NCBI RefSeq assembly: GCF_028550415.1
Contig: NZ_JAQQKX010000003.1
Coordinates: 1-64,000, forward strand
Direction: 5' to 3'
Length of the DNA: 64,000 bases
DNA from: Asticcacaulis aquaticus
GTDB taxonomy: Bacteria > Pseudomonadota > Alphaproteobacteria > Caulobacterales > Caulobacteraceae
Positions 1-64,000 of the stretch are shown here, in pieces. The notes beneath the pieces were generated by a model that did no database searches, was not told the DNA's origin, and worked only from the letters and a program-made list of their open reading frames with translations. Position 1 is the first letter of the stretch. The number at the start of each line of letters is the position of its first letter. The position numbers were made by a program, and so were the translations under genes.

Positions 1-148
1 CCTGCCACCGGCATCCGGATTTTAGAACGTGAATAATGCCACTGATGATCCGACGATCATCATCCCGCCGTGCACCGGAATAGACCTTGGGCAAGACAGG
101 CTCGATTGCCGACCATTGCGCGTCACTAAGCCAGAACTCATGAGCCAT
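1..148 (-). CDS. IS5-family transposase, N-terminal part (cut by window edge)
   Basis: The reverse strand from the ATG at 148-146 reads MAHEFWLSDAQWSAIEPVLP, followed by a stretch ending in DDRRIISGIIHVLKSGCRWQ. This is the typical N-terminus of IS5-group transposases (the small DUF4096-like domain before the DDE catalytic core). A good ribosome binding site (GAGGAG) lies about 7 bases before the ATG. Only about 49 codons are inside the window, so the catalytic DDE residues cannot be checked and it is unknown whether the element is intact. It would catalyse cut-and-paste movement of its own element. The end of the element should lie somewhere in 149-230, but I could not identify its terminal repeat. 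Confidence 0.85.
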   Translation of the reverse strand, partial: MAHEFWLSDAQWSAIEPVLPKVYSGARRDDDRRIISGIIHVLKSGCRWQ

Positions 149-367
149 AGCTTATCTCCTCGAATAAACGAAGAGAATCAATGTTTGCACCTTAAATCAA
201 TAGGATGATTAGGTTTTAAACCTAAACCGCTCAGGCCGCGCTGCAAACGGTTGTTTTGTAACGGCGTTCGGGAGCGTTATTCCTAATAAAGCCACATTGA
301 CGTTTGATAAGATTAATCCAATACTACCGGCCATCTGGGGCCTGTTTAACTGAGAATTGGTGTAAGC
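149..367. other. Intergenic: outer end of the insertion sequence and upstream region of the lipoprotein gene
   Basis: This gap holds no convincing gene. It contains the transposase ribosome binding site and a near-perfect 17-base palindrome, TTAGGTTTTAAACCTAA, at 209-225. The insertion-sequence boundary is probably in this stretch, but without the other end of the element it cannot be placed. Confidence 0.5.
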
Positions 368-916
368 ATGCGTAAGTTGATGTCCGGCGCCGTTCTGGCG
401 GTTTCGCTTGTGACGCTGGCGGCCTGCACGACCGCAACCCCTTATCAGCCGGTCGCCGGCAATTCGGCGTCGTCCATGGCGCGCGGCTACAGCGATCAGA
501 AGATCGAGAGCAATCGTTACCGGCTGAAATTCGCCGGTAATTCGGCCACGACGCGTGAAACGGTCGAGGATTACATGCTCTATCGTGCGGCCGAACTGGC
601 GCTGGAAAACGGGTTTGACTGGTTCACCCTGTCGGGCCGCAATACCAAGGAAGACCGGACGACTACGACGACCTATGCCGATCCGTTCCGCGGCCCCTAT
701 TTCGGCGGGGTGTTCTGGCGCTATTACCGCGGCCCCGGCTGGGGGGCGTGGGGTGCATGGGAGCAGGACGAAACGACCTTTTACCGCTATGAAGCCTCGG
801 CGGAAGTCCTTCTGGGGAAGGGCCCAAAACCGGCCAATGACCCCAATGCCTACGACGCGCGCGAAGTGAAGCAAAACCTCGATCCGCGCATTATCCGTCC
901 GGCGGCGAGACAATAG
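368..916 (+). CDS. CC0125/CC1285-type lipoprotein
   Basis: This is a 182-residue protein with a lipoprotein signal peptide: MRKLMSGAVLAVSLVTLAAC, with the lipobox Leu-Ala-Ala-Cys placing the lipidated Cys at residue 20. The mature part has the motifs TPYQP, GYSDQKIESNRYRLKFAGN and TRETVEDYMLYRAAELALENG. I recognise these from the Caulobacterales lipoprotein family named after CC0125/CC1285. A Gly/Trp/Tyr-rich stretch follows (FGGVFWRYYRGPGWGAWGAW). The protein should be anchored in the outer or inner membrane facing the periplasm; its biochemical role is unknown. It is monocistronic and closed by a strong terminator. Confidence 0.85.
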   Translation: MRKLMSGAVLAVSLVTLAACTTATPYQPVAGNSASSMARGYSDQKIESNRYRLKFAGNSATTRETVEDYMLYRAAELALENGFDWFTLSGRNTKEDRTTTTTYADPFRGPYFGGVFWRYYRGPGWGAWGAWEQDETTFYRYEASAEVLLGKGPKPANDPNAYDAREVKQNLDPRIIRPAARQ

Positions 917-926
917 CTATATTCAG

Positions 927-953
927 AAAGGGCCCCTGACGGAGCCCTTTTTT
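927..953 (+). terminator. Rho-independent terminator after the lipoprotein gene
   Basis: A 7-bp stem AAAGGGC / GCCCTTT (927-933 with 944-950) is followed by a run of six T residues. It sits 11 bases after the stop codon. Confidence 0.85.
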
Positions 954-960
954 ATTCGTC

Positions 961-1707
961 CTATTCCAGCCCTTCCAGTTTGACCGGCTTGAGGCGGCGA
1001 CGGTTCATGTGGTCGGATGGGGCTTCGGTTTGATCCGGCAGTTCGCCCTTGTGGTAGAACTTCTGCCACGCCTGCTTGATGGCGGCCGGGTCGCGGTTGA
1101 CAAGGCTTGAGTTGAAGGCGGCGCGGCTGGTCGACCAGGCCTCGAACTGTGCCTTCAGATCGGGATCGGCCTCGATGGGTTTGATCACCGGCTGGATGTC
1201 GTCGAGCTTCTTGTGCTCTACCACATTGATGAAGCAGAAGGATTCGCCCTTTTCGAAATGCACGATGCCGGGACGCGTCATCTTCCAGTTCATGGTGAAG
1301 GGGAAGGGGAGCCAGTCGGTTTCGACAAGGCCCGTCAGGGGCATGATGCCGTCCTTGACCTGATTGGGCGCGCCTGAGGCCCATAGCGCCCAGCCGGGCT
1401 GGGTACGGAACAGGTAGCCCGTATGGAAGGTGACGATGCCGTGGCTGAAATGACTCTGGACGAAGTGATCGACATAGGCGCCGGGCTTATCCGCCGTGAT
1501 GGTGATGTCGGTGGCCAGCGGCCCGCCGTTCCATTCGATGGTGATGTCTTCGGGCACGATCAGCTCCCAGCCGGTCGAATTGGCCATGGTCAGGGGCAGG
1601 CAGCGATAGGGGAAGCGGTTGGTGAAGGCGTCCATCCAGTCGCGATCGGTGCGGCCGGGGATGATTTCGCGCGCGCCGTTCTGCACGATAAAACATTCCA
1701 ATTCCAT
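961..1707 (-). CDS. DUF6065 family protein
   Basis: This 248-residue soluble protein has no signal peptide. Its motifs [20 protein letters not shown] and EWNGG near the N-terminus, [15 protein letters not shown] in the middle and [15 protein letters not shown] after it match the family I know as DUF6065, whose function is unknown. The ATG at 1707 is supported by a ribosome binding site (GGAGG) about 8 bases upstream. Members are often found near cupin/JmjC-like or peptide-modification genes in other bacteria, but nothing like that is adjacent here. Its start codon is only 31 bases from that of the divergent deacylase gene, so the two promoters must overlap the neighbouring coding regions or each other. 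Confidence 0.75.
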
Positions 1708-1738
1708 TGCGCGGAAACCTCCTGTAAACGCCGGATTT

Positions 1739-2251
1739 ATGAGCTCAGATAAGACCTTTTATACGCAACCCACCCTGCTTCAAGCCCTAAACGACTGGGG
1801 CATCGCATCGAACACGCTGGAGCATCCGGCGGTGTTCCGCGTCGGCGAAGGCGACGAGATCAAGACGGCGCTGCCGGGAGCGCATACCAAGAACCTGTTC
1901 CTCAAGGACGACAAGGGGCAGCTCTGGCTGATCAGCGCCGAACAACAGACCCAGATCAACCTCAAGGCCCTGCCGAAGCTGATCGGATCGGGGCGGCTAT
2001 CGTTCGGATCGGAGGCGCGGCTATACGACGCGCTGGGCGTCAGACCGGGGTCGGTGACGGCATTGGCCCTGATCAACGACCCGGAGCAAAAGGTGAAGTT
2101 TATCCTCGATCAACATCTGTTCGACGCGGAAATCGTCAATTTCCACCCCCTGATCAACACGGCGACCACGGCCCTGACGCAGGCAGAGTTCTGGCGGTTT
2201 CTGGAGAAGCTGGGGCGGGAATATCGCGTCGTGGATTTCAACGGACTTTAA
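1739..2251 (+). CDS. YbaK/ProX-type aminoacyl-tRNA deacylase (Ala-tRNA-Pro editing)
   Basis: This 170-residue protein has a single YbaK/aminoacyl-tRNA synthetase-associated domain. The family (ProXp-ala/PrdX) hydrolyses mischarged Ala-tRNA(Pro) in trans. Seen in the sequence: [14 protein letters not shown] near residue 25, [15 protein letters not shown] with the conserved Lys around residue 50, [29 protein letters not shown] in the middle, and the His of [15 protein letters not shown] towards the end. The open frame extends further upstream, but that part overlaps the divergent gene. The chosen ATG gives the usual family length of about 165-175 residues. It converges on thrC across a short hairpin terminator. 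Confidence 0.85.
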
Positions 2252-2273
2252 TTACCTGCTCCAAGTGACGGGT

Positions 2274-2292
2274 GCAGGGGCTGTGCCCCTGC
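2274..2292. terminator. Hairpin between convergent deacylase and thrC genes
   Basis: A perfect 8-bp stem GCAGGGGC / GCCCCTGC with a TGT loop sits 22 bases after the deacylase stop and 2 bases past the thrC stop. There is no T-run on either strand, so termination is likely but not certain. Confidence 0.5.
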
Positions 2293-2294
2293 TG

Positions 2295-3680
2295 CTAGTC
2301 GATCCACTCGATGAACGACCGCACCGTGGTGACGGCGGCGGCGACATCGGCGGGCATTTCGGTCAGAGTCTCCGTCAAGCCATAGAGGTCCGTGATCGCG
2401 TCGGGGGCTTTCGGTTCGAAGCCCAGCGCCTCGGTGACGAAGGCGGGGAACTTGGCCGGATGGGCGGTCGACAGGACGATCTGTGGGGCGTCGCTGCGGC
2501 GCTCCAGCGCGGCGGCCAGCGCCACGGCGGTGTGCGGGCAGATGACCTGACCGTATTTTTCATAGGCCAGCTTGATCGTCGCCTTCGTGGTCTCTTCGGA
2601 AACGGTCGAGGCGGAGACCTCGGCTTTAAGCGCGGCTTGCAGATCGGCGGGCAGGGTGACGTCGCCGGTAGCCGCGAAATCGTTAAACAGGGTGCGCGTC
2701 ACGTCGGCGTCGCGGCCCGAGGCTTCATAGACAAGGCGCTCGAAGTTCGACGGGGCCTGCACGTCCATCGACACCGAGGCGGTTTCGGTGGCCTGACGGC
2801 GGACATATTTGCCGTTGTTGATCGCCTGATTCAGCGCGTCGTTGCGGTTCACGGCGGCGTGCAGGTGACCGACATTGCCGCCGATTTTCCGCGCGACCCA
2901 GCCGGCGAAGGCGTCACCGAAATTGCCGGTCGGGACGACAAACTCAGGCTTATCGGCACCCGAATGGGCAGCGGCGGCCAGATAATAGGGCACCTGACCG
3001 AGCAGGCGGCCCCAGTTGATCGAATTGACCGAGGAAATCAGGCCCTGTTGCTTGAGGACGGGTTCGGACAGCAGCGCCTTGACGATGCGCTGGCAGTCGT
3101 CGAAATCGCCTTCGACACCGACATTCAGGACATTGTCGGCCTGAACCGTCGTCATTTGCAGACGCTGAACCGGCGAAACGCGACCGAGCGGGTGGAAGAC
3201 GACCAGCTTGACGTGTTCGGAACCGGCAAAGGCGCGCACGGCGGCCGCACCGGTATCGCCGGAGGTGGCGGTGACAAGCGTCAGTTTTTTGCCGCGTTGC
3301 GCCAATGCTGCATCGGTCAGCGGGGCCATCATCTGCATGGCCATGTCTTTGAAGGCGTGGGTCGGGCCGTGATACAGTTCCAGCAGCCACAGATTGTCAT
3401 CGAGCTTGGTCAGCGGCACTTCGCCGTTGCGCAGGAAGGCGTCTTCGGTCCGCTGGGCGGCAGCCTTGACGGCGTGGTCGCCGAGGACATTGACGCCGAA
3501 CAGGTTGAGCAGCTTGACCGTCAGGTCACCATAGCCGCCCGCCGAAGCGCTTTTCAGGTCGAAATCGGGCGTCGGCCATGTCTGAGGCACGTACAGACCG
3601 CCATCGGGCGCCAGACCGTCAAGTAGAGCGCCCGAAAAGGTGCGGTGTTCGTTGAAGCCGCGCGTGCCGATATAGTTCAT
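2295..3680 (-). CDS. thrC: Threonine synthase
   Basis: This 461-residue PLP enzyme converts O-phospho-L-homoserine to L-threonine, the last step of threonine synthesis. It has the N-terminal motif NYIGTRGFNEHRTFSGALLDGLAPDGGLYVPQ typical of the fungal/proteobacterial long class. The PLP-binding Lys is in GPTHAFKDMAMQMM (about residue 111), and the phosphate-binding site follows in TATSGDTGAAAVRAF. The central NSINWGRLLGQVPYYL is also characteristic. I chose the ATG at 3680, where the conserved N-terminus begins; another in-frame ATG lies 8 codons upstream. The ribosome binding site is weak for both. It is divergent from proB. Confidence 0.95.
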   Translation of the reverse strand: MNYIGTRGFNEHRTFSGALLDGLAPDGGLYVPQTWPTPDFDLKSASAGGYGDLTVKLLNLFGVNVLGDHAVKAAAQRTEDAFLRNGEVPLTKLDDNLWLLELYHGPTHAFKDMAMQMMAPLTDAALAQRGKKLTLVTATSGDTGAAAVRAFAGSEHVKLVVFHPLGRVSPVQRLQMTTVQADNVLNVGVEGDFDDCQRIVKALLSEPVLKQQGLISSVNSINWGRLLGQVPYYLAAAAHSGADKPEFVVPTGNFGDAFAGWVARKIGGNVGHLHAAVNRNDALNQAINNGKYVRRQATETASVSMDVQAPSNFERLVYEASGRDADVTRTLFNDFAATGDVTLPADLQAALKAEVSASTVSEETTKATIKLAYEKYGQVICPHTAVALAAALERRSDAPQIVLSTAHPAKFPAFVTEALGFEPKAPDAITDLYGLTETLTEMPADVAAAVTTVRSFIEWID

Positions 3681-3817
3681 TTTGTTACCATTTCTTAAAA
3701 GCATTCAAACGCTTCTTGCATGAAGAGGCGTATGTCCGCTAATAGGCGCAGGCATTGGCCCGCGATAAAACTGTCGCGCGGGGCCTATCATTTTAAGCGG
3801 CGTTAGAAAAGACTTTC

Positions 3818-4963
3818 ATGGCTTTGAGCGGCACAAAATCGGTGTTTCCGGCGCATCTGGCGGCGGCAAAGCGCGTGACGCTGAAGATCGGCTCGGCGCT
3901 GGTCGTCGATCCCGCGACCGGGGCGGCGGATATGGCGTGGCTGCGCGGTCTGGCCGCCGACGTGGCGGCGCTGCGCGAGGCCGGGGCCGAGGTGATGATT
4001 GTCTCGTCGGGCGCAGGGGCTCTGGGACGGCGCTATCTGGGGCTGAAGACGCGCAACCTGCCGCTCGACAAGAAGCAGGCGGCAGCAGCAGCGGGGCAAC
4101 CGATCCTGATGCGGGCCTGGGACGAAGTATTCTCCGAACACGGAATCAAGGTGGCGCAGGTGCTGCTGACGCGCGAGGACACCGAACGCCGCAGGCGCTG
4201 GCTCAATGCGCGCGAAACGGCGGATACCTTGCTGAAACTGGGCGTCGTGCCGATTGTCAACGAGAACGATACGGTGGCGACCGAAGAGATCAAATACGGC
4301 GACAACGACCGGCTGGCGGCGCGCGCGGCTATGCTGGTGCGGGCCGAGGCGCTGGTCCTGCTGTCGGATATCGATGGACTGTATACCGCCGATCCGCGCA
4401 ATGATCCGTCAGCGGAACATATCGCCGTCGTCGAGGCGATTACCCCTGATATCGAGGCCATGGCGGGCGGGGCGAATGCCTCGGCGGGCGTCGGGACGGG
4501 CGGCATGGCGACCAAGATCGCCGCGGCGCGCATCGCCGGGTCGGCGGGTTGTTCGACGACGATCATGAACGGTCAGGCGATCCGGCCTCTGTCGAAACTG
4601 GCCGACGGCGCGCGGTTCACGCTCTTTACCGCGCAGGGTTCGTCGGGCGCGGCCTATAAGGCGTGGATCGCGGGGACGGTGGTGCCTGCGGGGCAGATTC
4701 ATATTGACGCGGGCGCGGCGAAAGCGCTGACGACGGGTAAGTCCCTTCTGCCATCGGGGATCAGCGCGGTGACAGGCATCTTCGACAAGGGCGACTCGAT
4801 CGCCATCCTCAGCGACGGACGCGAAGTGGCGCGCGGCATCGCGGCCTATGGCTCCGACGATATCGCTCAGATCAAAGGCCGCGCCAGCAAGGATATCGAG
4901 GCCATCCTCGGCTATACGTCCGGCGATGTGGTGATACATCGTGACGATATGGTGATGGTGTGA
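3818..4963 (+). CDS. proB: Glutamate 5-kinase
   Basis: This 381-residue enzyme phosphorylates L-glutamate at the gamma carboxyl, the first and feedback-controlled step of proline synthesis. The amino acid kinase domain covers about residues 15-265, with [26 protein letters not shown] and the substrate/nucleotide region [24 protein letters not shown] domain occupies about 285-370. The length is normal for the long PUA-containing class. It ends by overlapping the start of a small membrane-protein gene by 4 bases, with proA directly after that, so the three are probably one transcript. Confidence 0.97.
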
Positions 4964-5379
4964 ACTGGGACTGGCTAGCACTGATCGGTGTTGGTTTGGC
5001 CGTCGTTTTTCTGGTGGCTATGGTCCGCATCAGCGCATCCCGCTCACGCAAAGGTCCGCCGCCCCACCCGGTTCAGGTGTCGTTGACCGATAGTGGATTC
5101 GCGGTTTCGATTGAGCGCGGTCCGCCGTTGATGATCCGCTGGCTGGATATTCAGAAAGTGACGATCATCATGACCGATGAAGGGCCGTGGGTGGATGATC
5201 TGTTTTTCCATATCATCCATGCGGGTGGCGACCTGACCTTACCGGATGAGGCAGGCGGTATGCCCGATTTCGTGGAGAAACTCGTAAAACTGCCGGGCTT
5301 CGATATGGACGCCTATACTCAGGCTATCCGTTCGACTCAGAATAATACGTTCGTCGTCTGCCTGAACACTTTGACCTGA
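4960..5379 (+). CDS. Small membrane-anchored protein between proB and proA
   Basis: This 139-residue protein starts at a GTG that overlaps the proB stop (GTGA), a sign of translational coupling. One N-terminal transmembrane segment (about residues 5-23, [19 protein letters not shown]) is followed by a cytosolic domain with a Trp-rich core ([20 protein letters not shown]) and an ending [19 protein letters not shown] do not recognise a named family; the pattern of a short beta-rich domain closing with LPGF resembles small uncharacterised proteins in other proteobacteria. The context places it in the proline operon, but there is no evidence that it takes part in proline synthesis. Confidence 0.75.
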
Positions 5380-5426
5380 TTATCGCTGGAGCGTAAAACG
5401 TTCCGGAATTTTACGGAAACAAACCC

Positions 5427-6698
5427 ATGGACACCGCCGCACCCCTCGACCTGACCCATCTGATGACCGATCTGGCCCAAAAGGCCAAGGCCGGGGCCGA
5501 GGCGCTGCGTCTGGCCGGACCAGAGGCGCGGACCGCGCTCATTCTGTCGGCAGCGAAGTTCATCCGCGCCCGTCAGGCCGATATCCTTGCCGCCAATGCC
5601 GCCGATGTCGACGCGGCTTCGACCAAGGGCCTGTCGAGCGCCATGGTCGAGCGTCTGGTACTCAATGCCGACCGCGTCGAAGCCATGGCGAAAGGCCTCG
5701 AAGAGGTCGCGGCGCTGCCCGATCCGGTGGGCAAGGAACTGGCGCGCTGGACGCGGCCGAACGGCCTTGATATCGCTCGCGTTTCCACGCCCATTGGCGT
5801 CATCGGCATCATCTACGAGTCGCGCCCCAATGTGACGGCGGACGCGGCAGCTTTGTGCATCCGCTCGTCCAACGGCGCGATCCTGCGTACCGGCTCCGAA
5901 GCCCTGAAATCGGCGCTGGCCATCTTTGCCGCGTTCGAGGACGCCTTTGCCGAGGCTGGGATCGAAGCCGCCGTGCAACTGGTGCCGACGCCGGACCGCG
6001 ACGCCGTAGGTTTGCTGCTCGGCGGGCTGAACGACGCGGTCAACCTGATCATTCCGCGCGGGGGCAAGTCGCTGGTCGCCCGCGTGCAGGCCGAGGCTCG
6101 TGTGCCGGTGCTGGCGCACTTGGAAGGCCTCAACCACACCTATATCCATACCGCTGCCGACCCCGAAAAGGCGCTCAACGTTACGCTGAACGCCAAGATG
6201 CGCCGCGTCTCGGTGTGCGGCGCGACCGAGACCCTGCTGATCGACAAGGCTGTGGCGGAAACGCTTCTGCCGGGGATTGCCAAGGCTCTGGAAGACAAGG
6301 GCTGCGAACTGCGCGGCGACGCGGCGGCGCAGGCCATCTATCCCATGAAAGCCGCGACCGAAGACGACTGGCGCACCGAATATCTGGAGAAGATCCTCGC
6401 CGTGCGCGCGGTTGACGGGCTCGAAGCAGCCATGGCCCACATCAAGACCTACGGCACCCAGCACACCGAAGCCATCATCACCGAAGACGTCGAAGCGGCG
6501 GAGATTTTCCTCAACGAGGTCGATTCCGCCATCGTCATCTGGAACGCCTCGACGCAGTATGCCGACGGCGGCGAGTTCGGTCTGGGGGCGGAAATCGGCA
6601 TCGCCACGGGCCGGATGCACGCCCGTGGTCCGGTCGGGGCCGAGCAACTGACCACCTTCAAATATGTGGTACGCGGCGCGGGTCAGACGCGGCCTTAA
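5427..6698 (+). CDS. proA: Glutamate-5-semialdehyde dehydrogenase (gamma-glutamyl phosphate reductase)
   Basis: This 423-residue NADPH-dependent enzyme reduces L-glutamyl 5-phosphate to glutamate-5-semialdehyde, the second step of proline synthesis. It has the aldehyde dehydrogenase fold: TPIGVIGIIYESRPNVTADA near residue 115, LIIPRGGKSLV near 210, and the catalytic Cys at about residue 264 in RRVSVCGATETLLID. The C-terminal FGLGAEIGIATGRMHARGPVG is the ProA signature, and the length is normal. It lies 47 bases after the small membrane-protein gene and probably shares its transcript. No clear terminator follows. Confidence 0.97.
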   Translation: MDTAAPLDLTHLMTDLAQKAKAGAEALRLAGPEARTALILSAAKFIRARQADILAANAADVDAASTKGLSSAMVERLVLNADRVEAMAKGLEEVAALPDPVGKELARWTRPNGLDIARVSTPIGVIGIIYESRPNVTADAAALCIRSSNGAILRTGSEALKSALAIFAAFEDAFAEAGIEAAVQLVPTPDRDAVGLLLGGLNDAVNLIIPRGGKSLVARVQAEARVPVLAHLEGLNHTYIHTAADPEKALNVTLNAKMRRVSVCGATETLLIDKAVAETLLPGIAKALEDKGCELRGDAAAQAIYPMKAATEDDWRTEYLEKILAVRAVDGLEAAMAHIKTYGTQHTEAIITEDVEAAEIFLNEVDSAIVIWNASTQYADGGEFGLGAEIGIATGRMHARGPVGAEQLTTFKYVVRGAGQTRP

Positions 6699-6852
6699 AG
6701 GAAGCTGGCCGTCAGGACACTTTCAACGCCGGAAATTCTAACATCTAACGTACAAAACTATACGACAGCCGGGTCATGTCTTTTGCATCCGGTGTGAAAA
6801 CGTTTGCGCCTAAAAATCACATGTCAAAACGATTGCCACAGGCGAAATTCAT

Positions 6853-6889
6853 TTGACGTACCGATATTCAATATATAATCATAATATAT
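6853..6889 (+). promoter_or_regulatory. Candidate promoter with a palindrome over its -10 box
   Basis: TTGACG at 6853-6858 and TATAAT at 6874-6879 are 15 bases apart (16 if the -35 is read as TTTGAC). The near-palindrome ATATATAATCATAATATAT at 6871-6889 covers the -10 box, where a repressor would block RNA polymerase. Its core recurs in opposite orientation upstream of the IclR gene (21926-21939). The -10 is excellent, but the short spacer lowers confidence. Confidence 0.5.
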
Positions 6890-7071
6890 GACACGACGCG
6901 TTGGGCTTGTATCCCTCCAGATGTGGTGAAAACCACGTCGCCTTTGAGGCCTGATATCGTCTCTGTCCCTTTGACGCATGGGCTTTGTGCATGGTCTGGT
7001 GTCGAGGGTGTACCATCCCTTCTGTGGACTACAGCTTCGCCCCTCCATCGCCTCATGGAGGGGTTTTTTTT
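6887..7071 (+). ncRNA. Candidate short leader RNA or sRNA ending at an intrinsic terminator
   Basis: If the promoter at 6853-6879 is used, transcription would begin near 6887 and stop at the terminator ending at 7071. That gives an RNA of about 185 bases with no credible reading frame. It could be a free small RNA, or an attenuated leader whose terminator must be overridden for the DUF4450 gene to be expressed. No known riboswitch or sRNA family was recognised. This is inferred from the signals only. Confidence 0.35.
7040..7071 (+). terminator. Strong rho-independent terminator upstream of the DUF4450 gene
   Basis: A perfect 9-bp stem CCCCTCCAT / ATGGAGGGG (7040-7048 with 7055-7063) with a 6-base loop is followed by eight T residues. 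It stands 97 bases before the DUF4450 start and over 340 bases after proA, so it more likely ends a short leader transcript than the proline operon. Confidence 0.85.
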
Positions 7072-7082
7072 GAACGAATACC

Positions 7083-7115
7083 AAAATATCATCTCGATAA
7101 TCAGGATGATATTTT
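7083..7115. promoter_or_regulatory. Inverted repeat, candidate operator of the DUF4450 gene
   Basis: The arms AAAATATCATC and GATGATATTTT (7083-7093 with 7105-7115) are perfect 11-base inverted repeats separated by 11 bases. The repeat lies between the terminator and the start codon, where a regulator could act. It has no T-run, so it is not a terminator. Half-sites of the type TATCA also occur in front of the PL10, TonB receptor and IclR genes. Confidence 0.45.
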
Positions 7116-7167
7116 ACAGGTTTGCGCAGGCCGGACTATAACCGGTCGCAAAACAGGGACAAAACAT

Positions 7168-10100
7168 ATGGCCAGATATCTCCGCGGAACCCTCCTGCTG
7201 GGGGCCCTCATGGCGGCGACCGCCTTGTCGCCCGTCACGGCAATTGCTCAAACGACGGCGGCCCTGTCGGCGACGCGTGGTCTGCGTCCCAATCTGGAAG
7301 GTCAGACGGCGACGCCGCTGCGGTATCGCCCGGATGGCGCCGATTTCGTCATCCGTAATGGCGCGGAATTCTTCAACCGCGCGCTATACGGCGGCAATAC
7401 CGCCTTCCGGGTCGACGGTGGTGACAAGCCGGAGTTGTCGCTGTACCTGCCGGGACGCGGTGGCAATCTGCGATTGGGAATCAAGACCGCGCAGGGCATC
7501 AAGTGGCTGAGTGACACGGCGGAGATTGTCACGCGCTACCGCCCCGGCGAGCTGCTCTACACCATCAGCGATCCGATCCTGGGTAAGGGGAAACTTGAGG
7601 TCGCCGTACTGGCCTATCATCAGACCGAAGGGGTCATCGTTCAGGCACAGGGCAAGGGCCTGCCCAAGGGCGCGGAGCTGGTCTTCGCCTATGGCGGCGG
7701 TAACGGTCAGCGCGGGGCGCGCGACGGCGATATCGGCACTGAAAAAGTGCCGATCAGCGAATATTTCCAGTTCAAGCCCGAATATGCTGCAGACGATCGT
7801 TATGTCCTGAGCACCGGCGGGTTCACCGTCTCGGGTAAGGCCGCGCAACTGAACGGCGTGACCTCGGTCCCGGCGAAAATCGTCTGGGCGGATGCGGCTA
7901 AGTGGGGTGATGCTCAGGCCCTGTTCACCTCGTCCGCCGAGGCACCGGTCAAGGTTGCGATCGGACATATTCCGCTCACGGACAATAAACCTGTTTATAT
8001 CTCGGTACAGGTCACCGGGCGGCCGGTCGCGGGCGATCTGGACACCTATCGTGCGGTCACCGCCCCCGGCGGCAATGCCGGGGCGACCGCGAAGGTCATA
8101 CCGCTCGACCCGACCTATGCGGCGGCGGAATTGCCGAAGCGCTTTGCCGCCACGCGCACCCACTTCGCCGCCTTGCGCGACCGCGTGAAGATCGAGACAC
8201 CCGACCCCTATCTCGATGCTGCCGTCGGTGCGCTGAACGTCGGGGCCGACGCCATCTGGGATGAGGCGCAGAGCGGCGTCATGCACGGCGCCATCGCCTG
8301 GCGTGTCAAGCTGCTCGGCTGGCGCGGCCACTACACGCCGGATGCACTGGGCTGGCACGATCGCGCGCGCCGGAACTTCAGCGGCTGGACCGCGCGTCAG
8401 AACACCAGCCCGATCCCGGATAAACTACCGCCCGCCGATGCTGACGCCAATCTGGCGCGCAGCGAAGCGGCGCTGCATTCCAACGGCGACATGTCGAATT
8501 CGCACTACGACATGAATGCCGTCTTTATCGATGCCCTGTTCCGCCATCTGCTGTGGACCGGCGACGTCGACTATGCCCGCGAAGTCTGGCCGGTCATCGA
8601 GCGGCATCTGGCGTGGGAGAAGCGCATGTTCCGCCGGGAGTATGGCCCGGACAAACTGCCCTTGTACGAAGCCTATGCCTCGATCTGGGCCAGCGACGAC
8701 GTGCAGTATAGCGGCGGCGGCGTGGCCTATCAGTCGGCCTACAACCTCTATCACAGCCGCATGGCGGCGCGCCTCGCCACCCTGATCGGCAAGGATCCGA
8801 CGCCCTATGCGACGGAGGCCGATCTGATCGGGAAGGGGATGCGTCAGTATCTGTGGATGGAGGATCGCGGGGCCTTCGCCGAATATCGCGATATTCTGGG
8901 CGAGAAGCTGCTGCACCCCAGCTATGGCCTGTGGAGCTTCTATCACACGATGGATTCCGAGGTGCCGAATGCGTTTGAGGCCGCGCGCATGGCCGCCGAT
9001 CTGCAAACCCACCTTAAACCCTTGCCGATAGCCGGTGAGGGTGTGCCGAAGGATCGCGACTACCACGTCCTGCCCAGCTCCGACTGGATGCCCTATAGCT
9101 GGTCGGTCAATAATGTGGTGATGGGCGAAAACCTGCACACGGCGCTGGCCTACTGGCAGGCGGGGCAGTCCGAAGAGGCCTATGACCTGACGCGCGGCTC
9201 GGTCATGGCCAGCTTCTATATGGGCATCGCGCCGGGCAATATCGGCAGCCTGAACTATCTCGACGTCTATCGCCGCGAGGCCCAGCGCGACTTCGCAGAT
9301 GGGGCCGGGGTCATGTCGCGGACCGTGGTCGAAGGCCTGTTCGGCGTGAAGCCGGATGCCTTGAGCGGTGTCCTCACCCTGACGCCGGGCCTGCCGAAGG
9401 ACTGGGATCACGCGAAGCTGACCCACCCCGATCTGGGGCTGGCCTTCAGGCGCACGGGCCTGAGCGAGCAATGGACGGTCAGCCAGACGGCGACGCGGTT
9501 TAAGCGCTTTACGCTGGAGATACCGGCGACGCATGAAACCGTGGCGGTGACCATCGATGGCAAACCGGTGAAATGGAGCGCGATCAAAAGCGTCGGCGCA
9601 CCGAAACTGCGCATCGAAGCGCCATTGACCAAGACGGCGGTCATCAAGGTCGTGTGGTCCGGGGCGGCTATCGATCCCAAACGGAACCTCATGGCCATCG
9701 CCGGACCCGAGCCGGAGTTTCGGGCGCACAAACAGGGCGCGTTCGAGTGGTTCACGCTGGTGGAACGCGCGAAGGACACGCACCCGGTCTGTACACCCGA
9801 AGCGCCGACATGGACGCAGGCGGGCGCTAAGGTCACGGCTGAGGCCGTCGATCTGACGCCGTATTTCAATGACCGCGTCACCGACATCTTCAAGCCGAAC
9901 AAATACCTGTCGCCGCGCTCGCCCTACGTGTCGCTGTCCCTGCCGTCGCAGGGCATCGGGGCCTGGGCTGGTCACGTCAAGGCCACCGCCGAGATCGACG
10001 ACAAGGCCCTGCGCGCCGGGGGCGGTAAGGTCACGCTACCGAACGGCCTGAGTTTCGCGACGCCGGCGGGCGAGGCGAAGAATATCCTGTTCACCTCGCA

Positions 10101-10545
10101 GTGGGACAATTACCCGAAAACCGCGACCGTGCTGCTGACCGGCAAGGCCCGTCACGCTTATCTGCTGATGGCCGGATCGACCAACCATATGCAAAGTCAG
10201 ATGGTCAATGGCGAGGTGGTGATCACCTATACCGACGGTACGGAGGCGAAGCTCGACCTGCGCAATCCGGAAAACTGGTGGCCGATCGAGCGCGATTACT
10301 TCATCGACGACTATCAGTTCCAGCTGTGCGGCAAGGCACCCGTGCGCCTCGATCTGAAAACCGGTGCGGTAAGCGTGCCCGGCACAGCGAGCAAGGGCCG
10401 CAAGGACCGCGAAACCATCGCGGGCGGTGCGGCCAATGTGCTGGATATCGCGCTCGATCCGACGAAGACGCTGAAGTCCCTGACGCTTACGACCCACGTC
10501 AATGAGGCGGTGATCGGCCTGATGGGCGTCAGTCTGGAGCGGTAG
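7168..10545 (+). CDS. DUF4450 domain-containing secreted glycosidase-like protein
   Basis: This 1125-residue protein has a cleavable signal peptide of about 30 residues ending in AIAQ. The open frame runs further upstream, but the ATG at 7168 has a good ribosome binding site (AGGGAC) and begins the signal peptide. The mature N-terminus (RYRPDGADFVIRNGAEFFNRALYG, then NTAFRVDGGDKPELSLYLPG) is the signature I associate with DUF4450. A long helical region of (alpha/alpha)6 glycosidase type follows (about residues 360-760, with WRGHYTPDALGWHDRAR and EAYASIWASDDVQYSGGG). A beta-sandwich tail with FTSQWDNYPKTA and NWWPIERDYFIDDYQFQLCG ends the protein. Such proteins occur in pectin or rhamnogalacturonan loci of Bacteroidetes. 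The exact substrate is unknown; periplasmic action on pectin fragments is inferred from the neighbours. Confidence 0.75.
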   Translation: MARYLRGTLLLGALMAATALSPVTAIAQTTAALSATRGLRPNLEGQTATPLRYRPDGADFVIRNGAEFFNRALYGGNTAFRVDGGDKPELSLYLPGRGGNLRLGIKTAQGIKWLSDTAEIVTRYRPGELLYTISDPILGKGKLEVAVLAYHQTEGVIVQAQGKGLPKGAELVFAYGGGNGQRGARDGDIGTEKVPISEYFQFKPEYAADDRYVLSTGGFTVSGKAAQLNGVTSVPAKIVWADAAKWGDAQALFTSSAEAPVKVAIGHIPLTDNKPVYISVQVTGRPVAGDLDTYRAVTAPGGNAGATAKVIPLDPTYAAAELPKRFAATRTHFAALRDRVKIETPDPYLDAAVGALNVGADAIWDEAQSGVMHGAIAWRVKLLGWRGHYTPDALGWHDRARRNFSGWTARQNTSPIPDKLPPADADANLARSEAALHSNGDMSNSHYDMNAVFIDALFRHLLWTGDVDYAREVWPVIERHLAWEKRMFRREYGPDKLPLYEAYASIWASDDVQYSGGGVAYQSAYNLYHSRMAARLATLIGKDPTPYATEADLIGKGMRQYLWMEDRGAFAEYRDILGEKLLHPSYGLWSFYHTMDSEVPNAFEAARMAADLQTHLKPLPIAGEGVPKDRDYHVLPSSDWMPYSWSVNNVVMGENLHTALAYWQAGQSEEAYDLTRGSVMASFYMGIAPGNIGSLNYLDVYRREAQRDFADGAGVMSRTVVEGLFGVKPDALSGVLTLTPGLPKDWDHAKLTHPDLGLAFRRTGLSEQWTVSQTATRFKRFTLEIPATHETVAVTIDGKPVKWSAIKSVGAPKLRIEAPLTKTAVIKVVWSGAAIDPKRNLMAIAGPEPEFRAHKQGAFEWFTLVERAKDTHPVCTPEAPTWTQAGAKVTAEAVDLTPYFNDRVTDIFKPNKYLSPRSPYVSLSLPSQGIGAWAGHVKATAEIDDKALRAGGGKVTLPNGLSFATPAGEAKNILFTSQWDNYPKTATVLLTGKARHAYLLMAGSTNHMQSQMVNGEVVITYTDGTEAKLDLRNPENWWPIERDYFIDDYQFQLCGKAPVRLDLKTGAVSVPGTASKGRKDRETIAGGAANVLDIALDPTKTLKSLTLTTHVNEAVIGLMGVSLER

Positions 10546-10550
10546 ACCAA

Positions 10551-10595
10551 GCGCATCCCAAAAAGTGTGCAGCGGTTTTTTGGAATCAGATGCGC
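10551..10595. repeat. Hairpin repeat, copy 1 (core AAAAAGTG ... CGGTTTTT)
   Basis: Imperfect hairpin: GCGCAT (10551-10556) pairs with ATGCGC (10590-10595), and CCAAAAA pairs with TTTTTTGG further in, around a short GC-rich centre. The core AAAAAGTG-N-CGGTTTTT is shared with the element at 36692-36736. It resembles small palindromic elements scattered through alphaproteobacterial genomes. It lies just after the DUF4450 stop codon. Confidence 0.6.
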
Positions 10596-10602
10596 GACTA
10601 AA

Positions 10603-10631
10603 AAAGGCGGGAGGATCAACCTCCCGCCTTT
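10603..10631. terminator. Bidirectional terminator between convergent genes
   Basis: A perfect 12-bp stem AAAGGCGGGAGG / CCTCCCGCCTTT with a 5-base loop. Because both ends are A/T runs it can end transcription of the DUF4450 gene (+) and of the glycosidase-like gene (-). Confidence 0.85.
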
Positions 10632-10635
10632 ATGT

Positions 10636-12909
10636 TTACAGTGACGGCGACAGCCCTTCGGCCTTGACGGTCCAGCCCTTGGGGAAGCCGGGGGCGCGGC
10701 GCGTTTCGCCGTCCCAGCCCCCGGCCATCAGGGCCACGGCCAGCAGCAGCGACCCGTTCGACGGGAAATAGGTCTCGGCGGCGCGCTGATAACCCGGACC
10801 GTCCGGTCCGGCGGCGGGTTGCGCCCCCGCGCCGGTCGCCGTCGGCACAAAGGCCGCGGCGTGGGCGTCGAGATGGACGCGCGGGGTCATGCCGCTCTTG
10901 CCATATTTATTGTTTTTGGCGTCGAAGAACAGCCAGTTGACGGCTTCGTCCGGGGCATTAAGTCGCGTGGCGGTCATGGCGATCATCGCATAGTCCCAGC
11001 CCCAGGTCTGACGCAGGTCCCAGTCGCGTTTCATCCGGTCCAGCGTCCGGCGCATGGTCGGCTTATCGACACCCTTGCCGGGCAGCCAGCCGAGCGGCAT
11101 CAGGAACGACGGGTGGTCGCGGTTCTGGCAGGTTTCCTCCAGCGCGTTCGATTTGCACGTCCCCGCCGCCTTGTCCCAGAAACCGGGCTCGGAACCGACC
11201 GGCAGGTAAAGCCCGTCCTTTTGCGGCAGGGCCGGCCATTTGGCCAGCACGGCGTCCCAGTCGGCCCGACGCTTCAGGCCGCGCCGCTCGCGCCACGTCT
11301 GCGCCGTCTCGATACCCCAGCGGAAATAGGCGACCTCGAACATCGGGTCGAAGGTGGTCAGGGGCGCGAAGTTTTCCTGCACCGGAATGATCGGCGGACC
11401 CAGACGGTAGCGGCCCGACGTGTCGTCGAAATGTACGAACGAGGCCAGCAGTTCCGCCGACTGTTCGACCAGTTCGCCGTAACGAGACAGAACTGTCTTG
11501 TCCTTCCGGGCGCGCCACAAAAGCTCGCTCATATAGATAGGATGCGGCTGTTGCCACATGATGAAGGGCGAGACCTTGCTGGGGCTGTCGGCACCGTCCG
11601 GTCCGATCATCTTGGGCCACCAGGCACCCTTGACGCCTTGCTGGGCGGCGCGGGCCTTGGCCTTGGGCAGGAAGTTCACGTACCAGCCAAGGCTGCGCTC
11701 CAGAAGCTGCGGCCGTCCCCACAGGGCGAAGTGCGCCGAATGCCACGGGTGCATCTCAAGGTGCGACTTGCCGTTCCAGCTGTTCGAAAACAGGCCCTCC
11801 TCCTGCGGCGGGAAATCGCCTGCCGCATTCACCGCCATCAGATATTGCGACAGGACGACCCGGCGTTCCAGTTCAGTCGCGCGCGGGTCGGCGCTGCCGG
11901 CGAATTCGACCATGCCGCCGTTCGTCCAGTAGTCCTTCCAGTGTCGGGCAACCTGCGAACCCGCCACCGCAACGGACGGCAAGGCGAGGTCGGGCTTTTG
12001 TGAGAATTGCGCCATGACCATCAGGGTCGTGCCGGTCGCCGAAGCCCGGTAGGCGTGCGACCCGGCGGCCTCGACGCGCCCGCCGGTTGCCTGAACGGCG
12101 GCGTGATAGATCGTCTGGTCTATGCGGCGCTCCAGCCGGACTTCGTTCGGCTTGCGCGAACGCACCGTCGTCGTGTGGCTGTCGGTATTCGTCCAGTCCG
12201 CCGGATCGGGATTGAGCGTCTTCGACACGCCCGGATATTTGACGATCACCGCCAGCCGCCCGTCGGCGATCAGCTTCGAGGCGATATCGACAAAGACCGT
12301 ATCCTGATCTGGCAGGACACGGGTCACCACCGTGACGGCCTCGCCATCATAGGTAAAACGGCTGGTCAGGGCGCCGGTCCACATATCGAGCGTTTGCTGC
12401 GTATCGCGGATATCCTCGAAGCGCGCGGGTTTGCCGGTGCGGTCCTTCAGGTCGAACGATACCCGCCCCAGCGAGAAACGGTGCGGATTTTCACGAATCC
12501 ACGCGATAGCCGGGCGGGTATTGGCCTCGGCCCAGTCCTTGATATAGCCATAGCGGCGCTTATGCCCATGCACATCGATCTCGACCTGCGTATCGGCGAC
12601 CGTATAGCCGTTCGGATTGGGGAAGCTGTGCCACGCCCACTGGGCCTCGGTGAGCAGCGGCGCGATCTTGCTGTAGGGCTCGGTGAAGGTCTGAAGGCCG
12701 GTAATGTCGGCGGTAAAGCCCATACTGCCGTTGCCCAGCATCAGCGGTGCCGAGGGATCGACCGCGGTGAGCGTGGGGTTATGCCGCGTCACCAGCGCCT
12801 TGCGGTCGATGGGCGTCTGAGCTTGCGCCTGACCGGCGATGGCTATCGAACCGGCGATGGCCGCGGCAGACCCCAGAAGATGGCGGCGAGACACAGTAAG
12901 GTGGGACAT
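10636..12909 (-). CDS. Tat-exported six-hairpin glycosidase-like protein
   Basis: This 757-residue protein starts at the ATG at 12909, supported by AGGAGG 7 bases upstream. The N-terminus VSRRHLLGSAAAIAGSIAIAG is a twin-arginine signal, so it should be folded before export to the periplasm. The mature start RHNPTLTAVDPSAPLMLGNG and GFTADITGLQTF is followed by a beta-sandwich region and then a helical barrel with WNGKSHLEMHPWHSAHFALWG, FIMWQQPHPIYMSELLWRA and GPPIIPVQENF (Glu about residue 512, a possible catalytic acid by analogy with GH65/GH95-like enzymes). The tail is AETYFPSNGSLLLAVALMAGGWDG. I cannot name its family. It lies inside the pectin locus on the opposite strand and converges on the DUF4450 gene. 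Confidence 0.65.
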   Translation of the reverse strand: MSHLTVSRRHLLGSAAAIAGSIAIAGQAQAQTPIDRKALVTRHNPTLTAVDPSAPLMLGNGSMGFTADITGLQTFTEPYSKIAPLLTEAQWAWHSFPNPNGYTVADTQVEIDVHGHKRRYGYIKDWAEANTRPAIAWIRENPHRFSLGRVSFDLKDRTGKPARFEDIRDTQQTLDMWTGALTSRFTYDGEAVTVVTRVLPDQDTVFVDIASKLIADGRLAVIVKYPGVSKTLNPDPADWTNTDSHTTTVRSRKPNEVRLERRIDQTIYHAAVQATGGRVEAAGSHAYRASATGTTLMVMAQFSQKPDLALPSVAVAGSQVARHWKDYWTNGGMVEFAGSADPRATELERRVVLSQYLMAVNAAGDFPPQEEGLFSNSWNGKSHLEMHPWHSAHFALWGRPQLLERSLGWYVNFLPKAKARAAQQGVKGAWWPKMIGPDGADSPSKVSPFIMWQQPHPIYMSELLWRARKDKTVLSRYGELVEQSAELLASFVHFDDTSGRYRLGPPIIPVQENFAPLTTFDPMFEVAYFRWGIETAQTWRERRGLKRRADWDAVLAKWPALPQKDGLYLPVGSEPGFWDKAAGTCKSNALEETCQNRDHPSFLMPLGWLPGKGVDKPTMRRTLDRMKRDWDLRQTWGWDYAMIAMTATRLNAPDEAVNWLFFDAKNNKYGKSGMTPRVHLDAHAAAFVPTATGAGAQPAAGPDGPGYQRAAETYFPSNGSLLLAVALMAGGWDGETRRAPGFPKGWTVKAEGLSPSL

Positions 12910-13388
12910 TTTCAGCCTCCTGAACAAGAGCGGGTCCGTTCAGTGCGGCCCGTACGTTTCCTGAGCATCGATTGACAGCGATGTCGTAATTGTAAAGTCG
13001 TATCTATATTCGAGACGACGGGCGTCAGCCCTGTGTGTCGCCACTGAAAAACAGAACCGTGCAGCGGTAGCGGTCCCACAATCTGAGACGCCGACGCCGC
13101 TTGAGCGGTTGACCCGGAGCGACTGACGGTATCCTTCCTGCGGAATTCAGCACGGACAAACCCGTTGGTTTGCCTATATTGGCAAGGCTAAAGCCGAAAG
13201 TCGATGCGCAAAACTGAGAGATTGTGAGACATTTACAACAAAATTTTGCCTTACCAAAATTGACGCAATGCACATTTTCACAAATGAAAACTTTTTTAAA
13301 AAATGCGTCAAAAGCGAGCATTTCTGTTTACAAGAGCGAAATGGAGCAATATCATTTTTGAAATAACGATATAAAAAATAGGGACGAT
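12910..13388. other. Divergent intergenic region between the glycosidase-like and PL10 genes
   Basis: This 479-bp gap is GC-rich on the left and strongly AT-rich from about 13190 to 13388. It must hold both promoters. Visible structures are TATATTCGAG at 13005-13014 (also at 21935-21944 before the IclR gene), the palindrome TTGCC-N6-GGCAA at 13170-13185, and the pair ATATCAT / ACGATAT at 13349-13355 and 13366-13372, close upstream of the PL10 start. A 98-codon open frame on the minus strand here is not credible. Confidence 0.5.
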
Positions 13389-14693
13389 ATGAAACGGCAT
13401 CCCCTGGGAGTAGCGGCTATTCTCGTGACGCTGGGCCTGCCTGTGGCAGGTCTGGCCGCCGTCATTGGCACAAACGAACCGGCGCCTTCCGTGACGCCGG
13501 AGCGCCTGTCGATTCTGCCGGTCAAGGATCGCGCGGTGTGGGCGGACTATATCAAGCGTTCCGACGCACAGATGAAGCTGGATCGCGAGACTCTGGCCGG
13601 TGAGCTTCAGCCGGGCGAAACCCCGCCGCCGCCGCCCGTCGCCGGCAGCGGCAAGATGCCGCTGAACAAGGACGCGGCGTGGTACGGCTCTGCCGAGGCG
13701 CGCGCCATCGCCGACACCATCGTCAGCTTCCAGACCCCGGCGGGTGGCTGGGCCAAGAACCAGGACCGCACCAAGCCGCCGCGTCTGCGCGGACAACGCT
13801 ACGCCAATAATGCCGAGACCATGGAATTGGGGACGGGCAGCTTCGATGCGCCGCACGACCGTTTCTGGACCTTTGTCGGCACGCTGGACAATGGCGCGAC
13901 GACGACCGAGATGCGCTTTCTCGCCCGTGTCCAGCAGCAGCTGCCGGGCAAGGACGGCGACGCCTATCGCGCCAGCATCCTCAAGGGGGTCAATTATCTG
14001 CTGACGGCGCAGTATCCGAACGGCGGCTGGCCGCAGGTCTATCCGATCGAGGGCGGTTTCCACGACGGCATCACCTTCAACGACAACGCCGTGGCCGAGG
14101 CGGCGATGCTGCTGGAAGACGTCGCCGAAGGTAAGGTCGAATACGCCTTCGTGCCGAAGGACCTGCGTCAGAAGGCCGGTGCCGCCAGCGCACGCGCCAT
14201 TCGCCCGATCCTCGATGCCCAGATCGTAGTCGACGGCGTCAAAACCGTCTGGCCGCAGCAGGTCGATGCCCTGACGCTCGCCCCTATTTCGGCGCGAAAT
14301 TACGAGATGCGCTCTCTGGCCAGTGCCGAAAGCACCGATATTCTGCTGTTCCTGATGCGCCAGCCGAACCCGACGCCGGAAATGAAGGCCTCGGTCCATG
14401 CCGGTGTCGCCTGGCTCAAGGCCCACGCCATCCGCGACAAGGCCTTTACCGAGGTCAGCAAGGACGAGGGGCGCAAGCTGATCGACAAGCCCGGCGCCGG
14501 GCCGATCTGGTCGCGCAACTACGACATCAGGACGGGCAAACCGATCTTCGGCGATTGGGACAAGTCGATTCAGGACGACGTCAACAATATCTCGAAAGGC
14601 CGCCGCAACGGCTATTCCTGGTACGGCAGCGGGCCGCAAAAGGCGCTCGATGCCTATGAGAAATGGGCGGTAGCCAACCCGGTCAAGAACTAA
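13389..14693 (+). CDS. Pectate lyase, polysaccharide lyase family 10
   Basis: This 434-residue exported protein has a signal peptide MKRHPLGVAAILVTLGLPVAGLAA. It cleaves polygalacturonate by beta-elimination, yielding unsaturated oligogalacturonides; PL10 enzymes are (alpha/alpha)3 toroids that need Ca2+. Seen: SFQTPAGGWAKNQD (about residue 115), DNGATTTEMRFLARV (about 167), YLLTAQYPNGGWPQVYP (about 205), HDGITFNDNAVAEAAMLLEDV (about 230), YEMRSLASAESTDILLFLM (about 310) and NGYSWYGSGPQKAL at the end. These fit PL10 pectate lyases and the length is normal for a single catalytic domain. A ribosome binding site AGGGAC precedes the ATG. It is the initiating depolymerase of the locus. Confidence 0.9.
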   Translation: MKRHPLGVAAILVTLGLPVAGLAAVIGTNEPAPSVTPERLSILPVKDRAVWADYIKRSDAQMKLDRETLAGELQPGETPPPPPVAGSGKMPLNKDAAWYGSAEARAIADTIVSFQTPAGGWAKNQDRTKPPRLRGQRYANNAETMELGTGSFDAPHDRFWTFVGTLDNGATTTEMRFLARVQQQLPGKDGDAYRASILKGVNYLLTAQYPNGGWPQVYPIEGGFHDGITFNDNAVAEAAMLLEDVAEGKVEYAFVPKDLRQKAGAASARAIRPILDAQIVVDGVKTVWPQQVDALTLAPISARNYEMRSLASAESTDILLFLMRQPNPTPEMKASVHAGVAWLKAHAIRDKAFTEVSKDEGRKLIDKPGAGPIWSRNYDIRTGKPIFGDWDKSIQDDVNNISKGRRNGYSWYGSGPQKALDAYEKWAVANPVKN

Positions 14694-14821
14694 ATCGGAT
14701 GACGGGGGGCATCATGGCGGGCGGGCGCAAAGCCTTGCCGGGCAATGATACCGATATCACCCGATCTGTACGCATAACACGACATAAGCCGCTCAAGCGG
14801 TTATCAAAGGGGTAAGGACTC
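14694..14821 (+). promoter_or_regulatory. Upstream region of the TonB-dependent receptor, with a TGATA-N4-TATCA palindrome
   Basis: This short gap holds TGATACCGATATCA at 14746-14759, a palindrome with 5-base arms like the half-sites seen elsewhere in the locus, and CCGCT-CA-AGCGG at about 14790-14801. The ribosome binding site of the receptor is AAGG about 6 bases before the ATG. A promoter here is inferred, not seen clearly. Confidence 0.35.
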
Positions 14822-17800
14822 ATGATTAGCAAACACGGATTGAAATATCTGGCCGGGGCGTCGCTTCTGGCCATTTCGGTCGCCACGGCGGCCCAGGCTC
14901 AGACGCCGGCACCGGTTGCGGCCAAGGGTGATGAAGTCACCGACGTCGTCGTCGTCGGCGCCCGCCGCGCCGAACAGTCGGCCATCAACCGCAAGAAAAA
15001 GGCGGCAACCGCGCAGGATTCGATCGTCGCCGACGATGTCGGTAACTTCCCGGACAAAAACGTCGGCGAAGCCATTTCGCGTATTGCGGGGGTAGCGCTC
15101 GACGTCAGCGATGCCGGTGACCAAGGTGGCTTCACCATTCGTGGTCAGGGCGCGGATCTGATTCGCGTCGAAGTCGACGGCATGTCCATGCTGCCGACCG
15201 ACAGTCAGAATGGTCGTTCAGTGACGGCATTGGGTGACATGTCGTCCGATCTGATCAAGAGTGTGGACGTCGTGAAAGGTCAGACCGCCGATATGCGTCC
15301 CGGTGGTGTTGGCGGCACGGTGCGCATCGAACAGCGCAATGGTCTTGATTTCGCCAAGCCTCTCTACAAGTTCAATCTTCAATATCAGAAGAACACGCTT
15401 GACCAAAACTGGTCGCCGCGCGCCAACCTGATCCTGACGCGTAAATTCCTCGACGGCCGTCTCGGCATCCTGTTCAACTTCACCTACGATGACCAGCGCA
15501 CGTCGACTGATTTCAACAGCGTATCTGACAAGCAGGTCGGTTATCAGCCAATGGGCGATCATGATAACTCGCCGGAAAAAAGCTTCGTACAGGCTTATGA
15601 TCCTGTAGCGGCAGCCGTCACCACCAAGGCAGGGTGTGCGGCTTTGTCGACTACCGGTATCAACAGCCGTCTAAATTGTTATGCCCAATGGGAAGATTTT
15701 GCGCCGTCTCTGCCCCGTATGCGCCGCGAAAACCGTCGCGACGTGCGTACGTCCTTCCAATTGCGCGCTGATTATCGCGTCAATGACCATCTAACCGTCT
15801 TCGCTTCGTATAATCCCAATCTGCGTGAGCAGGATTTCCAAGCCTACAACCTGCAAATCATTGCTCCTACCGGGACGACGAACACGAGCGGCGTTCTGTC
15901 AACCAATATGCGTAATGTCACCGTTAACGCCAATCATTACATAACGTCCTACGACCTTATCCGTGGCAACGGTGTGACGACGCTCAACTACGATAGCCAG
16001 GTTCGCGACATCCAGCGCACCAACGAACAACACTACACCCAGTTGGGTGCCGATTTCAAATCCGGACAGTGGCTGGCCAAGGCGCGCATTCAATACGGTT
16101 CTGCGAAAGGGGAACGGGCCGACGACGCCTTCAAGATCATTGCCTCCATTCCGTCGGCCCACTTTTATATGATTCCGGAAAACGGTCTGTGGACCTTCGA
16201 CGTGCCAAGCTTTGATCTGAACAACCCGGCATCTTACTATCCGACCTCGCCGGATAACGCGTCCGCAACGCCGCGTCCGGGCGTTTTCCAAAATCCGACT
16301 ACTACCGCGCGCCTTGAATACACGCCACAGGCTGACAAGAACAACGAGTGGAATTATCAACTCGATGTCACGCGGACCTTTGAGAGCTTCGGGCCTCTGA
16401 AAACCATCAAGTTCGGTGGATCGTACACGACGCGTGAAAACCAAACCTGGCGGGAAGGCGGCTTCACCATTGCCCCGGGCGTAACTCTTTCTCGTGCACG
16501 AAGCCTCGACTATATCCGCATGTGCGATCCGACGGTGACCGGTTCCAATTGTAAGTACGGCTCGACGGTGATCAATACCATCTCGACCAGTGCGGATAGG
16601 CTGGAAAAAGAGCATATGCTCACACCGGCACAATATCGTGAGTTGATCGACAGCAGCCTGATCACGCTGCCTGGTGCAAACTATTTCAACGGCATGCCGG
16701 ATCGGGGTAACCTTATCAATTCGTGGAAAGCGTTTGATTTCGACAGCTTCTTTGGGGTTCTGGGCAAGTATGCCGATTTGAGCTCCCACAATCTCGACTG
16801 TCTATACGAATGTGTCGCTTCCGACGGCAAGACTTACACGCGCCCCAGCTATTCGACCGAAGAATCCACGGCTTCGGCCTATTTCATGGGTGATTTTGAA
16901 ACCAAGTTGCTGGGTATGGAGGTGTTTGGCAACCTCGGCTTCCGTTATCAGAAGATCGAGGTGCATGCCGCACCGTCGATCAACTTCTATGACCGTAAAC
17001 TGGATACGACCAAGGTTTCGGCCAGCAATCCGGCACCGTATACGGATGTCTTCGTTTCCCGCCGTGTAGGACAGGTGGATCGGTCTTCAGAAGACTTCCT
17101 GCCGAGCTTCAACCTCGCCGTTTGGCCGATTGAAGATCAGGTCGTTGTTCGTTACTCGATCGCCAAACAACGCGCGCGTCCGAGCATGACAAACCTGACT
17201 GGTACCAGCGCGGCTAACTGTTACAAACTTGATCAGGCACTTATTGATTTTTACGCCAATAATCCGGCCTATTTCGATGACGGTGATCCGGACACCGAAA
17301 ACCCTTCGGCGTCAACGGCCACGCGTTGCTCGGGGCGTATTGGAAATCCGGAACTCAAAGGCTACGAGGCCAACACCCAGAACGTATCGCTGGAATGGTA
17401 TCCTAATAAGGATACTCAACTCAGCTTGGCTACTTACTCTATCGACGTAAAGACTCAGCGGCCGGAGGAGATTTCGCTGCCGGAGTATGAACTGGAAGGC
17501 ACTAAGTATATTGCAGACAGCTATGTGGACGGTCCTGGCGGCTTGAAGCAAACGGGTCTCGAAGTTGCGGGACGTACCGCCTTCACCTTCCTCCCCAGCG
17601 TCCTGCGTTATACCGGTGCGGGCTTCAACTACTCGACGACCGAATCCAACGAAGCTAATACGGCCAAGGACCCGCTGACCGGAAAAGCCCTGCCGCCGGT
17701 GAAGCAGTCTGGTTATTACTACAACATCAACTTCTGGTATGACGACGGTAAGCTCAACGCCCGCGTCGCTTATCAGGAACGTGATTTCTACTATGACCGG

Positions 17801-18130
17801 ATCGACGCGTCTGAAAGTGCCAACCGCGTGCCGAATGCTGCTACAGCGGCGATTATCGGTATCCCGGTTGTTCCTACGGGTAGCGCGACCAGCTACTTTA
17901 AGACGGTTACGCCCGTCTTCAAGAACGGCTCCAAATCTCTTGATGCGCGAGCCTCCTATAAGCTGAACCGCAACGTTCAGTTCTTCGTCGAAGGCAAGAA
18001 CCTGCTTGACGATACGATCACGCGATACGCGCCGGATGATTATCGTAACGTTGGTGGAGGCACCCCGTACGTCTTCGATACCCTGTACTATGGTCGCCGT
18101 TATTACTTCGGCATCATCACGACCTTCTGA
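14822..18130 (+). CDS. TonB-dependent outer membrane receptor of the pectin locus
   Basis: This is a 1102-residue outer membrane receptor. It has a signal peptide (about 25 residues, ending AAQAQ), a probable TonB box DEVTDVVVVGARR, and a plug domain with DSIVADDVGNFPDKNVGEAI, GGFTIRGQGADLIRVEVDGM and DVVKGQTADMRPGGVGGTVR. A long beta-barrel follows, ending RRYYFGIITTF with the C-terminal Phe typical of outer membrane proteins. It belongs to the large Caulobacterales/Xanthomonas group that imports plant oligosaccharides using energy from TonB-ExbBD, which lie elsewhere. Its neighbours imply oligogalacturonides as substrate. Codon use looks less GC-rich than in neighbouring genes, as is common for loop-rich receptors. 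Confidence 0.92.
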   Translation: MISKHGLKYLAGASLLAISVATAAQAQTPAPVAAKGDEVTDVVVVGARRAEQSAINRKKKAATAQDSIVADDVGNFPDKNVGEAISRIAGVALDVSDAGDQGGFTIRGQGADLIRVEVDGMSMLPTDSQNGRSVTALGDMSSDLIKSVDVVKGQTADMRPGGVGGTVRIEQRNGLDFAKPLYKFNLQYQKNTLDQNWSPRANLILTRKFLDGRLGILFNFTYDDQRTSTDFNSVSDKQVGYQPMGDHDNSPEKSFVQAYDPVAAAVTTKAGCAALSTTGINSRLNCYAQWEDFAPSLPRMRRENRRDVRTSFQLRADYRVNDHLTVFASYNPNLREQDFQAYNLQIIAPTGTTNTSGVLSTNMRNVTVNANHYITSYDLIRGNGVTTLNYDSQVRDIQRTNEQHYTQLGADFKSGQWLAKARIQYGSAKGERADDAFKIIASIPSAHFYMIPENGLWTFDVPSFDLNNPASYYPTSPDNASATPRPGVFQNPTTTARLEYTPQADKNNEWNYQLDVTRTFESFGPLKTIKFGGSYTTRENQTWREGGFTIAPGVTLSRARSLDYIRMCDPTVTGSNCKYGSTVINTISTSADRLEKEHMLTPAQYRELIDSSLITLPGANYFNGMPDRGNLINSWKAFDFDSFFGVLGKYADLSSHNLDCLYECVASDGKTYTRPSYSTEESTASAYFMGDFETKLLGMEVFGNLGFRYQKIEVHAAPSINFYDRKLDTTKVSASNPAPYTDVFVSRRVGQVDRSSEDFLPSFNLAVWPIEDQVVVRYSIAKQRARPSMTNLTGTSAANCYKLDQALIDFYANNPAYFDDGDPDTENPSASTATRCSGRIGNPELKGYEANTQNVSLEWYPNKDTQLSLATYSIDVKTQRPEEISLPEYELEGTKYIADSYVDGPGGLKQTGLEVAGRTAFTFLPSVLRYTGAGFNYSTTESNEANTAKDPLTGKALPPVKQSGYYYNINFWYDDGKLNARVAYQERDFYYDRIDASESANRVPNAATAAIIGIPVVPTGSATSYFKTVTPVFKNGSKSLDARASYKLNRNVQFFVEGKNLLDDTITRYAPDDYRNVGGGTPYVFDTLYYGRRYYFGIITTF

Positions 18131-18161
18131 TTTGTAAAGCGTACCCTTGTTGGAAACTCAT

Positions 18162-18192
18162 CCGGTCCTGCGCCTCTCAGGACCGGACTTTT
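18162..18192 (+). terminator. Terminator after the TonB-dependent receptor
   Basis: A perfect 9-bp stem CCGGTCCTG / CAGGACCGG (18162-18170 with 18178-18186) is followed by ACTTTT. It suggests that the receptor is partly insulated from the GH105 gene. Confidence 0.7.
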
Positions 18193-18209
18193 CCGACCCT
18201 CTACTTTTT

Positions 18210-18250
18210 GCCGTCCGGAGCGACATCCCCTCGCGACGGACGGCGCTTTT
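18210..18250 (+). terminator. Second hairpin just before the GH105 start
   Basis: The stem GCCGTCCG / CGGACGGC (18210-18217 with 18237-18244) is followed by GCTTTT. It lies just before the ribosome binding site of the GH105-DUF4861 gene. It may be a second terminator, or a structure that tunes read-through or translation. Confidence 0.5.
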
Positions 18251-18267
18251 ATCAGGGACATCGATTC

Positions 18268-20538
18268 ATGACGTCTAAGCGCGCCGCCTTGTTGACGACC
18301 ATCAGCCGCAACGCCATTCTTTCTCTGGCCCTGATCAGTACACTGACGATGCCCTTGCCAGCCTATGCGCAAACGGCAGCCGCACCCAAGGTCGCCGGTA
18401 TAGAGACCGTCTGGCAGACGGCTCTGCCGCGTCCGAAACTCGATTTCAATCCGAATACCCTGCCGTCGCGTGAGGCCGTGATGGCTGCCGTCGAATACGT
18501 CAATTCGGCTCAGATTGCCGACATGACCAACCGTCCGCTTCAGATGGCGACCGGCAGCAACGTTACCGAAGCGTCTTCGAACTGGGTTGCCGCGACCTAC
18601 TATGTCGGCGCGGCGCGTCTGGCCCGCGTGTCGGAAAATCGCAATACCCTGCGCTTCCTGACCGCGGTGGCCGAGCACTATAACTATTCCCTGCGCGGGG
18701 CGCGCTCCGACCGGACCATGCTCAATGCCGACGACGTGGCGATCGGCGATCTCTATCAGGAACTGTACAGCCGCCGCGGTCAGCAGGGCACCTTGATGCC
18801 GTTGCAGCAGCGCCTCGACTTCATGGTACCGCATCTCAATCGTCCGCAGGAAACCGAGACCCTCGTCTGGTGGTGGTGCGATGCGCTGTACATGGCGCCG
18901 CCGATTCTGGCGCGCATGTCGGCCATCACCGGCGACCCGAAATATATCAAGGCTATGGACAAGGAGTGGCGCCGCACGGCGGGCCGCCTGTGGGTCGAAA
19001 GCGACCGCCTGTTCCTGCGCGACGAACGCTTCAAGACCCGCATGGGCGATAGCGGCAAGCCGATCTACTGGGCGCGCGGCAATGGCTGGGTGATCGGCGG
19101 TCTGGCGCGGACGCTGGAATATATGCCCGCCGATTTCGAGGGCCGTGACTTCTACACCGATATCTTCCGCAAGATGTCGAGCCGCATCATCGAGCTTCAG
19201 CAGCCCGACGGCCTGTGGCGCGCCGATCTCAACGACCCGAAAGCCTTCCCCGAAGCCGAAACCTCCGGCTCGGCCTTTTTCGTCTATGGGCTGGCCTGGG
19301 GCATCAATCATGGCCTGCTCGACCGCAAGACCTACCTGCCCTATGTGACGCGCGGTTGGGCGGCGCTTAACAAGCAGGTGCTGCCGAACGGGATGCTGGG
19401 CGCGGCGCAGAAAACCGGTGACCGTCCGGTGCCGACCAGGGCTGAGGAAACCGGTCCCTACGCCACCGGTGCCTATGTGCTGGCCGGGCTTGAGGTCGCC
19501 GATCTCAATGACGCGGTGCAGTCCCTGCCCGAAGCGCTGCAGGGCCGCGACCACCCGGATACGGTCATGGCGACCACCCCGACCCCGCCGCCACCGGTGA
19601 CCGTGGTCGGCGAAGAGGAAAAGGCGCGCCGTGAGGACGAGATGCGCTCGACGCGGGCTCTGGCTTACGATCCGGCGACGCTGAAACGCCCCGCCGCCAT
19701 CGAAAAGCTGACCCCGCCGACGGAAGCCGAGCAAACACCGCGCGCCGTCGCTCGCTTCGCGCCGGATCGTCTTGACGACCTGCTGTGGGAAAACGACAAG
19801 GTCGCTCACCGCATCTACGGTCCGGCGCTGGAAGCGCGCGAGTCGCCGTCGGGCTCCGGCATCGATGTCTGGGCCAAGCGCGTCCGCTACCCGTTCATGG
19901 ATCGTCAGCTGAAATTCCCGAACTACCACACCGACCGCGGCGAAGGCCTCGACTATTACGATGTCGGTCGCGGTCGCGGCGCGGGTGGTCTGGGCATCTG
20001 GTTCGATAACAAGCTGTGGACCTCGCGCAACTTCTCGACCTACAAGATTCTGAAAACCGGCGACGAAGCTCTGTTCACGGTCGATTATCGTCCGTGGCCG
20101 GTCGATGTCGCGCGCAAGGTGTGGGAGACGCGGACCTTCTCTCTGCCGCTCGGCTCAAACTTCACGCGCATGACCTCGACGATCCAGTCCGATACGAAGG
20201 AGCCGTTGATTGTCGCTGTCGGCATTTCCAAGCGCAAGACCGATGCCGGTAGCGGCGTGCTGCTGAAAGACGCCAAAACGGGCCGTCTGTCGTTCTGGGA
20301 GCCGTCCAACCCCGAACACGGCAGCCTGGGGATCAGCATTCTCGCCGATCCGGCCATGGTCGAGGGCTTTGCCGAAGACGCCGACAACTATCTGATCCTG
20401 CTGCGCGTCACGCCCGGTAAGCCCTTCGTCTACTATATGGGGTCGGCCTGGGACGGCGGGCTCGACTTCAAGTCGCGCACCGACTGGGACGCCTTTGTCG
20501 CCAAGCAAAAGCCCGACTTCAATCCGGCGAAAAAGTAG
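18268..20538 (+). CDS. GH105 unsaturated uronyl hydrolase fused to a DUF4861 domain
   Basis: This is a 756-residue exported protein with a signal peptide of about 35 residues ending AYAQ. The N-terminal GH105 (alpha/alpha)6 domain (about residues 60-440) has NRPLQMATGSNVTEASSNWV, LVWWWCDALYMAPPIL with a likely catalytic Asp at about residue 205, and YWARGNGWVIGGLARTLEYM. GH105 enzymes remove the unsaturated uronic acid left by pectin lyases. A Pro-rich linker of about 60 residues leads to a DUF4861 domain (about 500-750) with FAPDRLDDLLWENDKVAHRI, GLDYYDVGRGRGAGGLGIW and YYMGSAWDGGLDFKSRTDW. DUF4861 is usually a separate gene in pectin loci. Residue numbers are estimates. The next gene starts 10 bases downstream. 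Confidence 0.85.
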   Translation: MTSKRAALLTTISRNAILSLALISTLTMPLPAYAQTAAAPKVAGIETVWQTALPRPKLDFNPNTLPSREAVMAAVEYVNSAQIADMTNRPLQMATGSNVTEASSNWVAATYYVGAARLARVSENRNTLRFLTAVAEHYNYSLRGARSDRTMLNADDVAIGDLYQELYSRRGQQGTLMPLQQRLDFMVPHLNRPQETETLVWWWCDALYMAPPILARMSAITGDPKYIKAMDKEWRRTAGRLWVESDRLFLRDERFKTRMGDSGKPIYWARGNGWVIGGLARTLEYMPADFEGRDFYTDIFRKMSSRIIELQQPDGLWRADLNDPKAFPEAETSGSAFFVYGLAWGINHGLLDRKTYLPYVTRGWAALNKQVLPNGMLGAAQKTGDRPVPTRAEETGPYATGAYVLAGLEVADLNDAVQSLPEALQGRDHPDTVMATTPTPPPPVTVVGEEEKARREDEMRSTRALAYDPATLKRPAAIEKLTPPTEAEQTPRAVARFAPDRLDDLLWENDKVAHRIYGPALEARESPSGSGIDVWAKRVRYPFMDRQLKFPNYHTDRGEGLDYYDVGRGRGAGGLGIWFDNKLWTSRNFSTYKILKTGDEALFTVDYRPWPVDVARKVWETRTFSLPLGSNFTRMTSTIQSDTKEPLIVAVGISKRKTDAGSGVLLKDAKTGRLSFWEPSNPEHGSLGISILADPAMVEGFAEDADNYLILLRVTPGKPFVYYMGSAWDGGLDFKSRTDWDAFVAKQKPDFNPAKK

Positions 20539-20548
20539 GAGTTCCCCG

Positions 20549-21910
20549 ATGACCACTCGTCGCACCGCGCTGAAAAGTCTGATCGGGGCCTCGTCGCTGT
20601 TGCCCCTGCTGATGCAGAGCGAAGCCAGCGCGCAACCCGCCCCGCAACCCGCGGCTAAACCCGCCGGTCCCGCGCCAAAAGAATGGATCGATCCCAAGAC
20701 CGGCCATCGCGTCATCCGCGTTTCGACCGAAGACGGGTCAGGCGTGCTTTACTTCTACCGTCAGGCCTATACGCCCGAAGGCGATATCATGGTCATCAAG
20801 GCCCCGTCGGGCATGCAGGCCGTGCGGCTCAAAGACTGGAGCGTGTCGACCCTGCTCAAGGGCAAGGAAAACGACCTTCTGTTCATGATGCGCACCACGC
20901 GCGAAGCCGTCTATGCGGTCACCGATGCCGGCGAAGGCGAGGCCGAGGACCGGCCCAAGACCATATATGCCATCCATGTCGATACGAAGAAAATCCGCAA
21001 GCTGGGTCGCATCAACGGCGGGCGCATAACCTCGTCAAATGCTGACGATACCCTGTTGCTGGGGCAGGTCGCCGATGGTGCCAAACCGCTCCAGCCCAAG
21101 GACGCCGCCAGCGTCGAGAAGTTCGGTCAGGCTGAATATGCGGCGCTGGGGCCGGACGGCAAACCGCTGAACTTCGCCAAGGCCAAGGGTGTGCGCATGT
21201 GGGAGCGCTGGTCGCAGCGCGTCCCGGCGGAGATTTTCACGCTCGATATAAAGAGTGGCGATCGCAAGGTCATTTACAAGACAGAGGACTGGATCGGCCA
21301 TACCCAGTTTTCGCCGACCGACCCGACCCTGATTCGCTTCTGCATGGAAGGACCATGGCACCGTGTCGATCGCATCAAGCTGATCCGCGCCGACGGCACG
21401 GGCCTGACCAGCGTCCATACGCGCACCCAGAACATGGAGATTTTCGGCCACGAATTCTTCAGCCAGGACGGCAAGTGGATCTGGTACGACCTGCAAACGC
21501 CGCGCGGTCAGGTCTTCTGGGTCGCGGGCCTCGAACTGGCCACGGGCAAGCGCGTGTGGAAACGTATGGAGCAGAACGACTGGGGCGTCCATTTCAACAT
21601 CGCTGCGGATGGCGTGACCTTCGCCAGCGACGGCGGCGACGCCGACATGGTGGCCCACGCGCCGGACGGCAAATGGATATCGCTGTTGCAGGGTGAAACC
21701 ATCGTCGATGCCGATATGTCGGGCTATGATGACGGCCTGATCACCATTGAAAAATTCAAGGCGACGCGTCTGGCGGACATGTCGGGCCACGACTACCGGC
21801 TGGAGCCCAATCTGCGCTTTACGCCGGACGGCAAGTGGCTCGTTTACGTCTCTAACCTGCATGGTGCCAACCACGTCTATGCGGTCGAGGTTGCGCCCGT
21901 GAAAGGCTAA
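20549..21910 (+). CDS. Oligogalacturonate lyase, polysaccharide lyase family 22
   Basis: This 453-residue protein would cleave short oligogalacturonides to 5-keto-4-deoxyuronate. It is a seven-bladed beta-propeller with repeated strands such as YTPEGDIMVIK, LRFTPDGKWLVYVSN and FSQDGKWIWYDLQTPRG; the GHEFFSQDG motif contains a metal-binding His of the family. Unlike the cytosolic enterobacterial Ogl, it carries an N-terminal export signal (MTTRRTALKSLIGASSLLPL) with paired arginines, suggesting Tat export to the periplasm. The ATG has AGGAG 8 bases upstream and follows the GH105 stop by 10 bases, so the two form an operon. Confidence 0.88.
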   Translation: MTTRRTALKSLIGASSLLPLLMQSEASAQPAPQPAAKPAGPAPKEWIDPKTGHRVIRVSTEDGSGVLYFYRQAYTPEGDIMVIKAPSGMQAVRLKDWSVSTLLKGKENDLLFMMRTTREAVYAVTDAGEGEAEDRPKTIYAIHVDTKKIRKLGRINGGRITSSNADDTLLLGQVADGAKPLQPKDAASVEKFGQAEYAALGPDGKPLNFAKAKGVRMWERWSQRVPAEIFTLDIKSGDRKVIYKTEDWIGHTQFSPTDPTLIRFCMEGPWHRVDRIKLIRADGTGLTSVHTRTQNMEIFGHEFFSQDGKWIWYDLQTPRGQVFWVAGLELATGKRVWKRMEQNDWGVHFNIAADGVTFASDGGDADMVAHAPDGKWISLLQGETIVDADMSGYDDGLITIEKFKATRLADMSGHDYRLEPNLRFTPDGKWLVYVSNLHGANHVYAVEVAPVKG

Positions 21911-22026
21911 TTTTGCTTTTTAGCGTATTATCATTATATTCGAGTCGAGCACGATAAAACGAATGATTTTGACATCCGGATAAAATCGGTATGTCCTGAA
22001 ATATACCCTGGTTGGAGCCGCGTACC
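21911..22026 (+). promoter_or_regulatory. Upstream region of the IclR gene with an AT-rich shared motif
   Basis: TATTATCATTATAT at 21926-21939 matches 13 of 14 bases with the reverse strand of 6873-6886 before the DUF4450 gene. The overlapping TATATTCGAG at 21935-21944 also occurs at 13005-13014 before the glycosidase-like gene. If the IclR protein autoregulates, this is a likely binding site. Confidence 0.4.
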
Positions 22027-22845
22027 TTGCCTAAGCTGAAACTTGCTGAACCGAAAGACATGGACGCGGAGGTCGAGGACTTTGGCGAAAAGGAAAAGGG
22101 CGTCACCGGCGCCCTGACCCTGATGCGTGGTCTCGACGTTCTGAAATCGGTTTCAGGCGGCAACAATACCCTGCCCAAGATTTCCAAGGACTTGACGCTG
22201 AACAAGTCGACGGTCCATCGTCTGGCGACGACTCTGGTCGATTACGGCTACCTGTCCTTCTCGCAAAAGGAAGGCTACGCGCTGGGGACCATGCTGCTGG
22301 AGCTGGGGCACGCCGCGTCCCAGCAGATCACCCTGACCCGCGTGTCGCACGACTATCTGGTGCGTCTGGCCGCCGATACGGGCGATACGGTCAATCTGGG
22401 CGTTCTCGACGGCCATCAGGTTCATTATATCGACAAGATTCCCGGCACCCGTCGCATCGAGGTCCGTTGCGTCATCGGTGAGCGTCAGGCCATCCGTCCC
22501 ACCGGTCTCGGCAAGGCCTTGCTGATCGATGCCGAGGAAGACAAGCTGCGCGAAGTCTATAATCGCGAAACCCGCGACTATCCCAACTATCGCTACGATA
22601 TGAAGACATGGCTTGAGGTCATGAAGCACTATGCTCAGGAAGGCTATGCGCTGGACCTCGACGAGAACGAGGACCGCATCCGCTGCGTTGCCGCACCTAT
22701 CCGCGACATATCGGGCCGTATCGTAGCTGCCGTATCGATCTCCAGCGCCGCCCAATATATGGATGACGGCCGGATCGAAACGCTCAAGGGATACGTAAAA
22801 GACGTTACGCTCCAGATCAGTCGCGAACTGGGGTACAAGGACTGA
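22027..22845 (+). CDS. IclR-family transcriptional regulator (KdgR-like)
   Basis: This is a 272-residue regulator in the given model. An N-terminal winged helix-turn-helix (about residues 20-85, with ALTLMRGLDVLKSVSG, NKSTVHRLATTLVDYGYL and GYALGTMLLELG) is followed by the IclR effector domain (about 95-265), with VNLGVLDGHQVHYIDKIPG, RPTGLGKALL and EGYALDLDENEDRIRCVAAP. The start is uncertain: TTG at 22027 has GGAG 9 bases upstream, an earlier TTG is at 22012, and an ATG at 22060 lacks a ribosome binding site. IclR proteins such as KdgR repress pectin genes and are released by 2-keto-3-deoxygluconate. Its place at the end of the pectin locus suggests the same role here. Confidence 0.85.
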   Translation: MPKLKLAEPKDMDAEVEDFGEKEKGVTGALTLMRGLDVLKSVSGGNNTLPKISKDLTLNKSTVHRLATTLVDYGYLSFSQKEGYALGTMLLELGHAASQQITLTRVSHDYLVRLAADTGDTVNLGVLDGHQVHYIDKIPGTRRIEVRCVIGERQAIRPTGLGKALLIDAEEDKLREVYNRETRDYPNYRYDMKTWLEVMKHYAQEGYALDLDENEDRIRCVAAPIRDISGRIVAAVSISSAAQYMDDGRIETLKGYVKDVTLQISRELGYKD

Positions 22846-22892
22846 CACAAGTCTGAAACAGACCGGTCTGTCCACATATGTTTCTTATCGAT

Positions 22893-22910
22893 CTGTCACA
22901 ACCCTGTCGT
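22893..22910 (+). promoter_or_regulatory. Pho box upstream of phoR
   Basis: CTGTCAC-AACC-CTGTCGT shows two 7-base direct repeats with 11-base periodicity, the classic PhoB site with only two deviations from CTGTCAT. It lies 117 bases before the phoR ATG. PhoB would activate phoR under phosphate starvation. Confidence 0.8.
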
Positions 22911-23026
22911 GAAATCTGCGTAGGCCTCTGTATTAAAAATACAGGGTGCCCTTGCGTATGGATAACAGGATATTAACGCACGCCAGCGTTCTATGGTTGC
23001 CTCACTCAGACTATATCGAAGCAGGC

Positions 23027-24466
23027 ATGGCCAACAGACCCAAGAAAATCCGGGGCTATTTTCCGTTAAGTGTCGCTACCGGCATCATTATCCTCATCGT
23101 GCTGGCGATTATCGCGCCGAACGCCCCCTGGTTGATCTGGGTGGCGCTGACGGTGTTGGGGGTCTGCGCCTTTGCCATGAACCGCGACATCCGCAAGGCG
23201 CAGCAGGTGACCGCGCCGGCGCCGGCCCTCCCCGAACCCGTACGGGTTCAGCCCGAGGGGCCCAGCTTTCAGGAGGTCCTGCGCGCCATTCCTGATCCTG
23301 TCATGGTCGTTTCGGGGGTCGAGCCCAACGATATCGCCGGTCGCTGGGTGGTCTTTGCCAATACCGCCGCGCGCGAAGAGTTTCACATAACCGGCGAAAA
23401 CGGGCTTCTGGTCTCCTCCGTGCGCAATCCCGAAGTGCTGGAGGCGGTCGACGAGGCCCTGTTCGGTAATATCCGCCGCGATACGGTGTTTGAAACCTCC
23501 GGCGCGCAGGACAAGTTCTGGCGCGCCTGGACCTCGCCGCTGCCCGTAGCCGAGGGGGCGCGGAAGCTGGCCCTGCTGGTGGTGCGCGATGAGACCGACA
23601 TCCGCCGTATCGAGCGCATGCGCGCCGACTTCCTCGCTAATGCCAGCCATGAGTTGCGCACGCCCCTGGCCTCGCTAACCGGCTTTATCGAAACCCTGCG
23701 CGGCCATGCCAAGGACGACCTCAAGGCGCGCGACAAATTCCTCAATATCATGGCGGCGCAGGCCGAGCGCATGGGTCGGCTGATCCACGATCTTCTGTCG
23801 CTCAGCCGCATCGAGATGAACGAGCACGTGCCGCCGTCGGGCGAGGCCGACCTGTCTCTGGCGGCGCGCGACGTGATGGACAGCCTCAGCATTCTGGCGC
23901 AGGAAAAGGGCGTCACCCTGACCTTTACCGGCCCGGCGCCCGGCGCGATCAGTCTGGTTGCCGACCGCGACCAGATATTGCAGGTCGTCCAGAATCTCAG
24001 CGACAATGCCCTGAAATACGCGCCGCCCGGCTCGGAGATCGAACTGGAAATCCTCACCGACCGGACGCTGGAGCAAGCGATTGCCGCTCGCGATCCCGCC
24101 GCGGCCAAGCTGGTTCTGCTGCGCCCGGACCGTCGTGACGACTTCTATACCGTCATCCGCGTCAAGGACCATGGCCCGGGCATCCGGCGTGAATATCTGC
24201 CGCGGCTGGCCGAGCGCTTCTACCGTGTCGAAGGACAGAAATCCGGCGACAAGCTGGGGACCGGTCTGGGGCTGGCCATCGTCAAACACATCATCAACCG
24301 CCATCGTGGCGGTCTGGTGGTCGAATCCATTGCCCGGCCCTCGACCACGGACCGGGAACTGCTGGCCTACGACCTGCCGGATAAGGTGGCGGCGGTGTCC
24401 GACGATCTGACCACCTATACGGCTTTCAGCGCCTATTTCCCGCAGCCACGGCGGCTAAAAGCCTGA
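23027..24466 (+). CDS. phoR: Phosphate regulon sensor histidine kinase PhoR
   Basis: This 479-residue inner membrane kinase phosphorylates PhoB. Two close hydrophobic segments (about residues 12-52) are followed by a PAS domain (about 80-190), a HisKA domain with the phosphate-accepting His at about residue 208 in FLANASHELRTPLASLTGF, and an ATPase domain with QNLSDNALKYAPPGSEIE, VRVKDHGPGI-like and GTGLGLAIVKHI motifs. An open frame extends upstream to a GTG at 22946. I chose the ATG before the charged NRPKKIRGY because it precedes the first membrane segment, but the choice is not decisive. phoU and phoB follow on the same strand; the pstSCAB genes often found here are absent. Confidence 0.92.
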   Translation: MANRPKKIRGYFPLSVATGIIILIVLAIIAPNAPWLIWVALTVLGVCAFAMNRDIRKAQQVTAPAPALPEPVRVQPEGPSFQEVLRAIPDPVMVVSGVEPNDIAGRWVVFANTAAREEFHITGENGLLVSSVRNPEVLEAVDEALFGNIRRDTVFETSGAQDKFWRAWTSPLPVAEGARKLALLVVRDETDIRRIERMRADFLANASHELRTPLASLTGFIETLRGHAKDDLKARDKFLNIMAAQAERMGRLIHDLLSLSRIEMNEHVPPSGEADLSLAARDVMDSLSILAQEKGVTLTFTGPAPGAISLVADRDQILQVVQNLSDNALKYAPPGSEIELEILTDRTLEQAIAARDPAAAKLVLLRPDRRDDFYTVIRVKDHGPGIRREYLPRLAERFYRVEGQKSGDKLGTGLGLAIVKHIINRHRGGLVVESIARPSTTDRELLAYDLPDKVAAVSDDLTTYTAFSAYFPQPRRLKA

Positions 24467-24530
24467 TTATGAACCCGCTTTGCGGGAAAAATGACAGTTT
24501 TGCCGCTAAAACCTTGGGTAGGGCGCTCAG

Positions 24531-24548
24531 CTGTAATAAGCTTGTCAC
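24531..24548 (+). promoter_or_regulatory. Pho box upstream of phoU
   Basis: CTGTAAT-AAGC-TTGTCAC has the 7+4+7 layout of a PhoB site with three deviations from consensus. It lies 38 bases before the phoU start, suggesting that phoU-phoB has its own PhoB-activated promoter separate from phoR. Confidence 0.65.
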
Positions 24549-24586
24549 AAAATCCACATATGGGCTTTAGGCCAAGGACACCTGTC

Positions 24587-25273
24587 ATGAACACGCACAT
24601 CGTCAAAACCTACGGTGAAGAACTGGACCAGCTTTCGGCCGAAGTCGTCCTGATGGGCGGGCTTGCCGAAGCTCAGGTCGCCGACGCCGTCGAAGCCGTC
24701 GCCCGTCGTGACGTGGCGCTGGCGCAAAGCGTGGTCGTGCGCGACCAGAAGCTCGACGAGCTGGAAAAAGACATCGAGCGCAAGTGCATCCGTCTGATCG
24801 CCCTGCGTCAGCCTATGGCTGCCGATCTGCGCAAGACGGTTGCCGCCATGAAGATCGCCACCTCGCTGGAGCGTACCGGCGATCTGGCCAAGAATATCGC
24901 CAAGCGCTCGATGGTCATCGCCGAGGCCGAGCCGATGTCGCCGCTGACGCGCTCAATCGAACGTATGGGCAAGCTGGTCTCGTCGCGTCTGCGCGACGTG
25001 CTTGACGCCTATAAGTCGGGCAAGCTCGACATGGCCATGGCCGTCTGGTCGTCGGACACCGAGGTCGATGAGCATTACAACGCCCTGTTCCGCGAACTGC
25101 TGACCTATATGATGGGCGACCCGCGTACCATTTCGGCCTGCACCCACATCCTGTTCATGGCCAAGAACCTTGAACGCATCGGCGACCATGCGACCAACAT
25201 GGCCGAACACATCCATTACGAGATCACCGGCGAGGATTACGTCGAAGATCGACCTAAGAGTTCAACCTTCTAA
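24587..25273 (+). CDS. phoU: Phosphate signalling protein PhoU
   Basis: This 228-residue all-helical protein has two PhoU repeats. Seen: EELDQLSAEVVLMGGLAEAQ, the metal-binding helix ends RQPMAADLRKTVAAMKIATSLERTGDLAKNIAKR (repeat 1) and DPRTISACTHILFMAKNLERIGDHATNMAEH (repeat 2), each with the conserved E-R-x-G/x-D-x-A/x-N pattern. PhoU damps PhoR activity and controls phosphate uptake through the Pst transporter. The open frame begins upstream, but the ATG at 24587 has AAGGAC in front and starts the conserved domain. phoB follows after 27 bases. Confidence 0.95.
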   Translation: MNTHIVKTYGEELDQLSAEVVLMGGLAEAQVADAVEAVARRDVALAQSVVVRDQKLDELEKDIERKCIRLIALRQPMAADLRKTVAAMKIATSLERTGDLAKNIAKRSMVIAEAEPMSPLTRSIERMGKLVSSRLRDVLDAYKSGKLDMAMAVWSSDTEVDEHYNALFRELLTYMMGDPRTISACTHILFMAKNLERIGDHATNMAEHIHYEITGEDYVEDRPKSSTF

Positions 25274-25300
25274 ATTCTCAGCCGGAGCGGCTTTTTTCCC

Positions 25301-25996
25301 ATGAGCGTGAAACCCTACATCATTGTCGCCGAAGACGAGGACGCCCTGTCCACCCTTCTGCAATACAACCTCGAAAAAGAGGGTTATGAGGTAGGAATCG
25401 CCGCCGATGGCGACGAAGCTCTGGTGATGATCGAGGAGCGTCTGCCGGACCTTCTGGTCTGCGACTGGATGATGCCCAAGGTGTCGGGCATTGAGGTCAC
25501 CCGCCGCCTGCGCGCCCAGAGCGAGACGCGCAACCTGCCCATCGTCATGCTGACGGCGCGTTCGGAAGAGACCGACCGTATCCGTGGGCTCGATACCGGG
25601 GCCGATGACTATGTGGTCAAGCCGTTTTCGATGGTCGAGCTGGTGGCGCGCATCCGCGCCGTCCTGCGCCGCATCCGTCCGGGCCTCAGCGAGGACCGCG
25701 TGACCTTCGGCGAGATCGTCATCGACCGCCTGTCGCACCGCGTGCAGCGGTCGGGTCGCGACGTGCATCTGGGGCCGACGGAATACAAGCTGCTCGACTA
25801 CCTGATGCAGCACCCCAAGCGCGTGTTCAGCCGCGAACAGCTGCTCGACGCGGTATGGGGCAATGATGTCTATGTCGAGGCTCGCACGGTCGACGTCCAT
25901 ATCGGCCGCCTGCGCAAGGCGATCAACAACGACAACGAGTTCGACCCGATCCGCACGGTGCGTTCGGCGGGCTATTCGCTGGATATGCAGGGCTAG
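25301..25996 (+). CDS. phoB: Phosphate regulon response regulator PhoB
   Basis: This 231-residue OmpR-class regulator has a receiver domain (about residues 5-120) with the acidic pair EDED, the phosphorylated Asp at about residue 55 (LLVCDWMMPKVSG), Thr in MLTARSEE and Lys in DDYVVKPFS. The winged-helix DNA-binding domain (about 130-230) has LGPTEYKLLDYLMQHPKRVFSREQLLD and RTVDVHIGRLRKAIN. It binds Pho boxes; two are present just upstream in this cluster, so it is probably autoregulated. Length is normal. Confidence 0.95.
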   Translation: MSVKPYIIVAEDEDALSTLLQYNLEKEGYEVGIAADGDEALVMIEERLPDLLVCDWMMPKVSGIEVTRRLRAQSETRNLPIVMLTARSEETDRIRGLDTGADDYVVKPFSMVELVARIRAVLRRIRPGLSEDRVTFGEIVIDRLSHRVQRSGRDVHLGPTEYKLLDYLMQHPKRVFSREQLLDAVWGNDVYVEARTVDVHIGRLRKAINNDNEFDPIRTVRSAGYSLDMQG

Positions 25997-26004
25997 CACC
26001 CCTT

Positions 26005-26033
26005 ATACCTCCCCATCAAAGATGGGGAGGTAT
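26005..26033. repeat. Perfect 13-bp hairpin between convergent phoB and metallopeptidase genes
   Basis: ATACCTCCCCATC (26005-26017) and GATGGGGAGGTAT (26021-26033) pair perfectly around AAA. There is no T-run. It may terminate both genes, or be a short relative of the CCTCCCC-type repeats seen after sucD. Confidence 0.6.
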
Positions 26034-26035
26034 GA

Positions 26036-26755
26036 TTACGCCCCATACCCGAACAGCGCTGTGCCGTGGGTTTTCAGCCACTGACGGGCAGGGCGATAAT
26101 CCCCGAACAGCCGCTCGACCTCGGCCCAGAACCGGTCGCTGTGATCGGGGTGTTTGAGGTGGGCGACCTCGTGCGCGCAGACATAGGAAAAGACCGTCTC
26201 GTCTGCCATGATCAGCCGCCAGCTATAGCGGATCGCCTTGCGCCCCGGCGTACACGACCCCCAGCGCCCCTTGGCATCGAACAGCGACACCGTCACGCCG
26301 GTTGCCCCCAGCTGCTGCGCATAGAGTTCGGTATGGGCTTCGGCAAAGTCCTTTGCCGCCTTGCGCAGGAAACGCTCGATGCGCCGGTGATAGGCTTCGC
26401 CCTCGCCGCCGGCGCTCAGCACGCCGCCGATCAGGCGGGCGGCGGCACGGTCGCCGCTATGGGTGAGGCGCAGTTGCGAGCCGAGATAGGGGATGTCCAT
26501 ACCGGGCTGAAACATCCCGGCCACGGTACGCTTTTCCAGATGACCCAGTATCCAGTCGCGCCGCGTCAGGGCGAACTCGACGGCCTGAGATAAATCGCGC
26601 GGACGCGGCGCGGTGACGACCGCTTCGCCGGTCTTGTTGTCCAGCCGCAGCGAGATACGTCTGGCGCGTGCATTGACCCTGAGGCGCAGCCGGAATCCGT
26701 CGGCGTCGAGCACCTGACCGTTGGCATAATTCGTCTTCGACTTGGTTCCGAACAC
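26036..26755 (-). CDS. YgjP-like (DUF45/M48-type) zinc metallopeptidase domain protein
   Basis: This 239-residue cytosolic protein has the zinc motif HEVAHLKHPDHSDRFW near the C-terminus (HExxH with a third ligand further on), preceded by WGSCTPGRKAIRYSWRLIMA, the YgjP/DUF45 signature. The N-terminal beta region has RARRISLRLDNKTGEAVVTAP. I chose the GTG at 26755 because it directly follows the depolymerase stop codon; the frame is open upstream but would overlap that gene. E. coli YgjP has been linked to UTP pyrophosphate hydrolysis, and most members are described only as putative peptidases. It is likely cotranscribed with the depolymerase gene. Confidence 0.8.
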   Translation of the reverse strand: MFGTKSKTNYANGQVLDADGFRLRLRVNARARRISLRLDNKTGEAVVTAPRPRDLSQAVEFALTRRDWILGHLEKRTVAGMFQPGMDIPYLGSQLRLTHSGDRAAARLIGGVLSAGGEGEAYHRRIERFLRKAAKDFAEAHTELYAQQLGATGVTVSLFDAKGRWGSCTPGRKAIRYSWRLIMADETVFSYVCAHEVAHLKHPDHSDRFWAEVERLFGDYRPARQWLKTHGTALFGYGA

Positions 26756-26757
26756 GC

Positions 26758-28008
26758 TTAAAGCGCGGCTTCCGTGCGGGCGATGAAGTCGCGGATCTTG
26801 GGGTAGATGCTCTCGCGGAAGCGGCGGCCATTGAAGACGCCATAGTGACCGGCGCCGGGCTGCACATAGAGTTCGCGCATGTCTTCGGGGATGTTCGGAC
26901 ACATGGCGTGGGCCGCCTGGGTCTGACCGACGCCGGAAATGTCGTCCTTTTCACCTTCGACGGTCATCAGGGCGATATCGGTGACGGCGTCCAGCCTTAC
27001 CGGGCGGCCGTGGTGGGTCAGTTCGCCCTTGGGCAGGGCGAATTTCTGGAACACCAGATCGATGGTTTGCAGGTAAAACTCTTCGGTCAGGTCGAGCACC
27101 GACAGATATTCGTCGTAGAATTCGAGGTGCTTTTCGATACCGTCGCCGTCGTCATCGACCAGCGAGTTGAAATAGGACCAGTGGGCGTCCTTATGGCGCT
27201 CCTCGTTCATGCTCATAAACGAATAGAGCTGTACGAAGCCGGGATAGACGCGGCGACCGACGCCGGGATAGGGCGGCGGCACGTTATGGACCATGTTCGA
27301 CTTGAACCAGGTGAACGGCTTTTCCTGCGCCAGATCGTTGGTGATCGTGGGGTTGAAGCGGGCATCGATCGGCGAGCCCATGAAGGTCATCGAGGCGGGG
27401 CGGCACGGATCGTTGTCCTCGGCCATCAGGCAGGCGGCGGCCAGCGTCGGCGGGCCGGGTTGGCAGACGGCGACGACGTGGGCACGCGCGCCGATCACCT
27501 TGAGCATGTCGCGGATATGGTCGATGAAGCTGTAGAAGTCAAAGCGGCCTTCGAGGACCGGCACCTGACGGGCATTGACCCAGTCGGTGACATAGACGTC
27601 GTGGTCGAGCAGGAATTCCTGCACCGTACCGCGCAGCAGGGTCGCATAGTGACCCGAAAGGGGCGCGACGATCAGGACGGCGGGGGCGGGTTTCTTGACG
27701 CCGGCGCGGCGCAGGTCGGTCGTGTCGCGCTGGAAGCGGACCAGCTTGACCCACGGGCTCGACCAGTCCTCGATCGTCTGAACGCGCACATCCTTGCCGT
27801 TGATGGCGACGCTGTCGATGCGCCAGTCGGGCTTGCCGTAGCGGCGGGTCACCGTGCTGAACAGTTCCGCCGAGGCATACATCTTGCGGCCGAACGGGGT
27901 TTCGGCGGCGGGATTGGCCTTGTTGCCCCAGAAATCGCGTGTCATCTGCGCGACACCGCGCAGGGGGGCGGCGGAATAATAGGCCATCTCGTGGAGCAGA
28001 TACAGCAT
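26758..28008 (-). CDS. phaZ: Intracellular polyhydroxyalkanoate depolymerase
   Basis: This 416-residue protein has no signal peptide. It matches the intracellular PHB depolymerase family, which releases 3-hydroxybutyrate from storage granules. Seen: MLYLLHEMAYYSAAPLRGVAQMTRDFW at the N-terminus, FGRKMYASAELFSTVTRRYGKPDW, PLSGHYATLLRGTVQEFLLDHDVYVTDW, and a lipase-box-like VVAVCQPGPPTLAAA in which Cys serves as nucleophile in this family. The C-terminal His region is PGAGHYGVFNGRRFR. An in-frame TTG lies 4 codons upstream of the chosen ATG, and neither start has a good ribosome binding site. It implies that the host stores PHB. Confidence 0.92.
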   Translation of the reverse strand: MLYLLHEMAYYSAAPLRGVAQMTRDFWGNKANPAAETPFGRKMYASAELFSTVTRRYGKPDWRIDSVAINGKDVRVQTIEDWSSPWVKLVRFQRDTTDLRRAGVKKPAPAVLIVAPLSGHYATLLRGTVQEFLLDHDVYVTDWVNARQVPVLEGRFDFYSFIDHIRDMLKVIGARAHVVAVCQPGPPTLAAACLMAEDNDPCRPASMTFMGSPIDARFNPTITNDLAQEKPFTWFKSNMVHNVPPPYPGVGRRVYPGFVQLYSFMSMNEERHKDAHWSYFNSLVDDDGDGIEKHLEFYDEYLSVLDLTEEFYLQTIDLVFQKFALPKGELTHHGRPVRLDAVTDIALMTVEGEKDDISGVGQTQAAHAMCPNIPEDMRELYVQPGAGHYGVFNGRRFRESIYPKIRDFIARTEAAL

Positions 28009-28116
28009 GGGCGCACTCAATCACATAACCGAAGCGGTTACGTTAACATAAGAGTCCTGCGAATATATTACGAGTCAAAATCGCCGTTCATTTCGCAAGT
28101 GCGAAACAAAAGTGCG

Positions 28117-28725
28117 TTATTGGCTCTTCATCGCGCCCCTTATGACGTCGGCGCTCTGTTCCGGCGTCAGGCCGTGGGTCAGCGGACTGACGAACTCGCC
28201 TTTGGGGTTCATCAGATAGATGACCGAGGTGTGGTTCATCGTATAGTCCTTGCCCTCGCCGACCTTTTCATAGGTGGCGCGGTAGGCCTTGGCGACGGCG
28301 GCGATCTGGTCCGGGGTGCCGGTCAGGCCGATGACGCCCTGCGGGAAGCCGCCACTGCTCAGATAGGCCTTCAGCGCCTCGGGGGTATCGCGTTCCGGAT
28401 CGACCGTGATGAAGACGAACTGCAGCTTGTCGCCGTCCTTGCCCAGTTTCTTTTTGGCCTGATCGAGGGTTTGCAGTGTCAGGGGACAGATATCGGGGCA
28501 ATAGGTAAAGCCGAAGAAGACGGCGGTCCATTTTTTGTTCAGCACCGCCTCGGTTTGCGGCCGGCCATACTGGTCGGTAAGGGTGAACGGCCCGCCGATG
28601 CGCACCGAACTGTCGGTGGTCGAGGTGGTCACAGGGCGGGTCAGGAGCGACGACCAGTAGATGGCGGCCAGGGCCCCCAGTCCGACGACCAGCAGGGCGA
28701 TGATTGTCAGGCGCATCTTGTTCAT
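28117..28725 (-). CDS. SCO1/SenC family copper chaperone
   Basis: This 202-residue protein is anchored by one N-terminal segment (MRLTIIALLVVGLGALAAIY) and faces the periplasm. The thioredoxin-like domain has the copper-binding Cys pair YCPDICP (about residues 76 and 80) and the matching His in TMNHTSVIYLM (about residue 165). These proteins deliver copper to the CuA centre of cytochrome c oxidase. It is divergent from regB, the same association seen for senC and the reg/prr genes in Rhodobacter. An in-frame ATG 3 codons inside could also be the start. Confidence 0.92.
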   Translation of the reverse strand: MNKMRLTIIALLVVGLGALAAIYWSSLLTRPVTTSTTDSSVRIGGPFTLTDQYGRPQTEAVLNKKWTAVFFGFTYCPDICPLTLQTLDQAKKKLGKDGDKLQFVFITVDPERDTPEALKAYLSSGGFPQGVIGLTGTPDQIAAVAKAYRATYEKVGEGKDYTMNHTSVIYLMNPKGEFVSPLTHGLTPEQSADVIRGAMKSQ

Positions 28726-28813
28726 CTAGGCTACCTATTCCCTTACCGTGCGCACATGTCGCATGGCGAAATGCCGCCGAAGCGCCTATAGCGCGTCTCA
28801 GGCTTTACTATGA

Positions 28814-30283
28814 GTGCTTCTGTATAGGCGAACCCGCACCGTGCGCCAACGGATTAAAACCTTCCTGTCATCATTTGCCGCACCCCCGCGCGAGGGTGGG
28901 CCCGTGTTCGACTGGGCGGGATTTACGCCGTCGCCGCTGAACCTCGACGGCGACAGCCTGCGCCTGCGTACCCTGGTCGGCCTGAGGTGGCTGGCCATAC
29001 TGGGGCAGGGCCTGATGGTCGCCGTGGTGGCGCTGGGCTTCGGCTATGAAATCCCCCTGTGGCCCTGTGTAGCCGTGATCGCCGCCAGCGTCTGGCTCAA
29101 TCTGCTTCTGCTGCTCAACGACCGGCGCAAACGGCTGGACGACTGGGATGCGGCGCTGCAACTGAGCTTCGACTGCGGGCAGCTGGCGGTATTGCTGGGC
29201 CTGACCGGCGGCCTCGACAATCCGTTCTGCCTGATGCTGATCGCCCCGGCGACGGTGGCCGCCGCCAATCTGCCGACGCGCTATGGTTTCGGCGTCGTCG
29301 CCGTGGCCCTGCTGGCGACCTCGGCCCTGGTCGTCTGGTCGATGCCGCTGCCGTGGGCCGACGGGCAGGTCTTTGTCATGCCGCAGCTTTACCGGCTGGG
29401 GTTTCTGGCGGCCATCCTGATCGGTATCGTCTTTACGGCAGGGTATGCCTGGCATGCGGCGCTGGAATCCCGGCGCATGGCGCAGGCGTTATCGGCCACG
29501 CAGGCCGTGCTGGAAAAGGAACACCGCTTGTCGGCGCTGGGCGGTCTGGCGGCGGCGGCGGCGCACGAACTGGGGACGCCGCTCGGCACGATTCAGGTCG
29601 TGGCGCGCGAAATGATGCGCGGTGTCACCCCCGGTACGGCCCTGTACGAAGATGCCGAACTTCTGGTCAGCCAGAGCCAGCGCTGCCGCGACATCCTGAA
29701 AAACCTCGCCCAGCGTCCGGAGACGCGCGATCAGGTCCACGACCAGATTCCGTTGCAGGCCTTTCTGGAAGAGGTCGCCCGGCCCTTTCGCCACGAAGGC
29801 AAAGCTATCCATATCGCGGTCACCATGGACGACGATCCGACCGGCGATGCGGGCGACCGCCTCAGTATCAAACGGCGGCCGGAATGGCTGCACGCCCTGT
29901 CGGCCTTTGTCGAAAACGCCGTCGATTTCGCCCGGACGGCGGTGTGGATCTCGGTCGATATCCGCCCGCGCCACGTCAGCCTGCGTATTCAGGATGACGG
30001 CCCCGGCTTTTCGACGGAGATCCTGTCGCGCATCGGCGATCCCTATATTTCGACGCGCGGCTTCGATTCGCGGCCGGAGACCTCGACGCACGGGGGCATG
30101 GGTCTGGGCTTTTTCATCGCCAAGACCCTGCTGGAACACACGGGTGCGGCCGTGACCTATGGCAATGCCGAGACAGGCGGCGCGTTTGTCCGCGCCTTCT
30201 GGCGCCGCGACCTGATCGATATCGTGCCAACCACGGATGTGACGGGGGACGACATCGCGCCCCTAAGTCGCGTTAAGGAGTAA
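28814..30283 (+). CDS. regB: Redox-sensing histidine kinase RegB/PrrB/ActS
   Basis: This is a 489-residue inner membrane kinase with six hydrophobic segments in about residues 55-220. It contains the invariant GGLDNPFCLMLIAP loop, the quinone-sensing signature of the RegB family, then the H-box AAAHELGTPLGTIQVVAREM with the phosphorylated His. ATPase motifs are ALSAFVENAVDFAR, IQDDGPGFS and GGMGLGFFIAKTLLEHTG. RegB phosphorylates RegA under low oxygen. The GTG at 28814 gives a slightly long N-terminus; GTG at 28841 is an alternative. regA follows 4 bases after the stop. Confidence 0.9.
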   Translation: MLLYRRTRTVRQRIKTFLSSFAAPPREGGPVFDWAGFTPSPLNLDGDSLRLRTLVGLRWLAILGQGLMVAVVALGFGYEIPLWPCVAVIAASVWLNLLLLLNDRRKRLDDWDAALQLSFDCGQLAVLLGLTGGLDNPFCLMLIAPATVAAANLPTRYGFGVVAVALLATSALVVWSMPLPWADGQVFVMPQLYRLGFLAAILIGIVFTAGYAWHAALESRRMAQALSATQAVLEKEHRLSALGGLAAAAAHELGTPLGTIQVVAREMMRGVTPGTALYEDAELLVSQSQRCRDILKNLAQRPETRDQVHDQIPLQAFLEEVARPFRHEGKAIHIAVTMDDDPTGDAGDRLSIKRRPEWLHALSAFVENAVDFARTAVWISVDIRPRHVSLRIQDDGPGFSTEILSRIGDPYISTRGFDSRPETSTHGGMGLGFFIAKTLLEHTGAAVTYGNAETGGAFVRAFWRRDLIDIVPTTDVTGDDIAPLSRVKE

Positions 30284-30287
30284 GACC

Positions 30288-30878
30288 ATGAGTGAAACTG
30301 AACACCCTGCCCCGCTAACGGCGTCTGCGATCGAGGCCCATGTGGCGGCCCTCGCCGACCGCAGCCTGATCCTGCTCGACGATGACGCCCCGTTCCGTCA
30401 GCGTCTGGCACGGGCGCTGGAGTCGCGCGGCTTCAGCGTGACCGCGGTCGACAGCGTCGCGGCGGCGCTCAAGGTGATCGAAAGCGATCCGCCGGCCTTT
30501 GGTGTGATGGACATGCGGCTCGAAGACGGCAACGGCCTCAAGGCGATCGAGACCCTGCATCAGGCACGCCCTGACGCGCGCGCCATCATGCTGACTGGCT
30601 ACGGCAATATCGCCACCGCCGTGGCGGCGGTGAAGTCCGGGGCTATCGACTACCTGTCGAAGCCTGCCGATGCCGACGATGTGGTAAAGGCACTTCTGGC
30701 ATTACAGGATCATACGCCCGCGCCGCCGGAAAACCCGATGTCGGCGGATCGGGTGCGTTGGGAACATATTCAGCGCGTCTATGCCCTGTGCAATCACAAT
30801 GTCTCGGAGACCGCGCGGCGACTGAACATGCACCGCCGGACGTTACAACGCATTCTGGCCAAACGCGCACCGAAGTAG
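30288..30878 (+). CDS. regA: Response regulator RegA/PrrA/ActR
   Basis: This 196-residue regulator has a receiver domain with DDDAPFRQRL, the phosphorylated Asp at about residue 75 (FGVMDMRLEDGNGLKAIE), Thr in MLTGYGNIATAVAAVK and Lys in YLSKPADADD. A Fis-type helix-turn-helix follows at the C-terminus: ERIQRVYALCNHN-like, then VSETARRLNMHRRTLQRIL, the strongly conserved RegA DNA-binding helix. It controls aerobic and anaerobic energy genes in alphaproteobacteria. The N-terminus is some 15 residues longer than usual. The ATG has AAGGAG in front, and the gene is coupled to regB. Confidence 0.93.
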   Translation: MSETEHPAPLTASAIEAHVAALADRSLILLDDDAPFRQRLARALESRGFSVTAVDSVAAALKVIESDPPAFGVMDMRLEDGNGLKAIETLHQARPDARAIMLTGYGNIATAVAAVKSGAIDYLSKPADADDVVKALLALQDHTPAPPENPMSADRVRWEHIQRVYALCNHNVSETARRLNMHRRTLQRILAKRAPK

Positions 30879-30880
30879 TC

Positions 30881-30996
30881 GAGGCGTTCTGAGGGGCTGC
30901 GAAAGCTCATCGGTCTGCGATACGCTGCTCACGTACTCAAGTACGCTGCGCTGCGTTTCTCGTCCGCTAAACTTTCTCGCCGCCTCATAACGCCTC
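30881..30996. repeat. 116-bp imperfect inverted repeat after regA
   Basis: The outer arms begin GAGGCGTTCTGAGG (30881-30894) and end CCTCATAACGCCTC (30983-30996), which pair with one mismatch; pairing continues inward with further mismatches (GAAAG with CTTTC). The centre holds CGTACTCAAGTACG. The whole can fold into one long hairpin. It separates regA from the convergent gene and looks like a mobile or REP-type palindrome. Confidence 0.65.
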
Positions 30997-31012
30997 TTTG
31001 GTAAGAGTCATG

Positions 31013-31582
31013 TTACTCGTCCGGAATGATAATGTCCGGATTGTCGGGCGGAATGAACTCGAACAGACCGATATCGAGGGCCTTTTGCGGGCGATAGGCC
31101 ATTAACGGCGCATGCGCCAGCGCCCGCACCTCTTCGGGGGTCAGTTCGATGTCGAGCGCCTTCTTGCGCACGGCCCGGGCCTGAAGGTGCGGTGTGATCG
31201 ACGGCGGCTTCAACCGGGCCCGGAGCGATCCGATCTTCCAGTAACCGATGGACAGCTTCCATTGTGGCGCGGGTCCGGCAGGCAGGGTCGGCCAGCGCTG
31301 CCCCTCCCGCATGACCGGCGCGGTGCGGGTGCGCGGTTTGGCCGTGCGTTCGAAGCCGCAGACCAGGGCCGCAAAGGGTGCGTTCAGCAGGGCATCGTAG
31401 TGTTGCCGCGCCGCCGCTTCGCTGGGAAAGGCGGGTTCAAGGGTTTCGCGCACGAAGGTGACGGGCTTGCCGCTGAGGTCGCTGGCCTCCCGCTCGCGCG
31501 CCGCCGTCCTGAGGCCGCTGTCCGGCCAGTTCAGGGCGATTTCGAGCGCGTTGTGAGCGATGGGATAGGCGATGGCGGACAT
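31013..31582 (-). CDS. Conserved-looking protein of unknown function
   Basis: This is a 189-residue soluble protein without signal peptide or membrane segment. The N-terminal part is moderately acidic; the middle has FPSEAAARQHYDALLNAPF and an Arg/Pro-rich region (RTAKPRTRTAPVMREGQRWP), followed by a basic stretch SLRARLKPPSITPHLQAR and an acidic tail ending PPDNPDIIIPDE. I do not recognise the family. Codon use and GC-rich third positions match the neighbours, which supports a real gene. It converges on regA across the long hairpin and stands alone on its strand. Confidence 0.65.
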   Translation of the reverse strand: MSAIAYPIAHNALEIALNWPDSGLRTAAREREASDLSGKPVTFVRETLEPAFPSEAAARQHYDALLNAPFAALVCGFERTAKPRTRTAPVMREGQRWPTLPAGPAPQWKLSIGYWKIGSLRARLKPPSITPHLQARAVRKKALDIELTPEEVRALAHAPLMAYRPQKALDIGLFEFIPPDNPDIIIPDE

Positions 31583-31728
31583 GGCCCCAGTCTATAGGAT
31601 GACGTCCCTTAACAAAACCCACCGTCGCGCGATTTATGCACAGGGCTTGACGGCGGAGCAATTATTTGGTATTTGCCGAAATAACAAATTTACGTACCCT
31701 TCAAAACGTACGCCCCCGGAGACCGGCC

Positions 31729-32040
31729 ATGTCCGAAGTCTATAAGGCCCTCAGCGACCCCACGCGGCGACAGATTCTGGAAATGCTGCGTGACCGCGAA
31801 ATGAGCGCGGGTGATATTGCCGATCGTGTCGCTGTATCCAAGCCGACCCTGTCCGGCCATTTGTCGACGCTCAAGGCCGCTGGTCTGATCGATGTGACGC
31901 GTCAGGGCACCAGCCTCATCTACCGGCTCAATGTGTCGGTTCTGGAGGAGGCGATCATGGCCCTGATGAGTGCCTTCAGGATCGGACAGACCGTTCCGTC
32001 TGCTGCGCATTCAGCGGATGCAAAAGGGGAAACCATATGA
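31729..32040 (+). CDS. ArsR-family regulator, SdpR-like
   Basis: This 103-residue winged helix-turn-helix protein has YKALSDPTRRQILEMLRDRE, SAGDIADRVAVSKPTLSGHLSTLKAAGLI and RQGTSLIYRLN. No metal-binding Cys motif is present, which fits the SdpR subgroup. In Bacillus subtilis SdpR represses sdpRI and is titrated to the membrane by SdpI. Here the stop codon overlaps the start of an SdpI-like gene (ATGA), so the pair is translationally coupled. The upstream gap contains TTGGTATTTGCCGAAATAAC, AT-rich, with no clear operator. Confidence 0.88.
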   Translation: MSEVYKALSDPTRRQILEMLRDREMSAGDIADRVAVSKPTLSGHLSTLKAAGLIDVTRQGTSLIYRLNVSVLEEAIMALMSAFRIGQTVPSAAHSADAKGETI

Positions 32041-32702
32041 AAGCGGGATTTGCCAGCTGGCCGGGGGTGAAGATATTCAGTCTGCTGACGATTACGGGTC
32101 TGATCGGCATCAGCCTGTGGGCGCGGACCCGGTTGCCGGACGCGCTCATAGCGACACATTTCGGCCCCGGCGGTGTAACAGACGGTTTCATGCCACGCGA
32201 CGAAGCCCTCATGGCCGGGCCGATGCTGGCGGTGATGCTGACGCTGGTGTTGTGGCTTCTGCCGTACTTTCAGCCGAAGAATGGCAAGGTCGAGCGCTCC
32301 GCCCGCATCTATGGCGTGGCGTGGATGCTGACGCTAGCCGTGGTGGCCGCGGCGCATCTGTTCATCGTCGGCAAGGCGCTCGGCATGACCGCCAATGTAC
32401 AAGGGCTGACGCTGCTGCCGGGCGTTCTGTTTATCGTGCTCGGCAACTTCCTGCCCAAGACGCGCTTCAACTACATCATCGGTGTACGGACGCCGTGGAC
32501 CCTGTCGAACGAGCGCGTCTGGGATCGCACCCATCGTCTGGCTGGGCCGGTCTTCATGCTGACGGGGCTTGTCATGCTCATCGGGGCATGGATGATGCCG
32601 GTGGATTATCAGCATACGGTCATTCTGACCGGGGCGCTGGGCTCGACCCTGATCCTGACGATCGCCTCTTACGTCTTTGCGCGCCAAAACCGTACCGTAT
32701 AA
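32037..32702 (+). CDS. SdpI-family membrane protein (DUF1648 plus SdpI domain)
   Basis: This 221-residue protein has about six membrane segments. The N-terminal DUF1648-like part has LPDALIATHFGPGGVTDGFM, and the SdpI domain has NYIIGVRTPWTLSNERVWDRTHRLAG. In B. subtilis SdpI gives immunity to the SdpC toxin and also acts as a signal receptor that sequesters SdpR. No SdpC-like toxin gene or SdpAB processing genes are visible nearby, so the pair may sense or resist another membrane-active agent, or protect against neighbours. Confidence 0.9.
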   Translation: MKAGFASWPGVKIFSLLTITGLIGISLWARTRLPDALIATHFGPGGVTDGFMPRDEALMAGPMLAVMLTLVLWLLPYFQPKNGKVERSARIYGVAWMLTLAVVAAAHLFIVGKALGMTANVQGLTLLPGVLFIVLGNFLPKTRFNYIIGVRTPWTLSNERVWDRTHRLAGPVFMLTGLVMLIGAWMMPVDYQHTVILTGALGSTLILTIASYVFARQNRTV

Positions 32703-32781
32703 GGCTGAATCACCATTTTATTGGGTGGTTGAATCAAGTTGCACTATTATGGCAGGCAACTGATTCGTTTTAGGCGACACC

Positions 32782-35283
32782 ATGACGGTTGCAACCATTG
32801 CATTTGCCGCTGCGGCGGGGGCGACGGCCCTGGCGTTTTCGACCACCGTGCTGGCATGGCGGATGCGCGCCAGACTGACGGGTCTGAGCGAGGGTTTCCG
32901 CAGCCGCCTCGATGTGCAGCATACGGTTCTGGGCGAGCTGGACGCCGCGACCTCCGCCTTCGACGAAGCCTTTCTGGCCATCGAAGGCGATACGGTGCGC
33001 CTCGTCTGGGGTGAAGAGACGCTCACGACCGTCGCGGGCGCGCTGCGGATCGCGGTCCCGGACTCAGGCGCCGCGCCGCTGGTCATCGAAGCCCTGGCCG
33101 CCACGTCCAAAGAGGCGGCGGACGCGCTCAAGGCCCTGATCGCCGAAGGGAAATCCTGCCGTTTCGAGGTGTTTGCCGAAGCCTCGGGCGGGCTGGTCTC
33201 GGCGCAGCCCAAGGGCATGACCCTTGTGGTCGAAGGCCGGTCGTCGGGCGCTACCGCGTGGGTGCGTCTGGCCATTGCCTCGGCCCGGACGTCGCTGTCA
33301 TCGGGACCGTTCGCCCAGATGGCCAATCGACTGCCGACGCCGTGCTGGGTCGTGCGCGACGGACAGCTGGTGTGGGCCAACCACGCCTGGCTCAGCGCCG
33401 TCGAGGCGCAAAGTCTGGAGCAGGCCCGCGCCGACCATCTGGGGCTCGACCGTTCGACCGATGCACTGGTCACCGAGGCGGGCGAACAGAATATCCGTCG
33501 CGAAGGCTTCCGCTGGCTGACCATCGAGGGTCAGCGCCGGGCCTTTCAGATCATCGCCGAGCCCCTGTCCGATACCTATGTCTGCGCCTACGCCATCGAT
33601 GTGACCGAGGCCGAAGAAAGCCGCGAAGCGCTCAAGCGCCACGCCAAGGCCCACGACGAGACGCTGGATCGCCTCGAAGACGCCGTCGCCATCTTCGGTC
33701 CGGAAAAACGCCTGACCTTCCATAACAGCGCGTTCGAGACCCTGTGGGATCTGGAACCGGCGTGGCTGGCCGAGCGCCCCACGCACGGCGAACTGCTGGA
33801 ACGCCTGCGTCAGAAGCGCAAATTGCCGGAAACCTCGGATTTCACCCAGTGGAAAGCGCAGGAACTGGAATTCTATGGCCTGACCGAAGCGGCCCCGGAC
33901 GAGATGTGGTCGCTGCCGAACGGGCGGTCCTTGCGCGTCGTGCGTCAGCCGCACCCGCTGGGCGGGCTGCTGCTGCTGTTTTCCGACAAGACGGGCGAAC
34001 TGAAACTCAAGGCGCAGTTCAACTCCCTGATTCAGGTTCAGCGCGCCACCCTCGATCAGCTCAACGACGCCGTCTCGGTCTTCGGCTCGGACGGGCGTCT
34101 GCGTCTGCGCAACGCGGCCTTCGACAAGTTCTGGGCGCTGTCGGCCGAGGATATGGTGGCCAATATCGACTTTGCCCAGATGGCCGAACTGTGCATCCCG
34201 CTGGTCCACGACCGCGGTTTCTGGAGCGAACTGAAAGCCCGCGTCACCGACACCGATCCGGTCGCCCGCGCCCCGCAAACAGGCGAGGTCAAGACCTCCG
34301 ACGGGCGACTGGCGCAATGGCGGACCCAGCCCCTGCCCGATGGTGCGACTCTGGTGGCGTTCAGCGACATCACTACCCGTCGGGCGCTGGAGCAGGCCAT
34401 CGAGCAGCGCGATCTGGCCCTGACCGAGTCGGTGCGCCTGAAACGCGACTTCGTCGCCAATGTCTCCTACGAGCTACGGACGCCGCTGACGACCATCGTG
34501 GGTTATGCCGACCTGTTGCAGCGTCAGGCCAATGCTGCCGAAGCCGATCCGATCGAGGCGCGCAACCGCAACTACCTTAACGCCATTCAGGCCGCCGCCT
34601 CGGTTCTGGCGCGCTCGATCGACGACGTGCTCGACATGGCGCAGATCGATGCCGGTGAAATGTCGATGTCGCTGTCGGAATTCAACCTGTCGCGCACGGT
34701 GGCCGCGGCGCTGGGGCGTCAGGCCGATACTCTGAGCGCCAAAGGCATTCGCTTCGACTATACGGGCCTCGATACCACGGCGCTGGTGCGGGCCGATCAG
34801 GCGCGTCTGGGGCAGGTGCTCGATCATCTGCTCGACTACGCTCTGCGCAACGCCGCTCAGGAAGGGCAGGTCGCCATCCGCAGCCGCAAGGACGGCGATA
34901 CCCTGACGCTGGAAATCGGCTATACCGGGCGCGGTATTCCCTATCATACGCAGGCCCACATCTTCGATCGTTTCGTCGGACGTGAACGCGGCGGGCCGGG
35001 TCTTGGTCTGGCTCTGGTCAAGGCGCTGGTCGAACTGCACGAGGGCTGGATCACGCTGGAGTCCGAGCCGTCGTCGGGCGCGACCTTCGCCATCCATCTG
35101 CCGCGTCAGAGCGGGGTCGGCCACGAAGACCCGGTCAAGGCCCCCCTCCCGGAAGAGGTGACGACCGAGGCGCCTCAGGAAGAGCCCGAAGCGCCTGTCG
35201 CCGACCTGCCGCCCGAAGCGAAGGCGCTCGGCCTGACGGCGGAGACCTTCGCCCAGGCGAAGAAGATACTGGGTATGGCTTAG
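32782..35283 (+). CDS. divL: DivL-type pseudo-histidine kinase with Tyr in place of the H-box His
   Basis: This is an 833-residue protein with one N-terminal membrane segment (about residues 4-24) and several PAS-like domains (about 190-540, including LDRLEDAVAIFGPEKRLTFHNSAFETLWDLE and LDQLNDAVSVFGSDGRLRLRNAAFDKFWAL). The dimerisation helix reads DFVANVSYELRTPLTTI, in which Tyr (about residue 563) replaces the usual His. The ATPase domain keeps IFDRFVG and GPGLGLALVKALVELHEGW. Tyr at this place is the hallmark of Caulobacter DivL, an essential cell-polarity factor that binds DivK and regulates CckA and hence CtrA. The length is somewhat above that of the Caulobacter protein. Its stop codon overlaps that of creD by 4 bases. 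Confidence 0.9.
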   Translation: MTVATIAFAAAAGATALAFSTTVLAWRMRARLTGLSEGFRSRLDVQHTVLGELDAATSAFDEAFLAIEGDTVRLVWGEETLTTVAGALRIAVPDSGAAPLVIEALAATSKEAADALKALIAEGKSCRFEVFAEASGGLVSAQPKGMTLVVEGRSSGATAWVRLAIASARTSLSSGPFAQMANRLPTPCWVVRDGQLVWANHAWLSAVEAQSLEQARADHLGLDRSTDALVTEAGEQNIRREGFRWLTIEGQRRAFQIIAEPLSDTYVCAYAIDVTEAEESREALKRHAKAHDETLDRLEDAVAIFGPEKRLTFHNSAFETLWDLEPAWLAERPTHGELLERLRQKRKLPETSDFTQWKAQELEFYGLTEAAPDEMWSLPNGRSLRVVRQPHPLGGLLLLFSDKTGELKLKAQFNSLIQVQRATLDQLNDAVSVFGSDGRLRLRNAAFDKFWALSAEDMVANIDFAQMAELCIPLVHDRGFWSELKARVTDTDPVARAPQTGEVKTSDGRLAQWRTQPLPDGATLVAFSDITTRRALEQAIEQRDLALTESVRLKRDFVANVSYELRTPLTTIVGYADLLQRQANAAEADPIEARNRNYLNAIQAAASVLARSIDDVLDMAQIDAGEMSMSLSEFNLSRTVAAALGRQADTLSAKGIRFDYTGLDTTALVRADQARLGQVLDHLLDYALRNAAQEGQVAIRSRKDGDTLTLEIGYTGRGIPYHTQAHIFDRFVGRERGGPGLGLALVKALVELHEGWITLESEPSSGATFAIHLPRQSGVGHEDPVKAPLPEEVTTEAPQEEPEAPVADLPPEAKALGLTAETFAQAKKILGMA

Positions 35284-36632
35284 GACTCCTTCGTCCCGTA
35301 CCAGTTGATATTCCGTGTCAGGATCATCACCGCCGCGATGACGAGGAAGGCCGAGACCGCGCCGACCAGTAGGGCGTAGTCTTCCATGCGCATCAGTATA
35401 TAGATCAGACCGTATAATCCGCTGAACACACCCATGGCGGCCGCAAAGCGCCATTTCGAGTGGAAGACCAGACCGGCATAGCCGGCGATCAGCAGCACGG
35501 TCGCTCCTGCTGCGACGAAGAAAGCGGCGTCGAACCCGATGCGTTCGGCGAACGATAACAGCAGCAGATAGAAGGTGATCTGCGCAAGCCCGACCAGAAT
35601 ATATTGCGCCGGGTGCAGCTCCTTCTTCGAGGTGCTTTCGAACAGGAAATAGGTCAGGAAGACGAGGCCGACGAACAGCATGGCGTATTTCAGCGACCGT
35701 CCGACGCTTTGGTACGGATTGGTCGGCTCGACGAAGGTCACCGACAGCTCGGACTTACCCAGCGAGGCCAGCTGGTCCCGGTCGATGACGGCGGGCAAGC
35801 CTCGCGCGATGAACGGTACGGACCAGTTGGCCGTAAAGCCTGTTTTCGACGTATCGCGTGTCGCGGGCAGGAAGCCGCCGCCGAAGGACGGGTACGGCCA
35901 GTCGCCCGTGACGGTGGTCTCCGACGATTTGCCATAGGCCAGGATGCCGATCTTTTCCGAACCGGTGAAGACCATATCGACATCGACGGTCAGGTTTGCA
36001 TTGGGGTCAAGCGTGCCCAAGCCTGCGGCAAACAGGTCGAGATCCTGCCCGTCGGGGGTCACGCCGGGCGCCCCGGCCCCGGCCGGGGCAACGGTCGTCG
36101 CCAGGCCATTGATATGGGCGACGATGTCCTTGCGGGCACCGCGCGAATCCGAAGCGCCGGTGAGCAACTGCGCCTTGTCCCACATCAGTACCGCGCCGGG
36201 GTGGCTGGCCGCGACGTCTTTCAGGTCGAAGCTGGCATTGAATTTGAGACTGGCCTCGTACACCGGTACGCGAAAGATCGAGCGCGAGCGGACCTCGCTT
36301 TTGGTCGCGACCTTGGCCAGACCTTTGGCCGGGAAGACGATCAGGTGGCCGGTTTCCTGCGGCAGGGTGATGCGGTTGCCCTTCTCGTCGGTCGAGAGGC
36401 GGGGGGCGATGGCATAGGGCACCTGAATGACCGGACCGAGGAAGACCTGTTCGCCCCCCATCTGGCTGCCGATCTCGCGCGCGACGCCTTCGGCGCGATG
36501 GGTGCGTTCCATGAGGAGCGCAAAGACGAGCAGGGCGGGAATAGCCATCAGCACCGCCAGGACGCAGACGACGAGCAGCTTAGTCCCCTTGGACCGGCTG
36601 ACCTTCATCGGAGATTTGGGGAAGTCGTTCAT
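35280..36632 (-). CDS. creD: CreD-like inner membrane protein
   Basis: This 450-residue protein has one N-terminal membrane segment (KLLVVCVLAVLMAIPALLVFALL), a large periplasmic domain, and a C-terminal bundle of about five segments (YAMLFVGLVFLTYFLFE onwards). Motifs ERTHRAEGVAREIGSQMGGEQVFLGPVIQVPY, FVEPTNPYQSVGRSLKYAMLFVG and HPAQYILVGLAQITFYLLLL match the CreD family. E. coli creD belongs to the CreBC regulon and is linked to envelope integrity and beta-lactam response; creBC are not adjacent here. The ATG has GAGAGA upstream. Confidence 0.9.
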   Translation of the reverse strand: MNDFPKSPMKVSRSKGTKLLVVCVLAVLMAIPALLVFALLMERTHRAEGVAREIGSQMGGEQVFLGPVIQVPYAIAPRLSTDEKGNRITLPQETGHLIVFPAKGLAKVATKSEVRSRSIFRVPVYEASLKFNASFDLKDVAASHPGAVLMWDKAQLLTGASDSRGARKDIVAHINGLATTVAPAGAGAPGVTPDGQDLDLFAAGLGTLDPNANLTVDVDMVFTGSEKIGILAYGKSSETTVTGDWPYPSFGGGFLPATRDTSKTGFTANWSVPFIARGLPAVIDRDQLASLGKSELSVTFVEPTNPYQSVGRSLKYAMLFVGLVFLTYFLFESTSKKELHPAQYILVGLAQITFYLLLLSFAERIGFDAAFFVAAGATVLLIAGYAGLVFHSKWRFAAAMGVFSGLYGLIYILMRMEDYALLVGAVSAFLVIAAVMILTRNINWYGTKES

Positions 36633-36691
36633 GACGTATCTCTCAAAAATTGAACAATGTTCATTTTGATGAGAATTATGGCGATATTAGA

Positions 36692-36736
36692 GCATGCTGC
36701 GAAAAAGTGGCACCCGGTTTTTCGCGACAAGCATGC
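36692..36736. repeat. Hairpin repeat, copy 2 (core AAAAAGTG ... CGGTTTTT)
   Basis: GCATGCTGCGAAAAA (36692-36706) pairs with TTTTTCGCGACAAGCATGC (36718-36736) except for a 4-base bulge. The core is the same as in the element at 10551-10595. It lies between creD and the EAL gene. Confidence 0.6.
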
Positions 36737-36766
36737 GTCCCCTAAGACCCGGACCCGGGTTCGCAA

Positions 36767-39118
36767 CTATTGTGCCGTGAGCGCGTCGTATTTGCGCGGC
36801 TGCGCCTCACAGGCGCGCAACCAGACTTCCAGCGCATCGATCGGCATGGGGCGGGCAATCCCGTAGCCCTGCGCCATGTCACAACCCATTCCGGCCAGAA
36901 GCGCCAGGGCCGTATCGTCTTCCACGCCTTCGGCGGTGACCTTCATGCCGAGCCCGTGCGCCAGATTGATCGTCGCGGCGACCAGAAGCCGTTCGCGCTG
37001 GCCCTTTTCCATCTCCATGATGAAGGAGCGGTCGATCTTAAGTTCCTGCGCCGGGATCATTTTCAGATAGGACAGCGACGACAGGCCGGTGCCGAAGTCG
37101 TCGAGCGATACCTCGATCCCGGCGGCGACGAAGCGTTCGATGGCGGCCAGACCGACCGTCGGGTCTTCGATGACGGCGGTTTCAGTGATTTCAAGGCAGA
37201 GCTTGCCGGTGGCCTGCGCGCAGATGGCCAGGGTCTGTTCGGTATAGTCGCGGTCGGTCAGCAGGCGGCCCGAATAGTTGACGCTCATGGCGATGTCGAA
37301 GCCGAGCGATTTCAGATAGGCCTGATCGCGCAGGGTGTTTTTCAGCACCAGAAGCGTCAGATCGCGGATAAAACCGGTTTCTTCGGCCAGCAGGACGAAG
37401 CGCTGCGGCGAGACCATGCCGCGCGTGGCGTGGTCCCAGCGCACCAGCGCTTCGGCAGCGGTGACGCGCCCCAGCCGGTAATCGTATTTCGGCTGATAGA
37501 AGGTCATCAGGTCTTCGTTATCGAGCGCCGAATGCAGTTCATCGGTCAGCAGCACGTTGTCGGCCAGCTCGTCATAGGTCTTGGGATCGAACGCGGCGGT
37601 CTTGACCTTGGCGGTGCGCGCCTGATCGAGGGCAATCAGCGCCTTTTCGATATATTCGGCGGCGGTTTGCCCCGTCTGAGGCACCGGATCGTAGCCGATG
37701 ACGACGCCGATATCGACCATCTGATCGTCGATGGAGACGCGGGCGTCGAGCTTCTGTACAAGGGTCGCGGCGAAGTCCGGCGCCAGATCGAACTGGAAGG
37801 TGTCCTCCGGACGGGGCAGGACCATGCCGATAACGTCGGGCCCCAGCCGCCCGATCAAGGCGTCGGGATCGAGGTCGCGCAAAAGATCGGACAACGCATT
37901 GATGACGCCGTTCGAGGTCTTCATACCCCAGATCGACCGGATATGGCTGAAGCGTTCCACCCCGATGGCATAGATCAGCGGGCGTCCGCCCTCGTCCGTC
38001 AGGGCACCAATGCGGTCTTCCAGCGCCGCGCGATTGGGCAGGTCTGTCGTCAGATCGTGCCGCGCCATATGCAGAATGCGCTGTTCGCGCTCATGGATCG
38101 ACACGGCCATGGCGTTGAAGGTGGCCGCAAGGTCGGCGATCTCATCTTTCGAATGCAGGGTGACCAGTTCGGTTTCCCCGGCCTTCAGCTTTTCGGCGGC
38201 GTGATTGAGCATCAGGATCGGACGCGTCAGGGTCCGCGCCAGAAACAGGCTGGCCAGAATCACCGCGCACAGGGTCAGGCCGCCCAGCCCCATGAGGATG
38301 AACAGCAGGGTCTGGTATGAACTCAGAGCCTTGTTCAACGGATAGGACAGGAGCAGGAGGCTGGGCTGAGCCTCGTTCAGGCCGGGCAGGGCGGTCGCAA
38401 CGGCGATGATCTGGCCCTGCGTGCCGGGTACGATCTCGGCCCGGGTATGCTGTTTCTGGTGGGCCGCGAAACCCGACAGGTCGCGGATCGCCTCGACCGA
38501 AAGATCGCCGGATGTCGACCGCCAGATCCCTTTGGCATCGGGCGAAATGATCGCCGCATCCAGCGGGATCGAGGACAGGGTCTCAAGCCCTTTCATCTGC
38601 GCGCGATCGACGCGCAGGGCGAAAACGACCCATCCCATAGGGTCGGGCGCCAGTACCGGGGCGATGACGGTCGAATAGGCCTGCCCGTTGACGGTGATGA
38701 TGCCGGTCCGCGCCTCGATGGGCTGTGCGTCCATAACGATGGCGGCGATATTGGCGGCGATCGGACTCTGTGCCCCGGCCAGCACCGTCCCGTCAACGGC
38801 GACGATCAGGCCTTCGTCGGCCTGCACCCGGCTGCGGAGATTGTCGAAAGCCGAAGCCACGGTCGGCAAGTCGCCATTGGCCAGCGCCGACTTGAAACCG
38901 AAATCGCGCGCCAGAAGTTCGGCATTGGTCTTGATCGCCTCGGACTTCTGGCTCCACAGCCGGGTAAAGACCGAGGTCGCCGCGCCCATCTCGTTCTGTA
39001 CGTTCTGCTTGGCGTAGGCGATGATCGCAAACTGCGCGGCCAGCCCAAGGAACAGCAGGGCGAGGCTGAACACGCCGCCGTACAGGATCAGGAGTTTGGT
39101 GCGCAGATTGCGGAACAT
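36767..39118 (-). CDS. Membrane c-di-GMP phosphodiesterase (sensor-HAMP-degenerate GGDEF-EAL)
   Basis: This 783-residue inner membrane protein has a membrane segment at about 10-33, a periplasmic sensor region to about 265, a second segment at about 270-295, a HAMP domain (about 296-350), a GGDEF-like domain (about 355-510) and an EAL domain (about 530-775). The diguanylate cyclase site is lost: GRLGPDVIGM stands where RxGGDEF should be. The EAL domain keeps its catalytic set: Glu556 (AAEALVRW), Asn614, Glu643 (LEITET), Asp673-Asp674 (DDFGTG), Lys694, Glu730 (AEGVED) and Gln750. It should therefore hydrolyse c-di-GMP, with the GGDEF part perhaps binding GTP as a regulator. Confidence 0.92.
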   Translation of the reverse strand: MFRNLRTKLLILYGGVFSLALLFLGLAAQFAIIAYAKQNVQNEMGAATSVFTRLWSQKSEAIKTNAELLARDFGFKSALANGDLPTVASAFDNLRSRVQADEGLIVAVDGTVLAGAQSPIAANIAAIVMDAQPIEARTGIITVNGQAYSTVIAPVLAPDPMGWVVFALRVDRAQMKGLETLSSIPLDAAIISPDAKGIWRSTSGDLSVEAIRDLSGFAAHQKQHTRAEIVPGTQGQIIAVATALPGLNEAQPSLLLLSYPLNKALSSYQTLLFILMGLGGLTLCAVILASLFLARTLTRPILMLNHAAEKLKAGETELVTLHSKDEIADLAATFNAMAVSIHEREQRILHMARHDLTTDLPNRAALEDRIGALTDEGGRPLIYAIGVERFSHIRSIWGMKTSNGVINALSDLLRDLDPDALIGRLGPDVIGMVLPRPEDTFQFDLAPDFAATLVQKLDARVSIDDQMVDIGVVIGYDPVPQTGQTAAEYIEKALIALDQARTAKVKTAAFDPKTYDELADNVLLTDELHSALDNEDLMTFYQPKYDYRLGRVTAAEALVRWDHATRGMVSPQRFVLLAEETGFIRDLTLLVLKNTLRDQAYLKSLGFDIAMSVNYSGRLLTDRDYTEQTLAICAQATGKLCLEITETAVIEDPTVGLAAIERFVAAGIEVSLDDFGTGLSSLSYLKMIPAQELKIDRSFIMEMEKGQRERLLVAATINLAHGLGMKVTAEGVEDDTALALLAGMGCDMAQGYGIARPMPIDALEVWLRACEAQPRKYDALTAQ

Positions 39119-39192
39119 GGAGCCGGCCGGGAGCGGAAGTCGGGGCGGAAGATGTATGACCTTAACCCGCGAGCCTTTAATATCTCCCTAAA

Positions 39193-40317
39193 TCAGGCCG
39201 CCGGACGGTGATAGACCGCCCGCATCACGTCCGAGGCGCTGAGGATACCGGTCAGGCGCCGGGTCTCGTCGAGGATCAGCAGGTGGTGCTGGCCCTTGTC
39301 CGAAAACAGGGGCACCAGGGTCGCGACATCGGCCATATGGTCCGCGGTTCTGAAATGGGTCGTCATGACCTGGCCGGCGACTTCGGGCTTGTGCGAATGC
39401 GGTGACGGCGTGCGGCGAACCAGTTGCTTCAGGTTCTCGCGCAGGGTGGCGGGCGTACCGGCTGCCTGACGCAGAAGATCGTCGGGGGTAATGACGCCGA
39501 CAACGCGGCGGGCCTTGTCGGTCACCGGCAGGAGCTTGAAATCATGCGTCCGCAGAATGTCCATGACCTCTTCCAACGGTGTGCCGAACTCTACATGGAC
39601 CGGGTCGGGCGTCATGATATCGCGGGCGCGAATGTGATCCATCAGGCGCTGATAGGCATGGGTTTCCGACAGGATCAGCAGTTTTTCCAGATCGTCGGGC
39701 GCGATGTCGATGACGGTGTCCATCTGCTCAAGCGCGGCAGCGATGTCCCCGGGGGTAACGCGCCGGAGGTGGTTGTCCTCGGTCTGCGGAACCGGGGCGA
39801 TGTGCGGGTAGTTGCGCTTGGCCACCATATTGAACGCGATGCCGACGGCGACCAGCAGCAGCGAATTGGTAAAGGCCGGGAACAGGGCGAACCACGGGTT
39901 CTGCGTGTGGGTCAGCACGACCAGCAAGGCCATGGCCCCGCCCGGCGGATGCAGGCTGCGGGTAGCGAACATGGCGGCGATGGCGAGAGACACGGCCAAT
40001 GAGGCCGCGATGACCGGATCGGGCACGAGGTTGGCGCAGATCAGCCCCATAAGGGCCGACACCGTATTGCCGCCGACCACGGACCACGGTTGGGCGAGAG
40101 GGGAGGCCGGGACGGCGAAGACCAGCACCGCCGAGGCACCAACGGGGGCGACCAGCCAGGGTGACAGACCGGTCTGTCTGGCGAACAACAGGCAAGTGAG
40201 CGCGGTAAAACAAATCCCGATAAACGCCCCCAGCGCGCTGCGCATCCGCTCAAGGCCGGACACCGGCAGCGGTTTGGGTTTAAGGGCGTCGAGCCATTGG
40301 GAAAAGGTGACCGTCAT
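39193..40317 (-). CDS. HPP-family membrane protein with two CBS domains
   Basis: This 374-residue protein has an N-terminal HPP domain with about five membrane segments (about residues 25-170), including LSPWLVAPVGASAVLVFAVP, QPWSVVGGNTVSALMG and the name-giving SLHPPGGAMALLVVLTH. A soluble tail holds a pair of CBS domains (about 235-370), with ARDIMTPDPVHVEFGTPLEEVMDIL and VGVITPDDLL, then ILDETRRLTGILSASDVMRAV. CBS pairs bind adenosine nucleotides and regulate transport; some HPP proteins are reported to transport nitrite. Its ATG directly touches the stop codon of the upstream WcbI-like gene, so they are coupled. Confidence 0.88.
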   Translation of the reverse strand: MTVTFSQWLDALKPKPLPVSGLERMRSALGAFIGICFTALTCLLFARQTGLSPWLVAPVGASAVLVFAVPASPLAQPWSVVGGNTVSALMGLICANLVPDPVIAASLAVSLAIAAMFATRSLHPPGGAMALLVVLTHTQNPWFALFPAFTNSLLLVAVGIAFNMVAKRNYPHIAPVPQTEDNHLRRVTPGDIAAALEQMDTVIDIAPDDLEKLLILSETHAYQRLMDHIRARDIMTPDPVHVEFGTPLEEVMDILRTHDFKLLPVTDKARRVVGVITPDDLLRQAAGTPATLRENLKQLVRRTPSPHSHKPEVAGQVMTTHFRTADHMADVATLVPLFSDKGQHHLLILDETRRLTGILSASDVMRAVYHRPAA

Positions 40318-41292
40318 TTAAGCGCTTATGTGAGTCTGATAGGCCATGATAAACTCGCGATGTCGGTCATAGACGGCATAATAGGCTTCGACCAGTTCCT
40401 GAGGTGTGTAGTAACGCAGACTATACAGGTCCGGCGTATGGTCGGGCTTCAGGACATGGGCCCGATCGACGGAGGGGTTATCGAAGTTCAGGCCCAGCAT
40501 CCGGTGGACAGCGGGGTGTGGCGCTTTGACGATATCCGACAGATAATCCTCCTGCGTCACCTGGCTTATATCGTAGTGGTCTATGCCAAGATGGCTGAGA
40601 ATGCGGTGAGCCAATACGCCGAGCAGATGCGCGGTGGGGTGATTGAGCGTGTGAAACAGGCGACGGCTTTTGTAATGCTCAGCGATATAGTCGGCCATCC
40701 TGACCTCAAGATGGGCTTCCCGCCTGACCATTTCAGCCAGAGACTGTTCGGCGGCACCGGCATAGTTCCGTTCGAAAAAGGTGTCGTCAGAGAACAGGGC
40801 GACGGCCCGGTCGGGCGACCAGCCCTGTTGATAGGCATGGATGACCGAGGCCAGATGATAGTCCGTCATCGGTCCCTGCACGACGTGGCGCGAACCAGCG
40901 GCGTGAAGATAGACCATGTCGGGCGTATAGCCGAGAAAATACATGTTCGGGATGAGGTGCAGGCGATCGCCGCATAGCGTCTGCAGATTGGTGGTGCGAA
41001 GCCATTCGACGGGGTACTGATCGTGGATCGTGAGCGAGAGTACGATGTCCGCCGTATCGATTAGACGGGCGTGGTTCGCATAGGTATTACGCGGAAAGCT
41101 GGCGACCGATACGGCCCCCAGAATATGGGCCGACGGCACCATGGCTTTCAACATGGGGATAAGCGCCTGCGCCTGACAGTTCCCGACCAGAGCGATACGG
41201 GGACTACCCGCGGAGGGCGTGAGGGAGGACAGAAGTCTTGACGCCTTGCGGGCCGCCCGGACTATCAGGCTTCTGTCTTGACTGCCTATCAC
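40318..41292 (-). CDS. WcbI-like polysaccharide biosynthesis protein
   Basis: This 324-residue protein carries the WcbI family signature PRIALVGNCQAQALIPMLKAM near residue 35, and later DTADIVLSLTIHDQYPVEWL, HLIPNMYFLGYTPDMVYL and RLFHTLNHPTAHLLGVLAHRIL. WcbI proteins take part in capsule polysaccharide synthesis and are thought to be acyl or sulfate-type transferases. I chose the GTG at 41292, which has GGGGGGA 6 bases upstream; the open frame continues upstream but overlaps the ferredoxin gene. No other capsule genes are nearby. It lies in a minus-strand run after fdx. Confidence 0.78.
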   Translation of the reverse strand: MIGSQDRSLIVRAARKASRLLSSLTPSAGSPRIALVGNCQAQALIPMLKAMVPSAHILGAVSVASFPRNTYANHARLIDTADIVLSLTIHDQYPVEWLRTTNLQTLCGDRLHLIPNMYFLGYTPDMVYLHAAGSRHVVQGPMTDYHLASVIHAYQQGWSPDRAVALFSDDTFFERNYAGAAEQSLAEMVRREAHLEVRMADYIAEHYKSRRLFHTLNHPTAHLLGVLAHRILSHLGIDHYDISQVTQEDYLSDIVKAPHPAVHRMLGLNFDNPSVDRAHVLKPDHTPDLYSLRYYTPQELVEAYYAVYDRHREFIMAYQTHISA

Positions 41293-41375
41293 GTGCGTCC
41301 CCCCGATATGCTTTAATCTCTTGTTTAGTCGCGATATTGTAGCCGAAAACCGCTTACACTTTTCGGCATATCGCT

Positions 41376-41696
41376 TTAATGCTGGTTTTCCGGCAGGCGC
41401 ACGATCAGGCCATCGAGGGCTTCGGTGACGCGAATCTGACACGACAGGCGCGAAGTGGGTTCGACCTCCTGCGCGAAATCGAGCATCGACTCTTCCATGA
41501 CCGACGGGCCGCCGGTTTTCTCGAACCAGTCCGGATCGACATAGACGTGGCAGGTCGCACAGGCGCAGGCCCCGCCGCAGTCGGCGTCGATGCCAGGGAT
41601 ATTGTGCTTGATCGCCCCTTCCATGACGGAATTGCCCGTCCGGACCTCGATCTCGTGGGTTTTACCGTTAGATTCGATATAGGTGATCTTGGGCAT
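41376..41696 (-). CDS. [2Fe-2S] ferredoxin, adrenodoxin type
   Basis: This 106-residue electron carrier has cluster ligands [18 protein letters not shown] (three Cys in the C-x5-C-x2-C arrangement) and a fourth Cys in RLSCQIRV. The start [18 protein letters not shown] is typical, and AAAGAG precedes the ATG. Such ferredoxins feed cytochrome P450, Fe-S assembly or hydroxylase partners. It is downstream of sdhB on the same strand, separated by two hairpins, so it may be transcribed separately. Confidence 0.93.
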
Positions 41697-41717
41697 GAGG
41701 GGCTCTTTCAAAAGCAT

Positions 41718-41742
41718 AGAGCCGAAGCGAGGCTTCGGCTCT
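41718..41742 (-). terminator. Hairpin before the ferredoxin gene
   Basis: A perfect 11-bp stem AGAGCCGAAGC / GCTTCGGCTCT around a 3-base loop. On the minus strand it is followed by ATGCTTTTG, a weak T-run. It ends 22 bases before the fdx start. Confidence 0.5.
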
Positions 41743-41809
41743 CAGGATACAAAGCAAAAATTTGCGACGAGCCGTCTCTAGCAAATTTTTTCGATATCGG
41801 AAGGGGGCG

Positions 41810-41836
41810 CATGGGGGAAACGCCGTTTCCCCCATG
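41810..41836 (-). terminator. Palindrome directly after sdhB
   Basis: CATGGGGGAAACG (41810-41822) and CGTTTCCCCCATG (41824-41836) are perfect inverted repeats around one base. It starts 7 bases past the sdhB stop. There is no adjacent T-run; it may stabilise the sdh mRNA 3' end or terminate it. Confidence 0.5.
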
Positions 41837-41843
41837 CTGATAA

Positions 41844-42620
41844 TTATCCCTTCGAGGGCATCATCTTCTTGAGCTCGGCGATCGCCTTGGCCGGGTTGAG
41901 ACCCTTGGGGCAGACCTGCGCGCAGTTCATGATGGTGTGGCAGCGATAGAGCTTGAAGGGGTCTTCGAGCGATTCCAGACGCTGTTTCGTGTGATCGTCG
42001 CGCGAGTCGGCGACCCAGCGATAGGCCTGAAGCAGAGCGGCCGGGCCGAGATACTTGTCCTGATTCCACCAGTAGCTGGGGCACGAGGTCGAGCAGCAGG
42101 CGCACAGGATGCACTCGTAAAGACCGTCCAGCTTGTCGCGGTTGGCGGGGCTTTGCAGGCGCTCCTTCTGCGGGTCCGGCGTCGTCGATTGCAGATAGGG
42201 CTCGATCGAGGCGTACTGCGCGTAGAAGCCGCTCAAATCGGGGACGAGGTCCTTGACGACCGGCATGTGCGGCAGCGGCGCGATGGTGATCTCGCCATTA
42301 TATTCGTCGTGACCCTTGGTGCAGGCCAGGGTGTTGCGGCCGCCGATATTCATGGCGCACGAACCGCAGATACCTTCGCGGCACGAGCGGCGGAACGACA
42401 GCGTCGAGTCGATGTTGTTCTTGATATAGATCAGCGAGTCGAGCAGCATCGGGCCGTGGGCCTTGGAATCGACCTCGTACTTGTCCCAGCGCGGGTTTTC
42501 GCCCGTTTCCGGATCGAAGCGATAGATCTTGTACACGCGGACGTTCTTCGCACCCGACGGCGCCTTGTAGCGCTTGCCGGCCTTGATCTGCGAGTGTTTG
42601 GGGAGCGTCAGTTCAACCAT
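41844..42620 (-). CDS. sdhB: Succinate dehydrogenase iron-sulfur subunit
   Basis: This 258-residue subunit passes electrons from FAD to ubiquinone in complex II. The [2Fe-2S] ligands are in [22 protein letters not shown], the [4Fe-4S] ligands in [16 protein letters not shown], and the [3Fe-4S] ligands in [17 protein letters not shown]. Length and motifs are normal. It is the last sdh gene in the order sdhC-sdhD-sdhA-sdhB, 15 bases after sdhA. Confidence 0.98.
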
Positions 42621-42635
42621 GGTTTCATACTCCCC

Positions 42636-44420
42636 TTAGTAAACTCGCGCCTTGGGCGCGATATAGGCGATGTCATTGGTCATCGTATAGGTATGGACCG
42701 GACGATAGTCGGCGGTCACGGCGCCCGTCTTGGTGTCGAGCCACATCAGGGTGTGCTTCATCCACTTATCGTCGTCGCGGTTCGGGAAGTCTTCGCGGGC
42801 GTGGGCGCCGCGCGATTCCTGACGGTTGAGCGCCGAATTGACGGTGATGACGGCCTGACCGATCAGGTTGTCGTACTCAAGGGCTTCGAGCAGATCGGTG
42901 TTCCAGATCATGCCGCGGTCCTTGATACCGATGTCCGACGACGCCGTGTAGATTTCGGCCAGACGGTTGACGCCCTGTTGCAGGGTTTCGCCGGTCCGGA
43001 AGACGGCGGCGTCTTCCTGCATGGCGCGCTGCATACGCAGACGCAGGTCGGCGGTCGGCGTCGAACCCGAAGCGGTGCGGAACTTGTCCAGACGCGCCAG
43101 ATGGCCTTCGACGGCGGTCTTGCCGATGTCCTTGTGCGGCTCACCGGCCTTGACCAGCTCAGGGGCGCGCTTGCCCGCCGCGCGGCCGAACACCACGAGG
43201 TCGATCAGCGAGTTCGAGCCGAGGCGGTTGGCCCCGTGTACCGAGACGCAGGCCGCTTCGCCGACGGCCATCAGGCCCGGCACGACGGCGTCGGGATTGC
43301 CGTCTTTCAGGGTGACGACTTCGCCGTGATAGTTGGTCGGAATGCCGCCCATATTATAGTGGACGGTCGGGATGACCGGGATCGGCTCCTTGGTCACGTC
43401 GACACCGGCGAAGATCTTCGCCGATTCCGAGATACCCGGCAGGCGCTTGTGCAGCAGATCGGGCGGCAGGTGGTCGAGGTGAAGGAAGATGTGGTCCTTG
43501 TCCGGACCGACGCCGCGGCCTTCGCGGATTTCCATCGTCATCGAACGCGACACGACGTCGCGCGAGGCGAGGTCCTTGGCCGACGGGGCGTAGCGTTCCA
43601 TGAAGCGCTCACCTGCCGAATTGGTCAGGTAGCCGCCTTCGCCGCGCGCGCCTTCGGTGATCAGGCAGCCCGAACCATAGATGCCGGTCGGGTGGAACTG
43701 AACGAACTCAAGGTCTTGCAGGGGCAGACCGGCGCGCAGGACCATGCCGCCGCCGTCGCCAGTGCAGGTGTGGGCCGAGGTCGCCGAGAAGTAGGCGCGG
43801 CCATAACCGCCGGTCGCCAGAATGACGAGGTGGGCGCGGAAGACGTGGATCGTGCCGTCGTCGAGCTTCCAGCAGGTGACGCCACGGCAGACGCCGTCAT
43901 CCATGATCAGGTCGAGCGCGAAATATTCGATGAAGAACTCGACGTCTTCTTTCAGCGACTGACCATACAGCGTGTGCAACATGGCGTGGCCGGTCCGGTC
44001 GGCGGCGGCGCAGGTGCGCTGCACCGGGCCTTCGCCGAAGTTCTTGGTCATGCCGCCGAACGGACGCTGATAGATCTTGCCGTCTTCGGTGCGCGAGAAG
44101 GGCACGCCCCAGTGTTCCAACTCGTAAACCGCGTCCGGCGCGTTGCGGACCAGGTATTCGATGGCGTCCTGATCGCCCAGCCAGTCCGACCCCTTGACGG
44201 TGTCGTACATGTGCCACTGCCACTTGTCTTCGGACATGTTGCCCAAGCTTGCGGCGACGCCACCCTGAGCGGCGACGGTGTGCGAACGGGTGGGGAAAAC
44301 CTTGGTGATACAGGCGGTCTTGAGGCCTGACTGGCCGCAGCCGAGCGCCGCGCGCAGGCCCGCGCCACCGGCGCCCACGACCACCACGTCATATTCGTGT
44401 TCGATGATCTTGTAGGTCAT
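42636..44420 (-). CDS. sdhA: Succinate dehydrogenase flavoprotein subunit
   Basis: This 594-residue subunit oxidises succinate to fumarate. It has the FAD-binding start [16 protein letters not shown] and the covalent FAD site [17 protein letters not shown] with His at about residue 47. The active-site regions are [25 protein letters not shown], and [30 protein letters not shown] follows. The ending [19 protein letters not shown] is typical of proteobacterial SdhA. Normal length, 3 bases after sdhD. Confidence 0.98.
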
Positions 44421-44423
44421 GGG

Positions 44424-44798
44424 TTACGCCTTAAAAGCCAGAAAGATGCCGCCAAGCGCCGCAACGAGCAGAACGAGGCAGAAGAGGGCGCTGATCAGTT
44501 TCAGCGCGCGCGAGTTCGGGAAATAGTCCAGAACATTGGCGGTCAGGCCCATATGGGTGTGCCACACGGTGATGATGAAGGTCAGGGCCAGCAGGCCCGC
44601 ATTCACCGGGGCCTTGACGAAGGCCAGAGCCGCTTCATAGCCTTGACCCATCAGGCCGTAGGCGCTCCACAGCGCCCAGCCGGTCAGAACGATCAGTGCC
44701 ACCGAAGTCCAGCGCTCGGCCAGCCATTCGCCCGCGCCGTGTTTTTCCGATTTCTTCCAGTCCTTCGAGGACCGCTCTCTCAGATACGAGTCAACCAT
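44424..44798 (-). CDS. sdhD: Succinate dehydrogenase membrane anchor SdhD
   Basis: This 124-residue protein has three membrane segments. The hydrophilic start MVDSYLRERSSKDWKKSEKHG is followed by WLAERWTSVALIVLTGWALW; the haem and quinone region is TFIITVWHTHMGLTANVLDYF with the conserved His. Its ATG overlaps the sdhC stop (TAATG). A longer open frame on this strand is out of phase with this gene and is not real. Confidence 0.95.
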   Translation of the reverse strand: MVDSYLRERSSKDWKKSEKHGAGEWLAERWTSVALIVLTGWALWSAYGLMGQGYEAALAFVKAPVNAGLLALTFIITVWHTHMGLTANVLDYFPNSRALKLISALFCLVLLVAALGGIFLAFKA

Positions 44799-45229
44799 TA
44801 CAGCACCACCTTGCCCGTCGCGAACAGAACCACCCAGAAGACGATCGTCAGGGCGATCCCGATCAGCAGGCCCCACCACGACAGGGCGTTGGCCGACTTG
44901 AGCTGAAAACCGAGCCCCAGATCCCAGATCAGGTGGCGAATGCCGCCGGTCAGATGGATGAATCCGGCCAGAGACAGACCGAACCAGATGAACAGACCGA
45001 AGGGCGACGCCGCAAAGGTCAGGAAGCTCGTATAGGCCTGCGGGCAGCAGCCCGACGCCGTCAGGCCGATGGCCAGCAGCCACGCGGCGACCAGAACCGC
45101 GCCCACGACCAGCGCCAGACCGGTCGCCCGGTGCAGGATCGAGGTAAACATGGTGATATGGAATTTCCACACCTGAAGGTGCGGCGACAGCGGCCGATAG
45201 ACCGTTGGCTTTGAGGGAGGCTGAGACAT
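44798..45229 (-). CDS. sdhC: Succinate dehydrogenase cytochrome b556 subunit
   Basis: This 143-residue membrane anchor has three segments. YRPLSPHLQVWKFHITMFTSILHRATG is the SdhC signature with quinone-site residues, and FIHLTGGIRHLIWDLG carries the haem-ligand His. It is the first gene of the sdh operon, so the operon promoter should lie in 45230-45609. Confidence 0.97.
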   Translation of the reverse strand: MSQPPSKPTVYRPLSPHLQVWKFHITMFTSILHRATGLALVVGAVLVAAWLLAIGLTASGCCPQAYTSFLTFAASPFGLFIWFGLSLAGFIHLTGGIRHLIWDLGLGFQLKSANALSWWGLLIGIALTIVFWVVLFATGKVVL

Positions 45230-45609
45230 TCTATATGGCCTTGATTACCCGGTGTGTGGCGTGCCCCTCTTGACGTGGAACACGTTCGCCGGAGGCTTAA
45301 CCTGATTTGGCGTCGAAAAGGTTAAATTTCCCGCGCCTTTGGGGGTCTTTTAGACCTTGAGGCGCATGTGTCAACAGACCGCACCCCCTGTCGGCGCGGT
45401 TTTTTGCGACCGCGAACATTTTGGCGACAGCGTGGCCAATTCACAAATTCGCTATTTAGGGTGATTGGCGTCCAAATTAGGCCCCAGTTAAGATGCATTA
45501 CTTACCTTCTGTTTTATCTAAGGTTTGTTCGCCTTTTAGGGGAACGGGCTTTCTCGGCCTTTGTTTCGGTACTGTAGTGCGGGTGGTTTTCAGCGTGATT
45601 CAGAACAAG
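45230..45609. other. Divergent intergenic region between sdhC and the Lys/Pro-rich protein gene
   Basis: This 380-bp gap must hold the sdh promoter (minus strand) and that of the plus-strand gene. I see a short palindrome GGTCTTTTAGACC at 45344-45356 and a weak terminator-like ACCGC / GCGGT followed by six T residues at 45378-45405. No gene is credible here. No clear -35/-10 pair stands out. Confidence 0.4.
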
Positions 45610-47067
45610 ATGTCTCTTCGCCTTCTGGTGTCTTCGGCTCTGGCCTCTATCCTGATGCTTCAGGCGCCGGGCGCGTTCGCGGCGGCAGCAGCCAGGGTCA
45701 ATGCGCGTGCCGATGAACTGACCGAGACGCAGAAAAAGCCTGCCAAGTCCAAAAAATCGACGGAGAAGGTGACCCCCTTCCGCGAAAAGACCGACGAAAA
45801 GACGACTGCCAAAAAGCCTGCCTCAAAAGACGAGAAAGCCGTCGAGAAAGCCAGCAGCAAGACCACCGCCAAAAAATCGACGATGGCCAGCAAGAGCAAG
45901 TCCGACGACGACAAGACGACCGCCAAGTCGTCCAAAGCATCTGGATCTAAAAAAGCCGATGCGGCCTCGAAAAAGGTCGTGGCCGACAAATCCTCGACGA
46001 AAAAGACGGATGCCAAGGCCACGACCAAAAAACCGGCGGCCAGGGATGACGAAAAGGTCGTCGCCACGTCATCGAGCAAGGGCACGCTCTATGTGACGCC
46101 GGACAAGGACGAGAAATACGCCAACCGCAAGACGGGCAATCTGGTCTCGAAGGCGGATGAAAAGCCTGCGCCCAAGCCGGTCGCCAAGGCCTCGCCGCCG
46201 GTGAAGGCCGTGGTCCTCAGCGCCGATGCCGACAAGGCGGTGAACCAGTTGTTCGAGGCCGATCCGAAGCCGACGGTACAGACGGTTGCACATAACGTGG
46301 AGGCACCCAAACCGGAACCGAAACTGGATCTGCCATCGGCGCCCATCCCCTATACGCCGTCGGTAAAGCCCGATGCCGCGCCCCAGCCAAAGGTGGATTT
46401 GGCCAAGGTCGATGTGACGCCTCAGCCGGTCGATCAGCCAGAGTCTAAAAAAGATATTCAGGTCGCTGACGTGGCCCCCCTGCCGGTAAAGGCTGCCGAG
46501 GTGAAGGCCGATCTTAAGCCCGAACCGAAACCTGAGCCGCAGATTATGCCGCCGGTGGTCGCCGTTGCACCCAAGGTGGTGCCGCAGGATGTGCCGCCCG
46601 TACCTGTAAAAGAGGTTGCGCCCGTTAAGGACAAGGTGCTGGTCGCCGTCAAGGTCGATGCCTATGGCCGCGATTACGAAGGCCAGCAAACCGGTTCGGA
46701 AACCCGTTACGACTCCGGCATTCGCGCAGGTCTGGCCAGCCGTCAGAGCCAGATGAGCGCGCTGGAAGGCAACTGGATGGTTAGTTCCCTGACGGGAGAC
46801 AGACTGGTCTCTCTCGCCCTGCGCGGCGCGGGCGCTCAGAAGCTGGAGGGCGCCTGGCGCTCGTTGCAGGGCGGGGTCGGTATGAACCGCTCGGGCTTCG
46901 TGTCGGACGTGGTTCAGGCCGAGGACCGGCTGATGATCGACTATCAGGCCGCCTCCGCCAAGGGTCAGTTCCGTCTCGACCTGCGCAAGGAGCCTGACGG
47001 CCGCTGGCGCGGGCAGATGATCGATCCGAACGGGGCGGCCACCCCGGTGGTCATGTCGGCCCAGTAA
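45610..47067 (+). CDS. Secreted low-complexity Lys/Ala- and Pro-rich protein with a C-terminal domain
   Basis: This 485-residue protein has a signal peptide (MSLRLLVSSALASILMLQAP then GAFA). Residues about 35-165 are a highly basic Lys/Ser/Thr/Ala-rich stretch resembling histone H1-like tails (KSKKSTEK, TTAKKPASKDEK, SSKTTAKKSTMASKSKSDDD). Residues about 195-380 are Pro/Lys/Val-rich (KPEPKPEPQIMPPVV). The last 100 residues look folded (LEGNWMVSSLTGDRLVSLAL, GAWRSLQGG, FRLDLRKEPDGRWRGQMIDP), with alternating beta-strand pattern. I do not recognise this domain. The layout, exported with a long flexible linker, suggests spanning the periplasm or binding the wall or other polyanions. The ATG at 45610 is chosen for the signal peptide; the frame is open upstream. 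Confidence 0.72.
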   Translation: MSLRLLVSSALASILMLQAPGAFAAAAARVNARADELTETQKKPAKSKKSTEKVTPFREKTDEKTTAKKPASKDEKAVEKASSKTTAKKSTMASKSKSDDDKTTAKSSKASGSKKADAASKKVVADKSSTKKTDAKATTKKPAARDDEKVVATSSSKGTLYVTPDKDEKYANRKTGNLVSKADEKPAPKPVAKASPPVKAVVLSADADKAVNQLFEADPKPTVQTVAHNVEAPKPEPKLDLPSAPIPYTPSVKPDAAPQPKVDLAKVDVTPQPVDQPESKKDIQVADVAPLPVKAAEVKADLKPEPKPEPQIMPPVVAVAPKVVPQDVPPVPVKEVAPVKDKVLVAVKVDAYGRDYEGQQTGSETRYDSGIRAGLASRQSQMSALEGNWMVSSLTGDRLVSLALRGAGAQKLEGAWRSLQGGVGMNRSGFVSDVVQAEDRLMIDYQAASAKGQFRLDLRKEPDGRWRGQMIDPNGAATPVVMSAQ

Positions 47068-47076
47068 TTTCGAGTA

Positions 47077-47655
47077 TTAATGTCGCGCGATTAGATCGTA
47101 TCGTTTGATGTCGGAAGGCAGGCTTTTCGTTATCTCAGCAGGAATCTGACCATATTGAACGGGCAGAGATGTTCGGGTGAGATGTATTGAGACAACCTCT
47201 ATGTCAGATGTACGTATTGTCCTGACGCCTTGCGGCGTGGAAATGGCCAATTGCGGCCCAAGATAGGCTTTAAGATCGCCATCGGTGCTTAGGGCTTGCT
47301 CGATATTACGGGCCAGTATGTCCGGACTGCCTGTAATCAACGGGTCGCCGGCTACGCTCGATTTCAGTAGGAACAGGACGCGTCCATCAGGTGTGTCCAC
47401 GGCCAAGGCTTCACCCAGAATTCGACACCGCCCCGAAGCCGTGACATTGCGAAAATAGCGGACGCCCGGGCAGTGATAAGCCTGAACGGTTGAGCCAGAA
47501 TAAATATGGCCACCAATTTGCACCCAAGCTGCTATTTTATAATGAGTTCCTTTTTGATCGGCATGTTTCTCGCCGAGGTATAAAACGATCACCGGAATGA
47601 AAACGACAGCCGCAATCGCGACGGCAGATACTATCCATTTTCCTAGTGTCTTCAT
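47077..47655 (-). CDS. Membrane-anchored protein of unknown function
   Basis: This 192-residue protein has one N-terminal membrane segment (about residues 7-28, IVSAVAIAAVVFIPVIVLYL) and a periplasmic domain with two Cys (AYHCPGVRYFRN and ASGRCRILGEAL) that could form a disulfide. The rest is mixed alpha/beta with DTPDGRVLFLLKSSVAG and TSDIEVVSIHLTRTSLP. I do not recognise the family. Base composition is noticeably less GC-rich than in neighbouring genes, which may indicate later acquisition. It converges on the Lys/Pro-rich gene and follows the HIT gene by 16 bases. Confidence 0.65.
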   Translation of the reverse strand: MKTLGKWIVSAVAIAAVVFIPVIVLYLGEKHADQKGTHYKIAAWVQIGGHIYSGSTVQAYHCPGVRYFRNVTASGRCRILGEALAVDTPDGRVLFLLKSSVAGDPLITGSPDILARNIEQALSTDGDLKAYLGPQLAISTPQGVRTIRTSDIEVVSIHLTRTSLPVQYGQIPAEITKSLPSDIKRYDLIARH

Positions 47656-47671
47656 GTGTTTGATTAACTTA

Positions 47672-48091
47672 TCATATTTTGGTTCTGAGAACAGGCACTA
47701 ACGCATCGATCTGTTCCGGGGCGAACGGTTCCGCCTGGCCGAAACCCCAGACCGGCCCAGGCCACGCGGCGTCCTGATCGTTGCGCGCGATGACGTGGAT
47801 ATGCAGTTGCGCGACGATATTGCCGAGATTGGCGATATTGATCTTGGTCACGGGGAAGCCCAAATGCGCCGCCGCCAGTCGGACCAGTTTTTCCGCCGCG
47901 CGTATATCGGCCCACAGCGCGGCATCGTCTTCCGCTGATACATCCGTCAGTTCGATCAGGCCCGCGCGTTTCGGCAGCAGAACCAGCCACGGAAAGCGCG
48001 CGTCGTTCTGCAAGCGCACCTCGCAGAGTTTGAGATCGCCCAATTTGACGGACGAGGCTTCGATACGCGGATCAACGATAAAGTCAGACAT
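47672..48091 (-). CDS. HIT-family nucleotide hydrolase
   Basis: This 139-residue protein belongs to the histidine triad superfamily. The active-site loop reads VAQLHIHVIARNDQDAAWPGPVW, keeping the His-x-His core; the first His of the usual triad is Gln here, as in the subgroup whose members end in WPGPVWG. FPWLVLLPKRAGLIELTDVS near residue 35 is also typical. Members hydrolyse dinucleoside polyphosphates or nucleoside phosphoramidates. It is divergent from mdh. Confidence 0.85.
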   Translation of the reverse strand: MSDFIVDPRIEASSVKLGDLKLCEVRLQNDARFPWLVLLPKRAGLIELTDVSAEDDAALWADIRAAEKLVRLAAAHLGFPVTKINIANLGNIVAQLHIHVIARNDQDAAWPGPVWGFGQAEPFAPEQIDALVPVLRTKI

Positions 48092-48248
48092 AGGTCGGCC
48101 TTTCCCGGAATATTAAGACATGTCCTTTATAGCCCCTGCGGGATTTTCGCATCACATTTCACATTGTTGCAGTGCGAGGTCTTGCGAACGCGTCTTAACA
48201 GGTTTAGAGGCGGCGTTAATCTTTAGGCGTCCCCTTGGCGGGACTTAG

Positions 48249-49229
<981 letters not shown>

Positions 49230-49250
49230 GTCGATCCGCATTAAGCTTGA

Positions 49251-49286
49251 AAAGCCGTCCCGTGAAAACGGGGCGGCTTTTTTATT
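49251..49286 (+). terminator. Rho-independent terminator after mdh
   Basis: The stem AAAGCCGTCCCGT / ACGGGGCGGCTTT with a GAAA loop (one G-U pair) is followed by TTTTATTTT. Confidence 0.9.
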
Positions 49287-49323
49287 TTCGCGGCGGTAGC
49301 CTTGGCGGGAAAGGAGTTCCGCC

Positions 49324-50040
49324 ATGAATACCACCCTCAAATTCGCCCTGCCTGTGGCCGGTCTTGTGGTTCTGGCCGTGGCGTGTGGACGCAACGAACC
49401 GGCGCGCGATGCCGCCATGCCCGAGCAGGCCGTGGCCAAATCAGCGGCAGCGGCCCTGTCGGAAACCCCGCCCAATGAACGTCCGTCCGAAAGCGCCACC
49501 GCGCCGCGTCCCGGTCCGGCGGGTTTCGATTGTAAACGGGCGCGGGCCGGTGCCGACACCATTGTCTGTGGCGATATCAATCTGGCGGCGCTTGATCGCG
49601 AAATGACGCGGCTTTATGGACTGGCGGAAACACAGGGACCGGCGGATACCCTGCATCGCCTGCAAGGCGGCTGGATGGCCAAGCGCGAGGCCTGTGTCGA
49701 GGCCGGTGATCCGACGGGGTGCCTGAAAGCCGCCTATGCCGGGCGCATCCATGACCTGCGCGCGGGATATGAAGCGGCGCGCAATGATACGGGCGGGATA
49801 AGCCAGGGGCAGGACTGGACCTGTCCGGATGGCGTGAAGTTGAGCGCCACCTTCCTCAACACCTTTGACGCGGCGGTTTATGTGACGTCAGGCGATACGC
49901 GTATCTGGATGCCGCGCGCCGTCAGTGCCTCGGGGGCGCGTTACGAAGGCGGCGGTTACGAGCTGTGGGTTAAGGGTCGGGAAGCCAGCTTCCGCCGCCC
50001 GGACGCGCCGGTGACGACCTGCACAATAACGCCTTTGTAA
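49324..50040 (+). CDS. Lipoprotein combining an LprI-like and a MliC-like lysozyme-inhibitor domain
   Basis: This 238-residue protein has a lipoprotein signal ending LVVLAVAC, with the lipidated Cys at residue 21. A first domain (about residues 60-145) has FDCKRARAGADTIVCGDINL, LDREMTRLYGLAE, GWMAKREACVEAGDPTGCLK and IHDLRAGY, the Cys-rich pattern of LprI N-terminal (DUF1311) proteins. A second domain (about 160-238) has WTCPDGVKLSATFLNTFDAA, WMPRAVSASGARYEGGGYEL, WVKGREASF and a final Cys, the pattern of membrane-bound C-type lysozyme inhibitors (MliC). Both domain types inhibit lysozymes in other bacteria; that this protein does so is inferred. A terminator separates it from mdh. Confidence 0.82.
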   Translation: MNTTLKFALPVAGLVVLAVACGRNEPARDAAMPEQAVAKSAAAALSETPPNERPSESATAPRPGPAGFDCKRARAGADTIVCGDINLAALDREMTRLYGLAETQGPADTLHRLQGGWMAKREACVEAGDPTGCLKAAYAGRIHDLRAGYEAARNDTGGISQGQDWTCPDGVKLSATFLNTFDAAVYVTSGDTRIWMPRAVSASGARYEGGGYELWVKGREASFRRPDAPVTTCTITPL

Positions 50041-50076
50041 CTGGCCATTTTTGCCCTGCGCGGCTACATCCGGGCC

Positions 50077-50649
50077 ATGACAAAACTGCCCCTGACCTCG
50101 CCGCTTGGCCCGACGCTTGAAACCGCCCGTTTGATCCTGCGCCCGCCGGTGGCTGAGGATTTTCCCGGCTTCTGCGCCTTTCAGTCCGACCCCAAAGTCA
50201 TGGCGCACCTCGGCGGCGTGACCTCTGACGCCGTAACGTGGCGGGTGACGCGGTCCATCGCCGGGGCATGGGCGCTGGACGGCTTCCATATGTTCAGCGT
50301 TATCGAAAAGGATAGCGGCGCGTGGATCGGCCGCATCGGCGCGCTCTATCCGCACCAATGGCCTGCCCGCGAAGTCGGCTGGGGCGTCCTGTCCTCGGCC
50401 TGGGGCAAAGGCTATGCGAAAGAAGCCGCCTTGGCCTGCATGGACTATGTGTTTGACGTGCTGAACTGGGAGGACGTGATCCACACCATAGCGCCGGACA
50501 ATGCAGGGTCTCAGGGCGTGGCGAAATCACTGGGGTCTTACAATCGCGGACCGGGACGCCTGCCGGAACCCTATGCCGATGCCGCCGTTGATATCTGGGG
50601 TCAGACGCGTGCGGAGTGGCGGGAAAACAGAAAGCGACATACCGTTTAG
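50077..50649 (+). CDS. GNAT-family N-acetyltransferase (RimJ/RimL-like)
   Basis: This 190-residue protein transfers acetyl groups from acetyl-CoA to an amine of unknown identity. It begins with LGPTLETARLILRPPVAEDFPGFCAFQSDP, typical of the RimJ/RimL group. The acetyl-CoA loop lies in REVGWGVLSSAWGKGYAKEAALACMDY, and HTIAPDNAGSQGVAKSLG follows. It lies 36 bases after the lipoprotein stop and may share its transcript. Confidence 0.9.
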   Translation: MTKLPLTSPLGPTLETARLILRPPVAEDFPGFCAFQSDPKVMAHLGGVTSDAVTWRVTRSIAGAWALDGFHMFSVIEKDSGAWIGRIGALYPHQWPAREVGWGVLSSAWGKGYAKEAALACMDYVFDVLNWEDVIHTIAPDNAGSQGVAKSLGSYNRGPGRLPEPYADAAVDIWGQTRAEWRENRKRHTV

Positions 50650-50658
50650 AAAAGGCGC

Positions 50659-50718
50659 TTGACTCTCTGGCACGACGAGCGTACTTAACCATCAAGTTAT
50701 TTAACTTTTCAGTTAAGT
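50659..50718 (+). promoter_or_regulatory. Candidate promoter and ArsR operator before the SRPBCC cluster
   Basis: TTGACT (50659-50664) and TACTTA (50682-50687) are 17 bases apart. Downstream lie AAGTTA-TT-TAACTT at 50694-50707, a 14-base palindrome, and the wider pair ACTTAAC (50683-50689) / GTTAAGT (50712-50718). Nested palindromes between promoter and start codon fit an autoregulating ArsR protein. Confidence 0.5.
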
Positions 50719-50720
50719 TT

Positions 50721-51119
50721 ATGTCCGATCGTTTGTCCCTCACCCTGACCGCCTTATCCGACCCGACGCGCCGCGCGATTCTGGCGCGTCTGGCGCTCGG
50801 CGAGGCGACGGTCAACGATCTGGCCCAACCCTTCGACATGAGTCTGCCGGCGGTGTCCAAACACCTCAAGGTGCTGGAAAAGTCCGGCCTGATCAGCCGG
50901 GGACGCGAAAAGCAGTGGCGTCCCTGTCGGCTGGAGCCCGAGCCGCTTCAGGAGGTCGATATGTGGCTCAAGGATTATCGCCGCCTGTGGGAAGGCCGCT
51001 TCGACCGGCTGGAAGCCTATTTGCAGCAGTTGCAGGCCGCTGAAAAAGCGGTCAAGGTCGCGCCGGATAACGACGGCATCGCCCCGAAAGCCGCCGACGA
51101 TCAGGGAGAGACGACATGA
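50721..51119 (+). CDS. ArsR-family regulator of the SRPBCC cluster
   Basis: This 132-residue winged helix-turn-helix protein has LTALSDPTRRAILARLALGE, TVNDLAQPFDMSLPAVSKHLKVLEKSGLI and RGREKQWRPCRLEPEPL, followed by a helical tail (DMWLKDYRRLWEGRFDRLEAYLQQL). No metal-binding Cys pattern is evident. ArsR proteins of this type commonly sit next to AHSA1/SRPBCC genes, and here its stop overlaps the start of the double-SRPBCC gene by 4 bases. It probably represses the cluster. Confidence 0.92.
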   Translation: MSDRLSLTLTALSDPTRRAILARLALGEATVNDLAQPFDMSLPAVSKHLKVLEKSGLISRGREKQWRPCRLEPEPLQEVDMWLKDYRRLWEGRFDRLEAYLQQLQAAEKAVKVAPDNDGIAPKAADDQGETT

Positions 51120-52072
51120 AACTCGCCACCCGCCCGTCCGATCCGATGTCCGGTTTCGAGGTCTCCTTCCCCAGCGAGATCGACATCGTCATGTTCCGCA
51201 CCTTCAAGGCCCCGCCCGCGCTGGTGTTCAAACTGTGGACCGCACCCGAACACGTGATGCAGTGGTGGGGACCGAACGGTTTCGAGAACCTCAATTGCGA
51301 GATGGATTTCCGCGTCGGCGGCAGGTTCCGCATCGACATGCGCGCGCCGGACGGTACGCTGTGCCCGTGCGAAGGCACCTATGTCGAAATCGTCGAGAGC
51401 GAGCGCATCGTTTATGAGGGCGATCCGCATATCGATCATCCGTGCGGGTCCGGCCTGCCGCCCGAAGCGCTGGTGACGATCACGTTTAAACCGGACGGCG
51501 ACGGCACCCGCCTGACCCTGCATTCCAAAATGATTTCACCCGACATCACCAAGGCCGCCATCGAGATGGGCTTCTCGACCGGCTGGGCCGACAGCTTTGA
51601 CCGTCTGGAGGCGGCTATGGATACCCTCGATCAAGACCGTTTTGAAATCGTCACCTCGCGCCGCTTTGCCGCGACACCGGCAGAGTTGTTCGGCCTGTTC
51701 GCCGATCCGGCGCATCTGGCGCGGTGGTGGGGGCCGGATGGTTTCACCAACTCCATCCCGGTGTTCGACTTCCGCGAAGGCGGGGCGTTCCACATTACCA
51801 TGCACGGGCCGGACGGGCGCGACCATGAGAACCACAAAGGTTTTGTCGAGATCGTCGAGAACGAGCGCATAGTCTTCGATCACTATCAGCCCACGCATGA
51901 ATTCCGCATGACCATCGAATATATCGGTGACGGCGATCATACTGACATGATCTGGCGCATGGATTTCGCACCGTCCGAACACGAAGCCATGCTGAAGGCC
52001 TTCATTCCGCAGGCGAACGAGCAGAACTATGACAAGCTTGACGACTATATTCTCAAAACCAGGGGGTACTGA
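51116..52072 (+). CDS. Tandem SRPBCC (AHSA1-type) protein with two domains
   Basis: This 318-residue soluble protein consists of two AHSA1-like domains (about residues 20-160 and 175-315). Domain 1 has TFKAPPALVFKLWTAPEHVMQWWGPNGF and MDFRVGGRFRIDMRAPDG; domain 2 has RRFAATPAELFGLFADPAHL, ARWWGPDGF and FDFREGGAFHITMHGPDG. The family forms a deep hydrophobic cavity and is mostly of unknown function; the eukaryotic Aha1 relative activates Hsp90. Most bacterial members are single domain, so this tandem form is less usual. It overlaps its neighbours on both sides, so it is firmly in the operon. Confidence 0.9.
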   Translation: MKLATRPSDPMSGFEVSFPSEIDIVMFRTFKAPPALVFKLWTAPEHVMQWWGPNGFENLNCEMDFRVGGRFRIDMRAPDGTLCPCEGTYVEIVESERIVYEGDPHIDHPCGSGLPPEALVTITFKPDGDGTRLTLHSKMISPDITKAAIEMGFSTGWADSFDRLEAAMDTLDQDRFEIVTSRRFAATPAELFGLFADPAHLARWWGPDGFTNSIPVFDFREGGAFHITMHGPDGRDHENHKGFVEIVENERIVFDHYQPTHEFRMTIEYIGDGDHTDMIWRMDFAPSEHEAMLKAFIPQANEQNYDKLDDYILKTRGY

Positions 52073-52605
52073 TGCTGACGACGATTCTGATAATCATCCT
52101 GCTCGCCATCGCGGGGGTCCTTATCCTGGCGGCCACTCGGCCGGATCATTTCCGGCTTGAACGTTCGATCAGTATCGACGCCGCGCCCGAGATCATTTTC
52201 GACCAGATTCAGGATTTCCGCCAATGGCGCAACTGGTCGCCGTGGGAGAACATCGATCCTGACCTGCGCCGCACCTATACCGGCCCGGCGTCGGGCGCCG
52301 GCGCGGTCTATGAATGGGACTCCGACAATAACAAGGCTGGTCAGGGCCGCATGGAAATCCAGCGCACCGAACCCGCCCGCAGCGTGGTCATCGAGCTGAC
52401 ATTCATCAAGCCGATCGCCGCCGTCAATACCGCCGAATTCACCCTGCAGCCGCAAGACGGAAACACACGCGTCATCTGGGCCATGTATGGTCCTGCGCCC
52501 TTTATGTCCCGCCTGTTTGGCCTGATTTTCAATATGGACAAGATGGTTGGCGGCGACTTCGAAAAAGGCCTGATAGCCCTGAAAGCCGTTAGCGAAGCCA
52601 AATAA
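52072..52605 (+). CDS. Membrane-anchored SRPBCC (polyketide cyclase-like) protein
   Basis: This 177-residue protein starts with a membrane segment (TTILIIILLAIAGVLILAAT), followed by an SRPBCC domain with FRLERSISIDAAPEIIFDQIQDFRQWRNWSPWENID and GAGAVYEWDSDNNKAGQGRM. The ligand is unknown. Its ATG overlaps the stop of the previous gene. Of the SRPBCC proteins in this cluster it is the only one with a membrane anchor, and it is the least like AHSA1. Confidence 0.9.
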   Translation: MLTTILIIILLAIAGVLILAATRPDHFRLERSISIDAAPEIIFDQIQDFRQWRNWSPWENIDPDLRRTYTGPASGAGAVYEWDSDNNKAGQGRMEIQRTEPARSVVIELTFIKPIAAVNTAEFTLQPQDGNTRVIWAMYGPAPFMSRLFGLIFNMDKMVGGDFEKGLIALKAVSEAK

Positions 52606-52631
52606 AACCCTGTCACGGAAGGAACGAAACC

Positions 52632-53072
52632 ATGCGTCTCGAAGCTCACCTCAGTTTCCCCGGCACCTGCGCCGAAGCGTTCGCCTTCTACCAGAGCATT
52701 CTGGGCGGCGAGATCACCGCCATGTTCCGCTATGGCGATGCGCCCGGCGATATGCAGGGCGACCCGGCCACCAAGGATTATGTCATGCACGCCTATCTTC
52801 AGATCGGCGATGCGGCGATCATGGGGGCCGATGCTCCGCCGCAGTTTCAGTCAAAGCCGCAGGGTTTCTGCGTCAATATTCAGGCCGCCGACGTCGCCGA
52901 GGCCCAGCGCATCTGGGGTGGTCTGTCGGAAGGGGCGAAGGCGATTCAAATGCCGCTGGCACCCACCTTCTGGTCGCCGATGTTCGGCATGCTGATCGAC
53001 AAGTACGACCAGCCGTGGATGGTCAATACCACGCCCGATGCCGCCTTTATGGCCGCCAACGCCCCCATGTAA
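52632..53072 (+). CDS. VOC-family protein (PhnB-like glyoxalase fold)
   Basis: This 146-residue protein has RLEAHLSFPGTCAEAFAFYQSILGG at the start, HAYLQIGDAAIMGADAPP in the middle and FGMLIDKYDQPWMVNT at the end, the PhnB/VOC pattern of paired beta-alpha-beta-beta-beta modules. PhnB-like proteins are often of unknown function; some VOC members give antibiotic resistance or isomerise small molecules. It is in the SRPBCC operon, 26 bases after the previous gene. Confidence 0.9.
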   Translation: MRLEAHLSFPGTCAEAFAFYQSILGGEITAMFRYGDAPGDMQGDPATKDYVMHAYLQIGDAAIMGADAPPQFQSKPQGFCVNIQAADVAEAQRIWGGLSEGAKAIQMPLAPTFWSPMFGMLIDKYDQPWMVNTTPDAAFMAANAPM

Positions 53073-53145
53073 TTTAAATCCATCCTGTTTACCGATCTGA
53101 CGCCGGTGTCCCGGCGAACGATCCCCTATGCCCGAAAGGCCCCCC

Positions 53146-53613
53146 ATGAGCCTCAAAGACCGCGAACTGGTTCTCACCCGTACCCTCGATGCGCCGCGCG
53201 AACTGATCTGGCGCTGCTGGACCGACCCGAAGCTGCTGGCCGAATGGTTTTGCCCCAAGCCGTGGTATATCGACGAGGTCAAGCTCGATGTCCGCACCGG
53301 CGGCAGCAACAGCTTCGTCATGCACGGCCCGAACGGTGAAACCGTCCCCAATCGCGGCGTCTATCTGGAGATCGTCGAGAACGAGAAGATCGTCCTGACC
53401 GACGCCTATACGACCGCCTGGGAGCCGTCGGAAGACCCGTTCATGACCGCCATTGTCGAGCTGTCGGATGCGGGCGACGGCAAGACGCTGTATGTCGCCA
53501 CGGCCCGCCACTGGTCGGTCGAAAAGAAGGTCCAGCACGAACAGATGGGCTTCCATGTGGGCTGGGGCATCTGCGCCGATCAGCTCGAAGCCCTCGCTCA
53601 AACTCTGAAATAA
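53146..53613 (+). CDS. SRPBCC (AHSA1-type) protein
   Basis: This 155-residue protein is a single AHSA1-like domain: LVLTRTLDAPRELIWRCWTDPKLLAEWFCP, DVRTGGSNSFVMHGPNGE and YLEIVENEKIVLTDAYT, ending with the helix MGFHVGWGICADQLEALAQTL. I chose the ATG at 53146 with AAAGG 7 bases upstream rather than the ATG 6 codons earlier. It is the fourth AHSA1/SRPBCC domain of the cluster. Confidence 0.9.
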   Translation: MSLKDRELVLTRTLDAPRELIWRCWTDPKLLAEWFCPKPWYIDEVKLDVRTGGSNSFVMHGPNGETVPNRGVYLEIVENEKIVLTDAYTTAWEPSEDPFMTAIVELSDAGDGKTLYVATARHWSVEKKVQHEQMGFHVGWGICADQLEALAQTLK

Positions 53614-53626
53614 ACAGGAGGACATC

Positions 53627-54328
53627 ATGCGTCTTTTACCCTTTACCTTCGGCCTGCTGGCTGTTGCCGGTGGTCTTTCAGGTTTGGCCGCCTGTTCGCC
53701 CAAGCCGGCCGAGAAACCGCCGGTCGCCGCACCCGAAGCGCCGCAAGCCGTCGCGCCCAAGGACTTTCCGGCGGGTGAGTATAAACTCGACAAGTCCCAC
53801 GCCAGCCTGACCTTCACCGTCAACCACACCGGCTTTTCGACCTATACGGCGGGCTTCGATGCCTTCGACGCCCAACTCACCATCGACCCGAAAGCGCCGG
53901 AAGCGGCCAAACTGACCGCCAGCGTCGAGGTCAAGTCGCTCGACCTGCCGACCCCGCCGACGGGCTTCCACGACAGCCTGATGGGGGCACAGTGGTTCGA
54001 TGCGGCCAAGTATCCGCAGATGACCTTCGTTTCGACCAGGGTGGAAAAGACCGGCGACTATACGGCGAAAATCTACGGCGACCTGACCCTGCACGGGGTG
54101 ACGAAGCCGGTGATGCTGGAGGCGACTCTGAACGGCGGCTATGCCGGGTTTGCGCCCTATGATCCCGCGGCTCGCGTCGGCTTCTCGGCCAAGGGCACGA
54201 TCAAGCGCTCGGATTTCGGCATCAGCTACGGCATCCCGGCCCCCGGCACGGTGATGGGCGTCGGCGACAGCGTCGGTATCGCCATCGAAGCCGAGTTCTC
54301 CGGCCCGCCGCTGAAAGCGGAGAAGTAA
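53627..54328 (+). CDS. YceI-family lipoprotein
   Basis: This 233-residue protein has a lipobox LSGLAAC with the lipidated Cys at about residue 23 and a YceI lipocalin-like domain (about 45-225): YKLDKSHASLTFTVNHTGFS, LPTPPTGFHDSLMGAQWFDAAKYPQMTFVS, GDLTLHGVTKPVMLEATLNGG and VGFSAKGTIKRSDFGISYG. YceI proteins bind isoprenoid-like lipids in the periplasm. It lies 13 bases after an SRPBCC gene and 1 base before the next, so it is embedded in the operon; a lipid-binding theme shared with SRPBCC cavities is possible. Confidence 0.93.
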   Translation: MRLLPFTFGLLAVAGGLSGLAACSPKPAEKPPVAAPEAPQAVAPKDFPAGEYKLDKSHASLTFTVNHTGFSTYTAGFDAFDAQLTIDPKAPEAAKLTASVEVKSLDLPTPPTGFHDSLMGAQWFDAAKYPQMTFVSTRVEKTGDYTAKIYGDLTLHGVTKPVMLEATLNGGYAGFAPYDPAARVGFSAKGTIKRSDFGISYGIPAPGTVMGVGDSVGIAIEAEFSGPPLKAEK

Positions 54329-54329
54329 T

Positions 54330-54788
54330 ATGACCCGTCACGTTACCCCCCACACCATGATCATCACCCGCGACCTGAAATTCGCACCGTCGGTGGTGTT
54401 CAAGGCCTGGGCCGATCCGGCCGCCAAGGCCCATTGGTTCTCAGGCCCGCCCGACTGGGAGGCCGAGCCACACCGGCTCGACTTCCGCGTCGGCGGCGAA
54501 GAATATAGCGCCGGTGGCCCCAAGGGCGGTCCGATGCACATCATGCGCGGTGTCATTCACGAGATCGTGCCAGATGAACGCATTATTTCCAGCTTCACCA
54601 TGCACGTCGATGAGACCATACTGACCGTGTCGCTGGCGACGATCGAGTTCGTGGCGACCGCGACGGGCACGAAAATGACCCTGACCGAACAACTCGTCTT
54701 CCTCGACGGCTGCGACCACATCGCTGACCGTGAGCACGGCACCAATGCTATGCTCGACATGATGGAAGCCTATCTGAACCGGCAATGA
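54330..54788 (+). CDS. SRPBCC (AHSA1-type) protein
   Basis: This 152-residue single-domain protein has MIITRDLKFAPSVVFKAWAD, AHWFSGPPDWEAEPHRLDFRVGGEEY and MRGVIHEIVPDERIISSFTM. The last part, LTEQLVFLDGCDHIADREHGTNAMLDMMEAYL, is also found in other AHSA1 proteins paired with ArsR regulators. It is coupled closely to genes on both sides. Confidence 0.9.
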   Translation: MTRHVTPHTMIITRDLKFAPSVVFKAWADPAAKAHWFSGPPDWEAEPHRLDFRVGGEEYSAGGPKGGPMHIMRGVIHEIVPDERIISSFTMHVDETILTVSLATIEFVATATGTKMTLTEQLVFLDGCDHIADREHGTNAMLDMMEAYLNRQ

Positions 54789-54789
54789 C

Positions 54790-55347
54790 ATGACCGATAC
54801 ACCCATGCTGACCGTCACCACCGAAGACCACCACGATGTCGTCATGGTGCGTCACTTCGATGCCCGCCCGGCCCTGGTCTGGCTGGCCTTCACCCAGGCC
54901 GAACATATGGCGCAGTGGTGGGGGCCATCCTGTTTCACCGCCCGCGCCGAGATGGATGTGCGGCCGGGCGGGGCCTATGTCATTGACATGATTGGGCCGG
55001 ACGGGTCTGTCTCGCCGATGAAGGGCCATTATATCGAGGTCATCGAGCACAAGCGGCTGGTCTTCGACTTCGATATCTCGGAACACGGCCCGGCGTTCAA
55101 CCGGATGCTGCGCGAAAATTACGTTGCGGCGGGTGGCGGGGTGGACGATCCACTGGGGACGCGCAACACCATCACCGTAACGTTCGAGGACGAAGGCCAC
55201 GGCACGCGCCTGACCTTCCGGCAGGGGCTGGCCACCGCCGCCGAACGCGACGCCTATGTCAAGATGGGCACGGCGGAAGGCTATGCTGAAAGCTGCGTGA
55301 AACTGGATAAGCTTCTGGCCTCGATGCAGCTGTTTTTCCACGGATAG
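54790..55347 (+). CDS. SRPBCC (AHSA1-type) protein, last of the cluster
   Basis: This 185-residue single-domain protein has VMVRHFDARPALVWLAFTQA, EHMAQWWGPSCFTARAEMDV, RPGGAYVIDMIGPDGSVSPM and HYIEVIEHKRLVFDFDIS. The middle has an extra stretch (ENYVAAGGGVDDPLGTRN) compared with its paralogues. Its ATG is 1 base after the previous stop. It is the sixth SRPBCC domain of the cluster. Confidence 0.9.
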   Translation: MTDTPMLTVTTEDHHDVVMVRHFDARPALVWLAFTQAEHMAQWWGPSCFTARAEMDVRPGGAYVIDMIGPDGSVSPMKGHYIEVIEHKRLVFDFDISEHGPAFNRMLRENYVAAGGGVDDPLGTRNTITVTFEDEGHGTRLTFRQGLATAAERDAYVKMGTAEGYAESCVKLDKLLASMQLFFHG

Positions 55348-55408
55348 GGCGAGCTTGAGCCACAAGGCCGGATAACATAGACTGAGCCCCAAAGAGGGGG
55401 AGACGACT

Positions 55409-56038
55409 ATGAAATCAGGTGTTCTATGGTTGGCAGTGCTGGCGGCTTGGATCAGTCCTGCAGGGGCGGCAACGCCGCCACCTGAGGTGCCCTATGGTTA
55501 TCTGGAAGAGGTGAAAGCGCCGCCACATGCACAGATAGCGCCGTCGGTGTTTCGGTTGGGGGGCGGGGTATATCGCTTCGAACAAACGTCTTTGATCGAT
55601 CTGGCCAAGGCAACGGGTCATAGACGCATCGGTCACGAAGGCGATGCGTCCGAAGCTCTGGACTGGTTGTGCTTCACGGTAAAGTCACCGCAGCCTTATC
55701 GCCTGTGGTTGTCGTCCAGCGAGATGGGGGGCGGTACGATCGATGGTGTCAATATGCGTGCCGAAGCGGCAAAGGCGACGGAGGATTGTCCGATTCTGGG
55801 CGCGCGCCTGACGCCGGTATCCGTCGATGGTGTAAGGATCGGCATGACGCAGGTCGAGGTGCGCAAGGTGCTGGGCGCACCCGCCGATCAGCGTGACGGC
55901 TGGTGGATCTATACCTACGAAAAGAACGTCCGTCCGAGCGATCCGGGCTACTTTTTCACGGCCTATGGTCACATGATGCTGCGCTTCGAAGCCGGGCGAC
56001 TGACTCATCTCAGTGCCGGTCGCGTTACCTCGAATTGA
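55409..56038 (+). CDS. Exported protein of unknown function
   Basis: This 209-residue protein has a signal peptide ending SPAGA (about residue 20). A short motif VRIGMTQVEVRKVLGAPADQ (about residues 143-162) resembles the SmpA/BamE-type repeat found in several periplasmic proteins, where it forms a small helix-strand module. Two Cys (DWLCFTV and TEDCPILG) may form a disulfide. No family assignment is possible. The gene has a good ribosome binding site (GGGGGAGA) and lies 61 bases after the SRPBCC cluster, so it may be transcribed with it. Confidence 0.7.
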   Translation: MKSGVLWLAVLAAWISPAGAATPPPEVPYGYLEEVKAPPHAQIAPSVFRLGGGVYRFEQTSLIDLAKATGHRRIGHEGDASEALDWLCFTVKSPQPYRLWLSSSEMGGGTIDGVNMRAEAAKATEDCPILGARLTPVSVDGVRIGMTQVEVRKVLGAPADQRDGWWIYTYEKNVRPSDPGYFFTAYGHMMLRFEAGRLTHLSAGRVTSN

Positions 56039-56051
56039 GGCGGCTATCATT

Positions 56052-56696
56052 ATGTCAACGAGTTTAATCACCGCCATCGAAGGGCTATACGAAGCGTTTG
56101 AAGCGCCTAAACCGCGCTATATCGAACGCTGTCCATGTTGCGGTGACCGCAAGGTGGTCAAAAATCCTGAAAAGGCCTTACGCGATCTGACCGCTGACGA
56201 TCTGAGCGCCTATTCCATAGCGGTATTTTCCACGGTCGGTGGCGTTATAGATTTCAAATATTACCTGCCTCGCATGTTTGAATTGGCAGCGGTGGACGAC
56301 TCTTTATCGGCGGCACCTTCGACCTTGATGTGTCACCTGACACGCGGCGAATGGCGGCGCTGGCCAAAGTTCGAGCAGGTCGCCGTCGAAGTCTTTGTGA
56401 AGGCGTGGTTTCTGTTCACACTTGACCGGCAGCCTGAATATTCCGGCCAAGAGGTAATGGGTGATGCCGAAAACGTCTTGTGTGCCTTGCCAGAAGCCGG
56501 GTTGGCACTGGAGCCGTATTTTCATATGCTGAGGGCCGATCAAAAGGCTCTGATTCAGATATATTCTGAAAATGAAGCCGCGCTTTCGAATGAAAGCCTT
56601 CTGAATCGTTATCCATGGAATTATTGTCCAGAAGCGACCCGGGCGTTTCTCGACTTCCTGCGCTCAGCCGAAACCGAAGCGGCGCTTTACGCCTAA
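56052..56696 (+). CDS. Unknown cytosolic protein with a CPCCG motif
   Basis: This 214-residue protein has no signal peptide. Near residue 27 it has ERCPCCGDRK, a possible half of a zinc site. The rest is helical: LTADDLSAYSIAVFSTVGGVIDFKYYLPRMFEL, TRGEWRRWPKFEQVAVEVFVKAWFLFTLD and NRYPWNYCPEATRAFLDFLRS. I have seen similar CPCC-starting proteins only as hypothetical proteins. No good ribosome binding site precedes the ATG. Lower GC content than the neighbours suggests acquisition. Its stop overlaps that of the convergent LytTR gene by 3 bases. Confidence 0.68.
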   Translation: MSTSLITAIEGLYEAFEAPKPRYIERCPCCGDRKVVKNPEKALRDLTADDLSAYSIAVFSTVGGVIDFKYYLPRMFELAAVDDSLSAAPSTLMCHLTRGEWRRWPKFEQVAVEVFVKAWFLFTLDRQPEYSGQEVMGDAENVLCALPEAGLALEPYFHMLRADQKALIQIYSENEAALSNESLLNRYPWNYCPEATRAFLDFLRSAETEAALYA

Positions 56697-57535
56697 ACCC
56701 AACCGTCGGCGCGCAGCGCCTTCTGGAAGCTGCGGCTGACCGGGGCTTCGAGGTCGCCTTTCAGCACAAGACAGACCTTTCCGTCTTGTTTGCGGATATC
56801 GGTAATCGCGTCGCGCGCCACCCACCATGAGCGGTGCGTCTGGCTGCCCTCGATGCCTTCCAGTTCGCGAATGGCGTCGTAAAGCCGCATCAGGATCATC
56901 GTATTTCCGGCGCTGGTGTGGACGCGCAGATAGTGGTCTTCGGCGGAGATAGCGTAGATGTCGGCGCGCTGATGCTTGAACGGCAGACGCTCCAGAAAGG
57001 CGACGGCGGACGGGATTGATTCGGCGACCGGTGCGACAAAGGCATGGCTTTGCAGGGGTTCGCGGTTGATCAGCATGTTCAGTCCGGTCATCGCCGCCGA
57101 CAGGATGGCAACCGGCGTCAGCAGGCGGATATAGGTCGACAGCGTCAGGTCCGATGCCCCGAACAGCGGATTGAAAAGCCAGATAACCAGAGTGATGGCC
57201 GGGGTCAGCAGCACGATCAGCAGCAGCGCATAGGGCAGGGGCTTATGTTCAAGCCTGAGGCGCGCGCGCAGAGCGTAGAAGGTGAAGGCTTCGACGCCGA
57301 TGGCGACCAGCGTCCCTAGCGTCATGACCGGCACCCAGTAGATCAGCCGGTGCCACAACGGCATGGCCCCGGTACCGAAGGCACCGATCAGGCTAAGGAA
57401 GACGCCCATACCGATGGCGACGCCGGTGGCACGGCTCCAGCCCTTCCAGTTCCGCGTCCAGACCTCATGCGCCATTGACGAAGCGTGAACGGTCGGCGGC
57501 GTCGTTTCACGCAATTCCGGCCCCGTCTCACGCAT
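56693..57535 (-). CDS. Membrane-bound LytTR-family transcription regulator
   Basis: This 280-residue protein has four membrane segments (about residues 35-160) followed by a LytTR DNA-binding domain (about 185-275): ADIYAISAEDHYLRVHTSAGNTMILMRLYDAIREL, HRSWWVARDAITDIRKQDGKVCLVLKGDLEAPVSRSFQKAL. The arrangement, a DNA-binding domain tethered to a membrane helix bundle without receiver domain, is common in Caulobacterales and Sphingomonads. It is divergent from the DUF2306 membrane protein with a 69-bp gap, so it may control that gene and itself. Confidence 0.9.
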   Translation of the reverse strand: MRETGPELRETTPPTVHASSMAHEVWTRNWKGWSRATGVAIGMGVFLSLIGAFGTGAMPLWHRLIYWVPVMTLGTLVAIGVEAFTFYALRARLRLEHKPLPYALLLIVLLTPAITLVIWLFNPLFGASDLTLSTYIRLLTPVAILSAAMTGLNMLINREPLQSHAFVAPVAESIPSAVAFLERLPFKHQRADIYAISAEDHYLRVHTSAGNTMILMRLYDAIRELEGIEGSQTHRSWWVARDAITDIRKQDGKVCLVLKGDLEAPVSRSFQKALRADGWV

Positions 57536-57604
57536 AGTTCAGTCCCCTGTCGAATGGCTGCCCTATTGGAGCCAAGCCGCGTCCATAACTCAAGGGGTAA
57601 TTCC

Positions 57605-58150
57605 ATGTCCAACGCCATTCCGGGGAAATTCAACTATCTACGCAGTTTCATGGCTGCCATGCTGCTGACGGTGGGTGTCGTCGGGATTGCGGTGTGGATG
57701 ACGGGCGGCGACCTCAGCCATATCGGCGAGATAATTGCCCAAAGCCGGTTGCATCCGCCGCATTTCGATCTGATCGCGCAGTCTTCTCTGGCGACGCAGA
57801 TCCACCTGAGCGCCGCGTGTTCGGCGTTCCTGATCGGCCTTTATCAGCTTATGGGGCCGAAGGGCCACACGCCACATCGCGTTCTGGGCTATATCTGGCT
57901 TTGCCTGATGCTGACGGCGGCGATATCGAGCTTCTGGCTGAAGGGCCTGAACCACGGTGCCTACAGCTTCATCCACATCCTGTCCGGCTGGACGGTGGTG
58001 GTCACACCGATGATCCTCTATGCGGCCCGAACGAAGAATATCAAACGCCATCGTGATATGGCGACAGGCCTGTTCATGGGCGGGCTGGTGGTGGCGGGTC
58101 TGTTCGCCTTCATTCCGGGACGGTTGCTATGGCGGGTGTTTTTCGGCTGA
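57605..58150 (+). CDS. DUF2306 membrane protein
   Basis: This 181-residue protein has about four to five membrane segments: MAAMLLTVGVVGIAVWMTGG, LSAACSAFLIGLYQLMG, VLGYIWLCLMLTAAISSFWL, SGWTVVVTPMILYAA and GLFMGGLVVAGLFAFIPGRL. The His residues in HRVLGY, FIHILSGW and KRHRDMA are conserved in the DUF2306 family and could bind haem; the function is unknown. The ATG has AAGGGG in front. The closeness to the divergent LytTR gene suggests a regulator-target pair. Confidence 0.85.
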   Translation: MSNAIPGKFNYLRSFMAAMLLTVGVVGIAVWMTGGDLSHIGEIIAQSRLHPPHFDLIAQSSLATQIHLSAACSAFLIGLYQLMGPKGHTPHRVLGYIWLCLMLTAAISSFWLKGLNHGAYSFIHILSGWTVVVTPMILYAARTKNIKRHRDMATGLFMGGLVVAGLFAFIPGRLLWRVFFG

Positions 58151-58205
58151 TTGCCACAGGTGACAAAAAGGATCATGCTCCGCTCAAAACAAGTGGGGCG
58201 GACAC

Positions 58206-59159
58206 ATGAAACGGTTGATCGGCACTGTATTCACGCTGCTGGCTTTTGTGGCGGTACCGGCAACCGCCCAGAAAACCGCCCAGAAAAAAGCGACGCAATG
58301 GTCCGATATCACCGAGGTCGTGGTGCGCGCCCCGGCGGCCGGCCCGGCCATGTGGAAGCTGACGCGCGGCCAGTCCACCGTCTGGGTGCTGGGGACGCTG
58401 ATCGTCGTGCCCGAAAATCTCAAATGGGATCAGAAGCGCCTGGCGCGGGCCCTGAACGGTGCGCACGTACTGATCACGCCCGCGGTCAGTCGCAGCGATC
58501 CGGCGCAGGCAGGGCAATTGCAGGCCTTGTCGAAACTGCCCGCCAACGGGCGGCTGTACGAGGTCCTGTCCGAGCCGGTTTATGCGCGGTTCGAGGCCAC
58601 GGTTCAGCGTGAGCACCTGTCGATCAACGACTATATCCGTTTTCAGCCGGTGATCGCGGCGGGCAATCTGTCGCGCGACGCTTTGAGCGCCCACGGTCTG
58701 TCGGCGATGGCGCTTTATGAGCAGATGACCACCGTGGTGCGTAAGTCGAAGGTGCGCACCCGACGGGCCGGCAGCTACGACTATTCGGCGCTGATCGCCT
58801 ATTATGTCAGCCTCGATGCGGCGCAGGCCGAGGCCTGCGTCGTCAACGGACTGGATGGACTGGACTACGACCTGCGCACGACGCAGTCGATGGCAAAGGC
58901 CTGGGCGACGGGGGATTTGCCCGCCGTCATGCGATTGTACCGCGAGCCGGATTTTCTGACCTGCGTCCTGTCGGGGGAAACCACGGCCGATATGTATCAG
59001 ACCTATGCCATCGACAGCATGACGGCGGCCATCGGCGCGGCGCTCGATACGCCGGGCAAGAGCGTGGCCATCGTGCCCTTCGATGACCTGTTGCGTAAGG
59101 ACGGTGTGCTGGATCGGCTGAAAGCGGAAGGCGTAGAGATCACGGCGCCGTCGCAATAG
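58206..59159 (+). CDS. TraB/GumN family exported protein
   Basis: This 317-residue protein has a signal peptide MKRLIGTVFTLLAFVAVPATAQ. The domain begins MWKLTRGQSTVWVLGTLIVVPENLKWDQKRL, the TraB/GumN signature (a short beta hairpin with GT/H-L). It continues with a helical region and ends GKSVAIVPFDDLLRKDGVLDRLKAEGVEI. Family members relate to the Tiki/erythromycin-esterase-like fold, some acting as metalloproteases; the usual GxxH motif is changed to GTLI here, so activity is doubtful. It stands alone, 55 bases after DUF2306. Confidence 0.85.
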   Translation: MKRLIGTVFTLLAFVAVPATAQKTAQKKATQWSDITEVVVRAPAAGPAMWKLTRGQSTVWVLGTLIVVPENLKWDQKRLARALNGAHVLITPAVSRSDPAQAGQLQALSKLPANGRLYEVLSEPVYARFEATVQREHLSINDYIRFQPVIAAGNLSRDALSAHGLSAMALYEQMTTVVRKSKVRTRRAGSYDYSALIAYYVSLDAAQAEACVVNGLDGLDYDLRTTQSMAKAWATGDLPAVMRLYREPDFLTCVLSGETTADMYQTYAIDSMTAAIGAALDTPGKSVAIVPFDDLLRKDGVLDRLKAEGVEITAPSQ

Positions 59160-59167
59160 AGCGCCAA

Positions 59168-59190
59168 TAATAAAACAATTCGTTTTATTA
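59168..59190. promoter_or_regulatory. AT-rich palindrome before the MFS gene
   Basis: TAATAAAAC (59168-59176) and GTTTTATTA (59182-59190) are perfect 9-base inverted repeats around AATTC, 45 bases before the MFS start codon. It may be a regulator site, or a weak terminator of the TraB/GumN gene. Confidence 0.45.
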
Positions 59191-59234
59191 AAACGCCGTG
59201 CTAAATCCCGTTCTGTAATTGGTGCGGGATAGAC

Positions 59235-60500
59235 ATGGACGATCACACAAAAATCGGCTGGCGGGCGCATCTGTGCCTGGGTCTGTTGCTGATTGTCTAT
59301 ATCTTCAATTTCATCGACCGTCAGATCCTGTCGATCCTCGCCCAGCCGATCAAGGCCGAACTGAACCTTACCGATGCGCAGCTGGGCTGGCTGGGTGGGT
59401 TTGCGTTTGCCCTGTTCTATACGTTGGTGGGCATTCCGGCAGCGCTCTATGCCAACCGCATCGGACGGACGAAGATGATCGCCGCCGCCCTGATGCTGTG
59501 GAGCGCGGCGACGGCCTTTTGCGGGCTGGCCTCGTCCTATGCCATGCTGGCCATTGGACGCTTCGGCGTCGGTATCGGCGAAGCGGGCGGCGTCGCCCCG
59601 GCGCAGAGCCTGATCAGCGACCTCTATCCGCCACAGCACCGTGCCAAGGCCATGGGTGTCTTTTCGATGGGCGTGCCGCTGGGCTCGGGGCTGGGCATCA
59701 TGTTCGGTGGGCTGGTCGCGGCGGCTTTCGACTGGCGCTGGGCCTTTATCGTCATCGGTCTGGCCGGGGTGATCTTTGCGCCGGTCTTCTTCTGGGGCGT
59801 CAAGGACGGTTGCGAACGCCCGGTCGATACGCGGCGAACCGCGCGCGACGCCCTCGGGGCCGTTATCCGTAACCGCAGCCTGTGGCTGATCTCTCTGGGC
59901 GCGTCGCTGTCGTCGGTGATCGGCTATGGTCTGATGTTCTGGCTGCCCTCGGTCTTCATGCGCTCGTTCAAGGCAACCCTGATGTCGGCGTCTATCGGGT
60001 TTGGGCTGATCGTGCTAATCGGCGGGGTCATCGGCATCGCCGGTGGGGCATGGCTGGCCGACAAACTGGGCGCGAAATCGCCGCGCAGCTTCGTCTTCGT
60101 GCCCGCGGTCGCCTATCTGCTGTGCATCCCGGCCTATGCGCTGGTCCTGCTCGACCCTGACTTCGGATTTAGCACGGGATCGGGTTTCGCCCTGCTCCTG
60201 CTCGCTCAGGCGCTGGGGCTGGTGTGGATGGGGCCAGTTATGGCTAGCCTGCATCACGTCGTCGCCCGCGAAGACCGGGCTTTGGCCTCGGCGGTGTTCC
60301 TGTTCGTCACCAATGTCATCGGGCTGGGCTTCGGGTCGTGGATTCTGGGCCTGATTTCCGATTATTTATCACATAATTACGCCGAAAACGCCCTTAAGAT
60401 GGCCGTAACATGGGGCTTGGGCTTCTACGTTCTGGGCGCGGCCTGTTTTCTGCTGGCGTCGCGAACCCTTGCTCAGGACTGGAAAAGCGGCGGCGACTGA
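59235..60500 (+). CDS. MFS transporter, spinster-like
   Basis: This 421-residue inner membrane carrier has 12 predicted segments. LLLIVYIFNFIDRQILSILAQPIKAELNLTDAQLGWLGGFAFALFYTLVGIPAALYANRIGRTKMI is the typical start of the spinster-type branch, and GRFGVGIGEAGGVAPAQSLISDLYPPQHRAKAMGVF contains the motif C-like region. The substrate is unknown; members in Caulobacterales are often annotated as organic acid or sugar exporters. No linked catabolic genes reveal the substrate. Confidence 0.92.
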   Translation: MDDHTKIGWRAHLCLGLLLIVYIFNFIDRQILSILAQPIKAELNLTDAQLGWLGGFAFALFYTLVGIPAALYANRIGRTKMIAAALMLWSAATAFCGLASSYAMLAIGRFGVGIGEAGGVAPAQSLISDLYPPQHRAKAMGVFSMGVPLGSGLGIMFGGLVAAAFDWRWAFIVIGLAGVIFAPVFFWGVKDGCERPVDTRRTARDALGAVIRNRSLWLISLGASLSSVIGYGLMFWLPSVFMRSFKATLMSASIGFGLIVLIGGVIGIAGGAWLADKLGAKSPRSFVFVPAVAYLLCIPAYALVLLDPDFGFSTGSGFALLLLAQALGLVWMGPVMASLHHVVAREDRALASAVFLFVTNVIGLGFGSWILGLISDYLSHNYAENALKMAVTWGLGFYVLGAACFLLASRTLAQDWKSGGD

Positions 60501-60553
60501 CCCCATCAAACATCACTTTTGCAATGCAGTATCAATTTTCGGCGATCTTGCAG

Positions 60554-60582
60554 TTGCACAACCGTTTGCCGGACCTTATAAA
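60554..60582 (+). promoter_or_regulatory. Candidate sigma-70 promoter of sucCD
   Basis: TTGCAC (60554-60559) and TATAAA (60577-60582) are separated by 17 bases. The distance to the sucC start is about 125 bases, leaving a leader of about that length. Confidence 0.6.
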
Positions 60583-60713
60583 CCCTGCCCGTAACTCGGA
60601 CGAGCAACGGTGTTCGCCCAGGAATGTCGCCCGGGCGGTTCGTCATCGCCCAGATTTGTCATTAGGGTGTCGCGTCGGCGATACCTGACATCCAATTTTT
60701 CAAGACCGGTTCC

Positions 60714-61916
<1,203 letters not shown>

Positions 61917-61925
61917 GGTTTAAAC

Positions 61926-62810
61926 ATGTCTGTACTTATCAATCGCGACACCAAGGTCATCACGCAGGGCTTCACCGGCGCGCAGGGCACCTTCCACTCC
62001 GAACAAGCCATTGCCTACGGGACGCAGGTCGTCGGCGGCGTGACCCCCGGCAAGGGCGGCACCACCCACATCGGCCTGCCGGTGTTCGACAGCGTCGCCG
62101 AAGCCAAGGAGCGCACGGGCGCGACGGCCTCGGCCATTTACGTCCCACCGCCCTTCGCGGCCGACGCCATCCTTGAGGCCATCGAAGCGGAAATCCCGCT
62201 GATCGTCGCCATCACCGAAGGTATCCCGGTGCTGGACATGGTCAAGGTCAAGCGCGCCCTGTCGGGTTCCAAGTCGCGCCTCATTGGTCCGAACTGCCCC
62301 GGCGTCCTGACGCCGAACCAGTGCAAGATCGGCATCATGCCAGGCAACATCTTCTCCGAAGGTTCGGTCGGCGTCGTTTCGCGTTCGGGCACGCTGACCT
62401 ATGAAGCCGTGTTCCAGACGACCAATGCCGGTCTCGGTCAAACGACCGCCGTCGGCATCGGCGGCGACCCGGTCAAGGGCACCGAGTTCATCGACGTCCT
62501 GGAAATGTTCCTTGCCGACGAAGCGACCAAGTCGATCATCATGATCGGTGAAATCGGCGGCTCGGCCGAAGAAGACGCCGCTCAGTTCCTGATCGACGAA
62601 GCCAAGCGCGGTCGCAAGAAGCCGATGGCCGGCTTCATCGCGGGCCGCACGGCGCCTCCGGGCCGTCGCATGGGTCACGCCGGTGCGATCATCTCGGGCG
62701 GCAAGGGCGGTGCGGAAGACAAGATCGCCGCCATGGAAGCCGCAGGCATCCGCGTCTCGCCGTCGCCGGCGGCGCTGGGTGAAACGCTTCTGGCCGTGCT
62801 GAAGGGCTAA
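61926..62810 (+). CDS. sucD: Succinyl-CoA synthetase alpha subunit
   Basis: This 294-residue subunit carries the phosphorylated His at about residue 251 in [21 protein letters not shown]. The CoA-binding Rossmann region is [20 protein letters not shown] and [36 protein letters not shown] and [15 protein letters not shown] are further signatures. It is co-transcribed with sucC; a long inverted repeat separates it from sucA. Confidence 0.98.
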
Positions 62811-62812
62811 GT

Positions 62813-62944
62813 TTCATCCTCCCCTGCGTAGCGGGGGAGGGGGACCACGTAGTGGTGGAGGGGGCGAGTCTCGGACTCTGCCCCCTCCGTCATTTTCGCT
62901 AATCGCTCAAATGCCACCTCCCCCGCTACGCAGGGGAGGATGAA
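62813..62944. repeat. Large palindromic repeat with perfect 28-bp arms
   Basis: TTCATCCTCCCCTGCGTAGC plus 8 more bases (62813-62840) is exactly complementary to 62917-62944. Between the arms lie ACCAC-GT-AGTGGT (about 62844-62856) and GGAGGGGGC / GCCCCCTCC, giving a branched fold of 132 bases. This CCTCCCC-type palindrome resembles repeats scattered between genes in Caulobacterales genomes. Confidence 0.75.
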
Positions 62945-62962
62945 CGGCAATACATCCTTCAT

Positions 62963-63000
62963 GAAAGGCGCGTAATTTCGGTTACGCGCCTTTTTTGCCG
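62963..63000 (+). terminator. Candidate terminator after sucCD
   Basis: AAAGGCGCGTAA (about 62965-62976) pairs with TTACGCGCCTTTTTT (about 62983-62997) around a short loop, followed by a T-run. It would end sucCD transcription before sucA, implying a separate sucA promoter in 63000-63118. Confidence 0.75.
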
Positions 63001-63118
63001 GTTCTCAACAGGTAATAAACAGAGTATAGGCAGAGGCGTCGGGCGGTGTCGTTATTGGCCGCCTTCACACCAGTGGAAAGGGAGACGGTGTCGTCATTGG
63101 CCGTCTCAAGGTGCATAT

Positions 63119-64000
63119 ATGGCGGACGATTCCGGTCGGCTTAATCAGGTTTTCGCAGAAACCTCGTTTCTGTATGGCGGCAACGCCCTGTTCATCGAAC
63201 AGATTCAGGAGAAGTGGGCGGCAGATCCCAACTCCGTAACCCCCGCATGGCGGGCCTTTTTCGATCAGCTCATGGATCAACCGGCGAACGTGGCGCAGAA
63301 CGCCTCGGTCGGCGGCTGGGCGCGCCCGGTACTGGATGCGCGCGACGAGCTGACCAGTGCTTTGGACGGGTTCTGGCCCGCCGTCGAAGCCAAGGCCGCC
63401 AAGGGTATCGCCGACAAGGCCGTCAAGGACGCCGCCGCCGGTAAGCCTGCCGCCTCCGCCGCCGATCTGCAAAACGCGGCGCGCGACTCGGTCCGCGCCC
63501 TGATGCTGATCCGCGGTTACCGTATCCGCGGCCACCTTCAGGCCAATCTCGACCCGCTCGGCCTTGAGCCGAAGGGCGACAATCCTGAACTTCAGCCCGC
63601 GCACTGGGGCTTCACCGACGCCGACATGGACCGTCCGATCTTCATCGACGGCGTGCTGGGCCTTGAAACGGCGTCGCTGAAGGAAATCCTGCAAATCCTG
63701 CGTCGTACCTACTGCGCCAATGTCGGCGTGCAATATATGCACATCGCCGACCCCGCCGAAAAGGCGTGGATTCAGGAGCGCATCGAAGGCCGCGACAAGG
63801 AAATCACCTTCACCAAGGAAGGCAAGATCGCCATCCTCAAGAAGCTGATCGAGACCGAAGGTCTGGAACGCTTCCTGCACCGCCGCTTCCCCGGCACCAA
63901 GCGCTTCGGCCTCGACGGCGGTGAAGCCCTGATCCCCGCGATGGAGCAGATCATCAAGCGCGGCGGCAATCTCGGCGTCAAGGACATCATCCTTGGGATG
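63119..64000 (+). CDS. sucA: 2-oxoglutarate dehydrogenase E1 component, N-terminal part
   Basis: The frame is open from the ATG at 63119 to the window end (294 codons), so the gene is cut here. The start MADDSGRLNQVFAETSFLYGGNALFIEQI is followed by WAADPNSVTPAWRAFFDQL, the E1 N-terminal region that binds E2. VRALMLIRGYRIRGHLQANLDPLG and LHRRFPGTKRFGLDGGEALIPAMEQII are firm OGDH E1 signatures. The enzyme decarboxylates 2-oxoglutarate with thiamine diphosphate, feeding succinyl-CoA to SucCD. The thiamine diphosphate site lies beyond the window. CAAGG precedes the ATG. Confidence 0.97.
   Translation, partial: MADDSGRLNQVFAETSFLYGGNALFIEQIQEKWAADPNSVTPAWRAFFDQLMDQPANVAQNASVGGWARPVLDARDELTSALDGFWPAVEAKAAKGIADKAVKDAAAGKPAASAADLQNAARDSVRALMLIRGYRIRGHLQANLDPLGLEPKGDNPELQPAHWGFTDADMDRPIFIDGVLGLETASLKEILQILRRTYCANVGVQYMHIADPAEKAWIQERIEGRDKEITFTKEGKIAILKKLIETEGLERFLHRRFPGTKRFGLDGGEALIPAMEQIIKRGGNLGVKDIILGM

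Follow-up and report, generated by a model that had tools for sequence, protein, structure and literature searches.

The window analysed here is a stretch of 64,000 nucleotides of Asticcacaulis aquaticus, in which a 16-kb pectin locus (window 6700-22900) is flanked by proA and by a histidine kinase gene, which we take to be PhoR-like. The locus contains a gene for a DUF4450 protein, a GH-like gene with no Pfam match, and genes for a pectate lyase, a TonB receptor, a GH88/DUF4861 protein, an oligogalacturonate lyase and an IclR regulator, the last of these at 22012-22845. The 763-aa protein encoded at 10636-12927 is conserved beside DUF4450 in several Asticcacaulis and has no Pfam match at 0.01, and in the nearest relative, Asticcacaulis sp. 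YBE204 (G012; locus L110), a BrkB-like gene (PF03631, L110 9446-10462) stands between DUF4450 and the next pectin gene. In 22 of 23 other Asticcacaulis examined, the kinase gene is met within the 1.5 kb read downstream of proA, so the pectin locus and the RNA described below were probably inserted or moved there in the common ancestor of YBE204 and the window's genome (G000). The features in front of the DUF4450 gene are collected in Table 1.

Table 1. Features read or predicted between proA and the first pectin gene, in window coordinates.
Feature	Position	Strand	Basis or remark
Candidate operator GTGAAAACGTTTGCG	6794..6808	+	upstream of RNA promoter; identical in YBE204
Second similar box GTCAAAACGATTGCC	6823..6837	+	3 mismatches to GTGAAAACGTTTGCG; identical in YBE204
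RNA promoter, TTGACG / 15-nt spacer / TATAAT	6853..6879	+	read directly; 6853-6886 34/34 identical in YBE204
AT-rich promoter/operator motif, site 1	6859..6881	+	at RNA promoter; matrix scan
Structured small RNA, ~185 nt (candidate)	6887..7071	+	fold z -3.5; 172/185 identical in YBE204, substitutions keep pairing
5' hairpin, long type only, inner hairpin 6920-6939	6890..6967	+	8 pairs touched, all kept, one changed on both sides
Candidate pairing segment GUCCCUUUGAC	6965..6975	+	complements the SD regions of four genes of the pectin locus; in a stem of the predicted fold
Second hairpin	6968..7008	+	predicted fold; weakly aligned by model R2 with hairpin I of compact RNAs
Weak hairpin, UCCCUU in loop	7009..7032	+	same position as CACUCCCUGA-loop hairpin of compact RNAs
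Intrinsic terminator, GC-rich stem of 9-10 bp + T8	7039..7071	+	-17.6 kcal/mol; such a terminator ends 9/9 RNAs
Inverted repeat AAAATATCATC / GATGATATTTT	7083..7115	+	one arm base differs in YBE204, pair broken
AT-rich promoter/operator motif, site 2	7092..7114	+	before DUF4450; matrix scan
Candidate second promoter for DUF4450, TTTACA / 18 nt / TATAAC	7113..7142	+	read from sequence; same letters in YBE204
DUF4450 protein gene (PF14614), first gene after RNA	7168..10545	+	frame list, Pfam

A preliminary description of this DNA had placed a promoter, a leader and a strong terminator before the pectin genes, and these elements are where it put them, all of them 5' of the DUF4450 gene (ATG 7168). 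The promoter pair (TTGACG at 6853-6858 and TATAAT at 6874-6879) was given exactly to the base, as was the terminator, whose 9-bp stem (7040-7063, with arms CCCCTCCAT at 7040-7048 and ATGGAGGGG at 7055-7063 and a 6-nt loop) is followed by eight T residues (7064-7071). The palindrome that had been noticed at the -10 box is also present, as an inverted repeat (ATATAT-AATCATA-ATATAT, 6871-6889) that spans and follows TATAAT, and ATATTCAATAT is found in addition at 6864-6874. In consensus scans of 4 kb on both strands, there were three promoter-like sites against a shuffle mean of 1.2, and two terminator-like sites against a mean of 3.2. As neither scan gave a clear excess over the shuffles, the layout alone proves nothing, and the case for an RNA gene is built on conservation, since the bare promoter and terminator pattern matches no more often than chance.

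Such conservation is evident from the comparison with YBE204. The predicted fold of 6887-7072 has an energy of -71.1 kcal/mol, compared with -56.8 +/- 4.1 for 200 dinucleotide shuffles, all of which it beats, and the fold of the YBE204 RNA is more stable (-81.5). A blastn search of 390 Caulobacteraceae genomes matched the RNA in the window's genome and YBE204 only, besides three short matches in other Caulobacteraceae (L059-L061), which lie inside longer open frames and were taken as chance. Between the window and YBE204, the RNA is 93.0% identical, the stretch 5' of it (6793-6886) 96.8% and the spacer to DUF4450 95.8% (92/96), so that all three are better conserved than the flanking coding DNA (proA 90.2%, DUF4450 88.7%, the next gene 86.3%). 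Of the 13 substitutions in the RNA, 11 fall at predicted paired bases, where they touch 10 pairs and break none (P=0.0024 for random placement); only one is a double compensatory change, which on its own is not significant (P 0.11).

DUF4450 orthologs were found in 15 of the 25 Asticcacaulis genomes searched and in 17 of 199 genomes of the family, and a terminated RNA lies directly 5' of the gene in nine of the 25, the window's own included. Two of these nine were identified by DNA match, and seven were read from the DUF4450 upstream regions and then scored by a model, R1. The comparison of relatives for conservation and compensatory change that the preliminary description had called for thus found the promoter, the structure and the terminator kept, though in these nine of the 25 genomes only. 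In the seven further genomes, at loci that include those of A. currens, A. tiandongensis, A. machinosus and a pond MAG, the RNA directly before the orthologous DUF4450 gene is compact (131-134 nt) and of like layout, with a start region, hairpin I, a loop hairpin and a strong terminator, followed by ~99-130 nt to DUF4450. The start region reads TATGAGAG in five of the seven, and the same five carry the CACUCCCUGA-loop hairpin, which is varied in G005 and G009; promoter spacing also differs in these two genomes.

Reading of the upstream regions and model R1 showed no such RNA in six of the 15 DUF4450-bearing Asticcacaulis genomes, and in four genomes without it (G002, G004, G013 and G014), one copy of DUF4450 comes immediately after the end of an upstream coding sequence. 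In the intergenic stretches 5' of a GH-DUF4450 operon at L112 and L122, no such RNA was seen by eye. A terminator scan of 29 DUF4450 upstream regions proved too strict, missing known terminators at L113, L114 and L117, and is not counted as evidence. Model R1, built from five sequences, scores all seven compact RNAs at their loci, five of them being members of the model. Its scan of the 390 genomes at E<=0.005 returned six of the seven compact-RNA genomes, with G009 below threshold, and three further matches (E 0.003-0.004), which is about the chance rate, as ~2 are expected at this threshold. Of the weak R1 matches in relatives, 17 loci were inspected, and by eye most looked like ordinary gene-end terminators. 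Among the genomes searched here, the RNA family was found only in Asticcacaulis.

The seven compact RNAs also speak for a maintained structure. In their alignment, 90.8% of cells are paired, and 18 of 30 pairs are changed on both sides, compared with 7.9 +/- 2.0 in shuffles (none of 500 reaches 18) and with at most 7 when the structure is slid along the alignment. Because the sequences were aligned by fit to the model and the structure stems from one member (the fold of G023), the pair counts lean towards structure; the slid control and the two-sided changes are still strong evidence.

The question then arises whether the long RNA of the window and YBE204 and the compact RNAs belong to one family. 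R1 did not recover the window RNA in the window at E<=10. With model R2, its score is 13.1 bits (E 0.87 for 79 kb searched; the same score corresponds to E 0.0044 when 401 bases are searched alone without filters) and that of the YBE204 RNA 16.3 bits, and an ordinary gene-end terminator at 49200-49285 scores higher (21.0 bits). Thus, as neither model recovers the window RNA convincingly, the likeness between the long and compact types may be one of analogy and not of homology. Homology, if it holds, would rest on position, flanks, terminator and, in part, the AT-rich motif, and not on a covariance-model match. The terminator at 49200-49285, which follows a gene at 48261-49229 that is malate dehydrogenase-like by eye, is a weak false match of both R1 and R2.

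The AT-rich motif has one site at the promoter of the RNA and another in the spacer that separates the terminator from DUF4450. In a leave-one-out analysis of six genomes, the RNA promoter came second among 796 places in every one, behind only the DUF4450-proximal site. Built from the DUF4450-proximal motif of six other genomes, a matrix places 6859 second and 7092 third in the 64-kb window, while with both motif sites combined in one matrix they come seventh and fifth; with a matrix of the promoter side only, 6859 was found only on the minus strand and 7092 was not listed. The ranking therefore depends on the matrix chosen, and the scores as such do not exceed chance, as 17.0 was reached in one of five shuffled windows against 13.3 here. 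The window's top match to the DUF4450-proximal matrix is a palindrome, CCTCTGTATTAAAAATACAGGGT, at 22925-22947, between the IclR and kinase genes.

The similarity of the motifs at these two places suggests that DUF4450 probably has its own promoter, for which a candidate is listed in Table 1. The box GTGAAAACGTTTGCG upstream of the RNA promoter is presumably LacI-like; allowing up to 3 mismatches, it has two matches in the window against 1.98 expected, and is thus not significant alone. The inverted repeat that follows the terminator looks closer to a DNA operator than to an RNA hairpin, since the change in YBE204 breaks a pair.

Considering these observations, we propose, with a probability of about 0.72, that 6887-7071 is an independent, terminated, noncoding sRNA gene linked to the pectin locus and not an attenuator or riboswitch. 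The preliminary description had allowed for an sRNA gene or a terminated leader, and it is the former that is favoured by the conserved promoter block, the covarying structure, the strong terminator and the separate downstream motif, while the latter is not. What one expects of an independent bacterial sRNA gene, namely a conserved promoter of its own, an intrinsic terminator and a structure kept by covariation, is present here at the sequence level, and the order of elements, a terminated RNA and behind it another conserved promoter-like block, is that of two transcription units. The promoter at 6853-6879 would drive an RNA of ~185 nt, which an unconditional intrinsic terminator at 7039-7071 would end, and DUF4450 would be read from its own probable promoter, in a stretch with a motif resembling that of the RNA promoter. 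Given the like motifs at both promoters, the RNA and the pectin gene are probably switched on together.

The alternative that survives best is a cis-acting attenuator or riboswitch, in which the transcript from 6887 would be the leader of DUF4450 and a pectin-derived signal or protein would let the polymerase pass the terminator. In each of the nine genomes in which it was detected, the RNA is immediately 5' of DUF4450, and it stays with this gene as the neighbourhood changes, being beside proA only in YBE204 and the window's genome, and the distance from terminator to gene (~96-130 nt in all nine) fits a leader. However, the terminator has a mean pair probability of 0.949-0.997 in the nine RNAs, and when an antiterminator was sought by forbidding it, the best alternative gained 0 to -2.9 kcal/mol, so none was competitive. 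A fold-switch attenuator is disfavoured because the terminator is near-certain and no alternative of more than 2.9 kcal/mol sequesters its 5' arm. Moreover, the spacer from the terminator to DUF4450 holds a conserved promoter-like block, no conserved leader peptide was found, and no Rfam switch was matched in the window or in permissive scans of the loci of eight relatives, in agreement with the earlier remark that no known riboswitch consensus could be recognised. The suggestion of a new RNA switch is thus not borne out, and the tempting riboswitch reading is corrected. Although we consider a cis-acting leader unlikely overall, a protein-mediated antiterminator might still act here.

Still less probable is that the promoter and the terminator arose by chance in AT-rich intergenic DNA and enclose no functional RNA. 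The consensus scans, with no clear excess of either element, would allow this reading, but substitutions that preserve structure and a conservation above that of coding DNA make it hard to maintain.

We also considered a small protein gene. The preliminary description saw no reading frame in this stretch, which is not strictly so, as there is a 13-codon frame from ATG 6888, the expected transcript start, and, in the phase of DUF4450, an open frame runs from TTG 6985 across the terminator; neither looks translated. The DUF4450 frame from ATG 7168 starts like a signal peptide, and the upstream frames appear untranslated. A leaderless 13-codon gene (MTRRVGLVSLQMW) could explain why seven of the nine RNAs (those of the window, YBE204 and five compact ones) have an ATG at RNA nt 2, each exactly 35 nt past a TTG, but G005 and G009 lack this arrangement, the peptides range from 7 to 44 residues with differing sequences and that of the window is not kept in relatives, and 3 of 13 residues differ between the window and YBE204 while RNA pairing is kept, all of which leaves this explanation with hardly any credibility.

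If 6887-7071 is indeed an sRNA gene, its C-rich segments suggest pairing with Shine-Dalgarno (SD) sequences. When all 11-nt segments 5' of the terminator were scanned, GUCCCUUUGAC was the best, with 6-mer complements in the start regions of four of the seven pectin genes (permutation P 0.013), and none of 344 runs of seven neighbouring genes equals the score of the pectin locus. Against free pairing, this segment lies in stems of the predicted fold, and its duplex energies are in the background range for six of the seven genes, the TonB receptor being at the 4.6% tail. Between the RNA and the DUF4450 start region, no excess pairing was found in the nine species (z -1.9 to +0.9, with 200 mononucleotide shuffles each). 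The complementarity of GUCCCUUUGAC thus hints only weakly at targets in the pectin locus.

Among k-mers chosen after inspection, AGGGAC occurs in 3 of 7 pectin-locus start regions against 5 of 351 others, and AGGGACA in 2 of 7 against none of 351. This rare SD context is found at 7142-7167, 13370-13388 and 18240-18267, before three genes of the locus. The most likely way for the RNA to act, though a tentative one, is that the C-rich segments (UGUCCCUUUGA and AUCCCUU, and CACUCCCUGA in relatives) pair with ribosome-binding sites and so tune the translation of pectin-locus or other envelope genes. A more doubtful extension would make the RNA an sRNA dedicated to the pectin locus that shares its regulator with the pectin genes. 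Its anti-SD segment would recognise an SD variant (AGGGAC/AGGGACA, or UCAAAGGG in front of the TonB receptor) that is frequent in this locus but rare outside it, and the resulting feed-forward or feedback loop would put a ceiling on translation of the locus with which the RNA travels.

If transcribed, this RNA would stand for an sRNA family that Rfam 15 does not contain and that is associated with a plant-polysaccharide locus, and it would be a tractable case of the wiring of sRNAs into carbohydrate-use loci outside Bacteroides. It also puts the evolution of a structured RNA at a moving locus on display. Our literature search found no title on Asticcacaulis sRNAs, nothing on DUF4450, and nothing joining small RNA, polysaccharide utilization, pectin and terminator.

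As to known RNA families, an Rfam scan of the window at gathering thresholds gave no match, and permissive scans of the stretch and of the eight relatives' loci gave only sub-threshold ones. The nearest candidate by type is the alpha-r8 family of anti-SD sRNAs (RF00519, suhB/mmgR, Caulobacter SisA-D), the available part of one report of which describes a weak hairpin, a C-rich anti-Shine-Dalgarno sequence with a 10-nt single-stranded core, UUUCCUCCCU, and a Rho-independent terminator (PMC12559287). The window RNA is likewise alphaproteobacterial, with C-rich segments and a weak hairpin before an intrinsic terminator, but its local score of 16.9 bits (7009-7078) is far under the 41-bit gathering cut-off, the UUUCCUCCCU core is absent from all nine RNAs, and it is longer and linked to a pectin gene. 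At least four members, with scores of 61.7-65.2 bits, are located elsewhere in this genome, where a whole-genome search with RF00519 (150 of 318 candidates scored) did not place the window RNA among the four above the cut-off; membership is therefore extremely unlikely. These four genes (L190-L193, at C7:53829-53904, C1:569712-569789, C7:13429-13505 and C2:315696-315772) equal Caulobacter SisA-D in number, and three more candidates score 30-33 bits.

In Caulobacter crescentus, the sRNAs ChvR and RusT lower the expression of TonB-dependent receptors by base-pairing, according to the accessible portions of the respective reports, and RusT has a Rho-independent terminator (PMC6237742, PMC11005374). 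The context of the window RNA, which is known from its sequence alone, is different, and it is likened to these two by kind and not by sequence. There are, finally, sub-threshold matches to anti-hemB (RF02837) and to the Betaproteobacteria toxic sRNA (RF02278) over the C-rich loop and the terminator, both in the window and in some relatives. They score 13.6-24.3 bits against cut-offs of 49.5 and 50, with an E of 0.007 for anti-hemB in a 491-base scan of the window stretch, and the simpler reading of this likeness is that an anti-SD loop followed by a terminator has arisen by convergence.
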